Origin: Paramacrobiotus metropolitanus
Taxonomy: Eukaryota > Tardigrada > Eutardigrada > Parachela > Macrobiotidae
Direction of reading: 5' to 3'
Length of the DNA: 64,000 nt
Assembly: GCF_019649055.1 (NCBI RefSeq)
Contig: NW_026570238.1
Span: forward strand, 1,426,001 to 1,490,000
Made by a program: the position numbers and the translations under genes
Notes under the pieces: generated by a model
What the model was told of the DNA's origin: nothing
Databases searched by the model: none
What the model saw: the letters and a program-made list of their open reading frames with translations, nothing else
Shown here: one piece after another, positions 1-64,000 of the stretch
How the letters are laid out: the number at the start of each line of letters is the position of its first letter
Position numbering within the stretch: the stretch's first letter is position 1

Positions 1-42
1 GGCCGGGATCGAAGGCGGGAGGAGATCTCTCTCATCATATGA

Positions 43-3000
43 ATGTATCACAGTGGGTCCCTGATTGATGTGGTGGGCTTGGTACTTTCCATAATCATAA
101 CTGTTTTCTGGATTGGCGTTTGGCATCTTCATCTGATCGGCATTATGTATGGGTAAGTACTGTACAGTGTTGGCAGCAGACTCGCAGGGCGCACCGTGCA
201 ATGTGGCCTCAGGGAATACACTACGAGAAGGTTATAGATTATTTTTTTCTTGTCGGCTTCGGCATGCAATCGTCGTGCCAGTTGTTACTTTGAGTCTCGT
301 GTAGGCTTGTAGCCAATATAGGCCATTGAAAAGAGCCGTGCTTTGAAACAGTCACACAGCAGGAATGAATGAGAACTGAAAAATTCGACTTTTCTTCGAA
401 ACTGTTGGCATGTATACTCGTATCGATTTTTGTAGTAACGGCTTCCGCTGAAGCAGGATATAGCCGCGACGAGTCTGGTTCATTAATGCTCCTATACAGA
501 AAACAGGAGAACCCTGCTGAATTTTGAACTTAACATTTTATGCACTGTTCGCTTGCATTGCTGAAAATATAAACAGAAGTAAATATTGACCTGGTTTATG
601 AGTTCGCAAGTTATACATTAATATTTGTTACTCGTATCGCTCATGCATTTCGCCTATTTAGTGGCTACTGCTAGTACGTGCACCATGCCGGTATTATTGT
701 CCATCCATGGTGGTCTGACGTCTGGTACGCTGCCAAAGAAATTCTGAAAATTTATTTAAAGTTCTGTATAATTAAGTACATCCTTAGTGTTATTTATGAT
801 TATTCTAAAATAGTTGATGCGAGTATAGGTAGTTTTTTTTGCAACAGTCTTTATAAAAGTTGGACAGGATATCTTCTTGTCTTCGTAGTTGTTAGGGAGG
901 GAAATATTATTTTTCGTCTAAATGTTGTTTTCCATTAGTATCTATAGTTAGCGTTTATTTTTGTGTGCTTCCATTTGCTAGCTCGGTGATTTCAGCTTCC
1001 ATCGTTTTTGCCATTTCTTGACAGTAGTTATGGGCTTATGGCTAGTGGAGCATAGTTTATTTGTGATATTCCATGATATCAACACACGGACGCATTTTGC
1101 ACATGAGCGATTCGGGATGATAGCTGGCTGAAATGGGAGTTGCAGTCTCTACTGCCTGATGCTGCGCTTTAATAGCAAGCCGCAACCGTATCCCAATAAT
1201 AAGCTGAACAAAGTGCGCCTGATGACTTCTACAGCCACCGAACGCAGATGCATAACATCTGTATTCTGTATCATGCCGATGTTATGTCGCATGTCTGGCA
1301 TGCAGCTATGCAAATAGTCAGTAGACGGCAAGCCATTATGGACATTGTGCAAAAAACTGATTGATATCTCTTGTAAGTCTACGTTATTTTTATCATGTTG
1401 TAGGAAATGGCGGTTGCATCGCTCATCAGCTTTCCAGATTCCCGGTCGACCGGCAAAACCAGTGCGCTTAAAATCGTCCAGTGCCAAGGTCGGCCATAAT
1501 GCAGTTGGCAGTTTTTCTGGTTCATCCTTGTTGGATGCCAGTGATAACAGTCAAAACCGCACCGACTCAGCCAAACGTGATCCTAGTCAAATACCTGCAC
1601 AGCACTCTGCAACATCGCATACTATCGTTCAAGTGGAAGTCGCTGGTCAGGAGAAGGAAAACATTTATACCCTGTTTAGTGGCGATCTGCTGCCCGGTGT
1701 ATCTATCCTGAAACCACTGGTTGGCATTGATCAGTATTTAATGCATAATTTGGAGTCGTTTTTCGTCATGTCGTATCCAAAGGTTAGTGCGTAATGGAGG
1801 ATTAGGAAGAAAATCTAGTGCGTGCTTGACAAGGGATATATTCCATGTCAAGTACAGACTAGCTGATCGCTATGTGCTTTTAGTCATTTCCTCTGCTTAT
1901 GTCAACACTTGATAGTTGATATCGTATCAGTGTCTCACTCACTCTTATTTTTGCTATTACTAATAATATTCATCAAGCCTTTTTATGAGCTGACTTGTGA
2001 GAGTGAGAATATAATTATTGTGTGTATTGTTTTAGCTTGCACAGTAGCTTTAAACTGCCATTTGTACCGTGAAAACATTACAATCTATATGCTCTGGTAG
2101 CAGTGGTATGCAAGCGAAAATAGGCACTAATGGTGGAACGGATAACTGTAATCGCAACGCTGCGAATTCTCAAAAAAATAATTTAAAAAATCTCTTTGTT
2201 GAATTAATTTGTCGCTTTATTTCTCGTTTCTTTTTGTTCTGATTTTTATGCATATTTTTTCTTCCCCAGTTCGAGCTGCTGTTTTGTGTGACGGATGAAT
2301 CGGACCCTGCTGTGATGATTGTGCAAAGCCTAATGAAAAAGTATCCCTGTGTGGATGCGCGAATATTTATTGGTAAGTGTTGTTAGCGTCGTCTACATAA
2401 TTCGAGCAGTAATTCTAAGGTATCAAGTTCGCTTGTAATTTAATTAATACAACATTTGCATGTCTCAAAATAAAAGGGTGATGCTGTTTAAAAGCATGAT
2501 AGATTGATACAGTGCTGGTTTAGTCTCTACTAACAATCACATACCTAACCATAAGTTGGAGGCATTTGCTACTTACTGATTTGACCAGAAACTTGCATAT
2601 TAATGGCTTCACAGGTGGCGAACATGTTGGTGTCAATCCAAAAATCAACAACATGATGCCAGGATATCGTGCTTCGAAATACGAGCTGGTTCTTGTTTCC
2701 GACAGTGGAATTTCGAGTAGGTGGGTTTTTGTTGTGGAATCCGGTTTTCAGTCAAAGGTGTCAGGTAGTTACTTTACGCTTCCTGAAACTGGCTGCCGCA
2801 TGACGTGTACCGAGTGCATTGTATGGTTGGGAGAGCATCAGTACTTCGTGCAAGGCAGTGCTCTGATAACCGGCGTTAGCTACCAGATGTTCGCTTTTTT
2901 ACATAACTGATTTATGAATTATCGCAGTGCGCGATGATACGTTACTGGATATGGTTTACACGATGCTGAAACCCGAAATGGACCGGGATCAGCCAGAAAG

Positions 3001-4728
3001 TCGTTTGCGCCGCCTGTGGAATTGGCTCCGTAATCGTGGACCTTCTCATGGCGTCGGATTAGTGCATCAGATGCCTTTCTGCTTAGATCGAGACGAGCTG
3101 GGCTTTCCCGCGTGTTTAGAAAAGGCAAATAAAGCAACTACTTTTGTCATTTGTACTTCGAGTAACTTATGCTTAATCAGGATCATATTGTTAATATTAG
3201 TGTGGTAATAGATGTTGATAACATTGATTAGGTATCGCTGCGTTTTCGCATCGTAATACTGATTGCGAGTTTACAGTTAATGCTAACAGATGCCATCATT
3301 AATACGTTGAAGAGTCATAACTGAAGCTGGAATTAATGTGGATGTTTACAACATAATTGCAATGTCATCCCACACTGCAGGTTTACTTTGGAACTGCACA
3401 TGCCCGCATCTACCTGTCAGCGGATTGCGTGGGCATAAACTGCCCAACGGGCATGTCAGCTCTGATGCGCAAGAACCTCTTGGAAAATAAAGGCGGAATG
3501 GGAGCGTTTGGACAGTACCTTGCAGAAGATTATTTTTTCGCTAAAGCCATGACCGATCAGGGTTGGGTTGTATGCATTTCTTCTCAGCCCGCTTGGCAGA
3601 ATTCCGCTGTTTGCCATCTTGCACATTTTCAAGGTCGCCTTGAGCGGTAAGAACCTGTGTTCTCTGATCATTACTTTATAGTTTATATCTAACTTAGTGA
3701 TTCCCCGCTATAAAGAAACTTCGGTTAAATGTTTAACCAGTTGTCTGGGAAAATATTGTTGTTGCACCCTGGCGCATTGGGTTAGCTTCTTGAGAAAGGT
3801 TTCCCCAGACGGCTAGAAATTGTTCAACATCATTCTGCGTATTTACGAAGTTGACCACGTTATTAGGTGGGCAAAGTTGCGGTTTGCAATGGTGCCAGTT
3901 GCCACATTGTTGGAACCATTCCAGGAGTGCTTATTACTGGGACTCATCGCATCATTCGCTGTATCTTTCCTGTTCGCCCTGTCAGCCCTAGGTGTCTTTC
4001 TGGTGCATGTTATAACATGGTTTCTGCTTGACTGGATTTTGCTCAACGTTGTTCAGGTTCGTATTTTGCTGTTTTGGTCTAGAGGGTGTAAAAACATATT
4101 CAGTGTGACATAAATACAGTGGCAAAATTTGTAGAATGGGCGACTGAAGTATAGCAAGCTGGATTTTATAATCAGCTGGATCTTCCGGGAAGCGACATGC
4201 TTCTTAATGTTTGCTAAGGCCATCCTCAACCCCCGGATACAATGGAAAAGTGGTTTTTATCGACTGAAATGGGGTGGTCATGCTGAGCTAGTTAAGACCC
4301 CGATGGAGGAAGTCTATGGGACACCTGTTGTGGTTAGCAGTGATGATCTTGTGCCAAAGAGTGCCGTGCAGTTTTCCGATTCCGAACACACTTCCTATGT
4401 CAGAGATAGATTATTATTATCACAGCAAAGGGATCGTGCGGAAACTTTCTGCAATGAGAAAGATATTGATTTGCTTCAGATTCGTGATTCTCCCGATTAT
4501 TCTTCTTCCGATATGCTGTCGCCTCCTTCCACAAAGTCTTCGATTAACCGAAGTCGGCACATTCGCTCCCGCTCATTACCACAAAGGAATAATATTTTTT
4601 CGTTTTTCAGTAATATTTCGAACAGGTTGACCAGGTCGGGCTATGGGGATGGCTCCATACGATCAACCTGTGATGACATGATGACAAACCAGTTTTCATT
4701 CCGCTCGGCAACTGATAGATATGTATGA
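43..4728 (+). CDS. UGCG: Ceramide glucosyltransferase (glucosylceramide synthase), 8 exons
   Basis: Transfers glucose from UDP-glucose to ceramide at the Golgi membrane, the first step of glycosphingolipid synthesis (family knowledge, GT21). Exons: 43-152, 1404-1782, 2270-2372, 2615-2716, 2928-3124, 3381-3646, 3867-4056, 4135-4728; 1941 nt, 646 aa. An N-terminal membrane anchor ends in [10 protein letters not shown]. The catalytic part starts at [10 protein letters not shown] (about residue 133). The first conserved Asp lies in TDESDPA, the second in DSGI (about 228), the third in EDYFFAKA. The RLERW motif, split by the exon 6/7 junction, is the family (Q/R)xxRW. A hydrophobic region of about 40 residues follows at 395-435. 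Human UGCG has 394 aa. The extra length is a polar insert of about 75-95 residues after the anchor and a Ser/Arg-rich tail of about 150 residues. Intron 5 is GC-AG. The start is the only ATG giving the anchor. Function is near certain; the exon 2 insert is less constrained. Confidence 0.93.
3125..3380 (+). other. GC-AG intron in UGCG
   Basis: Exon 5 ends ...TTA GAA AAG followed by GCAAAT. The next exon starts GTT TAC TTT after CACACTGCAG. The join gives CLEK-VYFGTAH, matching the family's LEQVYFGTSH without gap or insertion. The flanking AAG|GCAAAT fits the consensus of natural GC donors. A GT donor further on would insert several foreign residues in a highly conserved stretch. Confidence 0.8.
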
Positions 4729-5696
4729 TCTTTTTTAAAAATCTGGTCACTTTGCGGAGTCTGCTATGTTGATATAGTATTGGTTTTTGTGGTACAACCG
4801 TGTTTTTGGTTACGAGTATTTAATGATTATTTTTACTGGCACGATTTGGCTGGGGACGGTGGGTGAATTGCTTTCCATTAATTTGATTGTTACCGCCAGT
4901 TAAAACTTCGATTGTGTTTTTTCGAATTTATTGATCTTTGACTATATTGGGTTGTTTTATGTATTTGTATATTTAACTGTAACGTGTCAGTACTGCAGTA
5001 CCGCTGTCGGTATGAGTTGTTGATTGTTACTGACCAGTTCTTTGGAGTAAATTTATTTCTGTATCATACTCACCGTCAGTATTTCTGTAGTACTGTACTC
5101 TTACGATAAGTAGCCGTTGGATTTCCTATGGAGATATGCTTTACAATGGGAACACTTCTTACAGTTAATAGTGAACTTGTTATACTTGCCACAAAACGTT
5201 TGCGATTTCACACACTAAGCCGCTTTCGCATTTTGCGGTTTTCTAAATACGATAAATAGTGATAACTGATAAGTCTTGGAGATTCCAAGTTTAAGGTGTT
5301 CTAGAGGTCAAAAGTACCCATTGAGTTCCTTGAAGAATTTTCATAAATTAGCACGCTGTCACAAACCACGAGGTGCAAACGCTCTGTACGTTACAGAACA
5401 TTACGAAGAGTCTGTTGTTGAAGTGACTTCCATCTGAAGAAACCCAGTTTGAGGCAATGGGCAGTTGGGCACTCACTGGCCGTTTTCATTTTTGACAACA
5501 GTGCCTACCGCCGCCCAGTGTTGCCATTCCGTGGGTTTCGAAGCACACTCAAGGCTCAAGCAAACCATAATAAACCGCACACCATAATGGCTCAATTCTA
5601 GCCTGCATCCAAAAAGGCAGAAACTTACAATTTTTCTGGTTTCTTATTGTTGACATCACTTTCCCAGTGGAAAGTGTTACCTATAAATAAGGCAGA
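4729..5696 (+). other. Intergenic, UGCG to MAIP1-like gene; possible leader exon
   Basis: No gene was modelled. An open stretch at about 5506-5600 reads YRRPVLPFRGFRSTLKAQ..., Arg-rich and free of acidic residues like a mitochondrial presequence. It ends in a stop, and no GT donor was found that joins it in frame to the exon at 5697. It stays a candidate only. Confidence 0.35.
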
Positions 5697-6768
5697 ATGG
5701 TTATCACGCGAATTATGCCAGGAGCGAAGAAGATCGTTTGGCCTTCGTTCTTTAACAGTGTGCGGAACTGGGTCCAGACGGCGTTCATTATTCGTCCTCA
5801 TTTCGATCGAGAGTTTTCCTTGCAAAATTTTGACCGAGGCGCACGACAGGTACGCAAATGTTCGCGTAGGCTTATTAAATAGCACGGTCGTGGGAGTTAT
5901 CTGGTGTATCTGTTTTTTGCAGGCATTTCTGAGCGTATCTGAGCGGCTTTCCGAAGGGGATGCGGAGTCTTTGAAAGGCTTGGTGACTGACGAGGTGCCT
6001 ACGAAAATTTGCTCACTGTAGCAGTGTAGCGCTTTGCGATAATGTTGGTTATCGTCTTGAATCCGTTAGAAAGCAAAATGCCACATGTCATGTCAACGTT
6101 ATCCTTTATAGGTCCAGGATGGTTTGAAAAAGGCTGCAGCGACGTGGACTGCGGAAGACCGTCAAAAATTCAAACTGGATGAATCCGATATATATCTCAG
6201 TTTCATTTACCAAGTGGGGATTATAATGCCAGAAAAAACGTGTAAGTCGCCGTAATAGGTTGGCTTTTGAGTTTTGCTCATAGTTTTTTTCGGTAGGTTT
6301 AGTGGACTTATAGGAAAAATGATTAAATTTAAGTGGTATCGATGCAAGTTCACTAAGTTGCTCGAGTGCAAGCAAAAAATTGTTTTAGTCGTTTTTTTTT
6401 GCAGTTTACTACAGCATTTATACGTACTTCACAGTATTAAGCGTAATAGTAAGTGTTATTACGCTTTATTGTAGCCGAACAACGCTGGGTGGAAATTATG
6501 GCAGTATTTCATACTTTGCGTGGATTCCGTGAGTTGCAAAAGCAAAACATTGATGTACAGGATCTGCAAAAAAACACCGACAGGTTTCTTTTTGGGAATT
6601 TCAGGTGACTTACCGGTACATGACTTTTTGTCGCGCTGTTGGATGCTGTTACTTATCGTTTCTTCCAGGTTTTCGAGAAATTTCAGCAAAGGTATTAATC
6701 TGGACGAATCTGAATGGATCATCAATTATATAAACTATTTTACTCCCGAAAACGAAAGCAAGATATAA
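5697..6768 (+). CDS. MAIP1: MAIP1-like mitochondrial matrix protein (m-AAA protease interactor)
   Basis: Human MAIP1 (C2orf47) binds the m-AAA protease AFG3L2 and supports assembly of the mitochondrial calcium uniporter via EMRE (family knowledge). Exons: 5697-5849, 5923-5994, 6112-6241, 6475-6604, 6669-6768; 585 nt, 194 aa. Evidence is alignment from memory. IRPHFDREFSLQNFDRGARQ corresponds to the human IRAYFDQEFSI..F..GAKQ region. It is followed by AFLSVSERLSEGD (human AFAHVSKLLSQ) and a C-terminal RNFSKGINLDESEWIINYI (human REFTQGVKPDWTIARI). The human protein has about 290 aa; the missing part is the N-terminal targeting region. An upstream exon is therefore likely, and the ATG at 5697 may be internal: the base run before it, GGCAG, could be a splice acceptor. 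Introns are short (73-233 bp). Confidence 0.72.
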
Positions 6769-7603
6769 CTGCGGATTTCTTTCGGCCCATTAACAATTTG
6801 ATAACCTTCTGGCCTGACGGTTAGCACTTTTGGCAAAAAGCGTCGGTTGGCGCGGTTATTTCTTTGTACCGGTTCTTCTGTGATTTGGTGTGCATAGTGC
6901 GATTCTGCTTATTGTTTGGCCACCATTCTATTGTAAATAAGGACGCTAAAACTGTATTGTATTCAGTGCAAGAAAGAACAGTACTGTAGGGGATGGTGCA
7001 ACTGGATCGCGGATACCGTCGAAAGCTCTTTTGTAGGTAGTTTTGTACGGTATTTGGACAGTGGACGTCCTTATCGGTTTTTTATATGCACTGTGCATTC
7101 CGCTATCCATTGCAGATAAGATCATTGCACTGTGATTTGCATTCACAGAATTTTTGTTTCTTTAACATGTTCAGTACGAGTAATGATGTGAACGCACCCA
7201 CGGGCCACGGCCCGCCTGCAGTAGTGCATACTGGTGTTTTATTTCTGCTACTCGTAAAAGATAAATAATTATTGTTATTAATATTGTGTGTTAGGCACAG
7301 AATTGCAGTTCTGATAATGTGAGTACAGTATACAGCACATTTAGTACAGGGAGCAGTATGCTTCCTTAATCCTTAACACAGCTCTGTTTTTTTGGGAAGT
7401 GTACTGAGGAATTAGGAATTGACGGATGTCGATCAAAATTTCTAAGCGTCGCTTTGCACTAGGCAGTGCACTTTGCGGTAACTCGAGCAACGGGTTGCAT
7501 TCTTCGTGGGCGCAGCCGTGCGGCGTTTCCGGTCAGTCAGACGCCCTGACTTGAAGCAAACTTAGCGAAGAAATTCCAATCACAGCCATTTTTACTTAAA
7601 ACA
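6769..7603. other. Intergenic, no gene seen
   Basis: AT-rich sequence with only short ORFs lacking recognisable content. It contains a short GC-rich palindrome, CGGGCCACGGCCCG, at about 7200-7213. Confidence 0.5.
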
Positions 7604-8296
7604 GTGGGTTTTGTGTGGTTGTTTTTTTTTAAATTCGGAAATTTACTGGAGGATGCTCACTTACAAATTGCCGCGGCACGACGGTTGGGAGCTCCAGTAT
7701 GTCAGATGCATGTGTGTCGGTGCGGCAGTACCGTACAGCTAGACAGTTTTGGACACCATGGACTGGTTTGCAAACTGGCGAAAGGAAGGCACGGTGTTCA
7801 CGCCGTCTTGAACGAAGCAACCAAGCGAGCGCTGCGTTCGGCAAAAGTACCTTCGTCACTCGAGCCGGTAGGCTTAGACAGAGGCGATGGAAAGCGGCCC
7901 GACGGAGTGACAGGTTTCCCATGGAAGAATGGAAAGCCGCTAGTGTGGGATGTTACCGTGGCAGACACATTTGCCCAAACGTACATCGCCCAGACGTCCA
8001 GGGTGCCGGGAAGTGCAGCGGAAATACGTGAAAACCGGAAGTTAGGAAAGTATAGCGGGCTGGCAGACCGCTACATTGTTCAACCGCTGGCCTTCGAAAC
8101 TACGGGAACATTTGAACCGCTGACGAAGAAGTTCTTTAAAGATTTGTCGCGAAAGATTTGTGACTGTACAGGCAACCCTCGCTCAGGGGAGTTTTTGCGT
8201 CAGAGAATTTGTATCGAGATTCAGAGAGGAAATGCAGTATCTGTTCTCGGTACCTTTAGTACTAGTGACGTGGTTGAGAAGGAAGATGTGTACTAG
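7604..8296 (+). mobile_element. Retroelement C-terminal fragment: zinc knuckle plus restriction-like endonuclease
   Basis: An uninterrupted ORF of 230 codons. Recognisable homology begins near 7643 (LLEDAHLQIAAARRLGAPVC) and runs almost to the stop. It carries CRCG...GHHGLVC, a CxC-x(10)-HxxxxC zinc knuckle at residues 38-56. Next comes KRPDGV...LVWDVTVADT, an RPD-x(15)-D arrangement like the PD-(D/E)xK restriction-like endonuclease downstream of the reverse transcriptase in R2-type retroelements. The same module is common in invertebrate genomes at the end of RT-containing polyproteins (recalled, not searched). No reverse transcriptase is visible upstream, and the first 13 codons look like non-coding sequence read through. 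This is most simply a 5'-truncated insertion. Because no stop or frameshift has accumulated, a young copy or a co-opted gene cannot be separated by eye. Confidence 0.72.
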
Positions 8297-10535
8297 CTAG
8301 TATTTTGCCTTTAAATTAGCTGTTCTGGATATTTGTTTTTGTTACTTATGTAATACGCGATGTAATAATGACGTAAAGCGCTTTTTTTTAAATTCACAAG
8401 GGACTTGAACTATCAAAATTTAAATAACAGTGTTTGAAATTAAATGCAGAAATTTAACTATCTCGATATCAAGTTAAAATTTTTTTCCTTTCCTTGAAGT
8501 TTTTACTCACGGTCAGATACAGGTAGCATTAAATTTTATGCATTTCAAATAGCAACGTATTTTCTACCGCACGTCACGGTACGTATGACCAGAATCGCGC
8601 ATCCGTAACTCACTTCATTCACGATCGTCAGTGTGGGTTCTATGTGGTTCTGCGCCGTCGCAATACTAGTACTTGCTAGTTGCTGTTCTCCTGTATCCCC
8701 TTTACTTCTCCTGTGGCTCTGCCTGTTAGTGCTTCATTTCAAATATTCCTACTAGTGCAGTGTAGCATTAGCCCCAGTCTCATTGATCTTTCGGGCCTTT
8801 TGAGGGAATCTCACGCACGACTCTTCGTATTCGCTCATATGACGAAGTGCGATTACGCAGATGTTGCAACAGCTCGTGAACCAAGAAGTGATTTTCTGCG
8901 CTGTTCATTTTCAATTGTGATTGACTGATATTTGATGCATAAAATATTACACATTCTTCAGTAAACTTTGCTGTGTTGATCCCGCCGGGCCTTTGTTTAA
9001 CAACAAACATCGACTTTCTTTCTTGTCGACAATCCTGCCTCATGCGTTTGCGGATATATGCATCTGTTTGACTGTTTGAAGAAAGATTAGGAGTTTACGA
9101 CCGTTTTCCTGAATTAAGATTGCCGTTTGATTTCCTTATTATTGTCACAATATTGTGAACTGCAATTTCCTGTATCTTTCCACCGTACCAGATGGTAATC
9201 GGCATAGAATGTTCGGAAAAACGCTTTGTTGTTTACCTTCCGATATGAATCGTGATGACGGTGATGTGCAGAAAAGTGCAGTTTGATTGCCAGGTGAGTA
9301 AGACATGATTGTTATCTTACTTTGCCAGAAATTTTAAAACAGCTGAGCGATTTACGATTGTGTCCTGATATTTCTGCTTATCGATAAGCAAATAAAATAA
9401 ATATTCATAAGTAGGCTCCCAACTGTTTTATTATGGTACTACTGCCATGTACTGGACCACTGGTACTGTAATTCTCTATGCTGTTACGATAGATTTATTA
9501 GGGTAATCAGCAGGTCTACTATAAAAATCTAAATGCGAAACTTGCCAGTAACAAAAGAAAGAAGGATAATTTGTGATAGTGAACAGGGGTTGAATAATAT
9601 TACAGTATTAAATTTTGCTCGTGAGTGCACAATTTTTGCACTCATAATACATTATACAGGTGAAAATAACAAATACCGGTAGAGGCGGTGGCTAGCCCTG
9701 GCAGTTTGGTTCTTTTTTCGGATGCATTCTCAGGCATTTTATTTTTAAGGAGCTTGATATACGATATAAATGGGTTTGAAGTTAATGATAAATCCGTGTT
9801 TCTGTTATCAAGCGTAATTCTTAGCATGCTCAGCTTGCGTTAGAATTCTCTGATTACTATTAGTTTTTCATTTGTTTCTGAAACACATACAAGGGAAATT
9901 TTGCAAGCGGGATTTATCGTTTACGTCAGTATTTAATTAAAACAAAGATTAGTTGTCTGGATTAACGCTGCAGTTAGAGTAATATTTTTGCTGCCGACCT
10001 GCTGTTTAGAGAGATAATGAAGATGAACAGTCGTAAGTCTAATGATCAGTCCGATATCGATTTATTTGAGTTAGGAGGTTGTTTTTCTCCGAATTGTCAA
10101 TCTGGTAGCTATTAGTAATGGTTGATGCTGGCATTTCACAGACACACAGTAGATGGAGCTTTCAACAGAACGAAATTAAAAGCAACCTGAATTTTGAACA
10201 CATTTATATACCTTACTATTTTGTTTTGGTAAAAGGGATTACACAGGGATTGGTCTACGTTAATATTTATGGATGCGTGACAAAGTGAAATTATTGGCAG
10301 CACGTTCCATTTTCTTTTTCTGTGAATTGTTCTTGCGTGACAAGGTTTTTTAATTAAAAATTTGCCTCAGTGATTTTATTGCTGATTGATAACTTTACAA
10401 CACACTTGAGTAATTTTACGGCTGATCAGATAGTTGTATGTGGTCATATGAGGTTTTCGTCTTTTAATTCTCGTAAATAAACATTCTGCCGATTGCCAAG
10501 AAACAGCATGCATTCAGTTTTGCTTTTTGACTAGG
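8297..10535. other. Intergenic, 2.2 kb, includes presumed WDR37 promoter
   Basis: No coding segment with family resemblance or convincing splice structure was found on either strand. Short ORFs (for example at 8680-8928) lack codon structure. The last few hundred bases must hold the WDR37 promoter, but no core element stands out. Confidence 0.45.
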
Positions 10536-13500
10536 ATGGACCCTGTTCCTGTCAGGCGGCGATCTCAGGGTATTTCGGGTAAGCCACCTGTTCAAAGTGT
10601 CCCTTTGCAATCCGGCAGCGGGATGAAAAATTCAATTTCACGTCCCGACTCCTTTTTGCCGAACAATGGCGTATCAATAAACAACCAAGCCCCTGAGCCA
10701 TCATTAGCCGGGCCTTTCAATTCCCATGCTGCGTCGTCGGGGTCGGAAATCTGTCGGGATCGTCTTATTCATCTATTGGGTTCCGTAGCTGAAGAATATG
10801 ATAAAGTTGTTAAGGAAAATGCTCGACTTAGACTACAAATTGCTCAACTTACGCAACAAGCCGGAATCTGCAACGAAGGATCGAGTAGCGTGTTAAGTGG
10901 CTCGTATCAGACGCAGCAGCAACAGCAGCCGCAACCTTCGCGTCTTATGACGACCGGATTAACGCCTTCGTCAAAATTTGTGCATTCTCACATGGTGTCC
11001 AATGATGATACTCATTCGCCACCGCAAACCAGTTCAGTGGATAATTCATTCCACAAACTAAAGATACTCAAGGAGGAGCAATTACAAAAATTTAAAACCA
11101 CTTCGCGCCGCAAGATTGCATCGGCGACATCACGGCTGAGGAATGTGCCAACTACGGAAGCGCAGATAGTACGCAGTTATGCTCGCCATAATGATGGCGT
11201 CTGGGACATAGCGGCGCCCAAATTTTCCACATGTCCCTACACCGTTTTTGGTAAGGCCGGTATAAATTGTGCTCTGCATTACAGTTTGAGCATATCAAGG
11301 GTTCTGAATGGCATTAATCAGCGGTAAAATTAATATTAGCAGTTTACCAATTTTTAACCGGTTACGCCGGGCTATTTCACACGCATTGGCGCGTGCATCC
11401 AAAACACAATTGGATGGTTCCATCAAGGTGGTTCCATGATTTTTACTTATGTGATTACTTCCATGATTTTTACTTATGTGATTAAGCAAGTAATTTCTGA
11501 TTTGTTCTGTCGGTAGTGCGGAACGGTATAATAATCTGGAGTGATAGTGCCCTTTACTCTTAACAGTAAGGGCTAAGAGTGATGACTGTGTAAAACAGTT
11601 CTGACACCTATGACAGTTATTTAGCAATAGTATTGCCTATAAATGGAAACGAAATTAATATTTATGCACGTGTTTTTGGAAATTCGAAACAGAATTATTG
11701 TTTGTCGTATGATATACGAAGTACGGGTAATTGCGGTTAGAGAAAAACGAAGCGGTTTTAAGTGTCACCTTGTTGATTAGGTCAATAAATAGGCGTAGTT
11801 GGGTGCAGTTTACGCTTGGGCTGATTTTCATGAGATTCAAATATGTTGTGGTTACCCAGGTAGGAAGCCTGTACATTATGATGACAATTTTGGTTAATTG
11901 TGACCACTGTTCGTGCTTTTGCGGCATTGTCGATGATCCTGGGAAAATAAGATGTTTTCCGTTGCATGTCCGTGCCGACATAAAATACGTCGTTTTCTTA
12001 TGACATTATGTCATTTTTTTGTTGCTGTGGTATGATGTTTTGTCAAATCCATAATTTTAGAGACTAATTTCATAATTTTCATTAAAGAGACTAATTTCTA
12101 ATTAGAGAAATTTTTAGAAACTAATTTCGTTAAAGTACAGTATAGCGTAGCATAAGTTACAAAGTTGAATAATAATAACGTACGTACGTGTCTTAGAAAT
12201 TTGGATGCTTAAAATCGCAAATTTGCAGGATTGTATTTCTTACATTTGGTTGTTCCTGTGTTTTTTGAGAGGCAGAAGTTTCTTCCACGAAATATCTATC
12301 CTGTATCCATCAGGCCACATAACTCACGTTTAACTTCTTTGGATACACTGCAGAGGCCCGACCCCATTTTTAAAAGTCTGATAGTTTTTATTTTTGCATT
12401 ATTTTCTGGCTTCTTGCGTGATACGCATTCGCGCCATCGTCCGCATAAAAGATTATTTACGGCAACAATAGAAATGGAACTGGTTGCCGATTTTGAATGC
12501 TCAGCCAAAATCTTAATTCAACGTTCGAGATTGGGTTTCCTTAGCAAACGATTTTTTTGCAACCAGATATTTGCTTAGTGAGTATCGTTTTCACTTTTCA
12601 CTGCATCTTTCATATACGGATATCTAAGAAGTGTTTGCGGTTGTGCCTTGAAAACAGTGGCAGTAGACGACGACTGTCCTGGTTGGGAGCGTTGTATATA
12701 CTAAAATAATGCAATTGCAGTTTTTTGAATTTCGCATAGGTATCCTCGTACAATTGTCAGTAGCCTTTTGTGGTTTTGTACAACACCCCATCGCACATAA
12801 AATGTTTATTACAATTATTAAGGAATGAAGTGGTCATAGCCCTCATAGGCTCATACATAACTGTTACTCAAGAATTGACCCTTTTGTATGCATCAATATT
12901 AAATGTGCGTTAATTTACATTGTGGCTAGTGCTATGACACTTGTTTAACGTCTAATATTGCAGGTCCTGTTGTAAATATTGTTTTGTAACCTTTCTGTGC
13001 GTGCGTGTGTTCTGAAGATATTACTGCTCTACTAGTATCTACTCGAAAATAAAAAGCGGCGAACCCAGAACAAAGTTCATATAGTTGAATTTGTTTGGTT
13101 TAAAACGGTACGCGATACTACATATTAAGGCTAATCGAAATAAGTATCCTTACAGGGAGCGCTTCAGCGGACCGCACGGCCTGTATATGGAATGCGAAAA
13201 GTGGGCACTGCCTAATGCAGTACCAAGGTCATGATGGCTCAGTGAACTCCATCCGGTTTCAGCCGGTGCGCGTCAGTGCCGGTGATAGTCTGCTAGTCCT
13301 GACAGCATCTGGTGATCAGACAGCTCATGTCTGGAAGATCACATCCGCCCAATTAGCTGAATCATCACGCGAGTCCGACGAAGAGAAGACCACGGACACC
13401 GATAATCCGTCCACGATTCACCAGACTAGCAAACCTACCAAAATGCTGGTCAACTACCCCCTAATGGTGTTCCGCTCACATACCAGCGCTGTCAGCTGTG

Positions 13501-14135
13501 CCGAATGGGTATCCGGTGCCCATCAGGTTATCACTGCGTCATGGGATCGTTCGGCCATCGTGTTCGACATTGAAACCGGGGACAATTTGAATAGTTTTGC
13601 TGGACATGATGACGAGTTGACGTATGTTGCAGTCTCGCGTCCACAGAAATTGTTCGTCACTTGCTCGAAAGACACAACGTTCCGATTGTGGGATTTGCGG
13701 GAGCCAAATCTACAGTCGGTCAGTGTGTTTCAGGGCCATTCAGATGCCGTTAACTGTGCAGTATTTACGCCCAGTGGAGAGAGTATTGTCTCAGGTGGAG
13801 ACGACAAATTTCTACGGGTGTGGGATTTGAGGAATATGCGCGCGCCAAAGGCCTCGGTGCGGATGGAAGGCGGAGTGAATCGGCTGTCGGTGTCGGATGG
13901 CATGGTAGTGTGTTGTCCGTTGGATAATCGCAATATCGCGTTGTATGCCATTAATACGGGAAAGCTCACCCGGTTACCGCGAGCGAAACGTCAGGGGCAC
14001 CAGAGAATGGTGACTTCCGCGAGCTGGTTGGATGATCAGCCATCCGGATCGCCGGCCGGTGGAGGGTTGGATGTAAATTTGTTGACGTGTGGGTTTGATC
14101 GGCAGGTTTTGGGATGGAAGACGGCTCCGATGTAG
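10536..14135 (+). CDS. WDR37: WD-repeat protein 37
   Basis: WDR37 binds PACS1/PACS2 and links them to calcium handling and cell survival in vertebrates (family knowledge). Two exons, 10536-11250 and 13156-14135, joined in phase 1; 1695 nt, 564 aa. The N-terminus is low-complexity, with a poly-Gln patch near residue 130. A short coiled coil (LIHLLGSVAEEYDKVVKENA, about 80-110) corresponds to human [20 protein letters not shown]. Beta-propeller repeats start at HNDGVWDIAAPK (human HRDGIWDVSVAK). They continue through GSASADRTACIW, GHDGSVNSIRF, TASGDQTAHVWK, TASWDRSAIVFD, TCSKDTTFRLWD, SGGDDKFLRVWD and the end motif LLTCGFDRQVLGWK (human LFTCGFDRQAIGW). The TTG at 10527 is rejected as start; the ATG at 10536 is used, although an AG just before it leaves an upstream exon possible. 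Length is slightly above human (494 aa) because of the N-terminus. Confidence 0.93.
11431..11483 (+). repeat. Tandem duplication of 26 bp in WDR37 intron
   Basis: The 26-bp segment beginning TTCCATGATTTTTACTTATG occurs at 11431-11456 and again, identical, at 11458-11483, with one base between. It lies in the single 1.9-kb intron of WDR37 and looks like a recent local duplication. Confidence 0.85.
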
Positions 14136-15364
14136 TGTATTGCCTGTTTGGCTGTTACCCGGATTTGTGTATTCTGTCCACCTTGTTGGAAGTAGTTTTT
14201 TTAGAAAACGTTTTGAATGGTTTTTACTCAGTTGATTTTAATGCATATTTTCTGACGCTGACAGTTGCTGTTTAAACCTTGCCTGGTTTCAATATTTTGT
14301 TATGGGTTTTACATATTTTTGCTGGTTTCCGCTTTTTTGTAAATTGCTGCTTGTTGACGGGATTATCGGGATCGTTGGCTGTAATTTTTGGGCTTTGGTT
14401 GGAGTCTGGGAGCATCTAGTGGTTAAATCAGTATTGTCTGAAGTCGCCCAACGTCAGGAACGCACTTACAATTAGCAAATCAAATTTTGGATTGGATGAT
14501 GTACGCATTAAACTCAGCAAAGGTATTTCATCAGCGAACTTGCTCGAATTCTGTTTGCACCATACAACACAATGGTTTGCTATCTTTAGCAAGTAATACT
14601 CTGGTAATACTAATTCCGGAGCTAAACAAATTGTGCATGACGAGCAGTGCTCCATGGCATCTACAGGGCACATTCACTTATTACTCGTAGGTTACTGGTT
14701 CGTGACCTTTCGATAATTTTTTGGACTTCTTCAGACGTATCGTGATAACTGATACCACTAATTTCATAATGCAGTTTCAAATTTTATTGCGTATCTGTGA
14801 TAGTAGCAAGATATGTTGTGTCCTACAAATTTATTTTTGTAATTACAACCAAAGACACAATAATTTGCAATGGAAGCAAATTGTTTCAAGATAGCGTCAA
14901 TACGACGGGTCATGCGTCAGAGACTACGAGCAGATTTACGTAAACGATTTTCCATTTATGAATCAAGCATTTACAGATAGAAGAATATAATAAATAGTAC
15001 ACACAACTTCACAACCTGACCTTATGAATTTTGTTTTAGTACTCAGTATGTAATTGTACGTGGTGCTTATTAAAAACAACCTGACCTAACCTTTATGAAA
15101 ACTTGAAAGGTGGTTAACTGTCCATTTGCATTTTGTGGGTGCGGCAACGTTACGATCCGGACAGCTGGGAACATTCTATAATATTACGATTCTTGCAGTT
15201 GTGCTTTAGCTGCGTGCATTAGAAATTGGCAAAGGTACAGTACTTAGTTAATGTTAATAGTACACACGGAAATTTTAAATCTTTTCAGTTTTTTAGGAAT
15301 AATTTTTCGTAACAATGATCGCAGATTTTTCTGATTCGATTATCAGGAACTAATCTTATATATT

Positions 15365-15413
15365 ACAAGAAATAGCCTCGGCTTCGCCTCCGCGTTTCTT
15401 GTGATCCACGGCC
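15365..15413 (+). repeat. Left flanking hairpin/direct repeat of minisatellite
   Basis: A stem ACAAGAAA / TTTCTTGT (15365-15372 and 15395-15402) encloses a 22-nt loop containing CTTCGCCTCCGCG. The 32-bp core 15382-15413 is repeated with 3 mismatches at 16027-16058, on the other side of the 51-bp array. Confidence 0.75.
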
Positions 15414-15610
15414 ACTGTACTTGATTTCGATTGAATATTTATTAGTATCACATCTATATTTCGTCGTAATATGATCGGTACATCGCAATAGCGCAAAAAC
15501 ACCGGTTTTATGTAATAATTACAGTTCTCTCAGATCAGTAATAAATCTCTCCACTGGATCCATGATTCTCTGAACCTGATGATTCTCTGGACCTGATGCT
15601 TCTCAGTAAT

Positions 15611-15967
15611 GGCAGCTCGGTCACCCGCTCACCTTTCGGGCTCCGTACACGGAACATTTCCGGTATCTTGGCCACCCGATCACCTAATTAGCTCTGTCCA
15701 CTAGAAAGGAGTGGTAGCTCGGCAACTAGTTCACCTTGTGGGCTATGTGCACTGCACTGTTGTGGTAGCTCGGTCAATCGTTCACCTAAAGGGCTCCGTA
15801 TACTGGACAGTAGTGGTAGCTTGGTCACTTGTTCACCTGACGGGCTCTGTGCATTGGACAGTAGTGGTAGCTTGGTCACTCGTTCACCTAATAGTCTCTG
15901 TGCATTGGACAGTAGTGGTAGCTCGGTCACTTGTTCACCTAACGGGCTCCGTTCACTGGACAGCAGC
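15611..15967. repeat. Minisatellite, seven 51-bp units
   Basis: Seven head-to-tail imperfect copies starting at 15611, 15662, 15713, 15764, 15815, 15866 and 15917, plus a partial eighth. A unit begins GGTAGCTCGGTCA, carries GTTCACCTAA and GGGCTC, and ends near TGGACAGTAGT. As 51 is a multiple of 3, both strands stay open over several units and produce artefactual repetitive ORFs with a 17-residue period. No start context or splice site argues for translation. Confidence 0.93.
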
Positions 15968-16007
15968 GTCAGCTTGGTCTTAGAAGCTAGCTAGCGTTAG
16001 CGTTAGC

Positions 16008-16058
16008 TTAGAAGAAACATCTGCGTCTTCGCCTCCACGTTTCTTCTAATCCACGGCC
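16008..16058 (+). repeat. Right flanking hairpin/direct repeat of minisatellite
   Basis: A perfect 11-bp stem, TTAGAAGAAAC (16008-16018) and GTTTCTTCTAA (16039-16049), encloses a 20-nt loop with CTTCGCCTCCAC. Relative to the left copy, both arms changed so that pairing is kept (ACAAG/CTTGT versus AGAAG/CTTCT). Confidence 0.78.
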
Positions 16059-16124
16059 CGAATCAATGAATAGCTCGGTTACATATTCACGTAGCGTTTC
16101 GAGCACTACTCGGTAGATAGTGGT

Positions 16125-16286
16125 GGTAGCTCGGTCAATTACTGAGTCAATTAGCGATTTTGCTCACTGGACACTATTGGTAGCTCGGTAACTCACTCAC
16201 TCAGTTAGCGATTTTGCTCACTAGACGGCAATGGTAGCGCCATAACTCACTTAGACAATTAGGGATTTCGCTCGCTTGTCGGTGAA
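16125..16286. repeat. Minisatellite variant, three 54-bp units
   Basis: Copies at 16125, 16179 and 16233 start GGTAGCTCGGT or a variant and contain TTAGCGATTTTGCTCACT. They share the GGTAGCTCGG head with the 51-bp array but have a different body. A degenerate copy precedes them at about 16072-16124. Confidence 0.85.
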
Positions 16287-18827
16287 GGTATCTCGGGCAC
16301 TCACTCACCTTAAAATAATAAATGCGGCTCTATGCTTTTAGCATTTGTTTAGAAGAGTGATCCTGCCAAAATCAAACAGCCCGATGTCCGTACGGTTAAG
16401 ACCATTAAATTACAAATAAATGTTATATAGTAAGATCATTATATTACAAATGTGCCGACAACGAAAATCGATAGGTTAACTTGTGATTTCTTAATTTTGT
16501 GGTTGGTGTTGTACAAAAATAAGTTCAATTTATGCTGTTTAATTTGCTTACTGTATTTAATAATTTATCTTTCGTATTGTATCCAGGCAGAATTTTTCGA
16601 AGTTTCTAGGTCACCTTGCAACTTGTTGGCTCGTTTGCGGCATCGTGCCCGCACGCTTCTGATCGGACGTATTATTCAATAACAAAAGTCATGTGACGCA
16701 GTTGTGGACCGCGGCCGATCTAACTGTGGTATCAGATTTTTTTAAAAGTTTTTGGTTAGAGAGATCTCCAGACTGTGGGGAGGCCGCGCGTACTGTAATA
16801 TTGACCTTTTTCTTAATATGGTATAACCCTTGTAATAAAGTGTAGGTACAGTACGTATATATATTCTGATACTAGAGTAGAAAAACAGTACAGTAACTGC
16901 TGAAATACAGTACGAGTACTTAATTTATACATTTTTTACGTGTCAATCAATCTGCAGTACTTATGCCCATCTCGCGAATGGGTGAGAAGTTTCAGCGAGC
17001 ATGCAGCATTAATGTTTCGAATTAGTATACGAAGCTATGCTAAGAATTTTCATGATAAGATGATCTGTAATATAGTTTCGCGCAACGAAACAGCACAAGC
17101 AGAAAACACTCTGTTGCATTCAGGAATTTAGTAATACATAGGAAACAAATAAAATAATCCGACAAATTTAAATCTGATAACCGACTATTCGAAAACAAAA
17201 CAGTAACAATCAAATTCATTAGAAATGCTGAAGTAGGGAAATTTCTGAAAGGTGGGCAGGCAGAATTATTCGTTTTAGTATTGCCGCAGTACGAAATATG
17301 TTTCATCTGATGCTGCACAAACTATCAGCTCATTGTATGTCCCTATCTTTTCTAACCTAACAATTTTAAACTTTACAAATGCGTTTTGATGAATCGATGA
17401 ATCGCTACTCCACAATATCTTGGTGTTTTTAAAAAGCGGCTGGACATACATGCTGGTACACGGATTCCGCCACCAACTTAATTAGTGCTCCATTAATTTT
17501 ATTTCTTTGTATGCATGGGTACAGAGTTTAGCTTTGGAGGACACGTCCGAAAGGAACAAACTCATTTTCGCCATAAAGGTTGCGCGAGCTTACAAACATG
17601 CAGAAGTCAGTTCGGATGCCGAAATTACTTGATTTAGTCACGATTAATGCTGGTACAAGTACAAAAGCAGACTTCGATAGTCATAAGTGTTTTATAAATT
17701 TATAATTTATTAGGAAAGAAATGGTTAACGAACACTCAAGTTCTTTCCATCATGATGATCTTAGCGGCGCAGTGTTTTTTGTTTTGCTTTAAATATAAGT
17801 GTTAGTGCGCGGCAGCCACATACTGTGTCCAGACGTACGTTTCATGCTTAATTAACAATTTCGTGTGATGCTGCAGTGGCGGTACTGCCTACTGGGTGCG
17901 CTGGATGGCGTGATAAATAAACCACTGTATGCTGGTAGTGCAACGGGCACAGGAAGGATATTTACATTACCATCGGGAAAAGGAAACATGTGCTTTATCA
18001 TTTATTCCGCCGCAGTATATCGATTAACTCTCTTTTGTCGAATTCTCTCCGATGCCAGAGAACGAAAGGATGGATGCTCCCGAGCGTTTTTCCGTGCAGT
18101 GTTGATATAGCTTCCATGACAAAGTGGAGCCATACAAACTTCGTGCATTGTCCGCTGTACAGAAGGTCTCCTGTATATACAAATACAAACGAAAGCCGAC
18201 TGTGCGCGTACACAGAAGAATGAAATATATAACACGCATTTCCCCAACATTACTGCCGCCGTTCGGCGCACGTCAGCCGGGCCGCGCCGGGATCGGAGAG
18301 TGTGTGTGCGTTGGGCTGACTTTATAAAAACATCCCCGTGAGAAGGTTTGTAAGTTACATATTTTCTGTGCTTGAAGGAAATCGACATATTGATTAGTCG
18401 CAGTACTAATTGTCGTGTTTCGCACATGCCTTGCCATGGAGCCGTTCAATGCTTCCTGTGCAGTATTCAGTTCACTAGCGGGACTCCATGCACTCCCGTC
18501 AGCATAACCGTACTGTGTTTGCAAAACTGTCTATCTACTAATTGATGTTCCTTTAATTTGGCCAATAGTGCAGTTAACGCATTGTGTTTTTGTAAGAAAG
18601 GATGCGAATTTCAACCGTCGGATTGACAAACATGCTCAACGCACTTGGATTGGCCACTACATATATGTAGCAATCTGATGTCCTTACCTGAAGGTCTGTG
18701 CGCGAACTACGGCCTTCCTTTTGCAGCAAAAATTATGCCAATTCGCTTGTGATTTTATTTGGACGCAATATATTCATAAATTTATTTTTTCGAAAGCGCG
18801 ACTCGAAAGACACAGTCAGGTTAGGCA

Positions 18828-18873
18828 ATATTCTATAACTTTCTTACTCACATATAAGAAAGTTATAGAATAT
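18828..18873. repeat. Perfect 19-bp-stem inverted repeat
   Basis: ATATTCTATAACTTTCTTA (18828-18846), an 8-nt loop CTCACATA, then its exact reverse complement (18855-18873). It could be a small RNA hairpin, a cruciform or the residue of an element. No gene is within 1 kb. Confidence 0.9.
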
Positions 18874-19885
18874 CACATCATCTAATTATAATCACATCTT
18901 GATGTAATGTATTGTAACCTATGTGCCTATGTTGTTCACAAACCTTATCAAAAGGCGTTTGATTGTTATAAATGGTAGCGGCTATTGCTTATTTATCGCA
19001 TTTATGAGCAGTTTCGCTTTCAGGATGATAGTGATCTAACGAATTATTTTATGATGTCCTGAAATTTAGTGAAAACTGTTATGAACAAAACTGATATAGC
19101 GTTTATTGTATCGATTAGGATAGTCGAAAGACATAACTTAATGATTTCATGGATTTTCAGTCACAGTGGTTCGATGCAGTCGTTAATGTTTCGTGGTAGC
19201 TTTTAATTTGAGAATTTCTTGTTATGGATGAAACCGGCAACTGCTGAAACTACACTATTTGCTGTGTCTCTAATGTAGAAATACTATGCCGATAAAATTC
19301 TTACGCTTTTCACTATGCGTGTGCACGATTTAAAATGGCAAAATCAAGACGAGCAGATGTAAATTTTTCTGGCGATAATAAAGGATGCTTTACTCATATG
19401 TGTACGTACAGATAATCTCCTTAAAACACGATTAAACCACAACATATTTAACTTTGCTGACTCATAATGGATTTATGAAGGTGCACAATTAGTTAGAATT
19501 TAAAAAAATCAAATACGGATATTTAGCTGCATTTCCATTAGTGCGGTAACGTATTATTAGTAACTTCCATGTAGACCGGCACTCGTATTGAAAGTGCACT
19601 GCAGTTACAGGACAATTATAAATTAATACTTTCTGGCAATGACCATCTGAAACGTGTAAAAAAATTAACAGCTTTTTCAGATTGTTCTGCCAGTCGTTCG
19701 TGATTCACTTATGCGAATGCTCCACAGGAAGGAAGATTGATGGACAAAATGATATCGATATTGATGCATCTAAAAAGTGTGCTTACTTCACCGGCATGAA
19801 GCAAAGGAAAGAGAAATTTAATGCAGCCGTCGTATCTCGAATTTCCTTACTATTTTTTTCGTCCAGTATATAATGCGCTGCAGTT

Positions 19886-21194
19886 ATGGAGTTGTGGATC
19901 TCTGTCACGTTAATTAGTCTGAGCATCATGGATTTGCTGCCAAAACAGACGAGAGCATTTGATTACAACATAAATGCGCCAAATTCTGGAGACTATTGCA
20001 GTTATTTCTCAAATCGTGAGCCCATAGAAGCTCCAGAACTACGGAATTGTTCGTGGTATAAATTGGTGAGTCATGCCTGCACAATAGTACAGTAACCTTA
20101 ATCATAACGTCCCTGCCTTTACGTAAGACTATGAAGTACGTATGAAACCTTTAATGCAGATGTAGTGCAGATTAGTTTGAACTGGCTTTTAGTAATTTTT
20201 CATCCATTAAGAATTACTGCTTGCACATTTACTGTTAGCAACTATTACCCAAAAGAAACAGTCCTCAATGTAGCTGGATACTGTCCATACAACTATAAGT
20301 CTATATAGGAGGTATCCTTGCCGATACATGCACGATGAAGACATGCCGTGAATTTATTGGTTAAGCCGAAAGGAACACAATGGGTTTAATTGCAGAGAAG
20401 CTGCTGCCGTCAGACCGAGCTGGATTCAATTTTTAAAGATGTCAGAGCACTGCAAGGAGCGGACGCTATCTGCCAGAAGTTGTTGAATTACATGATTTGT
20501 TGGGTTTGTGATCCTGGTAAGGAAGTAATTTATGGAAAACCCTGGTTACGGAACAGTCTGTATAGGCAAAAATAGTAAAAAATTTGGATTCTGCGAAATC
20601 CAAGCAACTTCTTATATAATTTTCTTAAATGTATTACTTCTGACTTCTAAGTAGTGCGTTTATTATTCATATGCGTTTATTATTATCAGTAGTGCATAAC
20701 AGACTTGCTACGCATGCACTGCTTGGCACAGCAAAATGGCAAATCAAATGTCACGAGTCCCATATACCTAAGATATCTTTTGGCGAAATTAATCGAAGTA
20801 AATGAGACTTATCAGCATCACAATGCGCTTTATTCGCATGACAAAAGGTCATCGGCTGCTCTTTGCAGGTCAGCATCTTTTCTACTCGAGCAAAAGCCAG
20901 AAGCTCAGCTTCTGCGAAGGTTTCTGCGATAATATTTTGGAAAAATGCAGCAAAGCCTTGTTCAAAGGTATACCGATGCAGCAGTTCTATCCGACTGGCC
21001 GGTATTTTTGTGAATCCCACCATTTTCATGTTCCTCCCCAGAAGAATGAGAGCTGTTTCTCCGCCGGCGGTGCCTCAGGAGAGATTACGGACTGGCAAAT
21101 ACTAGCGGGAGCCACGTCCACGCGTTATCACCCGTTTTTGCCCTTTTTTATTCTACTCCTGTACAGCTGCAAATGCATTATCAAATTTTTGTAA
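19886..21194 (+). CDS. Folate-receptor-like cysteine-rich secreted protein, probably GPI-anchored
   Basis: Exons 19886-20065, 20396-20516, 20869-21194; 627 nt, 208 aa. An N-terminal signal peptide (MELWISVTLISLSIMDLL...) leads into a Cys-rich domain. In order: YCSYFSN, NCSWYKL (split by intron 1), RSCCRQTEL, ICQKLLNYMICWVCDPG and LSFCEGFCDNILEKCSKAL. The CSWY...SCC...C...MxCxxCxP...FCxxxxxxC spacing is that of the folate receptor/HHIP-type extracellular domain and of related insect proteins (recalled). The C-terminus is hydrophobic (FLPFFILLLYSC...), as in GPI-anchored members. The residues that bind folate were not checked, so ligand binding is unknown. The start is the first ATG that gives the signal peptide. 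Confidence 0.68.
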
Positions 21195-21942
21195 TTGTGT
21201 GGCCATATAGTTCTGTACTTTTGTGCACGCTAATTTTACTAAAAGGTCAAACCCGTAAGTCTGCATGATTTTGCCTGACATTTGCACTTCATTTCGTACG
21301 GGAATATGCAGACACCTGGTATTTACAATAGTCGTTCCCTGTTGTCTCGTGGCTGGTACTTTTTTAGCGACCAGCAAATGCAAAGCTCAAACGATCTTTG
21401 TCACTAAGTAATTTGATAAGAACGCCAAAACAAAATCTGCAGCCTTAAATGAGATCACCAATACCTATCGCAATAACTCCGTCTAAGCAAAGAATCGGAA
21501 CGGGCGAAAATCTGTCTATTATGAACTGAATGGAGGTTTCCGAATTAAATGACGTACCGCGCATTCTTAGCGAACGCAAAAGGACGCCTATCTTATGCAC
21601 AAATTTGATTTTTCACTCCTTGCTAGAGCCAAGACATCCCGAAAACACCTGCCAAATCCACAGAGGCGTGAGAAAATTCAAGTTCAATGTTCGGAATTTA
21701 TCTTTCATTTCAGTTTCATAAATTAGTCATATGGCGTACGATACCACAGATGGTATAGCGTAAGAGCAAATTAAAAAACGAAGCAGTTAAAAACACCAGC
21801 AGGGTTATTGATAAACACAAGCGGTACGTCTTCATTCAACAATCATATTATCAGCCGTAAGTGATTAGAGGCAACTAACAAAAATCCACAGCGATTGACA
21901 GTCCACATGTTTCCAATGCCGAAGCTCTAATCGAATGCTTAG
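21195..21942. other. Convergent intergenic spacer
   Basis: Lies between the ends of the folate-receptor-like gene (+) and importin-5 (-) and should contain both 3'UTRs. No canonical AATAAA was spotted for either. Confidence 0.5.
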
Positions 21943-24900
21943 TTAAACTGGTCCAACTTTTCGTAATGGTTGGTGCAGCGCTTTGGAAAGAGCTTCCTGC
22001 TGTTCGTGGGTCAAACCGCTCACAATTGATTGGAAAACGTTCGCATCATGCTACAACAACACTTAAAGTCAGAAATTCAGAAGCCGGTAGATAATACCAT
22101 AGAATGGCCTACATACTAAACAAAAAAGTCGAAACCTGAAGATGCATGCATGAATGATCAGCTCCATATAAAATTTTTACCGCCTGGACACAATTAACTT
22201 TGTAATAATTATTGTAAGTAAAAATATTAACTGAGATGTCACTTTGAAAAACAGAACGAACATCCCAGATTCTCCCAGCAGAACTAAATTAATCTATGGA
22301 GGTTTACGTGCATCGTATTACAGTAAGCGTTCGGCTTCATACCTGCACATGGCGCACAATATCCAAAAGACGATTGTATACAGCGTTTGCTGGCCCGCCT
22401 TCCTCGTCATCTTCCAGTGCATCTTTCTCCAACGCTTCAGCAATGATCTGCACGATTCTCGGCAGATTGGTGAAATTCTGTCCCAACAGGACAGGGTTAT
22501 TCTGCTCGATTAACTCTGCAAAGTAGTCGTAGATCACGGGTGTTTCATCCGGATCAATGTACACCGGCAGCCACTGCAACAAGTGCATGCGCACGTGATC
22601 CAAACTGCCGTGGCTTTCGAGGATAATGGGTCGGTATTTCAGGAAGCGCACAATGGCTGAGATACAGTTTTCCGTGGGGCCTTCGTTGTCCTCATTTCGC
22701 GCATCCGGATGGTTAATGGTTTCCAAAAGCACCGGCACGATCTCGATACAGTGACTAACCAGTGCATCACCCGTGTACTGCGCCATCAATCCCCAGCCAA
22801 ATGCGGCAGCCTGGCGCACAGGTCCTTCCGGATGTCGCAGACCCGTTTTAAAAATTGGTATAAACAGATCTTTATAAAGTGCTGCTTTCTGAAACGCGAA
22901 ATCATACAACAATTACTAATGCGATGCACTAAGTCACGGCATAATTACAATATTTATTACAATAAAAACCCTTTCAAGCGAAGCTCGCTCTCGCAATCTA
23001 TGCTACATGTGAATTACTTTCTGCAACAAGCATTGTGTAAAGTACAAACGGCGTCTACCGTACGAAGCGGTCACAAAGCATTCCGACAAAACTTCTGCCA
23101 AAATAATAAGTATATAAAACACATTCGGTAAATCGCAAAAAACCGATGCAAACAAACGTACGAGTATGGCGTGATTCTCGACTCCGAAAATTCTCTCGTC
23201 GTGAAAATTTTTCTACCCGATCTATCAACTTACCTCTCCAGCAAACTGTAGAAGAGAATCAAAAGTGCAAATGGCCCACTGGAGTTCTTGGAAAGGACGA
23301 CTCGGGGCCTGTAATAATGCTTTCCTGATATATTTTGACTACCACAATCCTAACAACCACAATCCTAACACCTATAACTATAAAGGCAAGCTATCATACC
23401 GCGAGTTTCATTAAAACGTTCAAGAATTTTTCAAATCTAGGACATAATGCTGCTCCGTAGACTTTGAACAGGTGATGGACCACATCACTGATGCGGGATA
23501 TCAGGTAATAATCACTCTTAGCATCACCGTCCAAATTCTCCTGCATTTCTTCGTCATAGTCTTCGTCAGTTCTGGCTTCTACAGGATACAAATCAAAAAA
23601 ATTAGCAGCTCTTTCAGAACAATAACACAACCATCCTTACTGAGCCGTTCTTCAGCTCGGGTGAAATAATCTTCCAGGTTGGTTTCTAATGCCTTGAAAA
23701 CGTCATCCATTTCTTGCTCTGTAAGCGCTTCCGGGCCCACGACTGCCACGGACTTCATAAAAAAGTGTGGAGATCAAGGAAAACGTTCAAACTAGGTAAG
23801 ACAGCCGCGATAACTAACGATACTCACATCGGCTAAGCAGCCCAATTTGTCTCCCAGTGTTTCTGGGTCAGGCTCATCATTGATAGACTGTATCAGTTTA
23901 GGGTAGACAAATCGCCACATGTTGAACATGTAACGTGGGTCAGGGTTGCGAGCAACTTTGGCCACGTCCAGCATTCGTGGAATGGCAGCGGCAGCATTCT
24001 GCCGACAACCTACACAAGGAGACAAATGTATTTAATATACATAAAAGCCACAGCAAATTAACCGAGACTGTTCTACCTTCGTGCACGAAAAAATTCAAGG
24101 AGTCTACCATCAGTTTAACAACTGGTTCCACATATCCAGCAAATTCTTCTTTGAGCTCCTGAGCGTAAACTCGCAAAATATCCAGAGCATCGGCTTTTTC
24201 ATCCAATCCAGCCGTTTTAATACCAACATTTTGCTTATCGCCGGTGATGTTCATAAATGTCCAATCACCATCCTCCTGGTGCGCCTCTACGTCATCTTCA
24301 TCCACTACCGAGATCTCCGCTTTCTGTTCCGCAGCTTTCATAACTGGACCCATTACCATCGGCAGATAAACGGCGAATTCGCGGCCCAGAATGCGACAAA
24401 TTCGTCCCCAAGCGTTGATATAATAGGAATACGAAACGTCGTCAGCCGCCACTTCCTCTTCACCGGTCTGAGTCTTCAGCAACATCTGCATAACTTCGTT
24501 GGCATCTTGAAAGAACTACAACAACGTAGTCAGTTACCATCGCGATAGCACCGTACATATGGAGCAAATTCAAACAAAGAGTTTTCAAAATCACAAGTTC
24601 ACAACTCATGAAGGCAAAAATGCATAATATAATAAGCCATAAAGATATAAGCCATAAAGGTAAACAAAACTACAACATTTTTAGATATTATTCGATGTCA
24701 CATGTGACATCTCACCTTTTCCCGTGGTACACACATGCCAATTAGAGAAATGCATTCGATAGCTTTTCCTCGTAGCAAGCGGAATTCCTTTTGGTGAATA
24801 TTTTGAGCGATGAATTTCAGATACGGCATGAACCTATAATTCAAAAGTTTGATGCAAAAGGCTTCAGCAAACCACAACTTCTTAAGGCGGAGTCTAACTT

Positions 24901-27755
24901 ACCTTTCATAGTAAGGTGCAAATTTATCCTCAATTTTATCTGCCAAAGACGCAATTTCCGTAATTACATTTTCCAGCACCAACTTCCGTCCAGATACTTG
25001 AAACTACAAGAAAGCAGAAACTGCACAATCGGTTCATCTCATTGCAATGCATGCATGTACAACGCACCTCTTTAAATTTGCTTTCCATCGTGGTATACAA
25101 AACATTGAGAATCGGATCGAGAAACTTTGACAGAATTTTCAAGTCGCATTCTTCGGTAAAATTGATCATAGCCGCAATGGCATGAGACTGCACACGCGGT
25201 TCGGTATCGCGGGTAACAGCGTGTAGTAGACTATCGATCACAACCTGCTTAAACTTCTTTTGGAAGGTTGGCGCAAAATCAGTGGACAATTGTCCAAAGC
25301 AATTACACGCGGCATAACGAACTCGCGGGCTCTGTAGAACAGAATAAATGTGCACTTCAGAGTACAAAAACCATTATTAAAAACCGAATCGCCTTGACCA
25401 ATGTCTTACCGGATCAACGATACTCTTTTGAAGAACATTCACAATTTCATCCAAATGCTTCTCCATTGACTTTGTTAAACCCTCTCCGGTCGCCGAAATT
25501 GCCATTAACGCCGCATGGCGAAACTTCCAGTCTTCTGCAAAGGCATTATTTTGTCACGAGGAGCCTTATATCGTTATTTTCTTTTTCTCTCTTTTCTTTT
25601 TATGATACACACATCACTACATGACTTTAACCGGTAGCTTCTGCGGCACTGCACTAAATTTCAACATACCTGGTTTTTCGTTCTTTAATAATAATTCGTG
25701 ACAAGCATTTAAGAGCGGACGAAGCATAGCTTTGCCTCCTAATGCGCATGCCACACGATCAATGGAACTCTCTGCCACGTAAGAATTAGAATCTTCTTCC
25801 TCAGTCTTGTTTTCATCCGCTGTTAACCATTCCGGGTCATCCTCCAGTTCAGTCATCAACAACAGCATGGCATGAACTGCAGGTAAACCAAAAATGGCAA
25901 ATAACATCGAATGCACTTCGGCAGTCTGCCAAAAGCCCTAAACATCGAACGCGGATAAAACTGATGCACCGAAAAAAATGTGCTTACCGAACTGGGGAAT
26001 TTTAGCCACAGCATGTTTGCGCACAATCTGCGGAGCTGATTCACACAGGGTAACAAGCAATTCCATCGCCAGCTGCCGAATATCGTCTTGTATATCGGCA
26101 TTTGTGACGGTCTAAAAACCTAATTTTATGAGAAAACAAATCACATGTGATCAGCGGTGTGCAGCAGCTTACCGCTGTCGCAAAATCGAACACTGCCGGG
26201 ACATCCGGCCGGAGAAGTTTTGGAAACTCTTCTACCAGCTCAATAAGATTTTTCAGAATCTCTGGGTCTCCTTGTTTGACGGATTCTGTTGTCACTCGGT
26301 AAATATGCTGCATGCAATCTTGGAATACCTTTATCACGCGCTTGTCGTCCTCATCGTTCGCATTCTCGATAATAAACTGTATCAGAGTAATCACAGCCAG
26401 TTGCTGAATTTCGTATGTTTCCTCCATCGTAGCGCGCATAATGGTGGCTTTGATTTGGGTTAAGCGCTTCCGGCCTTCCTCACCAAACAGACCCGGATAG
26501 TCGCTGCAAAGAGAATTTGTTACGGTTTCTATCGCTTTCCATGATTTCGTCATCAAGAAATTATAATTACTGCAAAATCACAGCCTCGCTTGTCAGGCTG
26601 ACAAGCACAACGTGCATACGAGTCATGACTACAGTTACATGTCGTACAACGAAGTATTAAGAACTGGATTTAAAGTCACACTATAAACACTTCTATTCTG
26701 TTCAAATTACTGTAAGCGAAAATTTTACTGAAGTAGTAGCTAAGTAGCACACATGGAAAAAATGCGATGGTAAAATAGTTACTGTGTAACAATAAAATAA
26801 TTACCCGAGGATCATCAAGGCGCATTGTTTGAGATGCTTTTCTTGTCCGCTTAGCGCGTTGAACGTGAATTCCACCAGCTCTTTCCACGTAGCATCACCC
26901 TCTTCTTGGGAATAAATGCTTCGTGTAACTTCTGAGATGGCATCGCAGATTTTCCGCTTCACCGTCGGCTCCCTACTGATGTCAGCAGTGAGCAGGTGAA
27001 CTAATTGGTTGCGGAACGTTTTCTGGTCTTCCGGGCTGAACTGATTGTAAAAGGCTTTGAAATCGCTGGTAATCAGTCGTCTCAACAGTACAGATGCAAA
27101 AAGAGCAATCTAAAATGGAGATAAAGTCAGGGAATATGTTAGATACTCCAGAAGAGCACCAAAGAACCGGGAAGTACCTCGAGTTCTTTCGGTTCAGAGG
27201 GCCGTGCTCCGCTAATGATCTGCAGCAAATTCACCGCTCTCACTTTCGGCTCCAGTTGGCCGTATATTCCCTAAAGCAATAACTCTTTAAACCAAGTTAT
27301 AAACGATGACAGGAGATGGAAGATGCTGTAAATTGTTATCGCCGGTCAGGTATGCCACATTCAGTACCTCCGCATCTTTGCGAACTGCGTTGTCTGTACT
27401 TTTCAGACGTTCCAGCAGTTCTCCAAAGACAAGCAGCTCCATATTTAAGGAAAGACCGCCTTGTGTCCAAAAGTAAGTATTATAATCGGTAGAAGCACCA
27501 GAAATATTTCAAAACTGGTTGTAAATATACACTGTAATTATAGCTGCTAAAATTCCGAAGATATCTGGCTTTTTAACGAATAATTTATCGTTAATACCTA
27601 ATAAAACAGTGAACTCCGGTTTTCACGATCAGAAGATTGGCTCTTTCCAGTTATCGAAAAACTACGGGTACGGTATGATTTCAAACCATTTCAGACAGTT
27701 TACCAACAGCGCCCCGGGCGGGATCATATTGCAACAAGTCCAGAAGTGCAGTCAT
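21943..27755 (-). CDS. IPO5: Importin-5 (karyopherin beta-3 / RanBP5), 18 exons
   Basis: Nuclear import receptor made of HEAT repeats that binds Ran-GTP and carries ribosomal proteins, histones and other cargo into the nucleus. Exons, 5' to 3': 27755-27704, 27459-27368, 27270-27178, 27109-26805, 26503-26173, 26111-25988, 25876-25670, 25534-25410, 25331-25068, 25003-24903, 24833-24716, 24515-24077, 24009-23828, 23752-23641, 23578-23400, 23308-23234, 22888-22343, 22050-21943; 3453 nt, 1150 aa (human 1097). Alignment from memory holds along the length: [86 protein letters not shown]. The first exon ([18 protein letters not shown]) is less certain. If it is wrong, the start is the ATG at 27442 and the protein has 1127 aa. 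It is divergent from the EHMT-like gene. Confidence 0.94.
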
Positions 27756-27965
27756 GTTGACGTTGTGCGTAGTTCGTAATTTTCGTCTGTAAAGCACAAG
27801 TCAAAGTGTGAACCTTTTATTATCAACTGTATTTGGAAATTCTTGTTTCGGAAAACGTTGAATATTGTACTTGAATTTTGTTAAGGCAATTTCGATTTCA
27901 TCAAAATATTATGCAGTTTCTGGTTAGGAAACAGGCAGTGTGTGCCTTTTTCTTAGCATAAGAAA
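27756..27965. promoter_or_regulatory. Shared divergent promoter interval
   Basis: Only 210 bp separate the proposed start codons of importin-5 (-) and the EHMT-like gene (+), so both 5'UTRs and promoters must overlap. No TATA box is visible, as usual for housekeeping bidirectional promoters. Confidence 0.55.
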
Positions 27966-30900
27966 ATGTCGTTCGGATTAGGAAATGGTGATGCGTACTT
28001 TTCGCAGGTGTTAATGGGCCACATGCAGTCTGCGCTTGCCAAAACTTCCCCTTCTGTAGATGAGAAGCTGCCAGGAGCTCCCTCTGAGCAGCCTTCTGAC
28101 TTCAACGGTTACGCATTAACTTCTTCTGTAGAGGTGCATGATAGCCAGGAACCACCTCTACCATCACTTTCGAATGGAAGCAGTGCGCATCTTCAGCATT
28201 CTCCAGACAGCGAGCGCTTTGACGGACCAGTGATCACTGGCTTTCGTCAAGAAAATTCCCCGGAACTTCCGGAACTTGGTTTGGAGTTTGACAAAACTGA
28301 AAATGATGGACGCATTCTGAAAATGGATAGTACTGCTCATGGAGAGAGTGTGGGCGAAGAAAAAGTGCTTGGCGCCCAAAATTCGAAGGGAAAGACACTG
28401 ACCGAAAGTACAGGTGCGTAGCATAACAGGCTTCGGAGTGTCGTGTATTTTTCTAACTAAATAAATTTGCTCCTTTGTTTTTGCTGTTCTTATATTTCTT
28501 TGGTCCTGTCAGTTGATGTTGACATAATGGTTACCTGTAGAATATGAGATCCCTGAAAGGCCGATTGGTGTCTTCGAGAAAGACAGCGGAATGTCTGGGT
28601 CGGAAACCAGGAAGCCAACCGATGCTGAGGACAATCTGGTCAAAGATGCATTAGGTGAGAGCTTCTGCCACGTTCAGTAATCGCTGAATAGGCATAGCCT
28701 ATTAACTCCATCAGTACCTATTCTTTTTTTGCTCTTATACTTGGAAGTTGACGGCAGCTTATAATGCAGATGGCGCCCCGACTGGTCTTGTTAGTACGGA
28801 CGTTGCTCAGCTTTTCTTCACAGCCATTAACAAGGAATGGAAGATCAGTCCCAGCCGACTGCGCAGCCTTCGGGGTTCGTGATTTCGGCCTGTAAACCTT
28901 TTAAATTGGTGGCTGAAGTTGTTACATGAACCCGTGCTTGCTGTTTTAGAACCTGAACCGGAAATATCCGTTTCGGAAGTGGCGGCCAGCGTCCTAATGG
29001 AATCGACCACTGAATCTATGGATACGCAAAGCGATACTGAAAGTGTATTGAATGGTTTTCCAAAGAAATCCATCGAGAATGGCATTCCGAAGAAATCCAT
29101 TGGTCATGGAAGCAACGGCACATGCTCTCCACCCGCCGAGATGTTTAACACGGGTATTGAAATGGAAGCGGGCGTGGAAAGTGAAGGTATTCTAGAACAA
29201 TCTGGAGCCTCCACTGCAACCGAGATGATTGTGGAACGGGCGGACGAATATCCTTGCGCGCACAAACCGGCTGAAGTCGTTGCTGGCGCAAAGCGACCAA
29301 ATAGCGCTTTAGAAGGTGTGGATCAGTCCGTTGTAAATAGCTTAAAGGAATTGTTTGAAAAATAATTAAAAGGATATTTCTTCATATGTTTCAGCATCAT
29401 TACGGTGAGTAAGGGTAACTAGGCTTTTCTTATCTTTTTTCGTAGAAGGCACATCCGACATTAGTCATGACTCCATAAACTGGGAGGCTAAAGTCCGAGG
29501 AATTTCCCATTTGGACTGTCGGATTGTGAATGATCTGTTGCCATCACTGAGTCCACGAAAGAAACCAAAAATCGTTCAGAAGGAGCAAGTGGAAATAACA
29601 CAGCAGCTGAATTCTGTGCGTTTAAGCTGTCTGTGCGAAGAAGTGATCAAACTAGGAGCGAAAGGCAATGTGGATCGGTACGCTCTGGATGTGACGAAGG
29701 CCTGGGCAGATTTCAAAGGCCCATCGAGAGTCTCCTGGACTCCTCAGGGAACCGAAGCTGCCTCGACTGTAGCAGTTTGTCAAGCGAAAATGAGTGTGGA
29801 TGATAAATTGTACGGGTGTATGCGCCCCATTGCGCGTAGTTTCGTGGGAAATCTATACCGCCCTTCCCCGTCACATCCACTGATTGGACTATGCGAAGTA
29901 CATTGTGCAGGCTTGCGAAATCATAACTGCTGCCCTGGTTGCGGAGTGTTCTGTGAGGTGGGAGAGTTTCGGGCGTGTTCACACAAGAGCGGCCATTTGT
30001 ACCATGAATCGTGCACAGAAAGGGACAAAATTGGAAAGGTCCGATGTATTCATTGCCTAAAACCATCCAGTCATGTTAAAAAGACGATAAAAAATCCTGG
30101 TTTGGTGCCGGTTAACTTTTGTGCAGAAGACTTGGATCCGCAGTTGCTTCTTATGGCTCGACGCCCACCGGTTTCTTATGTGGGAATTCCTTTAGATACT
30201 TATTATAGAGATTTTCCTCTGGGTTTCCGTGTAGCTTGTGCGTATTTACCGCCTTCTTATGCTCAAGAACTGAAAGAAAAGCTGAGTCAGTTTGATATGG
30301 GAGTAAGTCTCAGATTTATAAGTCACGTTTTTATTCGCTAATAATTTTATCCTTTCAGGTTCAACAAGAAATGGAATGGCTTGATTTGTTTCAAATGGTT
30401 AAGGATGGGGATATCACTGGAGTGCTTCATTTCGTGTGTAATCCGGCAAATCTGCAGACGCTCTACCAAGAATGCGTATCGCGACGAAAAAGCGGGAATG
30501 ATCTGTTGGATCATTTTCCTTTATCTGGACCGGTGCATCTTGCGATTCAGCGGAACCACCCGATCATTTTAAGTATTTTACTACAGCTGGGTTTTCCGTT
30601 GACTTTGCCCGATAAGGATGGGAATTTACCGTTCGAACAAGCTGCGCTAGCCAACAGCTTCGTATCTTTGGACGTTTTGAAGAAGTTCTACGTCGAATTA
30701 CCTCCAAGCGCTGTACGAGAAATATCGTTGCGAAAATTCCTGCAGCAAAAGCGCTTCGACTGCGTTGCATTGTTGTTTCGTTATGAATTGTATGATTTTG
30801 GAGAATTCGCATTTACCAGAGACGAACAGCAGGAAGCCCTGAAAAACTTGTTTTCTTGCGGAAACATTGCTGTTATCTCTAATCTGCTGGAATGCCCACA

Positions 30901-31999
30901 TATTGTGGATCAGCTGCGTTATGGAACGTTTGGATCGGAAGTGGTTGGAATTTTGATGAAAAACTGGCGGCATCGATTTGCTGTAGCAGCACTTAATCAG
31001 TTGAGCATTCGGCTTCTGAGCAGTATTCCTGACGTTTTTGACGATGGACCGGTTGGAAGAAAAATGTTGGCGGCATCAACCGGTGGTGCTTTGCCTGCTG
31101 TTGGTAAGAGTTTTTTTTTAAATTAACGTTTTTAAAATATTGAGAAACTAAAAACTGTCGTTGATGCAATTTTTATATACGTATTTGCTTTAGGAGCATC
31201 GAAATTTTTCGACGGGGCAGACGATCCTGTTCTCGTTTGTGACCTTTCTGACAGTCGGGAAATGCATCCTGTGGAGGTGGTCAACCGCTTCGATCAGACC
31301 TTGCCGGTGCCGTTTTTCTATTCTATTCAACGCACTGTTGCTCACGATAAATTCTGGAGCATAGGCTTGCATTCGGATAAGTCTTGCAGGTGTGAAAATG
31401 ACTGTACTCGACTGTGTTCCTGTTATTCTGAAACGGGTTCTAGTTGTTTATACACTAAAGACAGACTCCTGGATGTGGATCGTTATCAAGGCGAGCCTTT
31501 GTACGAATGTTGTCGATTGTGCCGTTGCTCACCTACCGAATGCCGGAATCGTTTAGTGCAGAACCCTTCCTTAGGGTTCTTTCAAGTGTTCAAAGCCAGA
31601 GATGGCACATGGGGGTTGCGTTCTAAGTACGCCTTGCCAAGAGGATTTTTTGTGGGAAAACTTACAGGATCTCTTGCTCATATGGGGACAGTAAATAAGG
31701 TCTTGATTGCCGGAGAAAAAGAACTACATATTGTGGTTGTCAATGCTGATCGCGAGGAGGACTTCACCGGCATAATCACAAGAGACTGTGGGAATTATAC
31801 GCGATTTTTGAAAATGGAGGCACGTGGCAATGTCATGGCCGTGCAGGTGTATACGGACAACGACGCAACTGATGTTCCACAGATTGGATTCTTTACGAAG
31901 GATGTGGTGAGCGCGTTTGAGCCGCTTGTCTTACAGATTGGGCAGTTGAAAACCATTGAGTGGAGCCATGGCATGAGTGAAAACCGATACAAAACGTGA
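27966..31999 (+). CDS. EHMT/G9a-like protein with degenerate (probably inactive) SET domain
   Basis: Exons 27966-28413, 28541-28654, 28758-28874, 28950-29315, 29446-30302, 30359-31103, 31194-31999; 3453 nt, 1150 aa. Residues 1-350 are acidic and low-complexity. Residues 458-551 are the EHMT-specific Cys-rich domain, with LCEVHCAGLRNHNCCPGCG matching human LCEDHRGRMVKHQCCPGCG. Exon 6 (634-882) holds weak ankyrin-like repeats. The pre-SET at about 947-1000 keeps the zinc cysteines (CRCENDC, LCSC, ECC, CRCSPTEC). In the SET part, the family's RFINHLCDPN is replaced by RFLKMEARGN (about 1085), GEELGFDYG by FEPLVLQIG, and the post-SET cysteines are absent. EHMT enzymes mono- and dimethylate H3K9; this copy lacks the Asn-His and Tyr needed for that. 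The exon 4 donor is a choice: a 10-nt microexon (29395-29404) is an alternative. Confidence 0.85.
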
Positions 32000-32322
32000 T
32001 TCGGAGACTTACCGCAACTGGATCATGCCAGTATTATAACACGATTATTTTTTCTATGCCCTTTGGTTTTCGTTTATTTTGGATTTGGATTTTCTAAATA
32101 ATTCTGACATTACGCCGACATAGAGAATTTTGTGTTCTCTTTCTGACTTTCAGTTACTTATGTGGGTCTCGGATGTGTTGCAATTTTTGTTTGCCAGCTG
32201 ACGTTACTTGTTTCAGAATTAGTTCTCAGTTTAGACTTTAGACTACTCACCAAAGAACGTTTTTTGGATCTAACATGAATGCAATAACTAATCTTCTACT
32301 ACCGAATTTCATTCAGTAAGGC

Positions 32323-32328
32323 AATAAA
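32323..32328 (+). terminator. Polyadenylation signal of EHMT-like gene
   Basis: AATAAA 324 bp after the stop codon, in the expected position for a 3'UTR of about 350 nt. Confidence 0.6.
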
Positions 32329-33237
32329 ATATATTTTTTTATGAATCTGTTGTTTATTTATCAAAATCTGAAGTTTCCATAGCAACGCTTGTTTCGGTTA
32401 GGGATGTGGCGTATGCAAATTAAATAATATACTCTTTATGTAAGATGGATAATAATATCATTGGAATTATAATAAGAAGTAAATGCAAGTTAGTTCGCAT
32501 GCTTCTGTATCTTTTAATTCGTTTCTAAAATGAAATAAACTGAGGTCGCACGAAAAGAGTACTAACTTACTTTAGTGAGACGGGTAAACAGTGGTGAAGC
32601 AAGCAAAAGAATAAGGACTTAATTTTATAATTTCACAACTGGTTTCGCGGCTAACAAAACGTTGCAAAAGCGAAAACTGTTGTAATCGAAAGAAACAATA
32701 TAATTACTAGTAGTTAACCGGTTTTGTAACCTTATTATGGCTTACGTTTACAAGAATAGTGCCGATGTACGGTGTAGCTATTATTTTATGGTTATTTTTA
32801 TAATCTGTAAAACAAATCTAACATAATAATTATTATTATTATTTAGGAATATAAGTACAGTATGTAACAGGCACGAAGTTGTCGCTTACGGTACGACAAC
32901 AGATCTCGCTGTGTGCGTGATGTACCCAGCATGTGTGGACGCTAGATCTCATAATCTGTTATTGTTTAATGAATTATTAATTTTCTATGAATACCCGGAG
33001 TTCGGAATTTTGATGTGTGGATTGAAAAGTGTTGCATCTTCTAATTGAAAGAGGTTTAGTAATCCAAATCTTTTGAAAACCATGTTTTATGTAATATTGG
33101 TTCAGATACCGTTTTCTGCGTTGCGGGCGCTCACAGAAATATTTACTTCGGCTATGTTTGTGGATGGCATTTATTGGGTAAATTATTTTTGATGAAACTT
33201 TATATCCTGCTGATAATGACTCGCACGAAAAGCTGTT
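32329..33237. other. Intergenic, before Chibby
   Basis: AT-rich, with an (ATT)n run at about 32828-32843. No gene seen. The Chibby promoter should lie here, but no core element is evident. Confidence 0.45.
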
Positions 33238-34241
33238 ATGGATGTTCTACGCTTTCGATCTACCTTTCCATCGATTCTTCGTCCAGTTGAATATTACAAC
33301 TTCAAAAGAAATTTCCAACCGAAATTAGCTCCTCCCCGTAAAAAGCCAGCCTTCTCATCTGCGCAGCTGACCCCCGCAAAATATAACGAAGGTACTGTAC
33401 TTAATAGAACAGTAAAGCCATCATCTGTAAATCCATTTTGAAAGGAATAATAGTATTAACAACGATAAAAATCAAAATGAATAACGTTACAAAATTGTTA
33501 TTACAAAATTATCATTACAAAATAACGTTGCAAAGTAGTATTGCAAAATACATTTGTATCTTAATAATGGAAATCCAGGATGTGTTTGGTCATTTACATC
33601 TGCAAATGTATTGCTAAAACCAGTGAATTACTTGCTTAGAATTTGGTGTTACCATCAGCCGCCCTACATTAAACCTTCAGAATGGTCATCACTTTACATT
33701 TGTTGATGGAACTTGGGTACGAAATTATCACTGCAAAATCCGAAAAGGTGGCAAGAAGCCTATCGAATCCCGTCACACAAAGAAATTCGTGCAAGATCAG
33801 TTTTCAGCTAAACCCAATAATATTGTGCAATCTCATAAGAATTTTAAAGATCAGTATGCGGCCGACCGGCAGGAAGTGGAAGATTACTACAAAAGTAAAC
33901 TAGAAGAATCTGAACGTCGGCATTGGGACACTCAAGATAAAATGCGCCGTGAACACGAAGCCCTGTTGAACGCAAAACAGTCGCAGATTGATGCGCTTAT
34001 TATCAAATGCAACGAATACAAGGGAGAGAATAATCTTTTGCAAATTAAGCTAGCAAAAACCATGGATTTGTTGGCCGAATGTGCGGCCGAAGTCAATTTG
34101 CAGGAAGCGGAACTGGCGGAAGCCAGTCGGGGTGACAGCCGGCGAAGCGGGCGGCCGTTTTCGGAAAGAAGAACGGGTAACAACGATGCGTGTCCGCTGC
34201 CGACCGACGCAGAGGATGAGGAATATGAGGACGGGGACTGA
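33238..34241 (+). CDS. CBY1: Chibby family protein
   Basis: Chibby is a small coiled-coil protein of the ciliary basal body that also antagonises beta-catenin (family knowledge). Exons 33238-33391 and 33640-34241, phase 1; 756 nt, 251 aa. The match from memory to human CBY1 is in two blocks. PPRKKPAF...EEFGVTISRPTLNL...FTFVDGTWV corresponds to PPRKSASL...LGLEYGSPTMNL...LKFENGQWI. GENNLLQIKLAKTMDLLAEC corresponds to EENNLLRLKVDILLDMLSES. The heptad-leucine coiled coil is at about 165-215. Human CBY1 has 126 aa; here about 70 residues, charged and helical, separate the blocks. The tail is Arg/Ser then Asp/Glu-rich. The larger paralogues CBY2/CBY3 are an alternative. Confidence 0.78.
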
Positions 34242-35423
34242 GCTTTGCGAGTAGGGTTGAGGGGTGTGTTTGTTCTGTTGCATGGATGCTGGTAGCATAA
34301 GTAAAATTCGTAAATTTAATGTAGTTCTGCTACAACAAAGACTGTTATGAGTTTCTGACTGTGTTACCAACATCTTGCAGTTGGTGGGGACCGTTGTTTA
34401 GTGATTTATTTTTGAATCTTGATGCCAAAGTAAATATAGTATATATTACGAAATGGCTGCGCCCGAACAGTTTGGAAAACGGTCATGAATATATTCAAGA
34501 AACCGTTATGGGCAACCCTTTTACAATAATTTTGAAATGTTGCATTATGTGAACGTAATATTATTTACGTATTCAAATATCTTACAAGTATTATTTTTGG
34601 CAAGTCACTGCGGTCGTAAACACACTTGCTGCGGACAAAGGTCATTATATATTTATATACTGTATACAATACTGTAGTGTCAAACAGTCGCATTAGAAAA
34701 TGCCGGTAAATATGTGTTAAAATACTGTACCGGCGAAAAACAATGTACTGGTTCAAGCAGCCCTACGGTAGGCCTACGGGGTAATCGGACAGAATTTCGC
34801 TAAGTGATTTAGTCTACGCAGTAAGTACCAGACCTGCGGAATCGCCCGATTGTCGGTTGGAAAGCTTCATGCTATAAAATCTGTCTCAAAAAAAAATCGG
34901 AATGAAGCTGTAGTATTTTGGACTTCATTACAGTACTACTACGTACTGCTATTACGAAAGGTGCATATAAGAAAAAGGTTGCGAAGAGGGGTGCGTACAA
35001 TACCCCCTTTTCACCCCGGATAAATTGTTGGTCACGAATTGACCGTGACGTGAAATAATATGTAGATAATCAGGAATTAGGGGCGCACAGCTACTATACT
35101 TCGCGCCCGGATGGTCCCGGCGCACATCCAGTTTGCTTAGCGCCGGGATTACTATCCAACCGGATGTTGCGCGCACAAACGGTTTTCACGCCAACACGTG
35201 TATAAATCATTCGGCTACATAATGTCACAAAACAATGCAAAGAAAGCGTTTCGGAGTACTGCGCGAAAGCATGTTTTCGTATACGTATACGATTTCATGC
35301 CATGTACCGGGTCACTTCCCAGTTAAAGAGCAGCTTTTGACGGGAAAGCTTTTCTAGGAAGAAGCGGTCATTAAAACCCGCCCGGTCGGTCGTAAGCTTT
35401 ACTGGGCTTCGCTGCGTGCTTAA
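34242..35423. other. Intergenic
   Basis: No gene recognised; contains only short ORFs. The Tc1/mariner remnant begins at its right edge. Confidence 0.45.
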
Positions 35424-35425
35424 TA

Positions 35426-36546
35426 CAGCCCTGCTCAGCCAAGTTGGGGCAGTTTTGTTAAATAATTTATAAATTATCTGCATACACTGTTTTGTTTCTT
35501 GTTTGCAGTTTTCTAGTGTAACTTTTTACTGCGAATTCGATTATTTCAAAAGCGGTACCCTTCGGTGTGCCAGTAGGGAGCCGAGCACTGGTTAAGGGGG
35601 TGGGGTAGTGGTCACTATTAGGGTGCTTATAACTGTCCCTCTGAAGGGCACACCAACAGATATATTTACGAGGGGTTTCTGGAAACTGTTCAGTAAACCA
35701 AAGGCTGTCAGCTATGAGGCAACAAAAAAAGTCTAGCGCAATCGGTGCTCGAGCTGTCCACGAAAGAAGGTGCACCTCCCATAGACTTCTATGTTAAGAA
35801 GTACCTGTTGAAGAATGCGGTTGCCAAGCGCACAGACCTAGGTAACTTCAAGTTGATTTTATCCATGGGTGAAACATGGATCATATTAAAGGATTTTTAT
35901 GTTACGGCGGCCATAAATTGCCCGGACGGAGAAACAGGATGACCGGATGAACAGAAGAAAAGATCAGGAAAGCGGTAGCAAAAAATACTTATGGTTGCCC
36001 TTACAGTGTCTCGTAACGGAATGTCTCGGGCTTATTGTACGAGCAGTAAAGTTTTTATTGACGCTCAGGGCTTCCCCGACAAGATTTCACCGAAAATGGT
36101 TACCCAAAGCATCCCGTGGCTGCACGGCAAGCGTGCAACAGAGGTCAACCCCCAATTCAAAGGTGCTTGCAGACATTCTGCTAAGGTCACCCAGGCTTGG
36201 CCGAAATCGGCTGATGTATGGTATTCTCCGCAAGAGCATTGAATGAGCAACAGCTCACAGTTATTGCCTTTGGTAAACGACGTCATCAAAATTTGTAAAG
36301 AAATTTTAAACACGACTACTGCTACCAAGTTGGGTGGGTTGAGCCGCTTTTTTCCTCTGGCCTACACTGATTATGACCTCACTATAATTCGGCAAGCGTT
36401 CTCAAAGTAAAACCCTTAAGTGCAAAGGACGTCGGATACCCACGGGCCACGGCAACTAAGAAAAAATTAAATAAGAAAGTATTTTATGACGGCTGACCCA
36501 TGCTAATTTTTTGAAAAAACTGCCCCAACTTGGCTGAGCAGGGCTG
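35426..36546 (+). mobile_element. Tc1/mariner-type DNA transposon, decayed
   Basis: Terminal inverted repeats of at least 31 bp, identical: CAGCCCTGCTCAGCCAAGTT... at 35426-35456, and its reverse complement ending at 36546. Both ends are bordered by TA (35424-35425 and 36547-36548), the target duplication of the Tc1/mariner superfamily. The element is 1121 bp, short of the usual 1.3-1.6 kb, and carries only remnants of transposase. Confidence 0.9.
35991..36242 (+). pseudogene. Tc1-type transposase remnant
   Basis: This segment reads VALTVSRNGMSRAY...SAKVTQAWPKSADVWYSP, resembling the DDE region of Tc1-like transposases around APAHTAKxTQxW. The catalytic Asp of the family's QQDGAPAH motif is replaced (FKGACRH). 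Neighbouring pieces in other frames (35745-35942, 36243-36410) indicate frameshifts. It cannot encode an active enzyme. Confidence 0.6.
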
Positions 36547-37113
36547 TAATTGCTTATACATGCACTGTACTAGAATTTTTTACCACCCAGCAGTAAAGTG
36601 TTTAAATATTTAATAACGACTTATTATGACATGAACGCATCCCCTATTCTACGATAGAGTACATAAAATATAATTGCTGAATGTACAATTGTACTCGTAC
36701 AAATGTACATAGCAGTACTACATACGCAAGTCGCGCCTACAGCCGTGCGGATGTTACGTGCGGATGTTAAAAAGGCATGCGGTAAAAACTAAGTCCAGAC
36801 TTCTGGCATCCGGATTTCGCAATTGCACAACCACCAGCTTTGAAATTTTTCACAAATTTTCAGAACCATTAATTACCTTGTGATTTATTTGGAAACAGAA
36901 AGGTACGCGTAATTGTTTTTTGTTTCCCATTTGTTTCCGTGACCCTTTTTAATTTTGTGATAAGATACGGTATCTAAGAGCGGGTGTACGATTTGAGGTC
37001 TACCTTTCGGGGGGCGATTTAAATTTGAGGTTGAATTTTGTTGGATTCTGGCCGATTGCCCATATTACGGTGTATGGTGCGCGAGCGAGTGTGTACTCAC
37101 AAATTACCGAACC

Positions 37114-39078
37114 ATGGCTAGTATGAAAATGAAAAAGCGGTTGCGAGATCGCAGTGAATCTCCTAGCGATGTCAGTGGAGAGGATTGGGAAGATGACAGC
37201 GACGGAGGGTCTGATACAGAAGTAAGCAAGGGTCTTCGTGTGCCTCGGTTTTCCCAAATTACCGGTTTCTTTGCAGCTGCAAGAAGCCTTCGCGAGTGGA
37301 AAGCTGAAACCTGGTTTGAACTATAGTGTGGAGCAGAGGAAACCGTGCGCCAACAATAAGGTACGCTCTACTGCGGGATATGGATTTTTAATGACAGCAA
37401 ACCGTAGAATTTTACTGCACACAGGAAGGCTTAATCCAGAAGCTGGAAGAGATCAAGCTGGACTTGCCCTGGATTGAACGATTGGACTTAACGAGTCGCC
37501 TAGCTCCACTGGCTCCCGAGATTGCCGCACAAATTGGCATTGATCCTAATCTGGTGGTAAAAACCAAATCTGCAGCCAAGAAGACGAAAACGAACGAGGA
37601 TGATGATGTAGTTGTAGAAGAGGAACTGGATAATGTGGACGACGATTTTAAAAGAGAACTGCGATTGTGAGTTAAAAGCTTTTTTTCGGGATATTTTAGT
37701 TGTTTCTCAATTAAGTATGAATCAGATCGGAGATAATTATTTTCTCTGGAGGAGCTTTTTTTGGCGTAGCGTAACATAATATTTTGCAATTAGCATTTTT
37801 GTACGCCTTCTGTTTTTTTAAAATGAATAAAATTTTTTTCCAAGAAATCTAGTTCGTTTTACCTTAATGTTACTTCCCAAAATTTTCAACCTAAACTTAT
37901 GTGTACACGGTAATCGTCTCTGTAAAACAGAAGGTGGGACACCGTTAATAGCTTCTCTTTACTTCGTTGTGCGCTGTTTGTGAATTCGCTTGCGCATTTA
38001 GAAATACTCTGTAATCTTTGGCTTCGTGAATCTGTAATATTTTTAAGGCCTTGATTTTTCTGTAGTTATCGCCAGGCCCAAAGCGCTGTTTTGGAAGCCG
38101 TTCCTCGCCTGCATGCCCTCGGCATTCCTACAAAACGCCCTACTGATTATTTTGCTGAAATGGCTAAATCTGATGAACAGATGAAGAGGATTCGCGAGAA
38201 ACTCATCAGCAAGCAGCAACAAATTGAGCTATCAGAAAAAGCCAAAAAGATGCGAGAGCAAAGGAAATACGGCAAACAAGTGCAACTGGAAGTCATGAAG
38301 AAGCGTCAGGAAGAGAAGAAGCGCATAGCGGAGTCCGTGAAAAAGTTCCGGAAGGGGGCCAAGGGCGAACAGGATGAGCTGGACTTTCTTACCGAACTCG
38401 AAGATTCACGGAAAAATACCAGTAAAGGCACTAACCGACATCAACAGAATCAAAAGGGACCGATAAAGTGAGTAATAACTAGCGATTGTTTCATTTTTGT
38501 AGTTACAACTCATTGTTGCTGTAATACTTATATACCAAGGTGGATAGGGTACCCTATCCACCTTGCTTATACCAAAGCACGACATGAAGCTGTACCAAGG
38601 GGTTACAGTGTAACGAAAAAGTTATGCAGCGCACCCTAATAACGGCCTGCGACAATATGTGCCAGCTGGTGGTGACTTTCGGGAAACCGAATCTGCGCGC
38701 ATGAGCTGTTTACACGGTGCTAGTATCACTACGAAACATTTGTGAATGTGCCATAGTTAAACAATATTTTTTCGTTACTCACTTTTTTTTATTTGGTTCT
38801 GATCGCTGTCGCTGATCGCTTTTACTTTATTTTCATGACATTGTTTGGTTTGCAGGAAAACCGGAAAACAGAAATATAAAGACACTAAATATGGATTTGG
38901 AGGCCAGAAGAAACGATCAAAATACAATACCAAAGACAGTGCGGATGACGTTCATGGGAAATTTGATCGAAGAAAGCACGGCTCGGCTCCAGGAAACCGC
39001 AAAGGAAAGAAGCCTGCACAAAAAAGGCCGGGAAAAGTCACACGGTTGAAGATGAAAAGTAATAAGAGTAAACGGTAA
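37114..39078 (+). CDS. EBNA1BP2: rRNA-processing protein EBP2 (EBNA1BP2 homologue)
   Basis: Nucleolar factor needed for 27S/28S pre-rRNA processing and 60S subunit assembly. Exons 37114-37221, 37277-37360, 37425-37666, 38066-38467, 38856-39078; 1059 nt, 352 aa. LQEAFASGKLKPGLN matches human LQDAFSRGLLKPGLN. LDLPWIERLDLT matches DLEWVERLDVT. FYRQAQSAVLEAVPRLH and PTKRPTDYFAEMAKSDEQM are nearly identical to the human protein. The C-terminus is Lys/Arg-rich, ending in a nucleolar-type tail (YGFGGQKKRSKYNTKDS...). An acidic N-terminus (SGEDWEDDSDGGSDTE) is typical. Human length is 306 aa. All introns are GT-AG; intron 4 contains a 30-bp palindrome. Confidence 0.95.
38536..38565. repeat. Perfect 30-bp palindrome in EBP2 intron 4
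   Basis: CAAGGTGGATAGGGT followed directly by its exact reverse complement, centred on GGTACC. There is no spacer. Confidence 0.92.
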
Positions 39079-39366
39079 CTTTCAAAAGTTTTCTGAAGAT
39101 TTGTTGTTATAGTAATGGTTTGTTTTCTTCCGAAATAGAGTTTGTTGTTTGAAGTTTTTCGCAGCCTGACAAAGATAAACGATGTCATATGTGTTATGTA
39201 CCTCGGATCCTACAGTAGTATGAAACATAACATCACTATTACTGCTAATAACGCATGAGATTGGTACTGTAGAATAGGTACTTCTAGCGTTAATAATGTG
39301 ACAGCTTATACGAAACGTGAGTAGACGGATGAGGTGCATCTGAAATCTTATGGGCAAAGGAAGGAA

Positions 39367-39372
39367 AATAAA
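39367..39372 (+). terminator. Polyadenylation signal, EBP2
   Basis: AATAAA 289 bp after the EBP2 stop, the first canonical signal on this strand. Confidence 0.55.
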
Positions 39373-39904
39373 ACAAGAGATTAATTATAATAAATGAACT
39401 TGATAAAATTGACAAAGTCGGTGTGCAGTCTTATTGATTTGAAAGGAAAATATACGCGAGGGGTACAAAAGTAATTTCATGATAAGAAGTGAAAGCGATC
39501 GTAGGTCACACTTCGATTTCGTGTACAGGTTTTAATCAAGGTTCATCATCATGTACAATACATCGTGCTCGTGACTGCTTGGGCAATAAAAATATAAATA
39601 TTACGAAATAAGTTATTGGGATTTTACAATACTCGCTACTTCCTGCTTAAGATAGAAATGCATCTATCCCTCTCCACACGGACGGTAAAATTAAAAAATA
39701 TGCTATCTAATTGCAAGATATTCCCGTTCTTTTTTTTTTCTTGCATGAGATTTTTATATGTGTCGTGTAACCAGCAATAGTTTTACCAGCCTGAATGCGA
39801 TAATACGAATTCTTCGATCGATTACAGCAGGAAGTGCGTACAAATAATTATTTACAATTATTTACACTTGTTAAAAATATTGTTTCGAATCAAATAGTAT
39901 CTAC

Positions 39905-39964
39905 ATATGGTACATTAAATCGAATAGTATTCTATATAATATGGTACATTAAATGGAATAGTAT
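39905..39964. repeat. Direct repeat of 26 bp
   Basis: ATATGGTACATTAAATCGAA... at 39905-39930 and again with one mismatch at 39939-39964, in the spacer between EBP2 and the oxidase. The rest of 39373-40394 holds no gene. Confidence 0.8.
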
Positions 39965-40394
39965 AATTATGGCAATCAAATTGCATAATTTATGGTAGAT
40001 TGTTTTGAAAACCTACAGAACAAAATTACCTACAATAATGATTTGTAATAAGCACAGTTCCACTAAATCCCTCTACGTCGACCTTGTACAGATGTCATAC
40101 GGCAGTACCCTTACTGCCAAAATTCACCTGTTACTTGTTAGTATACAACTGTGCAGGTTTAATGTCGTTTCGTTACAGCGCTTACGGGTACGGGTAGGGT
40201 GTATAACCGGAAGATGAAATATGTACGAACTCAAATCGTCGTTATCGCAACTCTGATATGGTGAGTGGCAATGACGCCTCTTATAAACTATTTAAAGGCA
40301 GATTAAAGTAGAATCAAGCTAATTTCAGTTGCATTTTAATTGTCGTTTTGGTTGTGCAGGTTTCTTGTTGATGTTTTGATCTACATTTAAGGCG

Positions 40395-44449
<4,055 letters not shown>

Positions 44450-44452
<3 letters not shown>

Positions 44453-44773
44453 CTAGGACGGGAATCACTCTCGCTGGAAGATGCAGTTCCGCCAGTCCAG
44501 GAGGACGCCGGTCTGCTGTTTCTCAGCGCTGACCTATCGAGTGGCAGCCGACAGGGGCGCGACAAATGGCCTCTCAACAATGACATGTCACGTGAAGCCA
44601 TTGATGAGGTACGTCCAAAGGAGGTTGAGCTGATAATTTTATCAGTGAAAAGATAGATATCACATTTTCTGTAAGAGCACCATTTTATTTGTTAACTTAA
44701 GTTTTAATTGCAGGAACCAATGGAACATCGTTCCTATGATAAACTGGAGGGGAATGATGAAGAACCACCCTAA
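44450..44773 (+). other. Candidate stop-codon readthrough extension (UGA CUA G), 71 residues, two exons
   Basis: After TGA (44450-44452) the same frame continues CTA GGA CGG GAA... without stop to a GTACGT donor at 44609. It resumes in phase 0 after TTAATTGCAG at 44714 and ends at TAA 44771-44773 (...DEEPP). The extension is hydrophilic and acidic with no PTS1. UGA CUA G is the well-characterised readthrough context of metazoan genes such as MDH1, LDHB, AQP4 and OPRL1. The splice site phase matches across an intron of 105 bp. Confidence 0.6.
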
Positions 44774-45156
44774 AATTAAAGCGCTGTGAACAGAAAGACC
44801 AAGCCACTCGCATTAAGTGCGCTTTAATTGATATTTTCGGAAATATGAGGACATATATATTTCACTTCCTAAGCATTTGCACCGCTTTTGATAACCGCAC
44901 GATAACGCACGATTGTTTGCCTGTAATTAATTTGTGAATGAATTTCGTGCGTTATTCTGCATAAACATAACCTCTAATACAGTGAAAAGAGACAAACTTA
45001 GCTTTTCCTGCCGTAATTTTTTTTTATAATTTTCCTGAATTGATTCTTTTGATACGCCTTTCCCGATTTCCTGAGTTTGCAACTTGTTATAACTTTGAGC
45101 AGTGTGCTGCATATACAGTGTGTATCTGTTGCAGTGTCTTTTCTAAGCCTATTGTT

Positions 45157-45162
45157 AATAAA
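45157..45162 (+). terminator. Polyadenylation signal, polyamine oxidase
   Basis: AATAAA about 380 bp after the extended ORF and 700 bp after the UGA. The extension therefore lies inside the mature transcript. Confidence 0.5.
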
Positions 45163-46092
45163 TGTTTGAGACCAGATTGAAGTGAGCAAAATGTGCTCAA
45201 AGACCCTTAGAAAAAAGTCTACATTCGCTCTTACAATGACGCATACTACTTAATTTATGTTGAAATATCTGTTGTCTCATGGTATGAAAAATTAAGAAAT
45301 ATGAATTTTCTTGTTTGTTTGTTTTTTTCAGTTGCAGTTGTCTGCACACTGAGACTTTCTATACCTGATAAAGTATAGTATAGGACATCACATGAAAAAT
45401 ATAGGGTACTTTTGCGTGGTTTCTCGTGCATAACGCTACAGCTGCTCATAATTGTTTTAGTAGAACAATTAATAAACGCAACGACAGCGTTTTCCTGGTT
45501 TGAATCGGCTCTTCTTTAACTTTGTCAGTAAGCGCTTTGTACAAATGTTAAATCATAGTACCGTCTGATGAACGTAGCTTATTGTAAACGGCAGTAATAA
45601 ATGGGCCCTGTGCGCATAGTTTACGCACTGTGCCATTTCATAGATTTATGGTTGTCATCCGGATGCTAAATCTCTGCATCAACAGTACCACTTAATCAAC
45701 CACAATTACTTTGCTGAAGTTTTGATGCGGAATGCTAGATTCTGTTATGTAAATCAAGCCATCTTGTTGTAACTAAAATTAGACATTCAGTATACCACAG
45801 TTTTTGCTGTGGACTATGAGTTGGCGAAATAATAACCTGGGTGCAGATTAAGCAAAAGGCAGATAATAAAGCGTTATTTCGTGTACCGTATTATGTTAAT
45901 TCAAAGCAGCACATTCCGCAAATATGCAGCTGCAGTATATGACCTTACAGCTGTTGCTATATACACGCTACGATTGCCTAGCATAATTATTTTTTGTTTT
46001 GGGAGATCGTCTTCTAAAACGTCAAACTTTTGCTTTTGGATTCGGCGCCGTGTGACATTATAAAGAATTTTATAAGGCTGTATTGGAGCAAA
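45163..46092. other. Intergenic
   Basis: No gene recognised on either strand; AT-rich spacer before the astacin-like cluster. Confidence 0.45.
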
Positions 46093-48475
46093 ATGGTTAG
46101 GTTTACTTTCGTTTATTTTTTAAAGTCTTTTACTGATATTGTGACTTATGCTACCCTGCTGTATACTTTATTTCAAAACAATTATGTGGTTGTTTGTACT
46201 ACGCTAACCGCATTTAAGCGTTCTGCAAACCTGGGGGTTCCAATTCGATCAGCAATCGGACGAGATACTCGGTACACAGAACCTATTTGATTTTACGAGA
46301 TAAAAGTTAATTAGCCAACCTAGGAATGCTCCAGCTTTTGATTTATTTTGTCATGATTTAATCCAGCTACATTTTACAAATCCTCATGCGATGTGTACAG
46401 GTTTGTACCTTGGGAAAACTCTACCGCCATATTATACCGGCTTGATCCTGCTTATTGTAAGTTGAAAATACGCGTCCTGTTCAGCACGCGTTGGAGCTTT
46501 TATCCTATGCACTTGCTGAACAAGTTTCATTTATGTGTATTTTAAAGAAGGTTTTTGATAGCCGCTGGAGAACTTGCTCTTATTCAACAGGCCATGACTC
46601 AGATATCAGTAAGTATCGCTTCCTTCCTGATGCAGAATTTTATATAGTACTTAGATGTACGCTTCAACAATAAAATGCAGCAAAAGTGTAGCATAATTTG
46701 CTGTCATTCTTGACCTTTGGATTGTTTAGTCAGACATGAAAGGTTGCATCCGGTTTCAACCTTACTCGGTGGAAATCAACAATGGAATGGATTTTCTCTA
46801 TATTTCCAGAACGCTGAACTCCGGGTAAGTGTATATTCCTCAAACTACCTTTCGTAAAGTTAATTTTTCTAGCAGCAGCTCCCAAGAAAAAACGAAAGCG
46901 TGGACGGCAGCCGAATGATGGAACTGACCACCAGTTCACATACTGTCATGAAAGCTACCTCGTACCATGCATCTTCCAGAGCCGCGTTGGTTGTCGAAGC
47001 CGTGCAGCCGTTTCTTGTTTAGTATTAGTACCACCACTAGCACAATCAGGTTGAATGATAATTTGGGAAAATTCAAAATTAGATGTGTCAAGAAAGTTCA
47101 ATGTGAGAACGTTCTGGTGGTCCGAACATACCTAATAGCTGCGGTCTTATGAATTAAATTTCCTTGTTTTGTTCCAGGAGTACTATGCCGACGTGCTTCT
47201 CTTTCCCTGGTGAGATATTCGTGTGCCTTTAATGATCGACATTACTTTGACAATTTATACGTACTCACTTTTCCAAGTACCCAAATACAACGTTGCCAAT
47301 AATTAGGAAGGGTGGTATCACAAGACGGTGCAGGGCAAAAGGTGGCATTATTCAACAGTCCTAACGGGAACGGGTGCATGGATTCCGTACGCGATGTAAT
47401 GAAATTTTTAGCACATGCTCTTGGGCTTCGCAACGAGTATAACAGGTACTATTACATGGTACCTTTTATCATAATTTCAAACTTTACAGAAAGTAAACCT
47501 GCATGTGGCAGAAATATTAATTGCGTTTTAGGCCGGACAGAGACAAGTACATCACCGTGTTCACAAATAATATCAAATCAGGTACGAGTAGAAACATTTT
47601 GGTTAAAATATTATAGTTGTCTATGCAAATTTTTGTAAATCGTAACATGTCAAGAATCTGAAATATTGCAGAAATGCGGTCGCTAAACTTATTCATGAAG
47701 TATACGCCGGATCAAGTGGATTATCTCAATACGGAATTCGATTATAACAGTGTACGTCTGACGGTGTGAGCAAAAAACATATATTTAAAAATAATAATTA
47801 TGTTCAGATCTAGATAGGTACAGTGCATTATGTTAGTAAAATTATGACCGTTGTCAGTAGGTTTTGATAGCTAACAATTTTTAAAAGGTGAAAGGTGGGT
47901 TGTAACGGTACAGCTACGTATCCGTGGATTTTAATTTTTACAATACAGAATTCATTTAATATCAAGTATAATAGCGAACACAGATTGTGCAAAATTTTAC
48001 ATGCTATGATGCTAATATCCATACATTTTCTAGATAACAATGCCAAGCCCAACAAAATATGCAAACCCAGGAAGCGTCATCTTTGCGTCAAGCCGCTCAG
48101 GACAAGGATTTGGAAATCTTCCAAGATTGAGCCAAAGTGACTGCATTGGAATCGGACTCCAGTACACCCAATGCAATTTCGCAACGTGTAGCGATCGTAA
48201 GCAATTTAGCAAAAAATAATTACTTCTCTCAATTAGCAAAAACCAGTACTTCAATCAAAATCTAATGGTAAGTGCAAATGTTAATATAATGTTAACTGCT
48301 ATCTACTTCGAGTTAAACTTTGCGTACGTAGCACTTTGAATACAGTATTTCTTTTCACTTGGCAGCATACCTCCGCACTTCCGGTTCAAGAAACAGTATT
48401 GCTGCAGCGTCCCGAGCAGGAGGTTCAAGCGTTATTTTTGGATTAGCCATGAAATCGGAAGGAAATGATTCATAA
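46093..48475 (+). CDS. Astacin-family pseudo-peptidase, copy 1
   Basis: Exons 46093-46271, 46401-46456, 46562-46608, 46730-46824, 47178-47209, 47307-47445, 47532-47581, 47672-47751, 48034-48196, 48366-48475; 951 nt, 316 aa. Order: hydrophobic N-terminus, GRDTRFVPW...AILYRLDPAY, IQQAMTQIS, GCIRFQPY, TCFSFPGR, DVMKFLAHALGLRNEYNRPD, RDKYITVFTNNI, FDYNSITMPS, LSQSDCIGIG. This is the astacin (M12A) order: xxPYxI, AMxxI, CIRFVP, CxSxVG, HELMHALGFxHEQSRPDRD, DYxSxMHY. Of the zinc site HExxHxxGxxH, the first His is Lys, the Glu is Phe and the third His is Asn; only the middle His remains. The Met-turn has SITMPS in place of SxMHY. No peptidase activity is expected. The first exon is the least certain. 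Intron phases match copies 2 and 3. Confidence 0.8.
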
Positions 48476-49866
48476 CTCATAAAAGGATTTGAATTCCATC
48501 ATTCGTGAAACTGCTTTTTGTGATATTATGTACCTAATTAGTAATGCATGTATGTCCGTTTAAAATGAAGACCGAATTACTAAGGTCAAATATACTTCTT
48601 TGAAGTGTCTGTTGCATTTTCTACTTTTTACTCCAGATTGACTCATCGTGAATATGCTGGTCGAAAGTTTATACTAAAAGAAAAAAACTAAGGTCAAACG
48701 CTCTACAGGCACTGCGGCACTGCTCTACAGGTGATGCGAATTCTATAGATAATACAAATACTGGTGCGAATACTGTGGATAGGTAATACCTGGCTGAATA
48801 ACGGGTTTGTAGATTAGTTGCGTGCGGTCGATGTCTGCAAGAAATATCTACATGAGTCATGAAATATATTTAAAGCAAAATACGAGCATCTTTGAAAAAA
48901 ATGGTTTTACTGGAATACTTTCATTCGTTTATTTGAATTAAATGGGGAGTTTTATTTTTTTTTTAACTTACGCCGATTTTTTAAATTTGGCTATTACCGG
49001 TTTCGTATGGCAAATATGGACACAAAGCCAGCTGCAAAACGGCAACAAAATGAAATGCGGCACTGACACTATACTCTAACGACCAGCTCAAGTCTTTGGC
49101 AATTCGAAATTCATATATTTGTAAGCGCACCAAGTGAGTAATAAACACATCAGTACTTTAGTGATCAAAAACGCTTCCGTGACCTTTTTCTAGAATACGC
49201 TACTCTGAAGTAACCGCTATGTACATCTACTCAATAAATGGCCTATTCTCTATAATGGTAAGTCAATAGTCCAACATCTAGCTTGCCTTGCGTATGCAGC
49301 AATATGTGCTTACAAATTGGTTTCACAGTAAACAAATTTTTGGCTATTAGAAACCCGATGGAAACGACAAAAAATATTGACGATAGGTTGCTGACGGCAC
49401 GCATAATTTATTAGGCATATAGCAGATATAGGTTACTTTGCTTTAACTACCTACATTGTCTGTCCACTGATTCGAACTACCTACTTATGGATAAGTCGGC
49501 TCGCATTTGAATTTTTAAAGTGCCACGATACGCGTTCTCCTGCGTCTCTCGCCTGCTTTATAAAATATGTTCCTGAATATTAAACTGAAACATAGTTTGC
49601 TTTAAAGCAATTGTATTTGCATGTACTCTCTTTTGTAGAAAGGTTCGCACATGTTGATGTTAAAAAATTACAGATGTTGATGTTAAAAAATAAGGCTAAG
49701 GCTAAGAAAACCACAATGCTGCGAATACGGGACGAAAACCGACTGAAGCCATTACAGTTGTTTTTTTTTAAAACAACTGGCGCTCGCTTGCTTATGTTCG
49801 AATAACAGTATGTCATCTAATAACGAAATAAATAAAGAAAATTACGAGATTTTGACGGTTAAGTCA
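48476..49866. other. Intergenic
   Basis: No gene recognised. A short AAGGCT repeat occurs at about 49691-49705. The DNA transposon's target duplication follows at 49867. Confidence 0.45.
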
Positions 49867-49876
49867 CGCTCCGGTC
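49867..49876 (+). repeat. Target-site duplication, left
   Basis: CGCTCCGGTC immediately outside the left terminal repeat; identical 10 bp at 52073-52082. Confidence 0.88.
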
Positions 49877-50327
49877 GGGTAATACTAATTAATGTTACTG
49901 GTACTGGTAGTGTTACTGGTAGTGGTACAATAGAATGGTACTGGTACTGGTACTGGTAGTAAAAATGGTACTGTTACTGGTAGTGGTACTGGTTGTGGTA
50001 GTGGCATCACGTTATGGTACTGGTGCTGTTACTGGTAATGTGAAAAACAAAATTATTAGGATATGTTGTTAAATTTTGGAGAACAACTTCATATAACATC
50101 GTTGCCGTATAGCACCCGTTGACCTTTTACAAATTTAGGTTTAAACAATTTTGAGCAGTTTTTAATGTTTTAGTGCAGTTCTCATGTTTTAATGTGCCAC
50201 TTTTGTTACCTGACATGTACACAATCACTTATAAACTGTAGATCAGCTTCAGCCAAATGTAATTATAGCGCTTCTTTAAAGCAGTTACATTTTGGTCAGT
50301 TTACATCATCATTTTGGCGCAGCTCTA

Positions 50328-50918
50328 ATGATGATTACGTCGATTTCAGTGGAGCTGCTCGCTGAACTTTTAGGTAAGGCCAAGTCGATCTTGGCAAAGC
50401 CAAATCCTGTGGTCGGTACGCCGGGAGGTGTCGCGACAAATTTTATGGTCGTGGGATACAAAGCTGGATTAACCCATCAGGTGAAACTCGATACAGTTAA
50501 ACAAAAAATAAAGTGCGACAAAAGCTGTAAATCGTTTGCGGCATTTGGAGTGTGTCCTGAGGTTTTGGCGGTAGCTATTCATCAAAAAGCAGTGGATGAA
50601 TTGGTGGCGTGGTTGAACTCTCCAGCGCTGCAGAGTTGCAGTCGGTGCGGTATGTCCAGTTTGATAGAGTCCGCAGCTCCAGCGAATGCCGGTAGAAAAC
50701 CACAAGGTACAAGCAGGAGAATGGGATCAAATACTCGTTCGGCTGCACCGACGTCGGTACTTCGAGTATCAACAGTCTGTCGTTCTTCATTTTTGACTAC
50801 GCAGGTGACTGCTGCTTCGTGCGCACGTAAGCGCAAGCGTGCTGAGATCGAAACGCCTTGCATAACAATTTCATCCGATAAGCAAACGGAAAATCGATCT
50901 GCATGCGGGCTATCGTAA
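50328..50918 (+). pseudogene. Transposon ORF 1: degenerate SWIM-like zinc-finger region
   Basis: 196 codons from ATG 50328. SVELLAELLGKAKSILAKPN...VVGTPGG is followed by KIKCDKSCKSFAAFGVCPEVLAVA. The latter resembles the CDxxCxxFKxxxICSHxVAVA finger of a family widespread in cnidarian and mollusc genomes (recalled). The His of the finger is replaced (CPE instead of CSH), so metal binding is doubtful. Then GRKPQGTSRR, a basic Ser/Arg-rich stretch. No DDE catalytic core lies upstream within the element. Probably the leftover C-terminal part of a transposase. Confidence 0.55.
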
Positions 50919-51041
50919 AACAAAACATTATGCCGCAATTTTTCAGGAGATTAGTGTAGAGCAACTCGGGGAAAAACCACAACCTGATCCTGGAGAATAC
51001 GAACTGTGGCTACTTCAGGACTGTAATAAAAATACCGCCAA

Positions 51042-51329
51042 ATGATGTGGCTGCACACGAAAGTTCAAAAGACTGATGATATACCATTGCCGCCAAATGA
51101 TCTAGTGTTTGTAACAGTCGGTCGTCGCTCTTATCTATTGTCTGGAAGCACTTCTGAGAAGGGAAAACCTGGAAATGTGCAAGTTCACGCTGTTTCAAGC
51201 TGTCTCGTACAAGTTTCAAGACGGGTGAAAGTAGCGGAACTTTCTTCGGCGAAAAAATGCACTTCTGCGGCTACTAAGAACAAGTTGCAGCCGGCAAACG
51301 AAGAGGCGCTGTGGAAGTTGTGGAAATAG
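51042..51329 (+). pseudogene. Transposon ORF 2: C-terminal transposase-like remnant
   Basis: 95 codons, offset in frame from ORF 1. It contains IPLPPNDLVFVTVGRR...SGSTSEKGKPGNVQVHAVSSC, resembling the tail of the same SWIM-finger family (PPNDLVxVxxxRR...STGxxxxKxGNxxxHVxxxC). The 120 bp between the two ORFs contain stops in all useful frames, so the product is broken. Confidence 0.45.
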
Positions 51330-52072
51330 ACATGGGTCGTCTTATCCAATGTACGGAATTTTTGGCGTTATTATTGCATTTAATTTTACTGCATTTAAAT
51401 ATCTGTTATTAGGCCTGTAACTCTTGTTGTCTCTTGAACATAAAAGCACTTCAGTCGCTTTCTAACTGACCTATGAGCTGCCGCTTCGAATAGAATTGTT
51501 AATAATTTTTTTAACGCACCTCGCATTTGCTTAGAAAATTGTTATGGTCTTATAATACTTCTCTACGGTCTGGCATTTTGATGTGATAACCATTTAAGAA
51601 ATATTTAGCATTTTGGTTAGATGACCACTTATGCGTTTATACTTGTGAAATCACGACTTTACGTCGGATAAATGACGGATAAAATTTATAATTATTATGA
51701 CAGTCTGCACCTTTTCTGCTGTTATACTTCTAGGTAAACCGGATATTGCCTTGTAGCAATATTTCGTTAGTAATAATAGCTCGTTATTAATAACGCGTTA
51801 TTAAAGTTATTGCGTACCAGCCTTGCGGTTCAGCATCCGTTAAGGTGTCGTGTTGTGCCGACTGCCGGTAACATAATCGGCAATAACGGAACGTCAAGGC
51901 GAAAACGTCAGACCGTAATCATGTACCATTACGTGATACCACTAACACACCCAGTACCACTACCAGTAACAGCACCATTTTTACTACCACTACCAGTACC
52001 ACTAACATTATATTGTACTAGTACCACTACCAGTAACACTACCAGTACCAGTAACATTCATTAGTATTACCC

Positions 52073-52082
52073 CGCTCCGGTC
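52073..52082 (+). repeat. Target-site duplication, right
   Basis: CGCTCCGGTC directly after the terminal ...ATTACCC, identical to 49867-49876. Confidence 0.88.
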
Positions 52083-53655
52083 TACCAGTGCACGCCAACG
52101 TGCATTTTCCTAGTGTTAAAAAGTTACCGTAACAATCCGAGTCATGGGTGCATCACGATCGTCTAATCACCTAATTTAGAACTGAAGCTACAGCGCGGCA
52201 CGCGGGATAGAATATTATGTATATTAAAATTTTAAAGATGGATGTCGAAAGTCAATAAACTGTTCATATTTCTCAACAACGGATAAGAAAATCCGCAGTA
52301 TAAAATAACCGCAAATCTGAAACGAAATCAATATTTTTTATCTGCTTGCGCCAAAACATTGTACAATTTCAAAAATTGGAATTTACCCCAAGCTTATCTA
52401 ATGCAAATTACCAAGTCAATTAGATGATTTACATAGGTCACGGAAATACACACGTACAGTACTAGCTAGTAATACAAACGACAGCTTATGTTGTAGAGCC
52501 AAGTGATACTTCACTGCATGTTTATACTTTATATTGTACATGTGTAAAAGCAGCTATAATTATATAAGTAAGTAAGTAAAAATTTATTTTTATTATGGTT
52601 TAGCATTCTCTTTCGCCTTAGTGTGATTTAAAACAAATGGTTGGGAACTGTCGAAGTGAAACTGGGGTGGAAGTCTTATAGTCATTCATGTCGAGCAAAA
52701 CGACGGAGCGCCAGGATTGTCTTGTAGCGACAACTTTATTCTTTATGATCTTTCTCTTTATGAACTAATTAGGAATGAAGTTACGAACTGTATTCCTTAC
52801 GACAACGACACGCTGCACTGCATGTACTGAGATACCATAGCCTGTTGTCATAATACTAGTTAGAGAAGGTATGGCATAGCTAGTAGAGAATAGCAAATGC
52901 CGGAAGTACGAGTATTTCGCCCTGGAGAAAACGGTTGTTTGCCCCTGCTATCCCTTGGTCGCGAAAAGCTTTGGCACTTTTGAAACCATATCTGCTGAGA
53001 CGTTTCTCAGGGATGAAGAACGAATATTCATACGATTACGTTTTTCAGGGATGAAAGTTGTATGTTATCTTGGAAGTTTTGCTTAACGGCTAAAATTTTT
53101 CTTGCGCATTTCAGGAATGAGCTGCTGTTGTAAATAGCAGTTAAGTTATAATGGAGTGAAGTACCGGTGCGGAGACATTTTCTTAGAAAATACTATTTCA
53201 TTATGCAGTAGCATTGTTATGGGTGCATATCGCAGATCTCCCACATGTAATAATCAGTTCCGACACCAAATAACAGTTCAAGAAATGTTTTTGTATAGCA
53301 ATTCGAATGTATTTTGCGAATAGGGCAAAAAATATCCATCAGAGAATGGCTAATCATACCGTACGTAATTTACGATGGTTTGCGCTGAATACCTAAGTAC
53401 AAGATGACGTTCCCAATTCATAATATCATTCATATAAACTATGTTTTTTGCTATACATTATAGAGACAAACAAAATTATAATAAACCAGCTTGTTAATTT
53501 ACATTTTGGCAAGTAATGCTTCTTAACACAAAAAAGAATGTATATGAACTCATCAGCACTAAGTGTTTCTCTTTCTGGCCAACTCGTAATGAAAAGATTT
53601 GCATGAACCTGGCCGGAGAAAATTGTACAACATCAGCAATAACCGAGCGAATGCA
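52083..53655. other. Intergenic
   Basis: No gene recognised. The region upstream of 53656 must carry the promoter of astacin-like copy 2; no clear TATA box. Confidence 0.45.
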
Positions 53656-55476
53656 ATGCCGTCATTTATTCCAAAAGCAAAATGTTTCGTTGCTTTAACT
53701 TTCCTTATTTTTATTGAATTTTGTGCAGGATCCGTTGTAACATTTTTTGATAATCCAAAGAACGCTGACACGCTTATAGAACGAGCAGTACTATCAGTTA
53801 ACTCACGGTATGGACCTTGGACAGAACCTACAGCGATCCCGTACAGACTATCGACCTCTTACAGTACGCATTTTTCTTTTAATTACGGACTATGCAGTGT
53901 CCTTTATGGTTATATAAAGTATCGCATCTTGTGGCAATGTAAAATAAAAACCGATCTGCTAAAAATCAAACTGATTAATTGCGAATGGTGATAATAATGT
54001 GTCTACACTCTTTCGAATTAGATCAGCAAGAGATATCGCAGATCCAGGCGGCAATGGCGCAGATTTCAACCGATATGGGCCAGTGTATACGGTTTGTACC
54101 GTATAATGATGCTACTGACCAGACCAAGGATAGTCTGTTCATCTCTCCCTCACTGAATAACGGGTAAGTCCGGTGTTCAAAAGTCAGTCATGCATACATT
54201 TTAACAAATTCTGTAATTTATTATAAAATACATTCAGTCATGCTAAAAATTCTAGATCGCTAACCCAAACATGCTTTTCGTTTCCTGGACGGCTAATTAA
54301 CCAAGCAACAGCGAATGGTGTTAAAGGTGGACAAAAGCTGGGAATGGTTAGTGGTACTGATGGGTGTTTGGGGAGCACACGAGAGGCCATGAAATATTTA
54401 GGTGCGTCACCTTACACACCCAGTTGAAGAATTGTTTCCGCCCGTTGCAAAGGATTTGTTTGAACATTTCTAGCGCATTCCCTTGGACTACGAAATGAGT
54501 ACTTAAGAACTGACCGCGACACTTACATTACGGTAAATAACAAGACATATCACTGCTGCAACGGTGACCTTTTGTTACTAAAGTTAAAATTTATGATGTG
54601 ATCAATCCAAATCCAATTACAGGTGTTTCCACAAAACATCCGGACAGGTAATGTAAAACTGAGCAAGCATTATATTATACGGTTTGCGCAGCAACTTCGT
54701 CAAAAATTGTTAACAAACAATATGCCCGCGATATACTTTTTAGATCTGCAAGGACTGTCACTGTTGAACATTTACACGCAGGCTTCGCAAGTCCAGAATG
54801 TTGGCACGTTTGATTATAACAGTATCACAATGCCTAGCACCACAAAATATACAACATCTGGAATGCCATTATACTCCGTCGCCCAAACCGGCGTGCCCCT
54901 GGGCACCGTCGCATCCATAGGGACGTTGTCCAGACTGAGCCAAAGTGATTGCACTGCACTTGCTAGTATTTATACCACCTGCAGCGCTGCTTCCTGTGCA
55001 AACCGTATGTACATTTATTTTATCATCGGCATAATGAAAAAACCAAAAAAAGTTTTAGGTTACAGTAATACCATAAATAATTGTATTCGTAGTTTGCTTT
55101 GCGACTTTGATCGCAGGCTTTTAAACACATAAAAATACCGACGCTTACATAGTTTGGCATTCTATTGTTATGTTCCTTTGTCTGTATAAGGCTACTACTA
55201 CTATAAGCGCCTATTTAATTACCTTCGGCCAATTTTGTTGCAGCTTACCCCGGAGCAGTGATTCCCATCGTCAGTCCTCTCGTGGTAACAACTGCCGCAA
55301 CACCTTTACAGCCAATAAATGTGGGAGATGTTGTCACTGGTGTTCCAGTAGTAAACACTGTGAATCCAAATCTTCCGGTGGCTCCTACTGTTCCCACAGC
55401 TCCGCCTACTGTGGCTACTGTGGCTCCAGTTGATCCTCTTTCTCCGCTGGAGCCTCCCGGCGGCGTTTCATTTTAA
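53656..55476 (+). CDS. Astacin-family pseudo-peptidase, copy 2
   Basis: Exons 53656-53863, 54022-54163, 54256-54401, 54474-54532, 54623-54647, 54744-55004, 55244-55476; 1074 nt, 357 aa. A clear signal peptide (CFVALTFLIFIEFCAG) is followed by WTEPTAIPYRLSTSYNQQEI, IQAAMAQISTDMGQCIRFVP, TQTCFSFPGRL, AMKYLAHSLGLRNEYLRTDR, DTYITVFPQNI, FDYNSITMPS, LSQSDCTALASIY. In the zinc motif HExxHxxGxxH, the first His is Lys, the Glu is Tyr and the third His is Asn. The conserved RxDRD after the motif is kept, so the fold is probably intact. The tail, from about residue 282, is Pro/Val/Thr-rich (VAPTVPTAPPTVATVAPVDP). The ATG at 53656 is chosen over 53599 because it directly precedes the signal peptide. No propeptide with a Cys switch is seen. 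Confidence 0.85.
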
Positions 55477-56262
55477 AAAAATTAGACCTCCTTTACGGGT
55501 TTAGCATAAGATCATAAATATTTACATTTTGTTGGCCGCCTTACCTTTACTAAAACACACATAAAGTGCACTGGTTAATATTTCAGTTAGGTAAGTTTTC
55601 AATTAGGGGTTTGATAAAGACAAGCGTAATAATCATTCGGTTCATTTCAATACGTAAACGATACCGACAATAACATGATTCTATCAAGTATTAAATATGT
55701 TAAAATCTCTTGTAAGTCTTTGATAAACAATACCGGTATTAATATATATTTGTTTGCGTACAGTCATTTTATACCACCATTACGTAAACATGGTAAGGTT
55801 GCACTGGCAAAGGATTGAATGCCAAAACGCAAAACGAACTCGTTAATGCTATCAAATCGAAGTTTGAATTAAGAGTAATTTACTTAAATTGGACAAGATT
55901 ATCTTCTTACTTAACTCTGCAGCGTCAGTAGCACAGTAAAATCATTTGCGAATCCGCGGCATCAGTGTTAATAAAATACTGTATTACGGTATTTCCAATT
56001 GTTGGCATTGTACTGTAGGAATCACATAAATGCACTGAGTCCTCCATTTTTAGTAACGAAATGCCACGACAGCTGCCAGTGCAAATGTAAACGTGCAAGC
56101 ATGATGCACTCTTGTTAACATTATTGTCTGTTCCTTGGGTAAATAGATTTTTTAATCGTTCCGCTCTTATTAAATGTAACCGAATAGCCGGCTTTTGCAT
56201 AATTGTAATACGGATTATATGCAAAACACGCATGGTTACAGTTAAGCATCTCATGCACCAGG

Positions 56263-56270
56263 TATATAAG
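56263..56270 (+). promoter_or_regulatory. TATA box of astacin-like copy 3
   Basis: TATATAAG 125 bp before the start codon, the best core promoter match in the cluster. Confidence 0.45.
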
Positions 56271-56394
56271 CTGTTCGCCCGACACCGGAAAATCACACAA
56301 ACGCGTCAGTACGTTATCAACTAACAATAATTTGCTATCTTTTACTAAAAATTTCGTTATTCCAGCACATATTAATAGTGACCTCGCTCCTGCC

Positions 56395-57984
56395 ATGGAA
56401 GCAGTTAAACTTATTGTTGCATTTGTATGCTTGACCGGTGTTTCCGCCCTTCCTTCAGCAAGGCTAGAAAAACGGGCTGCATTAAACCGGGATACCCGGT
56501 ACGATGTGTGGGCAAACCCTCAAAGAATCCTTTTTCGACTGGATACTAATTACAGTAAGACACCGTGAAAAACTTCTACCGCTTTTGCGTCTAACTGATC
56601 CACGATTTCTACTAGATGGAACTGAGGCGGCGGATATAGATGATGCGATGAACCAAATTTCTTCCGACATGTCCTCATGCATACGTTTCTCTCCCTTTAA
56701 CGTTGTCACAGATTCGCGAGAGGATCATATTTTCATCAGTCCTGTCTTGAATTCTGGGTATTTTGATTTACTAATAATTTTTTTAATCAGCACGCTAATA
56801 GTGAATTGATACTATCAGTTTACGTAATTTCATTGACGAGAACATGTTTTTGGTCTTGTTATTTAGGTAGTAACACTGCGAATTTTAACCGGGCTCTCTT
56901 CGACTTTAGGGTTTTGGCTACTTCCTGCTCGACGTTTCCGGGCAGATTGGTCAGACAAAACGGTCAGGGCCAGAAAATGATTATGACAGCAGGCCCAGGC
57001 GGTTGTATGAGCGCGAAACGGGATATTATGGCAGTTCTGGTGTCGGCACTGGGCTTGCGAAACGAACACAAGTACAACTTCTTCCTGATTAATTAGTGGT
57101 TATGTTGATTAGCTGCTTGCTGCATTCACTACCTGTATGATCCGGAGACTTTAATCTGTTTTTTTGTAGGCGGCCAGACCGAGATGATTTCCTGCAAACT
57201 TTTCCGTCCAATATTCTTCCAGGTGAATGTGACGATCAATTATGAACTAGAATAATCTGGATAACTTTTATATGAAATTTTAAGAGTTAACAGTTCTGAC
57301 ATAAAGCGCTTTGCATTTTCTTAGATCTCCAGTCTCTAAATTTGTTGCGCATCTACAATGCCAGCCAAATTGAGTTCCGCTCAACTGCCTTTGACCTTTT
57401 ATCCATAACCATCCCTTCAGCATCCCGCTTCGCCCGAGCCAACACTGTTCTGTACACTCCAAGAGATGCCACTAGAACACTGGGCAATCTGGCTCGTCTA
57501 AGTGTCGGAGACTGTAATGCACTGAGGCGGATGTACCCGACCTGCAGTTCCATAACATGCCGTAACCGTAAGTAACACTAGTACATATCAATATGCAACA
57601 ATTATTCTTTACCCAGGTAACTTTTAACATATTTACTACGTACGTATGCGTAAATATTCACTGGTATTACTGATGTTAACTAAATATTTATGTTTAGCTT
57701 ACGCAAATGCCACACTTGCTTCCGTTGCCTCGACCAGCACAAACGCTCCTGCCTCTGGAAATGCACCCACGAGTACTTCGGCGATCTTGGAAGCTGTGCA
57801 GTCGGCTGCGGGTGCATCCGGTAGCGGTCTCGTGATTGCTAACACTAATACTGTTGGAGCTACGACGACATCTACGTCCACAGCACGGACAACGGTAGCC
57901 GCTCGAGCAGCCACAACAACTCAGTCGGGACCGGTGGAATCACCATTCGACGGACTGGAATTTGCTCTGCGCCCTCAGGCTTGA
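56395..57984 (+). CDS. Astacin-family pseudo-peptidase, copy 3
   Basis: Exons 56395-56554, 56616-56757, 56910-57071, 57170-57222, 57325-57567, 57698-57984; 1047 nt, 348 aa. Signal peptide MEAVKLIVAFVCLTGVSA, then RLEKR, a possible dibasic cleavage site. NRDTRYDVW...ILFRLDTNY, MNQISSDMSSCIRFSPF, TSCSTFPGRL, DIMAVLVSALGLRNEHKRPD, RDDFLQTFPSNI, FDLLSITIPS and LSVGDCNALRRMY follow the astacin order. This copy has lost all three zinc His and the Glu (HExxHxxGxxH reads AVLVSALGLRN) and also the Met of the Met-turn. The tail is Ala/Ser/Thr-rich and mucin-like. Exon 3 could start earlier (56871), but 56910 aligns with the other copies. The exon/phase pattern matches copies 1 and 2, so they arose by tandem duplication. 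Confidence 0.84.
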
Positions 57985-58216
57985 GCTACAGTTTAATGTT
58001 AACATGTGGGACGTTAATTCGTTCTGTGGTAGTGGGTCAGGTAGACGTGCCAGTAATATACGAGTAGTACACGCGCCTATCGCGTCTTTTTTATTGAGTG
58101 GCTGGGTTTTGTAAGCTTGTACTCGTATATTGCGCTGATGGAAAAACCGCAGAATATTTTTATTTTGGGCAATAATCACTGATAACATTTTTGAAACTGA
58201 AGGTCATGCGCTCAGA

Positions 58217-58222
58217 AATAAA
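58217..58222 (+). terminator. Polyadenylation signal, astacin-like copy 3
   Basis: AATAAA 233 bp after the stop. Confidence 0.5.
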
Positions 58223-58380
58223 AAAAATTCTTTAATAGTGCATTTGATACTTTTAATCCAGGAAAGGTCACAGTTATACGCATACTGTAGCATGATCGCA
58301 AACACAATTAGAGGCTCAATCAAACTTGTTCGCAAGTTCGCAACTTGGTCTTGCAAGGTGCCCTTATTGGACTGTATATA

Positions 58381-58386
58381 TTTATT
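58381..58386 (-). terminator. Polyadenylation signal, Cys-repeat protein
   Basis: AATAAA on the minus strand, 75 bp after the stop of the convergent gene. The two genes' 3'UTRs overlap in this 480-bp gap. Confidence 0.5.
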
Positions 58387-58460
58387 ATACAAACATCTTT
58401 ATAGTAACTGGTGACTCTTATGGATTGTGCTCTTAATAAGCAAATGTCGGACAAAATACA

Positions 58461-60079
58461 TTAATGCTTGAGCATGTAACTGAAGTCCCCGCTGAAATCT
58501 CCGGTCCACCGGCGTCCGCTAAGACATTTATTGCTTAGACTCCTCTGACTTTGATTGTCGGGGCACAAAGCACTTGTTCCATGGCATTCATATGTGCGCG
58601 ACGCTTTGTCAAAAATGCATGTAGCCGCCACAATCTGCGATTCCGCTGACGCATCGGGGACCGCATCCAGAATTCCTAAAATTGTAATAATGTATTTTAT
58701 GCGCCTGTTGAAAAGTGCTAAAACATAACTATTCAAGCAAAACTATTTTTGGCTGCAGGTGGAAGTTGAGGATGTGCTGTTTGTCGTAGTACTTAATGGC
58801 TAAACTTTGCCCTAATTGACGGCCTTGCTTAGAAAATAGACTCATACCATTGTCTGCCTCCCAGCGTTTTACTGGGGGACCATTTCTCGGTTCGGTGCAG
58901 TTGTAATCCCGTCGATTAGCATCCACTCCCTGCTCTGTGACAACCCTTCGGAAGCGCTCCGTACAGTTGCGACATATGACCTCACCATTGGTAAAATATT
59001 CACAAACGATGACATTACGAGGCACGACGGTATAAATAACACTTCGGTAGCTTCCATCCCCGCTTGCAGACAGCCCCGTGTCACCATCGCCTTCTCGAAT
59101 GCCGACTTGGTCGGTGTCAGTGCCACTGAGAGGCTCACGGAATCGTTCCCGTTCAGTACTGTTTTCATCAGTCTCCTGCACTACGACATTGTCCTCGGTG
59201 TTGTCATCTTCCGGTCGGACGTAACTGGGCACCGGGGCGGGAGTGGTAGTGGTGGTCGTCGTGGTAGTTGTGGTTGTGGTGGTTTGCTGCTGGAACCACC
59301 AGCGATCTTGACCCAGGTCGAAAGCCGAATTTAAAGAACCCTTGAAATTTCCGTTCCAAAAGTTACCCGCATACCGGGATCCAGCGACACAGGAAAACAG
59401 TCCACTGCGGAAAAACTCGCAGATTGCTACGAGCTCATTAGAAGATGGCATTCTGGCGTATTCAGCCGGGACAATTCCTGCACATTATTCACTTGTACAA
59501 GCATCAATACCAATACCTTTTTTTGCGCAATGTAAAATTAAATGTCAAAATAAAGTAAAGAGATCGTAGTTACGTATTACCAGGCTGAAAAACAGACTTA
59601 CGTTATGATGATGATAATGATAATCAAGGCGCGGGTTAAACAACGTGTGTAACTGTCAACTGTATCCATCAAGTTTTCAAATGCTGCGACTACATACACC
59701 AATTACCTTGGTTCTGATTCCATGTTCCATTTGACTTTTCAATTCGATCAACACACGCTTGTACAACATCCGCTAAGGTATTCCTCGCGTGTTCTGATGG
59801 ACGACATCGAAGCTGTCCCATGCATTCTACTCGATTATTAGCAAAAAAGTGACACTTTCCAATGGCAGACTGGTTATTATCTGTGGAGAGAAATCCAGGA
59901 TTGGTACAACTGGTTTAAGAGGCACTAATTTGGTATATGTACGCATGCAGCCATACAAAATATTAATAATAATTACTGCAATATTGACAATAATCATTGT
60001 TGCGTATCTTACCTGCTTGCGATACACAAAGAAGCGCAAAAATAATCACCGCTACCGGTGTTACAAAATAAGCGTCCAT
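58461..60079 (-). CDS. Secreted Cys-repeat protein with poly-Thr linker, unknown family
   Basis: Exons 60079-60013, 59880-59707, 59477-58848, 58675-58461; 1086 nt, 361 aa, all junctions phase 1. An N-terminal signal peptide (FVTPVAVIIFALLCVSQ) is present. Four imperfect motifs of type C-x-(F/Y)-(F/D)-x(2-3)-G/N/S-x(2)-V/F-x-C occur: CHFFANNRVEC (exon 2), CEFFRSGLFSC and CEYFTNGEVIC (exon 3), CIFDKASRTYEC (exon 4). The Trp-Gly pattern WNGNFKG recurs as WTGDFSGDF. A run of 14 Thr followed by PAPVP links motif two to an acidic region. Potential N-glycosylation sites include NGT and NCT. I do not recognise the family. The phase 1-1 exons each carrying about one motif suggest growth by exon duplication. 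Expected to be extracellular. Confidence 0.72.
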
Positions 60080-60638
60080 GTCACTGGATGAATGCGGCAA
60101 TTAATATTTGCTCTCCTAAAACCTTGATGCTCTGAGGTGCTATTTAAATTAACCTCACGCGTGGTTATTCTGATTGACTGTTATTAGCTATGAATTTCGT
60201 ACATGCACGGTTTTTTAGTTGCTTTTGAAGTTCTGGTTTGCAATCGATCATAATCGTTTGAGTAGTCATCATGCAGATATCACATTAATCAGTGCCTTCT
60301 ACGTTTTCGAAAAGGAGATTTGAATCAATTCTTGGTTCGGCAAATCACTGATAAACCCTACGGTATCTTTCGTTAATCAGACCTTCACAGGAAAGCCTAC
60401 TATTTTTCTGAAAACTGAAAATAAAAGAGTCACATTTACTACATAGAATAATACACGTCACCCATGGTCAATTAAGGTTTATATAGTGCCATAGTGGCAC
60501 TTGCATTTGTACGAATTTTGGTAGCTCCGTGATACCAACTGTAAAAATGCCAACTACGCATTAGATTCCATGCAGAATTCTCTTGATACAACTGATAGAA
60601 AGTGAAAGCGTCGTATTCTTCGAAGTTTTTGTGAGCAG

Positions 60639-60645
60639 TATATAA
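60639..60645 (+). promoter_or_regulatory. TATA box before small peptide ORF
   Basis: TATATAA 67 bp upstream of the ATG at 60712; the spacing allows a 5'UTR of about 40 nt. Confidence 0.35.
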
Positions 60646-60711
60646 CAATAACTAGTACGGGCTGTCCTATTTTACATCCGTCGCAAAGCTATTTTAACTA
60701 TTCAAGATAAT

Positions 60712-60834
60712 ATGATTACTACATTGACCAACTACTGGCAGATTTTTGTCCTTTTGATATCACTAGCCAGTAGCCATTACATTAAACAGCACAAAGCATA
60801 CCGCGAATTGCCGCACGACTTAGCAGCTGCCTAA
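60712..60834 (+). CDS. Possible small secreted peptide, 40 aa
   Basis: A single-exon ORF: MITTLTNYWQIFVLLISLAS, a good signal peptide, followed by about 20 mostly polar residues ending DLAAA and a stop. A TATA box stands at a suitable distance. There are no cysteines in the mature part. It could be a short secreted peptide, a first exon whose donor I missed, or chance. No homologue recalled. Confidence 0.3.
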   Translation: MITTLTNYWQIFVLLISLASSHYIKQHKAYRELPHDLAAA

Positions 60835-63800
60835 AATTTTATAGATATTCATATATATACCGCGCTGGAACATGATTATTTTTTCTGATTGTGCTAAAAG
60901 TTATGTGTTATTTTATCACAGCTTGTTCACTACACATCATCGGCACCCAATTATTTGTATCAGTTAATTAATACTTTATTTACTCGAAATGGCTGTTCCT
61001 ACTACCCTGGCGGCTGGCACCCCTTTTGGCTATCATTAATTTTGTGCGTTTAGTTTTTATTGGAACGTACACCGTAACGGAGCGATATAATAATTATTAT
61101 AGCGACAAGCCGACATGTACAATTGTATACAAAGCAGAAAATTCTGTTGCACAACTACTTCTACGTACCGACTCGGATATTCAAAAAGGCGTGCACAGAA
61201 TTATTAAACGCCAAATTTAGGCTAATTACTTTCAAGTCCGAATAGAAACTGTCACAGTCTTTGCCATCAAGTGCGACCTGAATTAATAATTAATAAACTT
61301 TATGCGCTTCCCACTGCGCAGCCGACAGGCGTAAATTTAACAACTTTTTGCTATTTTCATCGTAGTCGGCGTTGAATATAGAAGGGGGAGTTGTCAAATC
61401 GATACTTTACGATTACCAGCACAAGTGCCAATTATGTGTTTGCTGCGACAGATTCCACTCCCGGAGCGAGACGGGTTTAGCGCACACTTGGATGAGTCAA
61501 TCTCCTAGCTACACCCTATGCCGAACTTATCCGGGACCAACAAAACACACTTCACCCAACTGGCATACATAGCAGTCCTGGTGTAATGGACAATATCCTG
61601 CAAATATTTAACTTTGTACTAACGACATCATCACCCCCTGGGGCCACCGTTTGTACCCTGCAATGGTTTTATCAAATCGCTTTGTAAAAATGGATAGATT
61701 ACTTCATGTGCAGTATCAGTGCCGGCAAAGTGTCGAAACGTTTCGCGCTGAACCCATACGGCTTTACCAAAACATTGATACAGCCTTCCAAAACTTCGTG
61801 AATACAGAAAGAGGATGGAAACTTTCGATATTTTTAGTTTATTATTCGGTAACCACCTGTAAACGTAGGGTATCGCAAGCACATTACAAAATTTTTCGTG
61901 TCGTGAAGGCACGAAAGTACACCTCATATGTATTTTGGCATTTTTAAAACGAACTACGAGTAGGCATCGATAGTGTCCAATTAATTGCGGTTGTGGACAC
62001 ATAATTGCTGTAATCGTTCTATACCAGAAGGCGATATTTAATGTGTCTATTACGGTTTAACTCGTTTTCATTGGCAATCCAACTGAATTTGATCTCGCGG
62101 TCCTGGACCAAAACGTTCACCGAATATTTGAAAAATCAGACACATTAGTTATAGGATGTTTTGTAGCTTCAGTATTTTGCAATGGTTACTAACAACGATT
62201 TTAAATAAATTTATTTGTACTTTATGTATATGTATGTATTTGCATGACAGTACTATACTATAGTAATAGTGTAGTAATAGTACTATAGTAATAGTATACA
62301 ATAGTACTGCCATGGTATATGGTATGTGCGTCGTGTTAAATTTTTATTATGAATTTTTTATTATTTATTTATGAGTATCTCAGTTAAATAAACTGGCCGC
62401 AACAGCTTCTATTTTAGCCGTGTGTCCGACTGTCGGCTACGTAATACAGATGTTTAGTGCTTGCAATATTCTTACTTTAATATTTTTACTCTGGCTTTGC
62501 CTAATTGTTCGGATCATGATCCGAACAATAACATGATCATGTTATATCTATATACAGAGTATTAGAAAATTGGTCTGTATTTTTGTGGCGTACTTTTGCC
62601 TGAACCATGTTGTACAATATGCACTGCATTTTATTAATTGAGTAGGGCAACATGCGACGGCGCGGGCGAGTGTAGCATTGTTTAAGCAAGTTAAAGTCAC
62701 AAGCTGTGTCGCAGTCTCTCCTTTACGTGATTTTGTCATGAATAGCCTTCACTTTCTTAATTGCGTTACAGCCGGTGAAAAAACCATCATAAAAGTTTCA
62801 TGTCTGGAGCATATATGGCAGTAAACATAGAAATACTGCGGGCTTGATGATTTTTCTTGACCCTAAAAAGTATCACCTCATGAAATCCTGATGATGTTTA
62901 TGTAAGAATCTGTGCGGAAGATGATGGTGGCGGGGCCGCCCGGCACAATCTAAATATGCGAGGCTCCCTTTCCTCATGATCACAAAAGATGGTCCAGAGT
63001 GGTTGATTAGAAAGAGGACTTGCAAGAAATGATCAATAAGTCTTTGACATATAGGAATATTTGACGAACTACACTGGTATGGGCTGAGCAAAGAAGTGCA
63101 AGCCGGAATCGAGCGGAGGACGTTGCCACACTTCTGTAACTAATGTAAAGCTAACTGGCTACCGAGGGATGTGCTGAAACCAAATCAACAGACACTTATA
63201 TGTTGCTTGAAAATTCTCAAGTATAAAGTGTGTACTGCTTCGTTTTAGACTAACCACAGACAAGACAGCTGTCTCTCACTTTCTGAAAGTTCGTTTTACA
63301 ATACATGAATCTTCGCACTATTAGTCTGACTTAGTGACTGAAAAGAATGATTAAAATGCCGTGGAATTTTATAGCCACAGTGAAACAGCCGAGCCGATGA
63401 TAACTTTGCCAGTGAAATCCCATCGAGTTTTACGCCGGTTATATCTATGGGATTACATCTTGTCCATCTTCCTCGGCGATAAAATCAATCCTAAAATTTT
63501 GGTGTGAAACGCTTATAACAGCACTTTCGTGTGAATATTGCATATGAGCCGGCACATGCAGTGAGGTAGTGTGGTGCATTTGTCTTGATACCGTTGTCAT
63601 TCTGGCTGATTGGTCATGAGCTACAATGGAATTTTAGCTGATTAATGAACAATTTTATGTACGTATGATACGAGATGTTCGGAAATTATCCCAAATTTTC
63701 GTTTTCTACTTGCCATTGCCTCACATCCGCATATATTTAAGTCAACAGCTATTCTTGCTTTTAAATACGAATTACTTACTTAAGTTTCTTTGGTGTGCGA

Positions 63801-63946
63801 GCTTTTCGTTTCCTCTCTGCATTTTTTTTTAAACATAAACATACGATACTTGGACCCTTGTTCCAAATTTTAACGATGCAATCGGTTTGGTTGCAGCGGG
63901 TGTAAAAAAACTTCGTTGCAAACGAACAAGACTGGATGGCTAAATT
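60835..63946. other. Intergenic, 3.1 kb
   Basis: No gene supported. Contains a simple repeat of TAGTAATAGTACTA units at about 62247-62315 and two adjoining palindromes at 62504-62544. The ORF at 61026-61220 has no recognisable content. Confidence 0.45.
62504..62544. repeat. Two adjoining perfect palindromes
   Basis: ATTGTTCGGATCA and its reverse complement form a 26-bp palindrome at 62504-62529. A 16-bp palindrome, TAACATGATCATGTTA, at 62529-62544 shares its first base. Confidence 0.88.
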
Positions 63947-64000
63947 ATGCACGGAATAAACTCCACGTACAACTATACGGTTGCTGTTGGTAAGTTTTTA
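63947..64000 (+). CDS. Possible first coding exon of a gene leaving the window
   Basis: ATG at 63947 opens MHGINSTYNYTVAVG and meets a strong donor, GTAAGT, after 63989 (phase 1). Two potential N-glycosylation sites (NST, NYT) would suit an extracellular N-terminus. The remainder lies beyond the window. Evidence is only the start codon and donor. Confidence 0.3.
   Translation, partial: MHGINSTYNYTVAVGKFL

Follow-up and report, generated by a model that had tools for sequence, protein, structure and literature searches.

Three neighboring genes in the window (the whole 64,000-nucleotide stretch of Paramacrobiotus metropolitanus DNA that was analyzed) encode astacin-family proteins that have lost the zinc site. 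They are probably, to judge from sequence, secreted, disulfide-stabilized, non-catalytic binding proteins built on the astacin fold, and are members of an old clade of some 60 genes descended from a single inactivated founder. The astacin family (MEROPS M12A) has crayfish astacin (1ast), the hatching enzyme (3vtg), BMP-1/tolloid, and the meprins among its members. Astacins need three histidines and a catalytic glutamate. The gene models and the remains of their zinc helices are located as follows.

46093..48475, + strand: gene 1, zinc-less astacin-fold protein of 316 aa in 10 exons (46093-46271, 46401-46456, 46562-46608, 46730-46824, 47178-47209, 47307-47445, 47532-47581, 47672-47751, 48034-48196, 48366-48475); exon model, Pfam Astacin 7.8e-20
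47402..47437, + strand: former zinc helix of gene 1, KFLAHALGLRNE, replacing HExxHxxGxxHE; sequence and alignment with intact paralogs
53656..55476, + strand: gene 2, zinc-less astacin-fold protein of 357 aa in 7 exons (53656-53863, 54022-54163, 54256-54401, 54474-54532, 54623-54647, 54744-55004, 55244-55476); exon model, Pfam Astacin 1.3e-15
54392-54401 and 54474-54499, + strand: former zinc helix of gene 2, KYL followed by AHSLGLRNE, split by intron 54402-54473
56395..57984, + strand: gene 3, zinc-less astacin-fold protein of 348 aa in 6 exons (56395-56554, 56616-56757, 56910-57071, 57170-57222, 57325-57567, 57698-57984); exon model, Pfam Astacin 4.7e-15
57031..57066, + strand: former zinc helix of gene 3, AVLVSALGLRNE, with all three histidines lost; sequence and alignment with intact paralogs

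Three same-strand astacin-family neighbors had been predicted from the DNA letters alone, and Pfam bears this out: no domain but Astacin passes the cut-off in genes 1-3 (71.8, 58.0, and 56.2 bits for genes 1, 2, and 3 against a cut-off of 22.5), and PDB profile matches are to astacin-family structures (3vtg, 8a28, 3lqb, 1ast, and others). Chance resemblance is excluded by profile matches spanning about 200 residues, and a match to Legionella LegP in NCBIfam (41 bits, where the cut-off is 300) reflects astacin-domain kinship only. The exons of all three genes were joined by hand, the first exon of gene 1 being a hand-picked long hydrophobic stretch and less sure. All introns are GT-AG and the reading frames are open; a purpose-written spliced profile aligner recovered the same domain exon joints, an agreement that speaks for splice consistency and is not independent evidence, because the aligner profile was built from the three models themselves. 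Of the intact frames, splice sites, and signal peptides attributed to all three copies, the frames and splice sites stand, and a hydrophobic leader is seen in genes 2 and 3 only. The three genes have introns in common at (column, phase) 20,1; 67,2; and 139,1, together with a tail intron at 225,1, and intron (20,1) is also found in intact astacins of the same genome. In a profile scan of the whole window, with the single best match per 8-kb piece, the trio scored 432-435 and everything elsewhere 33 or less; repeated profile searches of 45001-60000 gave no further models beyond genes 1-3. Protein identity with gene 1 is 42% for gene 2 and 39% for gene 3, so the array is old.

The spliced models confirm that HExxHxxGxxH is missing from all three genes: the motif reads KFLAHALGLRN in gene 1, KYLAHSLGLRN in gene 2, and AVLVSALGLRN in gene 3, and no HExxH occurs anywhere in the three window proteins. 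The second histidine (His96) is kept in genes 1 and 2, and gene 3 keeps no zinc histidine. The Met-turn SxMHY has changed to SITMP in genes 1 and 2 and to SITIP in gene 3, and the trio lacks the combination of Met147 and Tyr149 found in astacin peptidases (M12A). Catalytic residues are lost and fold residues kept, as expected of pseudoenzymes, and the trio proteins are predicted to be unable to hold a catalytic zinc or to cleave peptides as astacins do.

The trio was placed among its relatives within one genome, that of P. metropolitanus, to which all counts and trees refer and in which Pfam Astacin gave 164 or more exon matches, counting intact and altered copies together. A sample of 103 domain models was drawn from 90 of the 92 fetched loci plus the window; 78 have an altered zinc site and 25 an intact one, the latter (23 called by script and two, L048 and L063, after correction by eye) being a sampled number and not a full genome count. 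Rows shorter than 100 residues (16 of the 103) were kept out of both trees. In the first tree, an intact row, L082, adjoined the zinc-less group on a branch of 2.23, and it was set aside as misread because its sequence had been read across an intron. The second tree comprised 84 rows, with the catalytic columns left out and rows L082, L077, and L091 dropped. Here, 60 zinc-less gene models from 26 contigs, including the window trio, form one clade (100/100) without any intact copy, on a long stem of 1.13 changes per column; nine of these rows span fewer than 190 of the 225 columns. Such a clade implies that the loss predates the radiation, and one inactivated ancestor appears to have founded it, among the rows sampled. 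The original prediction that loss preceded duplication is therefore supported on a larger scale than the three genes it concerned. Misassembled exons are very unlikely given that the zinc-less pattern recurs in 60 cases on 26 contigs.

Tandem triplication of one gene is unproven, since it is not clear that the trio members are one another's nearest relatives. Two introns of gene 2 are present in only 4 of the 60 members, namely gene 2 itself and genes on contigs C54 and C113, and intron 54402-54473 recurs in just three further clade members, on those same two contigs. Gene 2 groups with the C54/C113 genes at 99/80 in the first tree, a grouping not starred in the second, and a clade restricted to the trio is neither rejected nor supported (AU p 0.235). 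Beyond the clade, the best tree requires four further zinc-site losses, of which starred branches force three, and the hypothesis that every altered astacin in the tree traces to one loss was rejected (66 rows, AU p 0.0008). The other altered astacins of the genome (L038, L054/L057, L058/L059, L085, and others) have likewise lost a ligand or the base, often by His92 to Arg/Lys, but unlike the clade those with a position in the trees branch among intact copies, and some, again unlike the clade, keep all three histidines and lose only Glu93.

Within the clade, His92 is replaced by Lys or Arg in 53 of 60 members, and four more have Lys or Arg at the next position. The changes previously described as Lys/Ala-Phe/Tyr/Val are thus better stated as His92 to Lys/Arg, gene 3 with its Ala being one of three exceptions among the 60. 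The general base Glu93 and the third histidine are lost in 60/60, the second histidine is retained in only 4/60, and Met147 has become Thr in 58 of the 59 rows having that column. Other clade-specific cleft residues are Arg at 101 and Asn or Ser at His102, whereas Glu103 is kept in 59/60 and the RxDRD frame is retained. The four astacin cysteines (columns 41, 73, 99, and 217) are present in all three window genes, with two further cysteines added; across the clade they are found in 48/53, 47/52, 59/60, and 38/43 rows, respectively. In astacin numbering, the disulfides pair Cys42 with Cys198 and Cys64 with Cys84. The new cysteine at column 207 occurs in 58/58 clade rows versus 0/7 readable intact rows, and that at column 222 in 42/44 versus 0/1, the intact controls for both new cysteines being few.

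Of the 42 members whose N-terminal stretch is readable, 14 have a hydrophobic leader that starts only 24-31 residues ahead of the core, and 23, gene 1 among them, have no leader in that stretch. In some clade members, signal-peptidase cleavage may therefore yield the mature protein at once, the propeptide being very short or missing; it would be dispensable with no enzyme left to silence. The short-leader argument does not extend to the window genes: the leader Met is 50 residues from the core in gene 2 and 34 in gene 3, so both could fit a short pro-segment ending in a basic residue. FxGD, the aspartate-switch motif of the astacin latency propeptide, is absent from the three window proteins as modeled, a result limited by the unsure first exon of gene 1 and by the room for a short pro-segment in genes 2 and 3.

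Between window copies, pS is 0.80-0.93 and pN 0.35-0.41; dS is saturated, so the dN/dS comparison envisaged among the copies yields no ratio for the trio. Seven recent paralog pairs of the clade, comprising 11 genes with three pairs coming from one set of three genes, gave dN/dS of 0.16-0.43 (Fisher p 1.1e-8 to 1.3e-5); pairs beyond dS 0.9, as far as they fall within the 30 listed, span 0.24-1.09 and are too saturated to read. The zinc-less genes thus look maintained under purifying selection and not decaying, in agreement with the proposal that the family is kept as pseudo-enzymes. Decaying pseudogenes or mis-spliced models are scarcely credible: two clade rows do carry lesions, L011 an in-frame stop and L007 a broken Met-turn region, but the trio keeps open frames and consistent splicing despite 80-93% synonymous difference, pN is far below pS, and misassembly would have to account for all the parallel cases across the contigs. 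It is also highly improbable that the proteins are still enzymes, relying on a different metal site or on metal-free catalysis through the Lys/Arg, Asn/Ser, Glu103, and Thr conserved in the old cleft; the strong conservation of these substituted residues would suit such a mechanism, but the complete loss of Glu93 and the third histidine and the rarity of the second tell against it.

As to ligand and role, these putative binding proteins would retain an intact astacin fold, and the emptied cleft (Lys/Arg at 92, Arg at 101, Asn/Ser at 102, and Thr at 147, around the kept Glu103) would be the surface on which an extracellular partner docks. Secreted proteins, such as those of matrix or cuticle, are favored as that partner over an active astacin. 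Inactive metallopeptidases act through protein-protein interaction, according to a 2024 review (PMC11266112), and scabies-mite inactive serine protease paralogs bind partners (PMC4031079), the residual active site not being the part that they use. With regard to the cleft versus another face as the binder, the scabies-mite precedent counts against assuming the cleft. A tentative alternative is that the proteins are dominant-negative or decoy regulators, binding substrates, propeptides, or inhibitors of the animal's own active astacins without cutting and so tuning the intact paralogs. The genome does contain intact astacins as well (25 of the 103 sampled models), and the kept Glu103 and frame suggest a persisting cleft shape, but partners may no longer be shared, given the long stem and the added cysteines. 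An equally tentative alternative is that they are structural parts of the cuticle, buccal apparatus, or eggshell, with Thr/Pro/Ala-rich tails as glycosylated or cross-linking segments. The Pro/Val/Thr-rich tail of gene 2 (76 aa) and the Ala/Thr/Ser-rich tail of gene 3 (94 aa) are 70% and 66% Ser/Thr/Ala/Pro/Val, and M14 pseudo-metallopeptidases interact with collagens (PMC11266112); against this, the gene 1 tail has 35 residues and a different make-up (43%).

The clade shares with astacins a PF01400 match over the domain, four cysteines, Glu103, RxDRD, and intron positions such as (20,1), and differs in lacking the zinc ligand set, the general base, and the Met-turn Met or Tyr, in having two extra cysteines, and, in some members, in having hardly any space for a propeptide, or none. 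The ADAM pseudo-metallopeptidases (ADAM2, 7, 11, 18, 22, 23, 29, and 32; UNC-71) are likewise metzincins whose HExxHxxGxxH has degenerated and whose roles are non-catalytic. Disintegrin and transmembrane segments are part of the ADAM architecture, whereas in the window genes Pfam places the Astacin domain alone above its threshold. ADAM pseudo-metallopeptidases typically retain the Met-turn Met, according to the 2024 review (PMC11266112), in contrast to the Thr of nearly all clade rows. The scabies mite SMIPP-S are likewise a family of proteolytically inactive paralogs working by binding, but on a serine protease fold, in a parasite, and with a known host target (PMC4031079). No inactive astacin is given in the excerpts of the 2024 review of inactive metallopeptidases (PMC11266112), and the open-access papers retrieved, judged by title and abstract opening and with subscription papers and preprints outside the scope, describe no such astacin family. 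To our knowledge, dead proteases are usually described singly or in small numbers. In this tardigrade, one inactivation apparently founded about 60 genes, next to additional losses elsewhere in the family, providing a natural data set on what use an emptied metalloprotease cleft has and on whether metal loss follows one path, from the first zinc His to Arg/Lys and from the Met-turn Met to Thr.

A rather speculative extension is that the metal was swapped for a side chain: the Lys/Arg charge at the zinc position would face Glu103 and the new Arg-Asn/Ser pair, the cleft would hold an acidic or carbonyl ligand uncut, and the founder would have diversified into a secreted recognition repertoire, some of it propeptide-free. 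His to Arg is a single mutational step, by which recurrence of a basic residue is also explicable. Outside the clade, the same position has Arg in L038, L075-L077, L084, L086, L088, and L091 and Lys in L057, losses that are not all mutually independent but that hint at the same basic-residue solution having been reached more than once.

The three zinc-less astacin-family genes of the window, all on the plus strand (gene 1, 46093-48475; gene 2, 53656-55476; gene 3, 56395-57984), were modeled by hand as exons joined across GT-AG introns and have open reading frames that encode 316, 357, and 348 aa, respectively. Each exceeds the Pfam Astacin cut-off, a spliced profile aligner gave the same exon joints over the domain for the three genes, and their relatives of solved structure are astacin, hatching enzyme, tolloid, and meprin. 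Where the helix HExxHxxGxxHE is expected, gene 1 reads KFLAHALGLRNE, gene 2 KYLAHSLGLRNE, and gene 3 AVLVSALGLRNE, which bears out the original prediction that all three lack the zinc site. The Met-turn is SITMP in genes 1 and 2 and SITIP in gene 3, compared with SxMHY in astacin, and each domain contains six cysteines, the four of astacin (alignment columns 41, 73, 99, and 217) and two extra (columns 207 and 222). No fourth astacin-like copy was found in the 64-kb window, and a genome protein search with gene 2 as query gave, among the matches listed, nothing beyond the trio on its contig, C18, of which the window covers 1426001-1490000.

The genome (169,799,020 bases in 533 contigs) contains at least 164 exon matches to Pfam Astacin. 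It also gave 18 matches to a CAHS-type query of 71 residues, with 79% identity and E 2.3e-28 for the best; CAHS proteins are known as eutardigrade proteins. Loci were gathered by protein searches with gene 2 and three more distant members and by a Pfam family search; 92 were fetched, among them the CAHS loci L041-L043, and the window together with 90 of the 92 yielded 105 domain models scoring at least 60. The zinc helix was readable in 103 of these models, intact in 25 (23 called by script, plus L048 and L063 corrected by eye) and altered in 78, numbers that are not genome-wide proportions, since the queries were mostly zinc-less and the intact astacins are a sample.

Phylogenetic trees were constructed with the catalytic columns removed, from a short alignment (134 columns) that resolves the inner branching only in part. 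In the first tree (87 rows, each one domain model), 60 zinc-less rows including the trio fell on one side along with just one intact row, L082, whose branch is very long. L082, which was read across an intron, and two other doubtful rows were left out of the second tree, where a branch supported at 100/100 separates the 60 zinc-less rows, with zero intact members among them, from the rest; of the 60, 51 cover 190 or more of the 225 columns. From this placement we infer that the trio's zinc site was lost before the 60 genes, which now sit on 26 contigs, diverged. The proposal that loss preceded duplication is thus supported, with L082 set aside as misread, and an intact HExxH copy sought within the clade was found in none of the 60 rows. 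Over the whole second tree the zinc-site label changes five times, four besides the clade's own, and the starred branches force at least four changes in all (three besides the clade's own). To judge from the tree, zinc-site loss also happened independently in other astacins of this genome. A single clade of all 66 altered rows in the second tree was rejected (AU p 0.0008).

The former catalytic site of the clade carries its own signature (astacin numbering). Position 92 is Lys in 32 and Arg in 21 of the 60 rows, the basic residue is shifted one position later in four more, and three, including gene 3, have neither. Position 101 is Arg in 46 rows, and position 102 is Asn in 34, Ser in 12, and His in none. 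Glu93 is absent from all 60, His96 is retained in four (genes 1 and 2 among them), Glu103 is retained in 59, and Met147 is replaced by Thr in 58 of 59. Cysteine is found at column 207 in 58/58 clade rows versus 0/7 readable intact rows, and at column 222 in 42/44 versus 0/1, both thin comparisons.

Outside the clade, partial or full zinc-site loss is seen in L038, L040, L054, L057, L059, L075-L077, L084, L086, L088, and L091; His92 has become Arg or Lys in 9 of these 12 genes, some of them close relatives. Four astacin-type genes, L081:643, L085:551, L058:220, and L095:656, keep all three zinc histidines, with Glu93 replaced by Gln, Gln, His, and Leu, respectively; they may bind zinc without being active, and so be dead enzymes of another kind than the clade members.

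The window genes differ from one another at 80-93% of synonymous and 35-41% of nonsynonymous sites; with dS saturated, a dN/dS is not given for the trio, but frames, splice sites, and cysteines persist across this distance. Among the nine closest clade pairs (dS up to 0.75), seven have no copy judged decayed and gave dN/dS of 0.16-0.43 (Fisher p 1.1e-8 to 1.3e-5), in agreement with the original prediction of a maintained family. These seven pairs represent 11 genes and 106-203 codons, three pairs coming from one trio of genes, and the model of one of the genes, L072, has a gap of three columns at the Met-turn. The pairs with a damaged copy are weaker tests (L007/L013, dN/dS 0.46, p 0.088; L008/L011, 0.43, p 0.013), and saturation prevents any reading of the next pairs listed, which lie at dS 0.9-1.5 and have values between 0.24 and 1.09. 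L011:264-2540 looks decayed by an in-frame stop and L007:556-2081 by a broken Met-turn region; their near-copies, L008 and L013, respectively, have no stop.

In astacin, Glu103 holds the N-terminus newly formed when the enzyme matures. Because Glu103 is kept and starts such as AVLNTD, YVINRD, AIFNTD, or AVFNAD adjoin the leader (L002, L003, L005, and L012), the mature N-terminus of clade members may still be tucked in. An N-terminal stretch was readable in 42 members (41 of the 60 plus the short row L003_9331), and leaders were scored by hydropathy rather than by a trained predictor. The leader Met lies 24-31 residues ahead of the core in 14 of the 42, so that a propeptide would have little space or none, and 34-55 residues ahead in five, including gene 2 (50) and gene 3 (34); in 23, including gene 1, hydropathy found no leader within the N-terminal stretch.

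By established chemistry, the astacin reaction is impossible for a metzincin that lacks both its ligand set and its general base. The cleft residues of the clade are conserved in a new form and are not random, which argues for a continuing importance of the former site, or of its surrounding packing, and would suit a binding role of the emptied cleft in place of catalysis; in the boldest version, Lys or Arg would supply charge at the former place of zinc. Known dead metalloproteases are described as acting through protein-protein contacts (PMC11266112), and the scabies-mite set cautions against assuming cleft binding, since contact may be made elsewhere than at the dead site (PMC4031079). Pseudo-metalloproteases are already known; what appears new is an astacin-family case, of which we found no description in the open-access literature, and its unusual scale. 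Nor did titles and abstract openings in that literature disclose a tardigrade astacin family. The BV898 tag we take to be that of H. exemplaris. A "putative Zinc metalloproteinase nas-13" stands under this tag in a table of the tardigrade glycoproteome (PMC12167791). A tardigrade genome comparison counts 53 peptidase clusters, unnamed there, within the families restricted to two tardigrades (PMC5531438). Among the inactive metallopeptidases tabulated in a 2024 review we saw no M12A member (PMC11266112).

Of the 60 rows, four have introns (111,1) and (130,0): gene 2 and exactly three others, located on contigs C54 (two rows) and C113 (one row). The three others group with gene 2 at 99/80 in the 87-row tree; in the second tree no starred set holds gene 2. 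Constraining the window trio as one clade cost 9.1 log units and was not rejected (p 0.235). By these sequence comparisons the array may be a long-standing tandem set out of which the lineage of gene 2 spread; alternatively, it may be mixed. The trio's surroundings contain the following:

29409-31996, EHMT1/2 Cys-rich region and Pre-SET (histone methyltransferase; Pfam), conserved neighbor
38055-38468, EBP2 rRNA-processing protein (Pfam), conserved neighbor
43021-44449, flavin amine oxidase (Pfam), conserved neighbor
49896-50037 and 51937-52056, hexamer arrays (TACTGG)n / (CCAGTA)n, mutual reverse complements, between genes 1 and 2
50280-50918 and 51030-51329, two ORFs flanked by the hexamer arrays, no Pfam match
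58729-59484, minus strand, 251-aa open frame containing 14 consecutive Thr, without a Pfam match at E 0.01

The hexamer arrays and the two enclosed ORFs may be a mobile element. On the same contig, about 85 kb past the window end, lies a CAHS-like match in two pieces (C18:1574951-1575311).
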